Both the position numbers and the translations under genes were made by a program. The notes beneath the pieces were generated by a model. That model worked only from the letters and a program-made list of their open reading frames with translations, had not been told where the DNA came from and did not search any database. Below, one piece after another: positions 1 to 32,535 of a DNA stretch of 32,535 nucleotides. Source of the DNA: a virus; IMG/VR virus record IMGVR_UViG_3300030329_003351, positions 1 through 32,535 of that record; one strand, given 5' to 3'. Every line of letters starts with the position of its first letter. Within the stretch, counting starts at the first letter, position 1.

Positions 1-564
1 TGGTAAATCAGATATTGTTTGTTTAACCTGATCTATTTCTTCATCATAATACTTTACTTCAGGAACTACTGGTATCTCAGATCGTAACTCTTCAATAGTT
101 TCTGATATCTTTTCAAGATCATCATCATAATATTTTATTTCTGGGATGTCTGGTATATTATCTCTTACCTCATTAACAAGACCAACTAACTCTTTCCACT
201 CAGGTCTTTTGATAATATCAATAAATTCATAATCTCTAAATTGCATTTCAGGACTATAATCCTGAAAAGAAACACCACCAGTAATTTCAATATCATCTTC
301 TTCTTCTACTACTATTTCTTCTTCCTCAATATAATCTTCAATAGTTGGTAAAGACTCATCAACTATTTTATCTTCTACTGAAGGTAAATCTTCTACTACA
401 TTATTAGGTATACAACCAAGTGCTTCTTCTATATCTACAACATACTCTTCAACAGAAGGTAATTCTTCTACAACTTTCTCTTCTGTTATAAATTCATCGA
501 CTGATGGTAATTCTACAGGATTTTCTGTAAAATCATCCAACGACGGCAATTCGTCTTTCGGCAT
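1..564 (-). CDS. acidic repeat-containing protein downstream of gp16 (3' end outside window)
   Basis: This is an open frame of 188 codons from an ATG at 564 that leaves the window still open, so it is partial. It follows small terminase gp16, at the place between gp16 and gp17 where T4-like cyanophages often carry an extra virion-associated gene. Residues about 6-100 contain five copies of an acidic motif of the form (E/D/S)LP(S/T)(V/L/I)(D/E)(D/E), separated by runs of Glu/Asp/Val (for example ELPSVDEF, ELPSVEEY, DLPSVEDK). After residue about 150 a second repeat begins: IPEIKYYDDDLEKI and then VPEVKYYDEEIDQV, with heptad spacing suggesting coiled coil, apparently continuing beyond the window. 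There is no signal peptide or membrane segment. A structural or scaffold-like role is inference from position and repeats. The only purine-rich ribosome site (AGGAGA near 597) lies about 30 bases before the ATG, which is unusually far. Confidence 0.85.
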   Translation of the reverse strand, partial: MPKDELPSLDDFTENPVELPSVDEFITEEKVVEELPSVEEYVVDIEEALGCIPNNVVEDLPSVEDKIVDESLPTIEDYIEEEEIVVEEEDDIEITGGVSFQDYSPEMQFRDYEFIDIIKRPEWKELVGLVNEVRDNIPDIPEIKYYDDDLEKISETIEELRSEIPVVPEVKYYDEEIDQVKQTISDLP

Positions 565-603
565 TTTATGAGTATGTTAATACTTCAGGATTTCTCTCCT
601 TTT

Positions 604-614
604 TTTATTTATCC
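604..614 (-). promoter_or_regulatory. late-promoter-like element before the downstream acidic gene
   Basis: Read on the minus strand the sequence is GGATAAATAAA, containing ATAAATA, the core of the T4 late promoter TATAAATA. It overlaps the gp16 stop codon and lies 40-50 bases before the ATG at 564. It resembles the elements before gp25 and gp8. No transcript data support it. Confidence 0.4.
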
Positions 615-1063
615 TGTTCCTTCACTCCATTCTTTAATAGCTTAGCAAGTTCTGCTGTAGAACCAACAAATAATGCATTATTGACTGTATTCGGTCCTTT
701 CTGAGTTGTCTCTTCCTCTACATCTTTTAGTTTCTTCTGAAGATCCATCAACTTATCAGTTGCATCAGAGACACTTTTAATTAACTGTCCTGCGACCTCA
801 TATGCCCTTGGCATCTCACTATCCTGTGCTAGTTCAAGAATACCATTAATTGCTTCCTGACCCTTCTCTATGATGCTGTAAAGGTTGCCACGAGTATACT
901 CATAGTCTTTTGTTATATCATCTTTAGTGAGTCTATCAGGTCTTGTTATACCAACGTTAGTCACATTAGTAAGTTGATCCTTTCTAGTAGTACAACCTCC
1001 TTCTGGAGTATCACTTACTTCCGAAGGTGTTATATTAAAAGCATCATCTAAATGGTTTTTCAC
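605..1063 (-). CDS. gp16: small terminase subunit gp16
   Basis: This is the small terminase subunit, which recognises phage DNA and regulates the large subunit during packaging. The protein is about 152 residues (T4 gp16 is 164). The central segment DYEYTRGNLYSIIEKGQEAI followed by a MPRAYEVAGQLIKSVSD helix is characteristic of T4-like gp16, and the helical core ends in a lysine-rich DLQKKLKDVEEE stretch. Position after gp15 matches T4 order. The frame is open back to a TTG at 1075, but I chose the GTG at 1061-1063. It lies one base after the gp15 stop, and GGAGAG, made by the last gp15 codons, sits about six bases upstream. The TTG overlaps that ribosome site. Translational coupling with gp15 is therefore likely. 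The large subunit gp17 is not in this window. Confidence 0.93.
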   Translation of the reverse strand: MKNHLDDAFNITPSEVSDTPEGGCTTRKDQLTNVTNVGITRPDRLTKDDITKDYEYTRGNLYSIIEKGQEAINGILELAQDSEMPRAYEVAGQLIKSVSDATDKLMDLQKKLKDVEEETTQKGPNTVNNALFVGSTAELAKLLKNGVKEQDK

Positions 1064-1064
1064 T

Positions 1065-2087
1065 TTACTCTCCAACTAAAGTTCCACTAAATCCAAAGTC
1101 ATCTCCTTCCTCTACTAATGCATTATCAGCAGATGTAATGGACTTAACTGATGTTCCTCTGATATGAGCAAGTTTTGTAGTTCCGTCTTGTCCTCTCTTA
1201 ACAGTCAACTTATTACCATCAACTGCCTTAACATATAGTTCCTCTCCACCCACATCAATATAAACACTTGTAGATCCAGAAGATGCTGTAATAGAACTTC
1301 CATCCTCAACCTCAAATGTAGTCTGAGTCTTAGTAATGTCTGCTGCTAAGTTAGTAAGAACTGTTCCATCATAGTTTTGAATTGCTCTAGGAACAACAGA
1401 ATATGTGAGATTGCGTTGTGCATTGGAAGTATCTGTACCAGTGAGGTAATTGACAGTAGACTTGGTAATAATATCCTTGGAAGCATCGGATACAGGACCA
1501 AATAGGTATGTCTTAGCAGTAAATCTTAAGGTATAAAGGAGAACTCTTCTCGATTCAAAGTCTCCTTCATAATCATCCTGCATTGTAATATTTTCTAAAA
1601 CAATAGGAATATCTCTTTTTTCATTAATAGATCCCACCAAATTAACCGTTAAATTGTAAGAAGGTTGGAAATAAGGTAATATTTGTTCTGTAATTTGCAG
1701 TGCATCATCATTTAATTTTGTCATAATAGCAAGTTCAAATTGCATATTATAAGGAACAGGCATATATGCCTTTTTCTCATCTGGAGTATCTGAATCTGGA
1801 TTTTGAATTATAATTTTCTGAGTAGTAGTAACCTTTCTACTTGGATCATATGTCAAACCAGTAAACTCAAAAGACATCCTTGGTAAAGACAAAGATGTTG
1901 CTTTATTAAGATCTGGTGATTGAGTTAGTCTTGCCAAAAACTTCTGAGTAGGTCCATATGCCAAAGGAACCCTGATTATACTAGCATCCGTCTCTCCACC
2001 ACTTTGCTTGATGGAAATGCTATTAAACAGAGTACCAAAAGCAATAATGGTTCTCCTCAAAATTTCGTTATAAAAATATTCAAACAT
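1065..2087 (-). CDS. gp15: tail terminator / sheath stabiliser gp15 with extra C-terminal module
   Basis: This protein caps the tail tube and sheath and joins the tail to the neck. Residues 1-240 match the T4-like gp15 family: an N-terminal FEYFYNEILRRTIIAFGTLF helix, then a conserved IIRVPLAYGPTQKFLARL, and later PYNMQFELAIMTK and an AKTYLFGPV segment. The protein has 340 residues against 272 in T4. The excess is mainly a C-terminal module at about residues 245-312 (TTFEVEDGSS, then GGEELYVKAVDGNKLTVKRG, then QDGTTKLAHIRG), a small beta-rich unit also seen in many phage tail proteins and, in diverged form, in the two giant proteins here. The ribosome site is AAGGA nine bases before the ATG. 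A late-promoter-like CTAAATATAA overlaps the preceding gp14 stop, so gp15-gp16 can have their own late transcript. Confidence 0.93.
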   Translation of the reverse strand: MFEYFYNEILRRTIIAFGTLFNSISIKQSGGETDASIIRVPLAYGPTQKFLARLTQSPDLNKATSLSLPRMSFEFTGLTYDPSRKVTTTQKIIIQNPDSDTPDEKKAYMPVPYNMQFELAIMTKLNDDALQITEQILPYFQPSYNLTVNLVGSINEKRDIPIVLENITMQDDYEGDFESRRVLLYTLRFTAKTYLFGPVSDASKDIITKSTVNYLTGTDTSNAQRNLTYSVVPRAIQNYDGTVLTNLAADITKTQTTFEVEDGSSITASSGSTSVYIDVGGEELYVKAVDGNKLTVKRGQDGTTKLAHIRGTSVKSITSADNALVEEGDDFGFSGTLVGE

Positions 2088-2105
2088 TGTTATAGTCCTT
2101 GTATC

Positions 2106-2117
2106 TTATATTTAGGG
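2106..2117 (-). promoter_or_regulatory. late-promoter-like element before gp15
   Basis: The minus strand reads CCCTAAATATAA, identical over 12 bases to the element before gp13. It includes the gp14 stop codon (TAA) and lies about 20 bases before the gp15 ATG. CTAAATA resembles the T4 late core TATAAATA read by the gp55 sigma factor. Functional assignment is inference from recurrence at gene starts. Confidence 0.5.
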
Positions 2118-3545
2118 AATACCGAATGGGTTCTGTTCACTGAAGTCTAAAATATCATCTGCAGCAGATTCTATATTGACATTATCAGCAAATCCGTCCT
2201 CTGGTGGATCTTCACTAACCACTCTAAGAGAATGAACAGCACCAGAAGTGCTACCAGTTAGATTTTCTCCAATACTGAACATTCCAGAAACATTTGCTAC
2301 CTCTAGAACATTTGTAGTTGCATTCCAAGTTCTGACTCTACCCTTAACTCCTGTGATAGATCCAGTGACAATTTCATTAAACTTGTAATTACCACTATTA
2401 TCCAATGAAGGATCACTAATTGTAATTGTGGGACTAGAAGTATATCCAGCACCAGCATTAGTAATGTTGATAGCAGTGATTGTTCCTGCAGTGCTTACAA
2501 CAGCCTCAGCAGTTGCAGTTGTACCAACTCCAACAGGTCCAGTAATTGTTACAGTTGGTGCTGTAGTGTATCCAGAACCTGCATCAGTAAGTGTTACTAT
2601 ACCAACTGCCCCATCACCTATAAAGACGGTTCCAGCAGCACCAGAACCTCCTCCACCAGTGATCTGGAGTGTAGGTGCAAGAGTATATCCAGCACCTGGA
2701 TTTGTAATAACAACCTGCTGAACAGATTTCTGATTATCACTAATATTTAAATTACATACATTAATACCACTAATCATCGTAGCAGTAAGAATACCTGTCA
2801 CACCTCCTGCAGGGGCAGAACTGACTCCAATTGTAGGAACAGCAGTATATCCACCACCCCTATTACTTAAAGTGATTAACCTAATAGATCCTTCAGTATT
2901 AAATCCAATTACAGCAGATGCACTTACTCCTGTTCCTACTAATGTAAGTGTTTGAGAAGATCCAAGTAGTGTTGATAGACCATCTTCGGAAGTTCCATCT
3001 GCATTATCACCAATTAAAGTATCATCAATCTCAGCAACTCCTGTATCGATAATCTCGTCTTCGTAACGGAAGAGTTCACACTTAAGAGTATAAACGTAAT
3101 TCTTTTTTAATTGATAAAATGGTTTTTCATGTTCAACATATTTAATTTCAAACAAACGATCACCTAATGGAAAATAAACTAGATCACCCTCTTTAGGTCT
3201 GGTAGTTAACTTTACATTAGATTCGTTTTTAAGTAATGGTTGAATATATGTTTCCCATCTTTCTCTAGAAATAACAAGAGTTACTTCATTGGTTTGCTCA
3301 ATACCAAACTTTGATAATAAAGTAGGATTATCTGCATATCCATCAAAGTTATCCACATATGCTTCAAGTGGATAAGAGTCATCAAATACAGATTGAACAA
3401 CCTCACGTATTATAGTTTTTTCATTCATATACTTGCGAGGAAGATAGTGTATCTCAACACCATACATCCTCAACTGTTCGTTGATTAAATCTTGAACTAG
3501 ATTCTGTTCTGAAGTGGATCCTTGCTGGAAAAATGGATTGAGCAT
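2112..3545 (-). CDS. gp14: neck protein gp14 with a large repeat insertion
   Basis: gp14 forms the head-side neck with gp13 and closes the portal after packaging. The N-terminal ~195 residues are typical: LINEQLRMYGVEIHYLPRKY, then VFDDSYPLEAYVDNFDGY, LLSKFGIEQTNEVTLVISRE, and PKEGDLVYFPLGDRLFEIKY. The protein is 477 residues against 256 in T4. The difference is a Gly/Thr/Ala-rich segment at about residues 200-420 with four copies of a repeat around GxGYT(x)2PT (GGGYTAVPT, GAGYTLAPT, GSGYTTAPT, GAGYTSSPT), followed by a short segment ending ENLTGSTSG. The same repeat is scattered through gp8 and the two giant proteins, so the neck protein appears to have acquired tail- or fibre-type modules. 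The gene lies three bases after gp13 and is presumably co-translated with it. Confidence 0.92.
   Translation of the reverse strand: MLNPFFQQGSTSEQNLVQDLINEQLRMYGVEIHYLPRKYMNEKTIIREVVQSVFDDSYPLEAYVDNFDGYADNPTLLSKFGIEQTNEVTLVISRERWETYIQPLLKNESNVKLTTRPKEGDLVYFPLGDRLFEIKYVEHEKPFYQLKKNYVYTLKCELFRYEDEIIDTGVAEIDDTLIGDNADGTSEDGLSTLLGSSQTLTLVGTGVSASAVIGFNTEGSIRLITLSNRGGGYTAVPTIGVSSAPAGGVTGILTATMISGINVCNLNISDNQKSVQQVVITNPGAGYTLAPTLQITGGGGSGAAGTVFIGDGAVGIVTLTDAGSGYTTAPTVTITGPVGVGTTATAEAVVSTAGTITAINITNAGAGYTSSPTITISDPSLDNSGNYKFNEIVTGSITGVKGRVRTWNATTNVLEVANVSGMFSIGENLTGSTSGAVHSLRVVSEDPPEDGFADNVNIESAADDILDFSEQNPFGIP
2290..2960 (-). repeat. GxGYTxxPT repeat array inside gp14
   Basis: Four degenerate protein repeats of roughly 40-60 residues are encoded here, each with a core G(A/S/G)GYT followed by PT and a beta-rich hydrophobic stretch, separated by Gly-Ser-Gly-Ala linkers. 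On the plus strand they appear as repeated GTATATCCAGCACC- and GTATATCCACCACC-like blocks. They are absent from the shorter T4 gp14. Confidence 0.8.
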
Positions 3546-3548
3546 AAT

Positions 3549-4403
3549 CTATCCTATCATATCCAAAGGTGGAAGCTCATAAGTATTGGACATTTGTTCT
3601 CTGATGACTTCTAAATCTTTTTCTGCATCATCATAGATTTGTCTTCCATTCATTTCTATCCCACCAGGTAATTTAACTCCCTGAAACTTTAATAAATTTT
3701 GCCCCCATTGTCTTTTTATAAGAGCAGTAGCATATCTCTTCAAGAATGAATCATTCCATACTCTAGTATAATCATTTGGATTCATAAGTCTAAAACATTC
3801 AAGAACAATAAATTCATCAACTTCACATGCCGACCAATCAATATCAAGATACAATCTATCTTGTCTTTGGTTAAATCTAATTTGTTTTCTTGTTGTTAAT
3901 AGATAATCAATATCAGACAAATAAGTCTGAGTCATTGCATAACTTAAAAGACCATTATATCCAAGATTAAATGCAATATCATTTAAGAATAACTGATATT
4001 TAATACTAAACATATTATTTGATATTGCATTACTTCCACCAAAACGAAATATCTTTTCTACTCCAATAACCGATGATGGTACTGGTATATAATTACTATT
4101 CTCATACCATTCAAAATCTGATTCTGTTCCTGCAATATCTGCTGTTACAGTTTCTGTTGTTATTCCTGTTCTTTTCTTTCCTGTTAAAACAGATGCTCTT
4201 CCCCTATCAATATCAGATTGAGTTATTTGATACTTAAGATATGTTCTAACTACACCATCAAAATGCCTTTCATGGAAATATTGAATAGCATCGTCAATCC
4301 TATCTTCACATTGTTCGTCAGCGACATTAATCTCCAGCACTGGAGCACCTAATTGCCTTAAGCAATACTGTTTAAATTCGGATCTACTTCCTGGTTGTGC
4401 CAT
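3549..4403 (-). CDS. gp13: neck protein gp13
   Basis: This is a T4-like neck protein that acts with gp14 to complete DNA-filled heads before tail attachment. It has 284 residues (T4 gp13 is 309). Recognisable segments are SRSEFKQYCLRQLGAPVLEI at the N terminus, then DRIDDAIQYFHERHFDGV, a middle VIGVEKIFRFGG, and the C-terminal DYTRVWNDSFLKRYATALIK and KLPGGIEMNGRQIYDDA. A late-promoter-like CTAAATATAA lies about 20 bases upstream with AGAGG/TAGAG as ribosome site. The gene starts a compact neck block gp13-gp14-gp15-gp16. Confidence 0.94.
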   Translation of the reverse strand: MAQPGSRSEFKQYCLRQLGAPVLEINVADEQCEDRIDDAIQYFHERHFDGVVRTYLKYQITQSDIDRGRASVLTGKKRTGITTETVTADIAGTESDFEWYENSNYIPVPSSVIGVEKIFRFGGSNAISNNMFSIKYQLFLNDIAFNLGYNGLLSYAMTQTYLSDIDYLLTTRKQIRFNQRQDRLYLDIDWSACEVDEFIVLECFRLMNPNDYTRVWNDSFLKRYATALIKRQWGQNLLKFQGVKLPGGIEMNGRQIYDDAEKDLEVIREQMSNTYELPPLDMIG

Positions 4404-4419
4404 TTATACTCTACCTCTA

Positions 4420-4431
4420 TTATATTTAGGG
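4420..4431 (-). promoter_or_regulatory. late-promoter-like element before gp13
   Basis: The minus strand reads CCCTAAATATAA, the same 12 bases as before gp15, and again the TAA is the stop codon of the preceding gene. The gp13 ATG follows about 17 bases after the element. Confidence 0.5.
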
Positions 4432-4830
4432 TGCGGAAGCAATTCCAGCATGAACTAATATATTTCCATTTACTATATTGTAAATTGTTGCTCCAGAACT
4501 TACTAGAACATTGTATTCATATCTACCTTCAGATAGATCTCTTGTAGCAGTGGATCCCATTGATATATCAAATATTCCACCACCAGCACTACTAAACCCT
4601 ACGGTAAAGGTTCCTGAAGGTGTTGTGGTTGCACCAATACCTGCACTTTTCTGCATTTGGGAAGATCCAGTCCAGACTGAAGTTGTTGTCAGTCCTTGGA
4701 AATCAAAAGCAACATCAGAAGTATCAACTACATTAAAAGTAGCCTTAAAATCTGCTCCTGTATACAATGCTAAATTAGCAGCATATGGAACTCCTGCATT
4801 TGGATCAAATGTCAGATTTTTACTTGCCAT
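4426..4830 (-). CDS. small beta-rich virion protein upstream of gp13
   Basis: This is a 134-residue protein without signal peptide or membrane segment. It resembles the single-domain beta-sandwich proteins common beside phage tail-fibre genes (the BppU N-terminal style): an N-terminal LALYTGADFKATFNV strand pair, a middle DFQGLTTTSVWTGSSQM, then IFDISMGSTATRDLSEGRYE and YNVLVSSGATIYNIVNG. In that family the pattern is an opening strand, a polynomial of strands, then Leu-x-x-Gly-x-Tyr-x-Tyr. It sits where T4 has wac (fibritin) before gp13, but there is no fibritin-like coiled coil. Virion location is likely from context; exact function is unknown. The ATG overlaps the end of the preceding gene by 11 bases. 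Confidence 0.75.
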   Translation of the reverse strand: MASKNLTFDPNAGVPYAANLALYTGADFKATFNVVDTSDVAFDFQGLTTTSVWTGSSQMQKSAGIGATTTPSGTFTVGFSSAGGGIFDISMGSTATRDLSEGRYEYNVLVSSGATIYNIVNGNILVHAGIASAP

Positions 4831-5044
4831 TGACTAATTCCTTTAATAGAGATTTAATTTCACCAATTTCACCTTTTAAACTAGCAAGATCTTCTTCCAT
4901 ACAATCCACTCTTTCATTACGTGTTTTTTTAGCATTACGACCTGCTGTATAATGAGTATAATCTAAGGAATTTACATTAACTATAGAACCAGTTCTAGGA
5001 TCTCTTGCTAGATCACCATTCCCTTCAATATTATAATGTTCCAT
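4820..5044 (-). CDS. small coiled-coil protein, unknown function
   Basis: This is a 74-residue protein. The N-terminal half reads DLARDPRTGSIVNVN, a motif I associate with small proteins of T4-like myoviruses generally. The C-terminal half (MEEDLASLKGEIGEIKSLLK) has clear heptads and is likely a short coiled coil for oligomerisation. It starts one base after the stop of the 2,536-residue protein and overlaps the next gene by 11 bases, so it is translated within the structural operon. A role as a small virion or assembly component is inference from position only. Confidence 0.8.
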   Translation of the reverse strand: MEHYNIEGNGDLARDPRTGSIVNVNSLDYTHYTAGRNAKKTRNERVDCMEEDLASLKGEIGEIKSLLKELVNGK

Positions 5045-5045
5045 A

Positions 5046-8000
5046 CTATGCTAGTGCCATCACTCTTAGATCTTTAATTCTAGGAACATAAACCTGACTA
5101 GTACCAGTTAATAGAAGTTTAATTCTATAATATCTAAATGCAGGTAAATTATCTATAGTATAAGTATAATCAGAAAAATTTGATGAGATTAAGAAACCAT
5201 AATCATTATTTTTAGGAACAAATTTATCAGGTAATCCATCACTATCTTGAACATTAATTATTTCACCCCTATTGTTTAAATTATTAAATCCAGGGAAAGG
5301 TGTGAAAATTGGTTCAAATGAGTGTTGGTCACCAATTGCATAGAATGCTCTAACATTTGCATTAGTATGGATATGTCCAGATAATAATATTTTAATAGAA
5401 GTAGCGGGATTTTCTAATGCTATTTCTTTACTAACATACTGGCAAGCAGTAGGGTCATCAAGAAGAGTTTTTACTCTTGCATCTGTTGCGAAATCAGTAA
5501 CAACATTATTAACTCTATTAGATACTAGAATTGTACTAATTCTTTGTGCATCTATCACAGGACTTAATCTACTATCTGTAGTTCCTAATGTAACTCTTAA
5601 TTGTAAAGATTTATTCCCCTCAACATTATCTAATCTTTCATCCTCATTAACTTTTGAGTAAATTGCTCTAGAGCTAGTAAGATAATTGGTTTCACCTATA
5701 GTAACAGATTCAAATCCTTGATCAATATATGGAATTTGACCATCACTTATACCTGATGCAGAAGTAGTTCTAATCTCAGCACCAACCGTAGTTCCAGTAA
5801 CTGTCAGGTTGTGAACATTTAGATTAAGAGCTTCAAATGACATATTCTGAGTTGCTTTTGTGTTATATCCACCACAAGATTTTGTTTGATTAAAGTAAAG
5901 TTTGGGGAATCCAACATCAGTGCTTCTATCAGTCGCATCAAAAGCATTTCCATTAATAGTTTTACTTGTCTGATCTATTTTAATATTATAAAAATCAAAA
6001 CCAATTGATCCAGAGGATGCTGTAGATGTTGAAGTTGATAATCCATGCGTTTTATTAATTCTTGCAAGAGAGACCCCACCAAGTTCATATTTATAAACAG
6101 GTGTTCCAACTGTATAATCAATCTGATCATCTCCTCTAGTATCAATAGTAATTACATTACCAGTAACATTATTATACTTAATAATCTCATTTCCTATTTT
6201 AACCAATCCAGCATTGGTTGTTCCAACTCCAACATTTTCAAAAGTGGTAAATGCACTAGCATCATCAACACTAAAGGAAGCTTCATTACCAACATTTAAT
6301 GCAAGACTTAATTTTGTTGGTTTAATATCAGTCTCAACATCTTTTATTACTACCAAATTTTCGGTAGAATACATTCCATGATTTTTATGATTAACTTGGA
6401 AATGTAATCCATCAGATTCTACATCAACTGAACTTATGGTAACATTACCACCATGACTGAAATTCAATTCCGTGGTAACACCAGCACTATTAGTATATCT
6501 CATTGTCTTGCCAGCACCAGTTACAAAATTACCTTGGACATTATCCAAAATAAGTTCATTTGTCATTCCAATTCCAGTAATTGAAAATCTACCATTAACA
6601 CCAACAGTTCCACTACCACCAGTAGAAAGACCAATAGTCGTAATACCAACAACATCACCTACTTGATAACCACTTCCACCAGAAGTAATAGTGCAAGCAC
6701 CAACAACTCCATTTTCAATATAAACATTACCAACAGCACCTTTTCCATTACCAGTAACAGTAACTAAATTAACATTACTAAACGTTAAATTACCATCTAA
6801 AGGAGTATAACCAATACCAACATTGGCAATACTAAGTGTTCCTGTAGCAGAACCACCTGCACCTACAAGATTACCTGTTGCATTTGTTCCATCTTGACTG
6901 AAGGTATTTCCCTCGACATAACTATCACCAACTGTTGTTCCTAATCCCACTCTTATTTTTCTAGAACCAAGTATAAGAGAATTTGGTAGAAGTGTTGGAA
7001 TTTGATTATTTCCTTCAGTTAACTCTGGGCTATAGAAATCCACACTTCCTGCGGTTTCAAACTCTGCCCTATAGAGGGTAAATTTAAGATCTTCCCATTG
7101 ACTTGGTTCCCAAGTAGAAGCATTTTGTGATTTAAATAAAGATCCCAAATATGGTTGGTTTGAAATATAAGTATCAGTTAAAAGATCAGTTTCACCAATC
7201 CTAGAAATATAAACACTGTATTTTGTTGAGTTGGATAATAATGCTATTGCATAATCCATATTACCACCCTCAACATAAATTGGAGATTTAAACACAACAG
7301 TGGTTGCTACAGATCCATCAGCAGAGGTAGAAATATCTGCTGGATCTAATACAATTTCAGAGAATGGAAGAACATGTTGTGTTGGGTATCCATTACTCAT
7401 AGTTCTTAACTGAACTATACAAGGTATATCAGTATCATCTTTAGTTCTAAAGAACAAATCACATTTTGTTAAAAAGACTCCACCTCCATCTTCTACTTGG
7501 AAGGATTGTGCAAGAGGATCTCCCCAACCATTAGTGAACCACAATCTATCCTCGGTTCTAGTACCAACCACCTCAGTCCCAATAACTGTTGTTCCAAGAC
7601 TTTCCGAGACATTTCTCTCTTGGAACTCTGATCTTTGCTCAACTCTTGCATTTCTAATAGAAAGAATATTTTCTTGAACAGTCTCTAGAGTTCCAGAAGA
7701 AGTAAATGATTCGTCAGCCAGTGTAGTTGCTGTATTTGGATCATTTTCTGGATCATTTGTTAGAGTAAATAATTTTGTTCCAGTTTCAAATTGTGGGAAA
7801 TTAATATTATTTGGATTTGGAATAAAGAATGATCCAGCACAGAATGCAGAAACATCAGAAACCAATTTTACACTAGTAATAGTTGCTCTTGCTCCACTAG
7901 TATGACCATGAATCACCATTCCTTCTTCAATATAACCATAATAAGAACCTTCCACTTCATTAGATAATGAGAAAGTATCTACATTTATCAAATCAGAAGT

Positions 8001-11000
8001 ACTTGAATAAGATGATGCTAAAGCTTGGTTAGTATATGGATTCTCACGGAAAGTTTTTGTAGGAACATTATATGGACCTTCTTTATGATTTAATTGAGCA
8101 ACTCTAAAAAATATTTTAGGAGCACTATCTCTACGTCTTCCACCCAATCCAGTTGCTGTAACTGTTCCATGAACTTGTTCTCCAACTTGGAATGTTCCAG
8201 AGGTCATTGATATTTGAATTAACTTAGGAACACAATACTTAGTTACATTTTGACCATCAAAGAAAGCGTATAATTGTGTTAATGGTTTAACTCTTTTAGC
8301 AATAAATTCAAGATTTCTAGACCTCATAAATGGAACAAGATCTCTACTAACAACCCTATCCCCTACTGATTGTTGATCAAATGTTTCAGTAACAATAGTT
8401 TGCCTTCCAGATCTTGACTCAACTCCATGTCTAGTAGTTTCTCTACTTATTTCTGCAAAATCAGTTATATCCCACCGTCTAAACCACTCAGTTCTCCTAC
8501 GTCGATTATTACTTCTAATCATCCCAAGAAATTCTGGATTACTTTCTTCAGACCATCTACCACTTTCAAAATCACGACTTGTAGTTCCTGTCCAATTAGT
8601 TTCCCATGAATTCCATATAATAGGTCCAATTCCAGTCTGAGGATCAACCCCCTCAGTATCTGCTAAACTATTCAGTGTGGCAGTATAATCACCTTCAGTT
8701 TGAATAATCTTAGCTTCTAATCTTGCAGTATCTATCCAAGTATCGGATGCAGGAGTTAATTCCATAGTTCCTTGCCAGAAACTAATTAAGAAAGGAGTAA
8801 CACTTTCAGATCTAGTTGCAAAATTTTGCTTTAACCATTCAACATCAGTATAATCGAGAGTTATAGCATCACTATTCTTTCTTACATTAATACCTTCAAG
8901 TGTAGAAAATCGCATATCAATTGTAGAATCACGACCCACAACAGGACCAGCAATACAATCAACTGAATTGGTATAATGTCTTGGACGTAATTCTTTATTT
9001 TTTCTATCTATAGAATTGTTAATAGTTCGTTCTTCTTGTGTTATAAAAGATGTGAAATTATCAACAAAAAATCCAGATTTAAATCTATTCAAACCATCTT
9101 GATCAGGAACAAAGAAATTAGCTGTATTAGTTTCTAATAATGAAAGAGTTGTGTAATACTCAAGATTTTTAATTCTAGTGTCTAATTTTTTGATGTCTGA
9201 CATCGTATATCTACGATGATCTAAGAAATTTAAATAAGCATCTTTGGAATCATAAAGATATGGTGGAAGATTGATAGTTGCTATTTCTATTGCATCATCA
9301 ACAGGAACTGGAGACTTAGGGGATTCAGATGGTTCACCAAATTTTATTTGGAAAACACCTAATTTATTTAAGAAAATTCTATCAATACGAGGAAGATAGA
9401 ATGAAAAATCTACAATTATAGATTCATCTGATGCTAAAATATTTGGTACAGAATCTCCAGATCCAGTAAATACCCTTCCAAGAAATTCTAAAGGAGATCT
9501 ATCTCCTTCAGCAACTGATGCAATTGACGAAACTCTTGGTCGAATATCAATAATATCTGTAAGACGGTTACCATTAATTGTTTTAATATCTTCTGAATAA
9601 TTAAATTGGTCATAAGAGTTATTTGTGACAATATCTCCCGTGTCATTAGAATCAAACGATGCACTTTGATAATAAATTTTTATTTTTTTGGATGGTGCAT
9701 TAGAATCTGTTTTTCTATTAATTGTTGCATAATTATAAAAAGTTATTTCACCTCCACTATTACAATTATAATTATCCTTTATATCAAAACTAATTGCATC
9801 AATAGTTGAAATAACTGCTTGTGCTCCAGACTCTTGGAAATTTACAGTTTCACCTTCTTTAAATTCATTATCATTTTTATAAACAAAACTAATTTGATTA
9901 TTAGTTAATTTTTCTGCTACAATTGCTACAGATTCACTATTCTGACCTACCATGTGCTCACCAATTATAAGTTCATTAGTGGTAGTAGATTGAGTAACAA
10001 TAGAAGAAAGAGTTACTTTTGGTGCAGAAGGATCACTTGTATCTGCTGATTCAAAAATACCATGAACTCGAATAAGATCAGGAACATTAAGTGATATAAC
10101 ATCATCTTGAACTCTTGTTCCGTATGGATAATTTCCATAAGTCAATCCATCATTTAATGTTGTTGCTCCAATTCCAGATCCTTGTTCTTTTGAATAATTA
10201 ATAACAATAGATTTAACTTTATTGTTTATTTTCTGTTTAGCTTTTGGTTTTGATTTTTTAATAGTAGCAATAAGAGTTGCACCATTATTTGATTGTGATG
10301 GAGTTGTTAAACCACGTATTTGACAAGTGTTACCAGTTCCAAAATCAAATTGATCAGCAGTCAAGTCATAAGTAGTTCCATCAGCACCAATTAAAGAATA
10401 TCTTTTAGGTGTAAATGGTTGAAAAGTTTCATCAGTACCTAAAGTTGGTAATGGAGTGTTTAATTGACCATTGCTAATAGATACAGAAAATGTTTTTCTT
10501 ATAACAATACTAGCAGAAGTTAAATCAACATCTGAAATATTGCTCTTAGGAAGAAGAGTATATAAAGTATTATCGGATGAAACATCTAATATACTTGACA
10601 TAATTTTTAAATCACTAACATCCTTAACAGATGTTTTAGGAAGAGTTCCATCAACTATTCCAGTAACAGTTGTAACTCCAGTAACATTAATATGAGAAGA
10701 TCCAACACTCACAACTCGAGCCATTACAGGATCTTCAGAAACACTAAGATCTGTATACTGAATTAAATTACCAACAGTTGTAATGCCAGGGAAATTTGGG
10801 TTAGAACTCTTAATAACTGATTGATTATTTGCAAAAGTAACTACACCTACTGTTGCTACTCCTACAGGAAATAATAGTGAAGGAATTATATTAGCATTAA
10901 ATGTATTAATACCAACTAAACCATCATCAGTTCCATATACTGATTTCACATCAGATACAGAATATTCAGTAATACCTACAGCAACTCTTCCATTATTAAC

Positions 11001-12656
11001 ACCATTAATTATAAGTTGCTCATTTTTAATAAAGTTGCCAGTTTTTTCATAAACAGTTAATCCCAATCCAGCCGTAACTGATCCTTGTAGGAATGCTTTT
11101 GCTCCACTTCTTTTTCCTTCAATAATAGCAGGAACTGATACTGTTATTGGATTATTTACTTTTAATTCAGTAAATGTTTGTACATCATATAAAGCAAGTT
11201 CCCATTCATCTAAATTTGAATTAGTTGAACTATAACTTTGAGATTCCAATCTAAAATCATAAACTCTAGCATATCCTATTTCATTTCCAGCAGCATTTTC
11301 TTGATTGGCTCCTTGTCTTTGACTCCTCAAACTTAAAACATATGTACTACCAATACCTACAGTAGGAGTTCTATAAACACTATTTAATTTATAAGTTGGA
11401 CCTGTATTATAAATTATTGAATTATTTTCTATAAGTTTTGTATCCCTTGTTTTAGGAGCATCGATAAATGTTGGATCCAACATTTCAATTTCATATCCTT
11501 TTACATATGCTTTTCCTGGGGAAACTTTATATAAAGCTAAGTCTTCAGAAGGAGTTCCTCCACTAGGTGTAAATTGACCAGCTTGAAAAATACCCCTATT
11601 TCCAATATTATTATTTAAAGAATTAAAAACAGTAATATCAAATGGTTTTATATCATAATTACCACTCTCATCAAATGTTCTTCTTGCAAGAGTATCTGTC
11701 AAATCTATTGAACCTGCTCCTCCACCACCAGCAATTATTAATCCAGTATTCCCTATTGAACCTGGTGCAGATCCTGATCCAGCACCTTTAGTAGTTCTTA
11801 ATGTACCATCATTAACGGTTCCTAGTTCTACAAAACTAGTATCATCAAAATCATCTAAAGATTTTTTAAATAGACTTAATGAAATTTTTAATCTATCAGC
11901 ACCTGGTGCAGCATAATTATTATATCCCTGAGAATTATCATTTAAACTTTCATCAATATCAGCATTGATTATTTCTTCATTAACAAATAAACCAATTCTA
12001 TAATTAGGTGCTGTTCCATATTGATCAAGAATAAGAGTTTCCTCTTGTACTCCTGCAAATTGACCATGTACAAAATATACACCTTCTTGAATCTGGAAAG
12101 AAGATCCAGTTATAGCAGCACTATTACTTAACGTAACACCAAAAGGAGCACCTGGAGCAATTGTTGTATTTCCTAATAATCCAGATACAATTGTAGTATT
12201 GCAAGTTAATTCTTCTCCATCAAAAAATTCTTGAGTAGAATTATTGGTTGTACTGGAATTTAAATAGTTAATATAAACAGTAAGTTGACCACGTTCAGAT
12301 TCTTCAGGTAATAAAAAATTATCAACAATAGCACTTACACCAGATCTTTGTCCTATAATTTTTGTACCAATTAATTGGTCAACATATGCAGATACAGGAA
12401 CACCTTGGTAATTATTTTGTATTTGAACACCAAAATAATTTCTATTATATCCAGTATTTCCAGGAATTACTTTAGCACCTTCTTTAAAAAAGTGCTGACC
12501 AAACTTTTCAATTTGATTTTGTAGTATAGATTGAAGAGTCGTTATTTCTCTTGCCTGAACAGGAAATCCTGGTTTAAATAAAACACGATAAAAATCATTC
12601 GATGAATCATAATCATCAAAATATGGTGCTACATTTAAATTTGTCTGCTGTGGCAT
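5046..12656 (-). CDS. giant DUF4815-type virion structural protein (gp9-gp12 position)
   Basis: This is a single 2,536-residue frame between gp8 and the neck genes, where T4 has gp9, gp10, gp11, gp12 and wac. The N-terminal ~500 residues (NVAPYFDDYDSSNDFYRVLF, then KPGFPVQAREITTLQSILQN, and later SPGKAYVKGYEIE) match DUF4815, a family of phage baseplate/fibre proteins. The middle contains long beta-rich stretches and an Arg-rich segment near residue 1380 (SNNRRRRTEWFRRW). The repeats GIGYTP and GSGYQ lie near residues 1940-2000. An EIIKYNNV/RGDDQ module lies near 2170. The C-terminal ~170 residues (from SPVIDAQRISTILVSNRV to VPRIKDLRVMALA) look like a folded receptor- or baseplate-attached domain conserved in cyanophage structural proteins. 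Likely a peripheral baseplate or fibre component; which T4 protein it replaces cannot be told from sequence alone. Confidence 0.88.
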   Translation of the reverse strand: MPQQTNLNVAPYFDDYDSSNDFYRVLFKPGFPVQAREITTLQSILQNQIEKFGQHFFKEGAKVIPGNTGYNRNYFGVQIQNNYQGVPVSAYVDQLIGTKIIGQRSGVSAIVDNFLLPEESERGQLTVYINYLNSSTTNNSTQEFFDGEELTCNTTIVSGLLGNTTIAPGAPFGVTLSNSAAITGSSFQIQEGVYFVHGQFAGVQEETLILDQYGTAPNYRIGLFVNEEIINADIDESLNDNSQGYNNYAAPGADRLKISLSLFKKSLDDFDDTSFVELGTVNDGTLRTTKGAGSGSAPGSIGNTGLIIAGGGGAGSIDLTDTLARRTFDESGNYDIKPFDITVFNSLNNNIGNRGIFQAGQFTPSGGTPSEDLALYKVSPGKAYVKGYEIEMLDPTFIDAPKTRDTKLIENNSIIYNTGPTYKLNSVYRTPTVGIGSTYVLSLRSQRQGANQENAAGNEIGYARVYDFRLESQSYSSTNSNLDEWELALYDVQTFTELKVNNPITVSVPAIIEGKRSGAKAFLQGSVTAGLGLTVYEKTGNFIKNEQLIINGVNNGRVAVGITEYSVSDVKSVYGTDDGLVGINTFNANIIPSLLFPVGVATVGVVTFANNQSVIKSSNPNFPGITTVGNLIQYTDLSVSEDPVMARVVSVGSSHINVTGVTTVTGIVDGTLPKTSVKDVSDLKIMSSILDVSSDNTLYTLLPKSNISDVDLTSASIVIRKTFSVSISNGQLNTPLPTLGTDETFQPFTPKRYSLIGADGTTYDLTADQFDFGTGNTCQIRGLTTPSQSNNGATLIATIKKSKPKAKQKINNKVKSIVINYSKEQGSGIGATTLNDGLTYGNYPYGTRVQDDVISLNVPDLIRVHGIFESADTSDPSAPKVTLSSIVTQSTTTNELIIGEHMVGQNSESVAIVAEKLTNNQISFVYKNDNEFKEGETVNFQESGAQAVISTIDAISFDIKDNYNCNSGGEITFYNYATINRKTDSNAPSKKIKIYYQSASFDSNDTGDIVTNNSYDQFNYSEDIKTINGNRLTDIIDIRPRVSSIASVAEGDRSPLEFLGRVFTGSGDSVPNILASDESIIVDFSFYLPRIDRIFLNKLGVFQIKFGEPSESPKSPVPVDDAIEIATINLPPYLYDSKDAYLNFLDHRRYTMSDIKKLDTRIKNLEYYTTLSLLETNTANFFVPDQDGLNRFKSGFFVDNFTSFITQEERTINNSIDRKNKELRPRHYTNSVDCIAGPVVGRDSTIDMRFSTLEGINVRKNSDAITLDYTDVEWLKQNFATRSESVTPFLISFWQGTMELTPASDTWIDTARLEAKIIQTEGDYTATLNSLADTEGVDPQTGIGPIIWNSWETNWTGTTSRDFESGRWSEESNPEFLGMIRSNNRRRRTEWFRRWDITDFAEISRETTRHGVESRSGRQTIVTETFDQQSVGDRVVSRDLVPFMRSRNLEFIAKRVKPLTQLYAFFDGQNVTKYCVPKLIQISMTSGTFQVGEQVHGTVTATGLGGRRRDSAPKIFFRVAQLNHKEGPYNVPTKTFRENPYTNQALASSYSSTSDLINVDTFSLSNEVEGSYYGYIEEGMVIHGHTSGARATITSVKLVSDVSAFCAGSFFIPNPNNINFPQFETGTKLFTLTNDPENDPNTATTLADESFTSSGTLETVQENILSIRNARVEQRSEFQERNVSESLGTTVIGTEVVGTRTEDRLWFTNGWGDPLAQSFQVEDGGGVFLTKCDLFFRTKDDTDIPCIVQLRTMSNGYPTQHVLPFSEIVLDPADISTSADGSVATTVVFKSPIYVEGGNMDYAIALLSNSTKYSVYISRIGETDLLTDTYISNQPYLGSLFKSQNASTWEPSQWEDLKFTLYRAEFETAGSVDFYSPELTEGNNQIPTLLPNSLILGSRKIRVGLGTTVGDSYVEGNTFSQDGTNATGNLVGAGGSATGTLSIANVGIGYTPLDGNLTFSNVNLVTVTGNGKGAVGNVYIENGVVGACTITSGGSGYQVGDVVGITTIGLSTGGSGTVGVNGRFSITGIGMTNELILDNVQGNFVTGAGKTMRYTNSAGVTTELNFSHGGNVTISSVDVESDGLHFQVNHKNHGMYSTENLVVIKDVETDIKPTKLSLALNVGNEASFSVDDASAFTTFENVGVGTTNAGLVKIGNEIIKYNNVTGNVITIDTRGDDQIDYTVGTPVYKYELGGVSLARINKTHGLSTSTSTASSGSIGFDFYNIKIDQTSKTINGNAFDATDRSTDVGFPKLYFNQTKSCGGYNTKATQNMSFEALNLNVHNLTVTGTTVGAEIRTTSASGISDGQIPYIDQGFESVTIGETNYLTSSRAIYSKVNEDERLDNVEGNKSLQLRVTLGTTDSRLSPVIDAQRISTILVSNRVNNVVTDFATDARVKTLLDDPTACQYVSKEIALENPATSIKILLSGHIHTNANVRAFYAIGDQHSFEPIFTPFPGFNNLNNRGEIINVQDSDGLPDKFVPKNNDYGFLISSNFSDYTYTIDNLPAFRYYRIKLLLTGTSQVYVPRIKDLRVMALA

Positions 12657-12662
12657 GATTTC

Positions 12663-14219
12663 TTAGAACTGCAATACTATTTTAATATCTTCTTTTTGGT
12701 TAACAGACCTAGTTATAGCTGGTCTATTATCAATAAAAATAATGTTACCACTATGTTTCTTAACTTCTGGATTGGAAACACCATCCGTAAAAGTTTGACC
12801 AAGATAATACGTGATATTATTTATTACAGTAGATATACCTGTAAATCCATTATCAATTTGTAATGTAGACCCAGTTGTAGGAACAATTTCCAAATTACCA
12901 CCAGTTCCAGGAGAACCAGTAAATTGGGTTAAATTGTATCCGTAGGTTGGGTTTGTTTGTGCAGTTCCAACAGTATTAAATCCAGCAAGAGTTCTATCCT
13001 GCCAATATTTTAATACCCCTGTTTTTTCATCATAGTTAATAACTCTTCCTTGAGCAGTTGATCCTGCGGAAATTGTTTGTGTAAAATAACTATCTGCAGT
13101 AAATGTAGCAGAACTGTAACCAGAACCAGCTAATCTTAAAGCATTTGTAGCACTTGCTTTGTCTGCTGATAATAAAGCAGTAGAATCATACTTTTGAGGA
13201 TTTTCTACTAATCCAACTCTTGCTATTTGGTTACCAGTAACAAAATCTGGATTTTCATTATCATTTTCAATTCTAGAATATATGAGAACATTCATTGCTC
13301 CCAATTCTCTATAAATGTCTGATCCATGACCACCTTGAGGTGGAATAATAACATCAAAAGTAGGAATAGTAGTTCCAGTTGGAACACCACCATCTTCTAA
13401 AGCTACACTACCATAAGTGTATCCTGAACCTTGCTTAGAAATTACTATAGTATCAACCTGTTGGTCGTTAGTTGTAGTAATTGTACATTCTGCTCCAGAT
13501 CCATCCCCTTTAATAGGAACTCTTGTATATTCAGTACCTCCAGAAGGTCCTATGGTTTCACCACGATTTGTAATAGTAACTATTTTAATAGAACCGTCTA
13601 CAGCATTATCCCTAACTGCTGCATCATCTACATTTGTTTCCCAATCCAAAGGGACAGGCATAAAATCAGTAGAATCAAATTTAATAATATCAGCAGGTTT
13701 AATTGTATAAAGATACTTCCAAATATAATTATCACCACTACTTCCAGCAACCCTTGGTTCCAAATCAGTGAAAGTTGGTTCATCTAGTGAAGGTCTTCCG
13801 TTAGGGTTATCTGGATCAGTTCCATTTTGAAGACAAATATAAACTCTATAATCAGAGTTTATAACATAAAAAGTTGCAGAATATAAATTCGTTGCACCAG
13901 ATACTGGAGCAGTATTAGATCTACTATAATCTCCTCTATACATGTCATAGGTAGTACCTGATGACCAAACTCTTTTAGTAACAACCTGTCTACAATCACC
14001 TGCACTAACTTTTTTCAGTGCAATCATATTATCCCAATAATCATTCTCTTCGGTAAAATTATCTTTTGGAGAGGGAGGATCAGTATTCCAATCAGTTTGA
14101 ATATCAGTAGGGTTTGGTAACCCGATGAAAGAATAATAGGCGTTAGTAGTAGATGTAACTCCCGCGACAAAATTCTTTGCATTCAACAATCTAATCTGAT
14201 CGGTTATAATTGCAGCCAT
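12663..14219 (-). CDS. gp8: baseplate wedge protein gp8
   Basis: This is a wedge component of the hexagonal baseplate. The N-terminal 200 residues carry the gp8 signature of cyanophages: ITDQIRLLNAKNFVAGV, YSFIGLPNPTDIQTDWN, FYVINSDYRVYICLQNG, and NYIWKYLYTIKPADIIKF. A second conserved stretch near 310-340 reads NVLIYSRIENDNENPD then QIARVGLVENPQ. The protein has 518 residues against 334 in T4. Extra material lies near residues 215-290, where two GxGY-type units occur (VTITNRGE... and ISKQGSGYTYG with DGSGAECTI between them), and near the C terminus. A late-promoter-like AATAAATA precedes the gene in the 32-base gap after the 4,296-residue protein. The following giant gene starts six bases after its stop. 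Confidence 0.93.
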   Translation of the reverse strand: MAAIITDQIRLLNAKNFVAGVTSTTNAYYSFIGLPNPTDIQTDWNTDPPSPKDNFTEENDYWDNMIALKKVSAGDCRQVVTKRVWSSGTTYDMYRGDYSRSNTAPVSGATNLYSATFYVINSDYRVYICLQNGTDPDNPNGRPSLDEPTFTDLEPRVAGSSGDNYIWKYLYTIKPADIIKFDSTDFMPVPLDWETNVDDAAVRDNAVDGSIKIVTITNRGETIGPSGGTEYTRVPIKGDGSGAECTITTTNDQQVDTIVISKQGSGYTYGSVALEDGGVPTGTTIPTFDVIIPPQGGHGSDIYRELGAMNVLIYSRIENDNENPDFVTGNQIARVGLVENPQKYDSTALLSADKASATNALRLAGSGYSSATFTADSYFTQTISAGSTAQGRVINYDEKTGVLKYWQDRTLAGFNTVGTAQTNPTYGYNLTQFTGSPGTGGNLEIVPTTGSTLQIDNGFTGISTVINNITYYLGQTFTDGVSNPEVKKHSGNIIFIDNRPAITRSVNQKEDIKIVLQF

Positions 14220-14236
14220 TGGACAGAGATTTTTTC

Positions 14237-14253
14237 TTTATTTATTAAGGATT
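14237..14253 (-). promoter_or_regulatory. late-promoter-like element before gp8
   Basis: The minus strand reads AATCCTTAATAAATAAA, identical over 17 bases to the element before gp25. AATAAATA differs from the T4 late consensus TATAAATA in one base. The element begins at the stop codon of the upstream giant gene and lies about 20 bases before the gp8 ATG. Confidence 0.6.
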
Positions 14254-17200
14254 AACTTGGGGGTGTATAATATTGCTTATGTTTAAGAGATCTAGATCTT
14301 CTTACAATAGGAGAAGTAGTTATTCCTCCTACACCACCTAATGTATAAGCATCATAAGCATTACTTTCAGATCTTGAAGGAAGCATAATCTTACCCCAAC
14401 TATACGATCCAAAGTAATTTCCAGTTTGAATTCCAACTCCACTAAAACTAGGCCATTGACCAGTCCATGTAAAATTATCACCAATCTTAACGAACACTCT
14501 ATTCATATGAGTGGTTCCTATTCCCACTCCATCAGAGGCAACTCCAGTTGGAGATTGAACTATCTCAAATGTATTTACTTCATAAACATTATTTACAAAG
14601 TCGGTTCCAATTCCAATAGTAGCACCATCTGCGGCCAAAGCACGAATTGATGTAGATGCAGATCCAACATTAGAATCATTAACAATGAAATAATCACCAG
14701 TACTAATTCCGCTAATAGTAACAGCAGTGCCAGTAATATTAGAATTTCTCAAGTCTGAAGAAAGAGGAATATGTAAATCAAATACTAATTGATATCCAGT
14801 TGAAACACCAACAGTAGTAGTTCCAAATCCAACAATAACACCAGAGTCTCCTCCATAACTACCCACAGTATTTTCTTCTTCAGCAAAATCATATACAGGT
14901 GGACTAATAAGAACTGATGGTGGATTAGATGAGGTATATCCAGATCCAACTGCAGTAATTGCAATGCCAGTAATAGTTCCAGCAGCACTAATTATAGGAG
15001 TTCCATATGCTCTAGTAGATGTTGTAACAACACCAGTAGTATTATCACCAATAGAAGTTGATCCAAAACTTACTACTGCGGTGCTGTATCCAATACCACC
15101 AGTAGAAATTGCCACAGAACTAATAGTTCCAAGACCAGATACAATAGCAGTTCCAGCAGCACCAGCTTTTATTTCTTGAGAAATAAATCTAACTTTCTTT
15201 TGGAAATTAAAGTCTGATACTTCAGGAGTAGCATCATCAACTTCATCATAAGGATCAAAGTAAGGTCTTACATTTTCAACATATATTACAGTTGATCCAA
15301 TACCTACAGATTTAATAATAGGAGAATAAGGATTAATTACGGGTTCATAAATTTCCCTATCTTTTCCTACACCTATCTGGTTAATAATTTTATCTTCAGT
15401 TTGCCTAGTCCATTTAATAGGTCTTTCTAAATTAGGATCTGCAGTATTTCCTGGTCCATAATATGGAGGAGTAGAAACACGATCAGTAGAATCTAGACTA
15501 AGTGGAACTCTAATTGATTCAGTCAACCAGAAATCTTGAGATTCTAAATGACCTATTTGTAATTCATCACCAGGTTTAACAGTTTCTAAAACTCTTCTTT
15601 CAACAACATCTTGAGATCCAGTTCCTTTATAGAAGATTATCTGTATACTATCTCCTATTTTAGGTGCTTCGGTGAATGTAATATTACTACCACCTGGGAA
15701 AGTATAACCCTCACCAGGAACTTGAGGAACATCATTAACAAATACTAATAGAAGATCTTGCTCAATAATCTTAGAACCTTTTCTACCTCTAATTGTCAAT
15801 GTTTCGTTATTAAGAGTTAGTGGGAAATCCTTTCTAGTTCCAGTAATAAATTTCTCAACATTATCTACTGTTTCTAGTTCACCAACAGACCAACCAGTAA
15901 ATTCGTCATAGAAACATGGATCAAGAGTGAGTTGGAATTCCTTATATGTCTTAGTTGGATCAGTAGGAATACCAGTAGTACCTCCGATAGGTAAGGTTAA
16001 AATTTCATCATTACCATAACCACTTCCAGTGTTAGTAATTGTGAAACTGATTATACTTGATCCTTGTCCAACAACAACATCAACTATACCACCTGTTCCA
16101 ACTCCAGCAGGACTATCAGAGGAATAAGTTAAAGCAATACCACTATAAGATAATGGACTATCAACAATAACTTTAAGTGGTCTTCTAACAACACCACCTC
16201 TGTTATAAAGGTTGGTTTGTGTAGATATTCCAGCATCAAAGGCAAAAGAGGTTGTATCTATAACACGAGTAACTGGTGTGCTGTCAACAGGGAAATTAGT
16301 AGGTAACTTAATTAACTGAGCAGTACCACCAGATGTATATTGAAGTGCAGTGCTACTTGCACCAACTTGAACAACAAAACGTTTTGTGGTTAATACAGAA
16401 CTAATTCTAGATCCCGTATAATATGGATCCGATGTTCTTGGATATGTAATATTGCTACTACCCTCAGTTATTGCTAATCCTGTTAATATGATATCCTCAT
16501 TAGCAACAAAACCATGATTAGCGGAAGTAGTAACAGTTGCAACACCACTAGTAGCACTATAAACAAAATTAGTTATTGCTTTAGGACTAGAAGATAGATT
16601 TGTAAATGCAATACCAGTTATATCTGCCTCTTCACCCACAGAGAACCCATGAGCACTAGATGTAGTGACTGTAGTTAATCCAGTAACCGTATCATACCCT
16701 ACATTTGATATAAAGAGGGGTATGTTAAACACATATGGATTAGTAATAGCAACACCTGTGATATGTCCATCTCCAGAAATCTGTGCTGTTCCAATTCCAA
16801 TAATACTTGTGCCTGGTATTGTTGAAGTTTGAATAGCAACATTTACAGTGGTTTGAACACCCACTCTATAACCAGAACCTGTATTAGCAATACTTACCGA
16901 TGTTACAGTTCCTGCAGTAGAAACAACTGCTGTTCCACCTGCTGCTACTAGTGGTTGATAACCAAATCCCTCAGTAGAAGATACGGAAACAATCGCACCA
17001 CCTAACGGAAGTGTTCCTACATTAGGATCTGCAGAAACAGAACTACCTGTGCCAGTAAAGGTAATGGTAGTAATACCAGTCGTTGTTTGAGCTAAAGTAT
17101 AGTTATTATCAGCTCCAGGAGTTTGGAATACGTCATTAACAAGAATGATTGCATTATCTGTAGTTAATCCAGATACATTTCCTGCACTAGATTTAAGAGT

Positions 17201-20200
17201 AAAGTTTGCTTGCTGCCCAGTAAATTGATCAGAAAGACTATCAAACACATAATTTCTATAATATGTTTCATAAGGAGTATCTGGAACACCAGACCTCATA
17301 AACATTCTTCCTTCAAAACTCGATCCAGTTGAAATACCAACCCAATCCCTTTCATCAGGTCTATTTGTAGTAGTGCTTAAAGGAACATTACCACTTGGAG
17401 CAGCAACAAAGTTTATAGTATTCTCAACAACATTATAATTACCAACAACTTTAGTAACTACAGTAGCAGTGCTGTATCCAGCAAGAGCTGTTCCCATCCA
17501 AGGTCTTCTAACTTGTATCCTATTAGTCAAACCTATACCAACACCATCTACTCGCATAATCTCATCACCAATCTTAATTAAATCTCCACCAAATATGGAA
17601 GTGATTCCTGCAAGATTAATAAACTCATCTGTAGTAACAACTGATGAAGTTAAGTGAGATGTAACTGCTGTAGAAACTATTGGAGACTGGATTATGTTAT
17701 CAATAGAGACTAATAACTTAGAATTCTGATTAATAGAATTAAATCTATGTGAAGTTCCTATTCCAACACTAGTAATATCAACTACTTCTGGAACTGTCTT
17801 CAGTGCCTTCTCAGCAGTTTCTGCAATCTTAATTGAGTCATCGTCAATCTTAACTGCAAAGAATGTTCCAGGAAGTTTATTAGTTGTGCCAACTCCAACA
17901 AATCCGTTAGTAGTAGCAATACCAACTGCCATTGTCTTACCAGCACCAGCATGATTGTATGTAAGTTGCTCTCCAGTAACAAAGAAGTGGTTAGGTAGAA
18001 TAATAACATCATCATCAACTTTAACAATAGAACTATCTTCACCAACAAATGGTTTTTCAAATATAGTATCTGATCTATGCTTTAATTCAAATTGTCTCTT
18101 AACAGCACGGTCAGTTCCTTCATAATCACCAAATCCAGATTCTATTGCACCATTATCAAAGTCAATTGTGTCTTTAAGATCATCATTAATTCTTAATGCA
18201 TTACTCCATACATTCGTATGAACATCAATACCTGCATTTGGAGTAAAGAGAATAGACATTGTTCCAGCAGATGAAACTCTAGTACCAAATGTTCCTAAAC
18301 CAGCATTACCAGAATAGATATCACCAAATTGAACATCATAACTTTCTTGTGTTTCATCTTCAACAAAATCATTAACAGCAAGAAATTCTGACATCTGATA
18401 TGCCTTATTAGTGCAATCAGTAACTTGAATATAACAATAAGCAGCTTGATAATCAGTTGTATACTCTGCTATAACGTTTTCAACAGGAGATGTTGTAGAT
18501 CCAATACCAGTGCATCTAGATTCAAGAATAGCATGTTTTAATTCTACTGTAGATATTCCACTATATTCAGAAGATGCCATTCCAACTAACATAGTGTTAA
18601 TAGCACCAGTTGTACCAATACCAACACCAGAATTTGGATAGAAATCAAGTTTTAATAAATCATTTTCAATATATCCATGATATGTTCCCATACCAGTACG
18701 AGACACATATCCTTCCGTTATATTCGTTGATAATCGACCATATTCCATTACATCAACAGTTGTTCCATCATGAATAATATTAAATTGATTATATTCAAAT
18801 TCTTCACGATTAATATCGGGATTAATTGATACTATTACATGAGCAGATCTATAAGTGCTTGCAATACCTACAATTGTTGTAGTTCCAATTCCAACTCCAA
18901 TAGCAACACTTTCTGTATCTACAATGGAAGGTCCAACTACAGTACTAGCAGTTCCTAATGCATTATCATCCAAATTAAAGGAAAGACTAGCAATCCAATA
19001 ATCATTAACAGAGAATTTTACAGGATACCATCTCAATTCACCCAAACTACCAGAAATTGCAAAATCAAAATCACCTTGATTATAAACAGTATCTATTTTT
19101 CCATATTGATTAAGATAACCAAAATTATTATCATGAATAATGTCAACAATAGTCAATTGCCTCTGAGCAGTAAATCTCTTGTCTTTCACATAAAGGAAAT
19201 ACTTTAATGCCCTTCTTTCTGCTAAAGTCCAAGAAGCAACTGTCGTAAATCTAGTAGATCTTGGGTTACTATTAAATGTTCCACTAAAGTCATCAATAGA
19301 AACTACTCTATTACCAATAGATTCTTGGAAATCTTTTAAAATTCTACTTGAGAAAGTTATTTCAGTAGAAACAGTATCATCACCAATACTTAAAACATTT
19401 TCTGAAGCAAGATCAAAATCTTCAACAGTATTCATATTAACAGTTGACTGCAACTCGTTAACAACGGTATAAGCAGACAGTTCAGTTGATAAACCAACAA
19501 CTAATGAGTCTTTTTGATCAGGTGTGGATTCTAACTGATAATCACCAAACTTTTTAAATCCTATAGTATGATTTAAAGTAGAAACTGGATCATCCCAAAC
19601 CTCAAAGTCAACTCTAGAACTTAATGAGTATGATAAATTCTGATAATAATCACTATCTTGGAATCTTTGTAAGGTTCTATTAAAGAATCCTGATTCTGTC
19701 TCCCAACCACCTTCCACTCTTGCAGTAGCAGATAATTTAAGATATGAGTCAAATGATTTAATGGATGTAGCAGTTCCCTGAACACCAGAAGCACCACCAA
19801 CTATAATATCACCAACAACAAAATCTTTTTGAGCAGATATTCTTAAAATACCAGTAGATGCATCCCAATATTGAACTTCACCTGTTGTGCTACTAAGAGT
19901 TCCAGTAACAGTTTCGCCAGTAACATAATCATTTGTTTTTGTTAGTTTAACATCAAATCGTGGGAAGTATTTTTGTGGAACTACTCTTCCTGCTGAGTTA
20001 ACAAAATCGTATGTGCCTGGTGTTAATTCAGGTGCTAAATCTCCAAAGAAATCTGTAAGATTATAAGTAATACTTCCAATACCACCTAAATTAGGATCAA
20101 CCTCAGTTAGATTGAAAAGCTTATAATCATATTCTGAAGAGTTATATCCTCTTGCTGTTGTTCCCACACCAACACTAATACCCTCAATATAAACTAAATC

Positions 20201-23200
20201 ACCAACTTCAAATGGGAAGGTGTTTGCAGTGCTAAATCCAGTAGCAAGAGTAACAGTTACATTTTTACTAACTGTGTTAAATCCAACAGTGCTAATACCA
20301 ACTCCATTAGAGTTTTTAAGAGGAATAACAGTAGGTGGTGCATCATGAATACCAAATGTATTCTTCAAAATCTCTACATTTGGATTACCTAATGTATATC
20401 TCAAATCAAGATCAAAAACTGGTTTATTGGTAAATCCGTCAATAACCAAAAGTTCAGGTGCAGAAAGATAACCAACACCAAATGAAGTTATACCAACAGA
20501 CTCAACAGATTTGAGAGCATCTAATTCAATAACTTGTGGCAATGAAGCACTTGGCATTAAAGTTGGATCAAATGGGAAATTATATCCAACATCTTTAAGT
20601 TTTACAGTTTTAATTTTACCAATAGAAGTACTAACACCAGAAATAATTGCATCAGTTCCTCTTGAACTATTAATTGTAGTAATTCCTGGAAGAGAATAAT
20701 AATTTTTACCAGGATTCTTCATATCAAATTTTGTTATTTCACCAAATGCAGTAGCACTATTAGTTTCATAACTTAAATCTGATAAAGAACCATAAGATGT
20801 CTTCTCAGGAATTTGTGATAGAGTATATGTAAATTGATTTGTTGCTGCTACTGTAATATTTTGCTTACCATTATATAAACTTTCTAAAATAGTTACTTGA
20901 CTTCCAGAAATAACATCCTTATCTACAGTTACCTCTTTCTTAACATCAGGAAGATTACTATCGTAAATAGGATCTAATTTATAAAATAATTCAGTAGGAA
21001 TTTCTTTTGTTACTGTCAAAGTAACATTAGCGTCGGTTGAAATACCAGCAGCCCCATTTCTTATAACATTAAAATCTTTTGTTAAAGTTGAAGTGTCAAA
21101 AACTTTAGTAAAATTCTCATCTTTATATAAAGTAAAGTTAAATGCAGAATAATTTGTCGCTTGGTTTACATATGATAAAGATGTATCAGAAACATCAAAA
21201 ACAGCACTACAATCTTTGTATATTTTTATTTCTGGATTTATGGGATTAATAGTTCCTACGGAAGTGCTAGTAATTCCAACAATAGGTGGTTTTTCTTCAA
21301 GTGATTCGTGATATGTATTTGATAATTTAAATTTATTATCATCAACTTTAACAATATAATAAATCTGTTGATCAACTAAACCACCACATGGTATATCAGA
21401 AGTATGAATAATTTTATCACTTGTTTTATATCCATGATTGGATATTGTTAATGTGTTAGTTGTAGTGTTTACTCCTGCTGCTATGAATGATTTTGGATCA
21501 ATTACTATCTTTCTATTATAATCATTATACTTAACAATAATAGTCGTAGAAATACCAGGACTAACATTCATAAACACATTATCATTATTCAATAATCCAT
21601 GTGTCTCCCCAGTAGAAACGGTTGCTTTAACTCTATTAATTTCTCCTGTAATTACTTCATAATTTGTTTTAAGACTATGATATACTCCAGTTCCTACTCC
21701 TGCAAAGAAGAACGTTGTAGAGTCTCTCTGTGTGCTTGCAATGCCCACAAAAGTTCCTGTAGTACCTAAACCTACCTTACATGTAGATAAACCAATTATA
21801 TTTTCATTAACAACTGCAACAAATAAATCCTTTCCATTTGTTAAAGTTGTTATTCCAGAAGCAGCACCTGCTTTACCATCTTCCCAAATAGTAATACCTG
21901 ATCCATTTCCTGGAGAATATGTTACTTTATCACCAGTTTTTAACTCATGATTTGGAATATACATCTGTTTGGAATAAACAAATAGTTCAGTTAATCCAAC
22001 ACCAGGATTAGAAAATACAAGAGTACTACCAATTCCTACTCCACCTAAAGTAGATACACCAACTGATTCTTGTGGTTCAAAGTATAGTTGTTTGTTAATT
22101 CTATATTGATAAGTAGAAGTAAATCCACTATTAACAATAAGCTTTCTAGGATGTTCTAAAATTTCTGAAGTGATTGTATGAGAAACTCCAGTAACACCAT
22201 TTACACCTCTTAACACTCTAATTCTTGAATTTGCTCGATCTACATTTAATACTTTTATAGTTTCTGTTCCTATTCCAAGAATATCATTTGATCTAATAGT
22301 TGGGAATGTTAAATCACCCAAAACATCAAAATGAGTGACAATACCAGTTGCACCATCAGTTCCTATTGCAACTGAAGTGGTTCCTACTCCTGCTACAAAT
22401 AACTTATTAGAACTAATACCAACATTATAAGTTCCTTCAATATTTGATGATGTTGTTGATAATCCAGTTACATTGATAAGATCATTATTAGTCCAATTAA
22501 TAGGTTCATCTATTATAGCTGTGTATTGATCATTTTGAGGACCAGGATAAAACTCAAAACCTGTCATAGTGCTAGTAGCAACACTTACACTAGTAACATC
22601 TTTACCCTTAAGTCTGGAAACATTAGCAGCAGCTCCACCACCACTAGTGCCTTTATTATTGAATATTACTTTATCACCTACTTTATAATTTCTTCCACCT
22701 GTTATAATCCCCACACTTTGAATAGTTCCTGGTTGAGTTCCTTTTATGTCTATTGTTTGTTTTAAACTATCTGGAATGGGTATATATGGATATCTAGTAT
22801 CACCTTCAATTAGATTATAAGGTGTGGTATTTCTATACCAATCATATTCCTCTAAAAGATAATCATCTTGATTAGAATATTGAGTAAAATTAAATGGATC
22901 AGGTGATGATTGATAACATTTACCTATAAGATATGGGAATGTTGGTAATTTATAACTATTAAACTGACCACCCTGTTCAGCACCAGAATTACTTAAAGTT
23001 GCAAAATAAGCATATACTCCATTTGGGAATTGTGGTGTAACACAAAATCTTCCATTATTCTTATCTAAAACAGTCTCATCTGTTTTTTCTCTAAATGTAT
23101 AATCTTCAACAAAGAATCCTGGTCCAAAAACTGTTAAAGGTGGTCTATTTTCTTTAAGAGCTGCTTCTTCAACATATCCAGATTTCATTTGAACTACAGA

Positions 23201-26200
23201 TCCACCTTCCCTTTTAACATATCCATAAGGACCATAAATTGGATTTCCATCATATGCCCATCCGATAATTGGAGAATGGTCTGCAGATTCAACTTCTTGA
23301 CCATTAACTCTCTTCAAATCAGGTTGTCCATATAATGATGTTCCCTCTTGATTAGTTGCATATAAACCTTCTCTAAGTTTTCTGGGAGCATATAAATGAG
23401 TATATTGAAGACCATATTTTTTGTTTAATCCATTTACAATAATACCATCATCTGATGTTACCTGTTCTCCTTGATAATATTTTTCAAACAAATTAATAGT
23501 CCATTGTTGAATATTAGGACGAAGTTTTACTCCTTCACCAGGTGAAAGAACATCTATTGATACGGCATCTTTTGTATAACCTGAACCTTTTTGTAAAACT
23601 TTAACTTCTTCTAAAAGATATCTTACACTTGTTCCAATTCCAACAGTATTAAGAACAGGAGTTAATACTGCCCCAGATCCATCACCATTTATTTGAAGAT
23701 CTGGAGGGGCAATATAATCTTTACCTTTATTTTCTACAATAACTTCAGTAATAGATCCATTATGAACAATAGGTGTCAATTGAGCATCAACACCAGAAGA
23801 TAGACTTACATCTGGTTGTCTATTGAAATTAATAATTTCTGATGATCCATATCCAACACCATTATCAGCAAGATGAATTGATGTTACTTCTCCTCTAAAT
23901 ATTGGTTGAACTTTAGCTTCAAAAGTCTCAGCACCTACAGATGTTACACCTACATTACCTGTTATAGTTACAGCAATCTCAGGATAGTTAAATTGATGTG
24001 TTCCAACACCAATACTTGTTAAAGGACGATATTGTTTAGTTCTATAATAGAAATCCTTTGCAGTAGTTCCAACACCAACACTTGTTAAGTGAAAATTATC
24101 TTTATCAACAAAACAAACATAGTAATCTGTAGCAGTTGTTAATCCAGCAATAGGAGTTCCTGTGCATGTATAGTTTACAATTTCTCCATCTTTATAATCA
24201 TGATTTACAATTTTTATTTGATCTAAAGATGTAGTAATACCTGCAGGTTGAACGGTTCTCTTTTTATTTTCATAACCTGTTCCTGAATCAATTACATTAA
24301 TAGATTCAATTATTGATTTTTTACTAGTAGCTTTTATAAATTGTGTTCCTGAACCACGAGAGGTTAAAACAACTGTATTAATTCCAGCAAGAGCACCAGC
24401 CTCTGTTGTATGAAGTCTTATTGTAGTGCCTCCAGAACCGACTACAGAGGCATGGTAAGCGGCACTAGTAGTCAAACCACCCACCGACTCCTGATTATCT
24501 GTTACATAGATAACTTGCTCACCATTAGTAAATTTATGGTAAGTGCTAAATCCAATTGTAGATGGTAAAGTTCCTGTGGTTCCTAATCCTACTTTTTCTG
24601 AAGATGCTGTAAAAGGAACAGAATGATCCACACTCTGCATGTTTATTTCAGCAAAAGCATCTTGCCCATTTCCACCAGTAATTTTTATTGTAGGTTTCTG
24701 CTCATATCCAAAACCAGGATCTATAATTCTAATACTTTTTAAAGATCCCTTAACAGCAACAAATCCTGTAGCACCTGTTCCAACATTATCCGTTATTTTA
24801 GTAATAGGTGGATTTATTACATCATAGTTAGATCCTGGAGCAAGAATATCTATACTTTCTAATTTTCCATAATAAACTTTTTCATAAGATTTATAATTTA
24901 AAATTTCTACACCATTTACTAGAATGCCAGTAGATCCAGGAGTAGTTTCAGTAATTGTTCCTGTATTGATAGGTAGTGTAATTACTCTTGCTAGTTTTTG
25001 AGATTCTAAAGTTTCTCCATTAAAACTAAAAGGTTCAATTCTATTATCTGTCGCAACACCAGTTCTTGTGCCATCATTATCAAGGTTTATAAAGTTTCCA
25101 TTATAAAGGTCTGGCCTACTTTTTGCTAATTTAATTTTATTAGCATCTACCCTCTGAATGAAATAAAGACCTTCATCCGTTAAAGATGATTTGATGACAA
25201 AATTATCAAGTTTAGTACCACTGGTAGGGTCTACATACACATCATTCACTATCTGTGGTGTATAATAAACAGCATCTCCAGTATAGAATCCATGATCAAA
25301 AATAGGAACACCAACTGGAGTAGTAGCATCAGCAATTATATCCCATGTGTCTCCAGTAAAGTTTCCATTAAATATAATTCTATTAGCATTTACACCAAGA
25401 GATGATGAATCATATGATGGAATAGATGGAGATGTTATTAATAATTTTCCTGTTCCTCTTTCTTCATAAACATTTTGAACATCTGAAGAAAATCTTGCAG
25501 CTTCTGGGAAGTTAAGTGCATTTGCTTTAGATAGTTTTCTTTCAATTACATATGGATTATCTTCTAAGTAATCAGTAACATCAATTTCTCCCTGCTCCTT
25601 TAATATAAAAGATTTTGAAGAAGTGATTTGACTTATAATAGAAGCAGGAAGAGAAGTCTTTTCTCCTTGAGAACGAGAAATAACAGCTCTATCTCCAACT
25701 TTAAATTCATGATCAACATCAGTAAAGACTTCATATGTAAAGTCTGAAACGTCTATTAATCCTATTTTTTTTACTTTATAAGTTGGTGTAACATTATATG
25801 ACCAACCACTCAATTTGTACCCAGTATCACCAATTCCTAAAGTTTTAATTTTTATATCATCACCATTTCCATAAAGACAATTTGCATTTGAATATTCAAC
25901 ATTGTTTATAACACTAGTAATTCTTACCTCAATTTTTTCATCTGGATCAACAACAGAACTTCCATATGCAAATGTATTGATACCAACTACTGTTGCACTA
26001 TCAATAGTTTTACCAATTCCACTCAATCCGAAAAATTGAGTTAGATTTTTAGAAGTATATGAACTTATTCCTACAGTATTATCACTATACCTGAAGTGTA
26101 ATTCACCTTCAGTTGCAAATCCAACTGTAGAGTCAACATCAAAAATAGTAGAACCTGCTGAAATTCCACCAACTAGTCTAGTTCTAGGTGAAATCTCAAA

Positions 26201-27142
26201 TGTACCATAAGTAGCACCTTCTACCCTTGAGTCTCTATTATATCCAGCATCTACACTAAATTTATAGTAAGTTTCTCCAACACCAACAGCAATTTTTTCT
26301 ACATGTGTTATAGGAGCATATGCTTTATCAATATTAGCACCATATTCATCTTGGAACAAAGTTGATAATTCCAAATTCATGGGATTACCTTCAATTGCTT
26401 GAACTACAAAATCTTTAGTGACTTTATAATTGGCATTAGAAGGGGTAAAGAGAAAATCACGAGGTCTTATGATATTCACATCCTCATTATATAAAGATTT
26501 GAATAAAATTTCAAAACCCCTATCAGTTCCCTTACTTAGATAGAAATCTTTTGACTGTTTTATAAAAACTTCCTGATCCAAATCAGAGGTAAGTTGTCTT
26601 CCTTCTAATCCTGGTGTAATTTGATATTTTGTCTTCTTTAAAAATTCTTTAAGGAATAAACAACTTAAATTTTCTATTGTTGATCCTTTAGCATGTTCAT
26701 CAGCTTCTGTAGTTTCAAAAACTAACTCTTCAGAACTAGTGGCACTCTTATACGAAGTAATACCACTAAATCCTCTAATACAACCAGTAAACCCAAAAGT
26801 TGTTATTCCAGTATATGTAATAATCTCATCATTAATTTTTAATAAACCATAAGAATCTGGAAAACCCAGAGTTCCTGTAGGGAAGTTTTGCATATCAACA
26901 TCAATTGCATCACTAGAAATACCAACTGTTGCACCCAATCCAACAGAATATGTAAGATTAGTGAGATTATCTACTTTTACATATTGATCAATATTTTGAA
27001 CTAAATCAATTGGACCACCTTCATATTCTTGCCCTTGATAATAAGATTTTAAAAATTCAGCAACTAATGGGTAATCTGATTTTACATATCCAGGCAATTG
27101 GTTCTGGACAATGTTATTAAACTGTACTCTTTTTGTTGTCAT
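14252..27142 (-). CDS. giant 4,296-residue baseplate/virion protein with YHYH domain (gp7 position)
   Basis: One uninterrupted frame of 12.9 kb lies exactly between gp6 and gp8, the place of baseplate wedge gp7 in T4 (1,032 residues). The N terminus (KRVQFNNIVQNQLPGYVKSD, then YPLVAEFLKSYYQGQ) and the segment at ~165-260 (QSKDFYLSKGTDRGFEILFK, NIIRPRDFLF) look like the conserved head of this cyanophage family. Residues about 1245-1400 carry a YHYH-type domain: GWAYDGNPIYGPYGY, then NNGRFCVTPQFPNGVYAYF. About fourteen GxGY repeats are spread from ~790 to ~4150, with many VGVGTT linkers. Conserved QRFQDSDYYQNLSYSLSSR occurs near 2490. The C terminus reads GSYSWGKIML and ends Arg/Lys-rich. There is no membrane segment or enzyme motif beyond YHYH. 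Likely a wedge protein expanded with surface or fibre modules. Homology to gp7 itself is inferred from position, not sequence. Confidence 0.9.
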   Translation of the reverse strand: MTTKRVQFNNIVQNQLPGYVKSDYPLVAEFLKSYYQGQEYEGGPIDLVQNIDQYVKVDNLTNLTYSVGLGATVGISSDAIDVDMQNFPTGTLGFPDSYGLLKINDEIITYTGITTFGFTGCIRGFSGITSYKSATSSEELVFETTEADEHAKGSTIENLSCLFLKEFLKKTKYQITPGLEGRQLTSDLDQEVFIKQSKDFYLSKGTDRGFEILFKSLYNEDVNIIRPRDFLFTPSNANYKVTKDFVVQAIEGNPMNLELSTLFQDEYGANIDKAYAPITHVEKIAVGVGETYYKFSVDAGYNRDSRVEGATYGTFEISPRTRLVGGISAGSTIFDVDSTVGFATEGELHFRYSDNTVGISSYTSKNLTQFFGLSGIGKTIDSATVVGINTFAYGSSVVDPDEKIEVRITSVINNVEYSNANCLYGNGDDIKIKTLGIGDTGYKLSGWSYNVTPTYKVKKIGLIDVSDFTYEVFTDVDHEFKVGDRAVISRSQGEKTSLPASIISQITSSKSFILKEQGEIDVTDYLEDNPYVIERKLSKANALNFPEAARFSSDVQNVYEERGTGKLLITSPSIPSYDSSSLGVNANRIIFNGNFTGDTWDIIADATTPVGVPIFDHGFYTGDAVYYTPQIVNDVYVDPTSGTKLDNFVIKSSLTDEGLYFIQRVDANKIKLAKSRPDLYNGNFINLDNDGTRTGVATDNRIEPFSFNGETLESQKLARVITLPINTGTITETTPGSTGILVNGVEILNYKSYEKVYYGKLESIDILAPGSNYDVINPPITKITDNVGTGATGFVAVKGSLKSIRIIDPGFGYEQKPTIKITGGNGQDAFAEINMQSVDHSVPFTASSEKVGLGTTGTLPSTIGFSTYHKFTNGEQVIYVTDNQESVGGLTTSAAYHASVVGSGGTTIRLHTTEAGALAGINTVVLTSRGSGTQFIKATSKKSIIESINVIDSGTGYENKKRTVQPAGITTSLDQIKIVNHDYKDGEIVNYTCTGTPIAGLTTATDYYVCFVDKDNFHLTSVGVGTTAKDFYYRTKQYRPLTSIGVGTHQFNYPEIAVTITGNVGVTSVGAETFEAKVQPIFRGEVTSIHLADNGVGYGSSEIINFNRQPDVSLSSGVDAQLTPIVHNGSITEVIVENKGKDYIAPPDLQINGDGSGAVLTPVLNTVGIGTSVRYLLEEVKVLQKGSGYTKDAVSIDVLSPGEGVKLRPNIQQWTINLFEKYYQGEQVTSDDGIIVNGLNKKYGLQYTHLYAPRKLREGLYATNQEGTSLYGQPDLKRVNGQEVESADHSPIIGWAYDGNPIYGPYGYVKREGGSVVQMKSGYVEEAALKENRPPLTVFGPGFFVEDYTFREKTDETVLDKNNGRFCVTPQFPNGVYAYFATLSNSGAEQGGQFNSYKLPTFPYLIGKCYQSSPDPFNFTQYSNQDDYLLEEYDWYRNTTPYNLIEGDTRYPYIPIPDSLKQTIDIKGTQPGTIQSVGIITGGRNYKVGDKVIFNNKGTSGGGAAANVSRLKGKDVTSVSVATSTMTGFEFYPGPQNDQYTAIIDEPINWTNNDLINVTGLSTTSSNIEGTYNVGISSNKLFVAGVGTTSVAIGTDGATGIVTHFDVLGDLTFPTIRSNDILGIGTETIKVLNVDRANSRIRVLRGVNGVTGVSHTITSEILEHPRKLIVNSGFTSTYQYRINKQLYFEPQESVGVSTLGGVGIGSTLVFSNPGVGLTELFVYSKQMYIPNHELKTGDKVTYSPGNGSGITIWEDGKAGAASGITTLTNGKDLFVAVVNENIIGLSTCKVGLGTTGTFVGIASTQRDSTTFFFAGVGTGVYHSLKTNYEVITGEINRVKATVSTGETHGLLNNDNVFMNVSPGISTTIIVKYNDYNRKIVIDPKSFIAAGVNTTTNTLTISNHGYKTSDKIIHTSDIPCGGLVDQQIYYIVKVDDNKFKLSNTYHESLEEKPPIVGITSTSVGTINPINPEIKIYKDCSAVFDVSDTSLSYVNQATNYSAFNFTLYKDENFTKVFDTSTLTKDFNVIRNGAAGISTDANVTLTVTKEIPTELFYKLDPIYDSNLPDVKKEVTVDKDVISGSQVTILESLYNGKQNITVAATNQFTYTLSQIPEKTSYGSLSDLSYETNSATAFGEITKFDMKNPGKNYYSLPGITTINSSRGTDAIISGVSTSIGKIKTVKLKDVGYNFPFDPTLMPSASLPQVIELDALKSVESVGITSFGVGYLSAPELLVIDGFTNKPVFDLDLRYTLGNPNVEILKNTFGIHDAPPTVIPLKNSNGVGISTVGFNTVSKNVTVTLATGFSTANTFPFEVGDLVYIEGISVGVGTTARGYNSSEYDYKLFNLTEVDPNLGGIGSITYNLTDFFGDLAPELTPGTYDFVNSAGRVVPQKYFPRFDVKLTKTNDYVTGETVTGTLSSTTGEVQYWDASTGILRISAQKDFVVGDIIVGGASGVQGTATSIKSFDSYLKLSATARVEGGWETESGFFNRTLQRFQDSDYYQNLSYSLSSRVDFEVWDDPVSTLNHTIGFKKFGDYQLESTPDQKDSLVVGLSTELSAYTVVNELQSTVNMNTVEDFDLASENVLSIGDDTVSTEITFSSRILKDFQESIGNRVVSIDDFSGTFNSNPRSTRFTTVASWTLAERRALKYFLYVKDKRFTAQRQLTIVDIIHDNNFGYLNQYGKIDTVYNQGDFDFAISGSLGELRWYPVKFSVNDYWIASLSFNLDDNALGTASTVVGPSIVDTESVAIGVGIGTTTIVGIASTYRSAHVIVSINPDINREEFEYNQFNIIHDGTTVDVMEYGRLSTNITEGYVSRTGMGTYHGYIENDLLKLDFYPNSGVGIGTTGAINTMLVGMASSEYSGISTVELKHAILESRCTGIGSTTSPVENVIAEYTTDYQAAYCYIQVTDCTNKAYQMSEFLAVNDFVEDETQESYDVQFGDIYSGNAGLGTFGTRVSSAGTMSILFTPNAGIDVHTNVWSNALRINDDLKDTIDFDNGAIESGFGDYEGTDRAVKRQFELKHRSDTIFEKPFVGEDSSIVKVDDDVIILPNHFFVTGEQLTYNHAGAGKTMAVGIATTNGFVGVGTTNKLPGTFFAVKIDDDSIKIAETAEKALKTVPEVVDITSVGIGTSHRFNSINQNSKLLVSIDNIIQSPIVSTAVTSHLTSSVVTTDEFINLAGITSIFGGDLIKIGDEIMRVDGVGIGLTNRIQVRRPWMGTALAGYSTATVVTKVVGNYNVVENTINFVAAPSGNVPLSTTTNRPDERDWVGISTGSSFEGRMFMRSGVPDTPYETYYRNYVFDSLSDQFTGQQANFTLKSSAGNVSGLTTDNAIILVNDVFQTPGADNNYTLAQTTTGITTITFTGTGSSVSADPNVGTLPLGGAIVSVSSTEGFGYQPLVAAGGTAVVSTAGTVTSVSIANTGSGYRVGVQTTVNVAIQTSTIPGTSIIGIGTAQISGDGHITGVAITNPYVFNIPLFISNVGYDTVTGLTTVTTSSAHGFSVGEEADITGIAFTNLSSSPKAITNFVYSATSGVATVTTSANHGFVANEDIILTGLAITEGSSNITYPRTSDPYYTGSRISSVLTTKRFVVQVGASSTALQYTSGGTAQLIKLPTNFPVDSTPVTRVIDTTSFAFDAGISTQTNLYNRGGVVRRPLKVIVDSPLSYSGIALTYSSDSPAGVGTGGIVDVVVGQGSSIISFTITNTGSGYGNDEILTLPIGGTTGIPTDPTKTYKEFQLTLDPCFYDEFTGWSVGELETVDNVEKFITGTRKDFPLTLNNETLTIRGRKGSKIIEQDLLLVFVNDVPQVPGEGYTFPGGSNITFTEAPKIGDSIQIIFYKGTGSQDVVERRVLETVKPGDELQIGHLESQDFWLTESIRVPLSLDSTDRVSTPPYYGPGNTADPNLERPIKWTRQTEDKIINQIGVGKDREIYEPVINPYSPIIKSVGIGSTVIYVENVRPYFDPYDEVDDATPEVSDFNFQKKVRFISQEIKAGAAGTAIVSGLGTISSVAISTGGIGYSTAVVSFGSTSIGDNTTGVVTTSTRAYGTPIISAAGTITGIAITAVGSGYTSSNPPSVLISPPVYDFAEEENTVGSYGGDSGVIVGFGTTTVGVSTGYQLVFDLHIPLSSDLRNSNITGTAVTISGISTGDYFIVNDSNVGSASTSIRALAADGATIGIGTDFVNNVYEVNTFEIVQSPTGVASDGVGIGTTHMNRVFVKIGDNFTWTGQWPSFSGVGIQTGNYFGSYSWGKIMLPSRSESNAYDAYTLGGVGGITTSPIVRRSRSLKHKQYYTPPS

Positions 27143-27159
27143 TTTATAGTCTTTCTATC

Positions 27160-29202
27160 TTAGTAGGATGAAGATGCTGATGTAGATGATGTAGAACTAC
27201 CACCTGTAGTAGTTGTGGCTCTAGTTGATGTGCTTGGAACCGAAGTTGTTGGTGTAGTTGTTCGACTGTTACGTCCTCCAGAACGAACTAAATTACCATT
27301 AGCATAACTGGTAGATGTAATATAATTAGAACCAGAAGGATCTAATCCTGAAGATATTTCATCAACTACGGTTTCAAACGTACTGTTATTAATATCTAGC
27401 TGTAAATAAAGATCCTGCAATCCAATGACATCATTAGACATAGGACATGCAGAAATTTCAATAACAGTTTGACCATCTTTAATCATTCCAGATTGAATAT
27501 TAACTGGATTTAGAGTAATAATTCCATCTTTATAATTAATAGTTCCAACGTTTCTTCTGACAATAGTAGGAGATTGTGAGGCTTCTGATGGAACAGTAAA
27601 TAAAAATAGTGATCCATTAATTCTATTTGTGTTTGGAATATCAGATATATAAACATCATCCATAATACCAGCAACTCTAAATGCTGATGATTTAATATTA
27701 TATCCACTCATACTCTTAATATGGAATTCATTACCAAAACCAATTTGATATTCAGCAAAAGCATTTAATACTGCTCTTATATCTCTTCTTATATAAATGG
27801 TCGTAATATTAGATGTAATCGATTCATTACTTTGATCAATAATATTCAAAAACTTACTATACTTAAATCTAGCACCATACTTATTCATCTCTGAAGATTC
27901 TGCATACTTCATAGAGTTACTCTGTACAACAGAGGATACATATGCTGCAGAAGGTGCAAGATTACTGTTATAATAGATTTTTGAGTTAACTTCAATATAA
28001 AGATATTTCAAATCAAGTATTTCTGGAATAATTCCTGCTACTGCATACTTCTTCAATTTCAATTTTATCTGTTCTTTGATTAAATTTGGTAAAAAGTCAC
28101 CAGTTTTTGGTTTTATGCTAATAAAGACCTTTCCATATTGAGGTGGAATTAAATCTTCACCTCCAAAAACGGAAATTGACTCAGTTTCAGGATAAATTCT
28201 TGATGGAATCAAAGATTCATAGTCATTTGAGGTAACTGCCCTGTTTTGAGATGAATAAATCCTTGGAGCGAACTTTCTAACCGACTCAACAGACTCAATT
28301 GTCTCTCCACCCGATGCAGTTAATCCAGTTGTCATCAAAGAGATGCCAGAACTGATTGTATATGACTGAGCATTACGTGTATATTGAATTCTACCTGCAA
28401 AATTGAATGAATTCAACCCATTTGCAGCATCTCCACTAGAAGTGATGTAATCTATTGTAATAAAATTACCATCTTCAAGTGCTTTTCCAAAAATTCCATC
28501 TCCAAAGAATATTTGATATCTTTCATCTTCAATTTCTTGTAAATAATAAACTTTTGACTCAGATTTTACGTCAAAAAGACTATTTTGTGAACTATATTTG
28601 GTTTCTGTGGTAGATGCTTCGTTTGGTCTTACAGAAACGGTCATTAAATCAGTATCAACACCAATATTTGGTATTACAAACTTCTGATTTGGAACTCTTG
28701 AGGAATATGTGAAGGTTTGGGTTAAAAGTGTGCCTTCAAAAACCTCTACCTCGTTAAATTCTGCAATTCCATTCACAACTGGAACTGTAATATCACTTAA
28801 AATTGAAAAAACATAGGAAGAACCACCAAAAGGACTTGAAGATGCTGCCACAGGACCCTTTTTAAGGGTTAAAGAAGCAGGTGCAGGTATAATTCCCTCC
28901 GTATTCACAAAGAAGGACACTGTTGCCCTTGCTGCTTGCCTTGGACGAGGCACATAACCTATGTTTCTTGCTAAAGATATGACGTTTTCTCTTAATGTAG
29001 CAGTATCAATGAACACCTCATTGGTGATCATGTTTGCATTGTATGATGTAATGTAGGTATTATATGCCAAAACGTCCAAAATCGTTGAAAGATTAGACCC
29101 TTCAAAGTCATAATCGGTAAAATTAGAGTTTGATTTTAGATAATCTTGTAAAGTTATCTTAACTTGGTCAAAATCCAAGTTACTAAAGTTAGCTAATGGC
29201 AT
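27160..29202 (-). CDS. gp6: baseplate wedge protein gp6
   Basis: gp6 forms the ring-like core of the baseplate wedges (baseplate J-like family). It has 680 residues against 660 in T4. The N terminus NLDFDQVKITLQDYLKSNSN then FEGSNLSTILDVLAYNTYIT, and NEVFIDTATLRENVISLARN, GYVPRPRQA, is diagnostic. The J-like core continues with ERYQIFFGDGIFGKALEDG and RIYSSQNRAVTSNDYESLIP. The last ~45 residues, after SGLDPSGSNYITSTSYANGN, are an almost pure Ser/Thr/Gly/Arg tail ending SSTSASSSY, which T4 gp6 lacks and which is probably disordered. The gene starts two bases after gp25, as in T4, where gp25 and gp6 are also adjacent and interact. Confidence 0.95.
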   Translation of the reverse strand: MPLANFSNLDFDQVKITLQDYLKSNSNFTDYDFEGSNLSTILDVLAYNTYITSYNANMITNEVFIDTATLRENVISLARNIGYVPRPRQAARATVSFFVNTEGIIPAPASLTLKKGPVAASSSPFGGSSYVFSILSDITVPVVNGIAEFNEVEVFEGTLLTQTFTYSSRVPNQKFVIPNIGVDTDLMTVSVRPNEASTTETKYSSQNSLFDVKSESKVYYLQEIEDERYQIFFGDGIFGKALEDGNFITIDYITSSGDAANGLNSFNFAGRIQYTRNAQSYTISSGISLMTTGLTASGGETIESVESVRKFAPRIYSSQNRAVTSNDYESLIPSRIYPETESISVFGGEDLIPPQYGKVFISIKPKTGDFLPNLIKEQIKLKLKKYAVAGIIPEILDLKYLYIEVNSKIYYNSNLAPSAAYVSSVVQSNSMKYAESSEMNKYGARFKYSKFLNIIDQSNESITSNITTIYIRRDIRAVLNAFAEYQIGFGNEFHIKSMSGYNIKSSAFRVAGIMDDVYISDIPNTNRINGSLFLFTVPSEASQSPTIVRRNVGTINYKDGIITLNPVNIQSGMIKDGQTVIEISACPMSNDVIGLQDLYLQLDINNSTFETVVDEISSGLDPSGSNYITSTSYANGNLVRSGGRNSRTTTPTTSVPSTSTRATTTTGGSSTSSTSASSSY

Positions 29203-29204
29203 TT

Positions 29205-29606
29205 TTATCTACTTGATTGCAAAACAAATTGTAATTCTTGTGCTGGAACGTTCCTTCCTATAATTTCATATGTTATAGTTACATCAAAACTGTTGTTTTC
29301 AAAGTTTGGATCTGCTAAAACATCAATCACTTGCACCCTATCTTCATAAGTTTCTATAGATTCACGTATTTCATCAACAATAATAGTGCCAGTAATGTCA
29401 TCTATGTTCTCAAAAAGAGATTCAGTTATCCTTGAACCAAAAGATGCATTAAAAAACTTCTCTCCAGGTAATGTAAATACAATATTTCGTATAGAACGTG
29501 CAATTGCATTCTCATTTTTGAGTGCAATAAGGTCATCATTCAGTGGATTAGACTGAAATGTCATGCTAATGTCTTTAAATCCTTGACTAACTCGTTCTAG
29601 AGGCAC
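29205..29606 (-). CDS. gp25: baseplate wedge protein gp25
   Basis: This is the small wedge protein conserved from T4 to contractile injection systems. It has 133 residues (T4: 132). Typical segments are ERVSQGFKDISMTFQSNP, ALKNENAIARSIRNIVFTLP, GEKFFNASFGSRITESLFEN and a C-terminal NNSFDVTITYEI. The start is GTG at 29604-29606. No in-frame ATG lies between it and an upstream stop, and the next ATG (residue 15) would delete the conserved N terminus. There is no convincing ribosome site in front of the GTG. A late-promoter-like AATAAATA lies about 20 bases upstream, so this is probably the first gene of a late transcript running into gp6 and the giants. Confidence 0.95.
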   Translation of the reverse strand: MPLERVSQGFKDISMTFQSNPLNDDLIALKNENAIARSIRNIVFTLPGEKFFNASFGSRITESLFENIDDITGTIIVDEIRESIETYEDRVQVIDVLADPNFENNSFDVTITYEIIGRNVPAQELQFVLQSSR

Positions 29607-29625
29607 ACTAATAGAGCAATTATTG

Positions 29626-29642
29626 TTTATTTATTAAGGATT
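29626..29642 (-). promoter_or_regulatory. late-promoter-like element before gp25
   Basis: The minus strand reads AATCCTTAATAAATAAA, identical to the 17 bases before gp8 and close to the T4 late promoter core TATAAATA. It sits in the 44-base gap in front of gp25, with about 20 bases to the GTG start. Confidence 0.6.
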
Positions 29643-29650
29643 GTTTACAA

Positions 29651-29803
29651 CTATTCTGTAAGAGTTAACGAATCTACTTCATAATCCAATCCATCGTCTT
29701 CAAAATCCCCAAATATCTCACTTTGCACCAATTCATCACGTTTTTTAGGTGTAAGATGGTCGTTAGATACCTCTCTTAACATTTTTTTCTTGGAATTTTC
29801 CAT
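29651..29803 (-). CDS. small acidic protein of 50 residues, unknown function
   Basis: The frame starts at ATG 29801-29803 (MENSKKKMLREVSNDHL) and ends at TAG. The N-terminal half is basic (KKK, PKKRDE), the C-terminal half acidic (FGDFEDDGLDYEVDSLTL). I do not recognise a domain. It lies between the strong terminator at 29833-29860 and the late promoter of gp25, so it must be read either by readthrough or from its own promoter. GTTAAATAGT about 30 bases upstream weakly resembles the late element. No Shine-Dalgarno sequence is visible. The compositional pattern and exact fit in the gap favour a real gene. Confidence 0.6.
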   Translation of the reverse strand: MENSKKKMLREVSNDHLTPKKRDELVQSEIFGDFEDDGLDYEVDSLTLTE

Positions 29804-29832
29804 ATTTTTTCAATATTTTTACTATTTAACAT

Positions 29833-29860
29833 AAAAAAAAGAGGGTCTTTACCCTCTTTT
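29833..29860 (-). terminator. strong intrinsic terminator closing the early gene cluster
   Basis: A perfect 10-base-pair stem (AAAAGAGGGT / ACCCTCTTTT) with a 4-base loop occupies 29837-29860 and is followed on the minus strand by further T residues, giving T8 in total. The stop codon of the 48-residue basic gene overlaps its first bases. Because the A-run also precedes the stem, the hairpin could act weakly in the other direction. Confidence 0.9.
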
Positions 29861-30005
29861 ATCTTTTTCCTTGTCCTCGGTACGCTTTTTTTGCTTTATT
29901 ACGAGACGTTGCGGAAAGTAGTGTTCGAGCCGAGCAGCCTTGACGAGTTTTTTTCGGACGAGGAAGTTTGTAACTCCCATCTTTTATCCCTGATAGCATT
30001 GGCAT
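29859..30005 (-). CDS. small highly basic protein of 48 residues
   Basis: The frame starts at ATG 30003-30005, with GGAGGA about ten bases upstream, and ends inside the terminator stem. The sequence includes KLPRPKKTRQGCSARTLLS and SRNKAKKAYRGQG, with about a third Lys/Arg and almost no acidic residues. I recall similar short basic RPKKTRQG / SRNKAKK-type proteins in cyanomyoviruses, but I know no function. The composition suggests nucleic-acid binding or binding to an acidic partner (inference). The ATG overlaps the stop of the preceding gene as TAATG, so translation is coupled. A second ATG two codons later is an alternative start. Confidence 0.8.
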   Translation of the reverse strand: MPMLSGIKDGSYKLPRPKKTRQGCSARTLLSATSRNKAKKAYRGQGKR

Positions 30006-30151
30006 TAGTTAGTTTCCTCCAATTTACGTTGAACTGATTCTGGTGTTGCTTTTATTCTGTAGTCAACTCCATCCCTACGAGAAAGTTCGGTGAGGATCTC
30101 TGCTGAAAGATCCCATAACTCCTCTGTCTTGAGTTGGGTATTTACCGACAT
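30005..30151 (-). CDS. small protein of 48 residues, unknown function
   Basis: The frame begins with ATG 30149-30151, one base after the glycosyltransferase stop, and ends with TAA overlapping the next ATG. It encodes MSVNTQLKTEELWDLSAEIL followed by TELSRRDGVDYRIKATPESV and a charged end: an amphipathic helical protein with no cysteine, signal or membrane segment. I do not recognise a family. Tight coupling on both sides (one-base gap, then one-base overlap) places it in the same early transcript as the glycosyltransferase and the small basic protein. Confidence 0.75.
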   Translation of the reverse strand: MSVNTQLKTEELWDLSAEILTELSRRDGVDYRIKATPESVQRKLEETN

Positions 30152-30152
30152 T

Positions 30153-30920
30153 TTAAATAACCCTTGTTTTTTCATGTCCTACACGTATGCGAGGGTCACA
30201 CCATGTCTCTATACCCATCTCTTTTGCATCTAGGCAGAAAGACACGTCCTCACCACACATGTCCTGAACTGCACCTGACTCAAAGACTTGCATCTTAGGA
30301 GCAAACCAAGGATATTGCATGTCCTCGAAAACTCCCTTCTTAATTAACACCCATCCAAAACCTGTATAGTCAACTGTGAAAGGCTTGTTGCGTTTGCCCA
30401 TTGATTCAACAGTCTCATGATTCATAACACCACCGTTCTTACGGAAGTCTTCTTCTTCTAACCAGTGTGCAACTGAGGTAGTATGTCCATCCTCTGTAGC
30501 ATACCAGCCTGCTGCGATCTTTCTTTCCTCACCTTCAGCAGGAATGGCAAGATCAGCAAGCTGCCAGAACTTCTCTACATTAAACACAATGTCATTATCA
30601 ATCCATAACTGATAATCATACTGTAACTTACCATCCCAAGGTTTCTGATCAGCACCACGAAGAACATTTGCTCCAAGACACTTACAACGTGCAAAGTTCA
30701 CCATAGAAGAGTAATCTTGTGATATCTGAATACTCATTCCAGATTGAACCATATCAAAGGATAGTTGTACAAAATTCTTTAAGAAGGTATATGAACATCC
30801 TCTACCAGGTAAACAAAATACTATTGTCTTTCCTTTCCATCTCTCCTTGATTGCAGGAATGTCCCACTTGGGTTCATCTTTCTTCGGAGACTTTGCTTTA
30901 ACAGTAAATCCTTTTGCCAT
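30153..30920 (-). CDS. GT-A-fold glycosyltransferase-like protein
   Basis: This is a 255-residue soluble protein. After a basic leader, KTIVFCLPGRGCSYTFLKNF forms the first Rossmann-like strand and helix of a GT-A fold. YDYQLWIDNDIVF at about 101-113 supplies a DxD-type motif (Asp108-Asn109-Asp110) for metal and nucleotide-sugar binding. TGFGWVLIKKGVFE at about 186-199 and CGEDVSFC (Glu224-Asp225) correspond to the acceptor side and the catalytic GED-like acid of family-2-type transferases. His249 in VGHEKT is the usual late metal-side histidine. Similar proteins are common in cyanomyoviruses. The acceptor (DNA base, protein or host glycan) is not visible from sequence. It has its own perfect sigma-70 promoter directly upstream, implying early expression, unlike the virion genes after it. 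Confidence 0.82.
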   Translation of the reverse strand: MAKGFTVKAKSPKKDEPKWDIPAIKERWKGKTIVFCLPGRGCSYTFLKNFVQLSFDMVQSGMSIQISQDYSSMVNFARCKCLGANVLRGADQKPWDGKLQYDYQLWIDNDIVFNVEKFWQLADLAIPAEGEERKIAAGWYATEDGHTTSVAHWLEEEDFRKNGGVMNHETVESMGKRNKPFTVDYTGFGWVLIKKGVFEDMQYPWFAPKMQVFESGAVQDMCGEDVSFCLDAKEMGIETWCDPRIRVGHEKTRVI

Positions 30921-30943
30921 AACCTTTAGTTACCTTCATTTCA

Positions 30944-30972
30944 ATTATACAGTGTTATTATCTATATGTCAA
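30944..30972 (-). promoter_or_regulatory. perfect sigma-70 promoter before the glycosyltransferase gene
   Basis: On the minus strand TTGACA (30972-30967), a 17-base spacer and TATAAT (30949-30944) match the full consensus. It begins four bases after the stop of the upstream gene, and the glycosyltransferase ATG lies 23 bases past the -10 box. Confidence 0.9.
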
Positions 30973-30976
30973 CATT

Positions 30977-31219
30977 TTAGTATGAATCTTCTCCTGGTGG
31001 TTCTATTGCAATTCTGATCGGTCCTCCGACACCCACTGTGGGGGCTGCCTTCTCAAACGACAAGTCACTCTCAGTATAATCAGTCTTCAACAACCCTACC
31101 ATTACATTCAACAACTCCCATGTCTCCTCAAACTCGTCTTGTTTTAAATTATGGTATATACACCGATCCTTCACGTAGATATGGTATGTGGTTATATTAC
31201 TTAAATCTTCAAGGGGCAT
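30977..31219 (-). CDS. conserved cyanophage-type protein of 80 residues, unknown function
   Basis: The core reads TTYHIYVKDRCIYHNLKQDE then FEETWELLNVMVGLLKTDY and ESDLSFEK. This (Y/H)xYxxDxCIYHxL...MVGLxxTDYxxxDLSYE pattern is one I associate with small proteins of marine T4-like phages, without known function. The last ~20 residues (PTVGVGGPIRIAIEPPGEDS) are Gly/Pro-rich and look like an added tail. No ribosome site is evident in front of the ATG. The transcript starts far upstream, near 31402 by the promoter, giving a leader of about 180 bases that is long for a phage genome this compact. Confidence 0.8.
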   Translation of the reverse strand: MPLEDLSNITTYHIYVKDRCIYHNLKQDEFEETWELLNVMVGLLKTDYTESDLSFEKAAPTVGVGGPIRIAIEPPGEDSY

Positions 31220-31229
31220 TTTTACTTGG

Positions 31230-31245
31230 GGGATTTTTTTATATA
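31230..31245 (-). repeat. A-tract direct repeat, copy 2
   Basis: The minus strand reads TATATAAAAAAATCCC, identical to the copy 47 bases upstream. It ends about ten bases before the start codon at 31219. Confidence 0.85.
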
Positions 31246-31276
31246 TGAATCCTAAAAAAGGTCAAAAAATTTTTTC

Positions 31277-31292
31277 GGGATTTTTTTATATA
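31277..31292 (-). repeat. A-tract direct repeat, copy 1
   Basis: TATATAAAAAAATCCC on the minus strand, 16 bases identical to copy 2. A third, imperfect relative (TTTATAAAAAAG ... GTCCC) lies near 31322-31343. Confidence 0.85.
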
Positions 31293-31408
31293 CAACTCGC
31301 ACGAACCCACTTTTGTAGGTTAGGGACTTTTACTTTTTTATAAACGCAACGCCCGCATCGGGCATAACACCGAGGGGGCAAAATCACTGTCAATAACTGT
31401 TATAAACC

Positions 31409-31437
31409 ATTATAATATTACATGAGGTTTATGTCAA
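31409..31437 (-). promoter_or_regulatory. perfect sigma-70 promoter in the 31.2-31.5 kb gap
   Basis: On the minus strand TTGACA (31437-31432), a 17-base spacer and TATAAT (31414-31409). Transcription would start near 31402 and reach the 80-residue gene after about 180 bases. Confidence 0.9.
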
Positions 31438-31480
31438 CAACTGTGTAAACACTATGTTATATAAACCCCACGCATATTCG

Positions 31481-31504
31481 CACAGTTAAGTTATAAGAAC
31501 TGTG
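31481..31504. repeat. inverted repeat CACAGTT/AACTGTG
   Basis: Seven-base perfect arms (31481-31487 and 31498-31504) flank a 10-base A/T-rich centre. It lies just past the stop of the 41-residue gene and upstream of the next promoter. AACTGTG also recurs nearby, so it may be a protein-binding site rather than a terminator; no T-run follows. Confidence 0.6.
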
Positions 31505-31522
31505 TATAACGGTTTGTGTTAG

Positions 31523-31648
31523 TTATAATGCTGTATCTTGCACCTCCACAATATCATCGAGGACTGCCAAGATTTCATCACCATTGTTTGCATTATCTAA
31601 TAGAAATTCTGCAAAGGTTTGTGATACTGGGCGAACGGAATTTGCCAT
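31523..31648 (-). CDS. small acidic protein of 41 residues, unknown function
   Basis: ATG at 31646-31648 and TAA at 31523-31525. It begins MANSVRPVSQTFAEFLLDNA and continues with an acidic helix, NNGDEILAVLDDIVE. The composition is protein-like (two amphipathic helices, no low complexity), but the ribosome site is weak (only A/T-rich sequence upstream). It follows the 59-residue gene by about 60 bases and has no promoter of its own that I can see, so it is probably on the transcript from 31918-31946. I do not recognise a family. Confidence 0.65.
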   Translation of the reverse strand: MANSVRPVSQTFAEFLLDNANNGDEILAVLDDIVEVQDTAL

Positions 31649-31709
31649 CTTAAATGTTAGTAACTGTGTGGGAGTGATCCCTATACATTACTAGGACAAT
31701 TTACTCGCT

Positions 31710-31889
31710 TCAGTTATAATAACTCAGTGGGCAATCTATCTCCTCAATGTAACAATCAAGGTCTTCATTTTCTTCAATTTGTAATACTTTCCTCCAATCA
31801 ATTTGCCGTGGGTTAAAGTCATCTAGCACGTCTAATTCCAGTGTTATTCTATACTTACTCTTCTGTCCATAATAGTTAGAAACTGTCAT
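31710..31889 (-). CDS. small acidic protein of 59 residues, unknown function
   Basis: The frame can be extended back to a TTG at 31946, but that TTG is the first three bases of a perfect -35 box, and the -10 box lies inside the extension. The transcript would start near 31911, so I chose ATG 31887-31889, giving a leader of about 22 bases. The protein begins MTVSNYYGQKSKYRITLELD and continues with DDFNPRQIDWRKVLQIEENE and an acidic Cys-containing end (DLDCYIEEIDCPLSYYN). No domain is recognised. It is the first gene after the candidate origin and would be among the first transcribed by host polymerase. Confidence 0.72.
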   Translation of the reverse strand: MTVSNYYGQKSKYRITLELDVLDDFNPRQIDWRKVLQIEENEDLDCYIEEIDCPLSYYN

Positions 31890-31917
31890 GAGATTAGACG
31901 GTAGTTGTGTATACTTT

Positions 31918-31946
31918 ATTATAATACTTCTGTGGAAAAGTGTCAA
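31918..31946 (-). promoter_or_regulatory. perfect sigma-70 promoter with a DnaA-like box in its spacer
   Basis: On the minus strand TTGACA (31946-31941), 17 bases, TATAAT (31923-31918). The spacer contains TTTTCCACA (31939-31931), an exact copy of the box that is clustered to the right. A protein bound there would cover the promoter between its two hexamers. Confidence 0.92.
31931..31939 (-). promoter_or_regulatory. DnaA-like box (exact TTTTCCACA) inside a promoter
   Basis: TTTTCCACA on the minus strand. Its cluster lies at 32085-32280. The spacer position predicts occlusion of the promoter when bound. Confidence 0.65.
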
Positions 31947-31958
31947 GTATTATGACCA

Positions 31959-31966
31959 TATTTATA
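31959..31966 (-). promoter_or_regulatory. exact T4-type late promoter core upstream of the first early promoter
   Basis: TATAAATA on the minus strand, the full T4 late consensus, 13 bases upstream of the -35 box of the perfect sigma-70 promoter. If active it would let the same small genes be transcribed late as well as early. An 8-base match in A+T-rich DNA can also be chance. Confidence 0.4.
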
Positions 31967-32021
31967 CAGAAATCTTTATATTTTAATAATTGTAATATCC
32001 CTACAAAGTATAAACGAGGGA

Positions 32022-32051
32022 TTGACAATTAAACCGAGTTCGTGTTATACT
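32022..32051 (+). promoter_or_regulatory. plus-strand sigma-70 promoter facing the DnaA-like box array
   Basis: TTGACA (32022-32027), 18-base spacer, TATACT (32046-32051) preceded by TG one base before (extended -10). The arms ACCGAG (32033-32038) and CTCGGT (32055-32060) form an inverted repeat around the -10 box that could be an operator or an initial RNA hairpin. No ATG occurs on the plus strand from 32052 to 32457, so the transcript would be non-coding, run through the box array and be antisense to the small genes beyond. Confidence 0.7.
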
Positions 32052-32084
32052 CTGCTCGGTAAGATCACTATAAAATCAACACTT

Positions 32085-32171
32085 TATTCCACAATATTTC
32101 CACACTAACTAACAACAATTCCACACGTTTTCCACTCTATTGTTTATACTTTTCAACATACTTGTGGAAAA
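32085..32171. repeat. array of six helically phased DnaA-like boxes
   Basis: Boxes compared with TTTTCCACA: 32085-32093 (one mismatch), 32096-32104 (one), 32117-32125 (two), 32128-32136 (one), 32150-32158 (one), and 32163-32171 (exact, reverse orientation). Core-to-core distances are 11, 21, 11, 22 and 11 bases, that is one or two helical turns, placing all boxes on one face of the DNA. Confidence 0.75.
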
Positions 32172-32204
32172 GAGATATATTTAACGACCCTATTTATTAG
32201 ACCA

Positions 32205-32222
32205 TTTTTAAACCTTTTTAAA
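32205..32222 (+). repeat. tandem TTTTTAAA repeat in A+T-rich stretch
   Basis: TTTTTAAA occurs at 32205-32212 and 32215-32222, a period of 10 bases, inside a 70-base A+T-rich stretch between the two groups of boxes. It is a candidate unwinding element. Confidence 0.6.
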
Positions 32223-32244
32223 GCATATTTGCATCATTAAGTAA

Positions 32245-32290
32245 TAGTTTTCCACAGAAATACCCCTAAGTTGTGGAAAACTAAGGGGTA
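32245..32290. repeat. two interleaved inverted repeats containing paired exact DnaA-like boxes
   Basis: Palindrome 1 has 12-base arms (32245-32256 and 32272-32283), each containing an exact TTTTCCACA, with a 15-base centre. Palindrome 2 has 7-base arms TACCCCT (32261-32267) and AGGGGTA (32284-32290). The arms alternate 1-2-1-2, so the two hairpins exclude each other. The minus-strand version of palindrome 2 lies 12 bases past the stop of the small membrane-protein gene and could also serve as a weak terminator. Confidence 0.8.
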
Positions 32291-32301
32291 ACGATTGTGT
32301 T

Positions 32302-32400
32302 CTAGTTAGTGTTACTTAGTAGGACAAATAGCACTCTTCCTAGTATAATAAAGAAGACGAAGTTTGCCACCTTTGATAACATTTTAGTGACTGTAATCAT
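32302..32400 (-). CDS. small single-span membrane protein of 32 residues
   Basis: ATG at 32398-32400 overlaps the stop of the upstream gene (ATGA), with AAGGAAG immediately before it. The protein begins MITVTKMLSKVANFVFFIIL and continues with GRVLFVLLSNTN. Residues about 11-28 form one hydrophobic helix interrupted by Gly-Arg, with a basic N-terminal flank suggesting an inside N terminus. The ATG at residue 7 is an alternative start. Function is unknown; tiny membrane proteins in phage early regions often act on the host envelope, but nothing here shows that. Confidence 0.6.
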   Translation of the reverse strand: MITVTKMLSKVANFVFFIILGRVLFVLLSNTN

Positions 32401-32534
32401 CTTCCTTGATTACCTACTACTACCTCCGATTTAACGTCAATTTGTTTAAACAATTCAATGATCTTTTCTGCTTTTGAATATGTTTCAAATGACATATATT
32501 TGCATTTGATTGTATTAGGAAACCAGTAACGAAT
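32397..32534 (-). CDS. C-terminal part of a small protein entering the window
   Basis: An open frame enters from the right edge and ends with TGA at 32397-32399. The visible 45 residues include RYWFPNTIKCKYMSFETYSK followed by AEKIIELFKQIDVKSEVVV. They have a helical, charged, protein-like composition. An internal ATG (at MSFETYSK) could be the true start, which would make a 32-residue product, but the coding-like sequence before it (RYWFPN) suggests the gene begins outside the window. The function is not recognised. It is translationally coupled to the small membrane protein through an ATGA overlap. Confidence 0.6.
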   Translation of the reverse strand: MRYWFPNTIKCKYMSFETYSKAEKIIELFKQIDVKSEVVVGNQGR

Positions 32535-32535
32535 A

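Follow-up and report, generated by a model that had tools for sequence, protein, structure and literature searches.

What does a cluster of cyanobacterial-type DnaA boxes do in the genome of a T4-like phage? The question is raised by a stretch of viral DNA of 32,535 nucleotides (positions 1 to 32,535 of IMG/VR record IMGVR_UViG_3300030329_003351), which was analysed at its full length and is called the window here. Its nearest GenBank relatives are Marine virus AG-345-E15, Bellamy, S-SM2, SynMITS9220M01 and P-TIM68, so the window comes from the genome of a T4-like cyanomyovirus, of which it covers a part; this agrees with the assignment to the T4-like cyanophages in a first-pass annotation that was made from the letters only. 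Its products include gp25- and gp6-like baseplate wedge proteins, a tail sheath stabilizer and a small terminase subunit, as well as a glycosyltransferase-related protein (phrog_1574) that was named GT. Two giant ORFs are present on the minus strand, one of 4296 aa (14252-27142) at the position of a very long baseplate wedge initiator in related phages, the other of 2536 aa (5046-12656).

The boxes occupy a gap of about 400 bp that contains no ORF of 60 aa or longer; orf78, the GT gene and gp25 all lie downstream of it. No Rfam match was found in positions 29200-32535 of the window, and comparison of the 431-bp site with GenBank phages at the DNA level gave one weak match. In many relatives (L549, L550, L556, L560, L566 and others) the contig breaks off within 1-2 kb of the GT gene on its upstream side; the window does likewise at about 1.6 kb, a hint that this stretch is variable or hard to assemble. 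Between the GT gene and the boxes, the 9-mers CCTAACCTACA and ACAGAGGTGAC recur in relatives (within the first 2.5 kb upstream of GT, L548-L627; an example in the window lies near 31310).

All nine boxes annotated in 31931-32280 (four exact, four with one mismatch and one with two) were recovered at their positions (Table 1), and no further exact TTTTCCACA was found elsewhere in the window or its 32.5-kb record. The core-to-core spacings of 11, 21, 11, 22, 11, 87 and 22 bases also hold, with TTCCACA/TGTGGAA taken as the core. Built on the local 1.3 kb, an order-2 Markov model predicts 0.045 exact boxes per 1336 bp, or about 0.012 per 350 bp. The first-pass annotation had put the chance expectation well under 0.01, which is slightly optimistic; the rarity itself was borne out, as 4000 simulations of the local model gave at most two exact boxes in 350 bp and never reached the four observed. 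Simulations of the whole-window model (200) never exceeded two either. When one mismatch is allowed, the whole window contains 22 boxes against 16.8 expected, which is unremarkable: the signal is the clustering of the boxes and not their window-wide total.

Table 1. Boxes, promoter-like elements and neighbouring features of the gap, in positions of the window.
Feature	Position	Strand	Remarks
orf78	from ~31890 downwards	-	neighbour of the box gap
Promoter-like TTGACA-17-TATAAT	31918..31946	-	12/12 consensus; gene direction, towards orf78, GT and gp25
Exact box TTTTCCACA	31931..31939	-	in the spacer (17 bp) of the sigma70-type site above
AT-rich stretch, candidate unwinding element	31945..32012		between the lone box and the array
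Promoter-like TTGACA-18-TATACT	32022..32051	+	11/12 consensus; TG before the second hexamer
Inverted repeat CCGAG...CTCGG	32034..32059		around the counter-directed -10
Box TATTCCACA	32085..32093	+	1 mismatch
Box ATTTCCACA	32096..32104	+	1 mismatch
Box AATTCCACA	32117..32125	+	2 mismatches
Box TTTTCCACT	32128..32136	+	1 mismatch
Box TTTTCAACA	32150..32158	+	1 mismatch; variant also in host oriC
Exact box TTTTCCACA	32163..32171	-	
AT-rich spacer, 76 bp	32172..32247		between boxes 32163 and 32248
Exact box TTTTCCACA	32248..32256	+	first of the convergent pair
Exact box TTTTCCACA	32272..32280	-	second of the convergent pair; 24 bp after the first, as in Syn9
Possible 32-aa ORF	ends near 32300		read by eye; other neighbour of the gap

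The 9-mer TTTTCCACA is a cyanobacterial DnaA box that has been footprinted with DnaA (PMC4674748). For the oriC of likely hosts, cyanobacterial genomes were retrieved with the D1 protein of P-TIM68, dnaN was located in them and the DNA upstream of it was read. An oriC was found beside dnaN in Prochlorococcus/Synechococcus relatives. The boxes in the oriC of Prochlorococcus and marine Synechococcaceae read TTTTCCACA or ATTTCCACA, AATTCCACA, TTTTCAACA and TTTTCCACT, and the same variants are present in the window. The annotation of the motif as a host-type DnaA box is thus matched by both the oriC boxes of likely hosts and the published site (PMC4674748). Judged by its sequence, the motif of the window is the DnaA box of the phage's likely hosts. 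No phage-encoded DnaA domain IV (C-terminal domain) was found in the 15 records searched, and host DnaA would therefore be the natural binder.

Most of these host oriC end with a box, a short linker and CTACTACTACTA, the DnaA-trio, which was present in seven of the nine host sites scanned. A box, a GC-rich linker and a DnaA-trio characterize the BUS-type bacterial origin. Two adjacent boxes followed by the DnaA-trio CTACTACTACTA were observed upstream of dnaN in L532, L533, L534-L538 and L540. A DnaA-trio beside the boxes is absent from the window, and the phage set overall gave only four isolated two-trio matches. The sequence CTACTACTACC at about 32415 was considered as a DnaA-trio and rejected, as no box adjoins it.

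Conservation of the boxes at the syntenic position upstream of gp25 had been set beforehand as a check, and such boxes were found in relatives. In a box-blind sample of 80 IMG/VR relatives, fetched by their GT protein and not by boxes, the 149 kb upstream of GT contain 101 copies of the exact 9-mer and the 324 kb downstream contain none. In the same sample, 300 letter-permuted 9-mers gave a mean of 2.3 and a maximum of 19 upstream occurrences. Of 107 mappable IMG/VR clusters among the matches listed, 80 lie 0-10 kb upstream of gp25, on contigs selected for a pair and not for the location of the pair. A reversed-motif control scan of IMG/VR was unusable as a count, because the reversed motif hits another recurrent element, and it was replaced by the GT-anchored sample. 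This element, ACACCTTTT-N10-AAAAGGTGT, is a 28-bp inverted repeat of constant length that was seen in many unrelated viral contigs (L329 to L448).

Twenty-one sites, the window and 20 relatives, were aligned; they were picked for the convergent pair, so the conservation of the pair among them stems from this selection. Pairwise identity in the 21 sites is 0.843 for the boxes versus 0.739 for the rest of the gap (circular-shift p 0.003). One relative, L548, matches the site of the window at 99% identity and is in all probability almost the same virus.

A tight pair, meaning two exact boxes no more than 60 bp apart, was found in 12 of 23 cyanomyovirus isolates, namely S-SM2, P-TIM68, S-PM2, Syn9, S-SM1, S-SSM5, Syn1, Syn19, Syn33, S-ShM2, S-CAM1 and S-CAM8, with counts that are non-independent owing to the relatedness of the isolates. 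In all 12 carriers the tight pair is located only 1.6-7.6 kb upstream of gp25; random scatter of the same boxes would produce 0.15 tight pairs in all 23 genomes together. The pair of Syn9 lies at 52565/52589 and the site of Syn33 at 46.4-46.8 kb, and the box cluster of S-PM2 overlaps tRNA genes. In another branch, consisting of Syn33, S-CAM8 and IMG/VR relatives, one box is followed after 229 bp by a convergent pair 23 bp apart. The tight pair is missing in 11 of the 23 isolates, including Bellamy and SynMITS9220M01, which are close relatives of the window, and the boxes therefore cannot be essential in the family. Degenerate boxes form no cluster in Bellamy, SynMITS9220M01, P-SSM4 and P-HM1, and T4 contains no cluster of TTTTCCACA or of TTWTNCACA.

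Box spacing was analysed in the IMG/VR contigs among the matches listed and in the GT-fetched loci, with identical sequences counted once. Among these matches, direct box pairs peak at 11-12, 21-22, 32-33, 42 and 54 bp and convergent pairs at 13, 23-24, 34-35, 55 and 78 bp, with a period of 10.8-10.9 bp for both (Rayleigh z 110 and 118, respectively). The near-helical spacing that had been pointed out in the window thus recurs in its relatives among the matches listed. Such a period would be expected if the boxes were bound cooperatively from a single side of the helix.

The boxes are accompanied by further conserved elements. The first-pass annotation mentions neither the counter-directed promoter element nor the location of a box within an early-type promoter, nor that about half of the isolates are without tight pairs. 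In 21/21 aligned sites the AT-rich DNA that separates the lone box from the array has 74-85% A+T. Among the 100-bp stretches of the window, 31914-32013 ranks second for low stability, several coding stretches being equally unstable. The length of the 76-bp spacer is kept in 19/21 aligned sites; it contains a conserved CCCTATTTATTAGACCATTT and, on the minus strand, a late-promoter-like AATAAATA. The promoter-like element at 32022..32051 runs counter to the genes and points into the boxes of the array; no ORF of at least 60 aa follows it. Its -10 part is strongly conserved in the window's relatives. A related element, TTGACA...GCTWAGA, is found near the boxes in Syn9, S-SM2, S-SM1, S-SSM5, Syn33, S-CAM8, Syn19, S-ShM2 and Syn1 and less well in S-CAM1, the -10 assignments being weak outside the window's own group. 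It is also found at the same place in the box-less Bellamy, SynMITS9220M01 and P-SSM4. In the extended form TTGACA...GCTWAGA-YNAC it occupies 32022-32067 of the window and lies at 73388, 49670 and 51088, respectively, of these three (record coordinates). Upstream of gp25 this counter-directed element is more widespread than the boxes, and it may be the core of the locus. The two arms of CCGAG...CTCGG covary in several relatives, but in three a direct repeat takes the place of the inverted one, so an RNA or DNA hairpin around the -10 is a candidate only. Between the gap and GT, the minus strand carries two further perfect copies of TTGACA-17-TATAAT (31437-31409 and 30972-30944), both promoter-like and oriented with the genes.

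Given the presence of the boxes, their host-type motif, syntenic conservation and helical phasing, and the promoter-like element associated with them, the locus is very probably a conserved array of candidate host-DnaA binding sites to which DnaA binds for some purpose. The chances that this purpose is the initiation of replication, with the locus as part of an early phage origin, appear about even. Host-consensus DnaA boxes that cluster outside coding DNA, a general feature of DnaA-dependent origins, are present in the window. Cyanomyoviruses keep the T4 replisome and recombination genes, without MotA and mostly without RNase H (PMC2984593), and the known origins of T4 use a MotA promoter, R-loops and RNase H (PMC3016281); a DnaA-assisted origin would fill this gap. 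A single theta origin has been predicted for Syn9 (Weigele et al. 2007, as cited in PMC2984593), and that review mentions this predicted origin only and leaves open whether other phages share it.

In the proposed mechanism, host DnaA would fill the helically phased boxes, and the bound protein would bend or open the neighbouring AT-rich DNA, an opening that transcription from the counter-directed promoter into the array would possibly help. Through this opening, the T4-type helicase, primase and polymerase that the phage itself encodes would gain access. A cumulative GC-skew turn at the locus, to which the first-pass annotation had looked for confirmation, gave no support for an origin in ten complete genomes: turns nearby are wrong-signed or reflect gene content, and the skew pattern, confounded by gene content, is the same in genomes without boxes. 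Origin function is put at about even chances because about half of the isolates are without the tight pair, no DnaA-trio is present and no usable skew was obtained.

DnaA may instead act at the locus as a transcription regulator that, from its boxes, represses or times the early-type, counter-directed and late-like promoters. The downstream gene block would then be expressed in step with the DnaA level or the phage copy number. DnaA is an established repressor or activator in other bacteria, box 31931 exactly fills the spacer of a perfect sigma70 promoter-like site, and the counter-directed element is conserved in the three isolates without boxes. This reading is nevertheless unlikely: the lone promoter box is lost in 3 of the 20 aligned relatives, which keep the TTGACA, the array and the pair, and the phased multi-box arrays reach hundreds of bp past any promoter, beyond what simple repression would need.

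It is improbable that the boxes serve titration, in which accumulating phage copies would bind host DnaA, stop host replication and free nucleotides without any phage origin. A cluster of strong boxes on a multiplying genome would suit this purpose, each copy adding four exact and five weaker sites, but titration requires neither a fixed genomic place nor a counter-directed promoter, and both are conserved. Likewise improbable is a site for another phage or host regulator with a coincidental match to the DnaA box, since, even if the phage geometry (11-12, 13 and 23-24 bp) differs from that of host oriC (9, 30, 54 and 89 bp), the 9-mer is identical to the host and general cyanobacterial box (PMC4674748) and the degenerate variants ATTTCCACA, AATTCCACA, TTTTCAACA and TTTTCCACT are common to host oriC and phage.

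The reading of the locus as part of a DnaA-recruiting origin suggests that, unlike T4, the carriers of the cluster would use the host initiator to start or time their own replication. It is conceivable, with the balance somewhat against it, that, in a large group of T4-like cyanophages, T4's MotA/R-loop origins have given way to, or been joined by, one DnaA-recruiting, counter-transcript-aided origin, tying replication to the host initiator and perhaps to the cell cycle. If true, lytic T4-type phages would depend on the initiator of their host, which bears on the light and cell-cycle dependence of infection; the hosts of these abundant viruses are the main photosynthesizers of the ocean. The array at its fixed place makes the question of replication start testable in Syn9, Syn33, S-CAM8, S-SM1 and P-TIM68. 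Judging by titles and abstracts in the open literature, no earlier report of DnaA-box clusters in cyanophages was found.

Upon comparison with known systems, the phage site resembles the cyanobacterial oriC beside dnaN (Prochlorococcus, Synechococcus, Cyanothece) in its clustered TTTTCCACA and variants in AT-rich non-coding DNA (PMC4674748). It differs from that oriC in its spacing, in having no DnaA-trio and no dnaN or dnaA neighbour, and in lying on a genome with its own T4-type replisome. With T4 oriF (uvsY) and oriG (34) it shares a promoter running into AT-rich DNA in a T4-type phage (PMC3016281), whereas these two work through MotA middle promoters and R-loops, without DnaA. The predicted theta origin of Syn9 belongs to the same phage group, and Syn9 carries the box pair. 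P1 oriR, pSC101 and ColE1 have host DnaA boxes beside an AT-rich region, as the phage site does, and are aided by other factors; origins of this type carry iterons with a Rep protein, or a defined primer RNA. No replicon-type initiator gene was found among the protein families matched in the window. In E. coli, datA is a DnaA titration site with dense DnaA boxes outside oriC; unlike datA, the phage array is strictly phased, keeps one place in the viral genome and has a conserved promoter element beside it.
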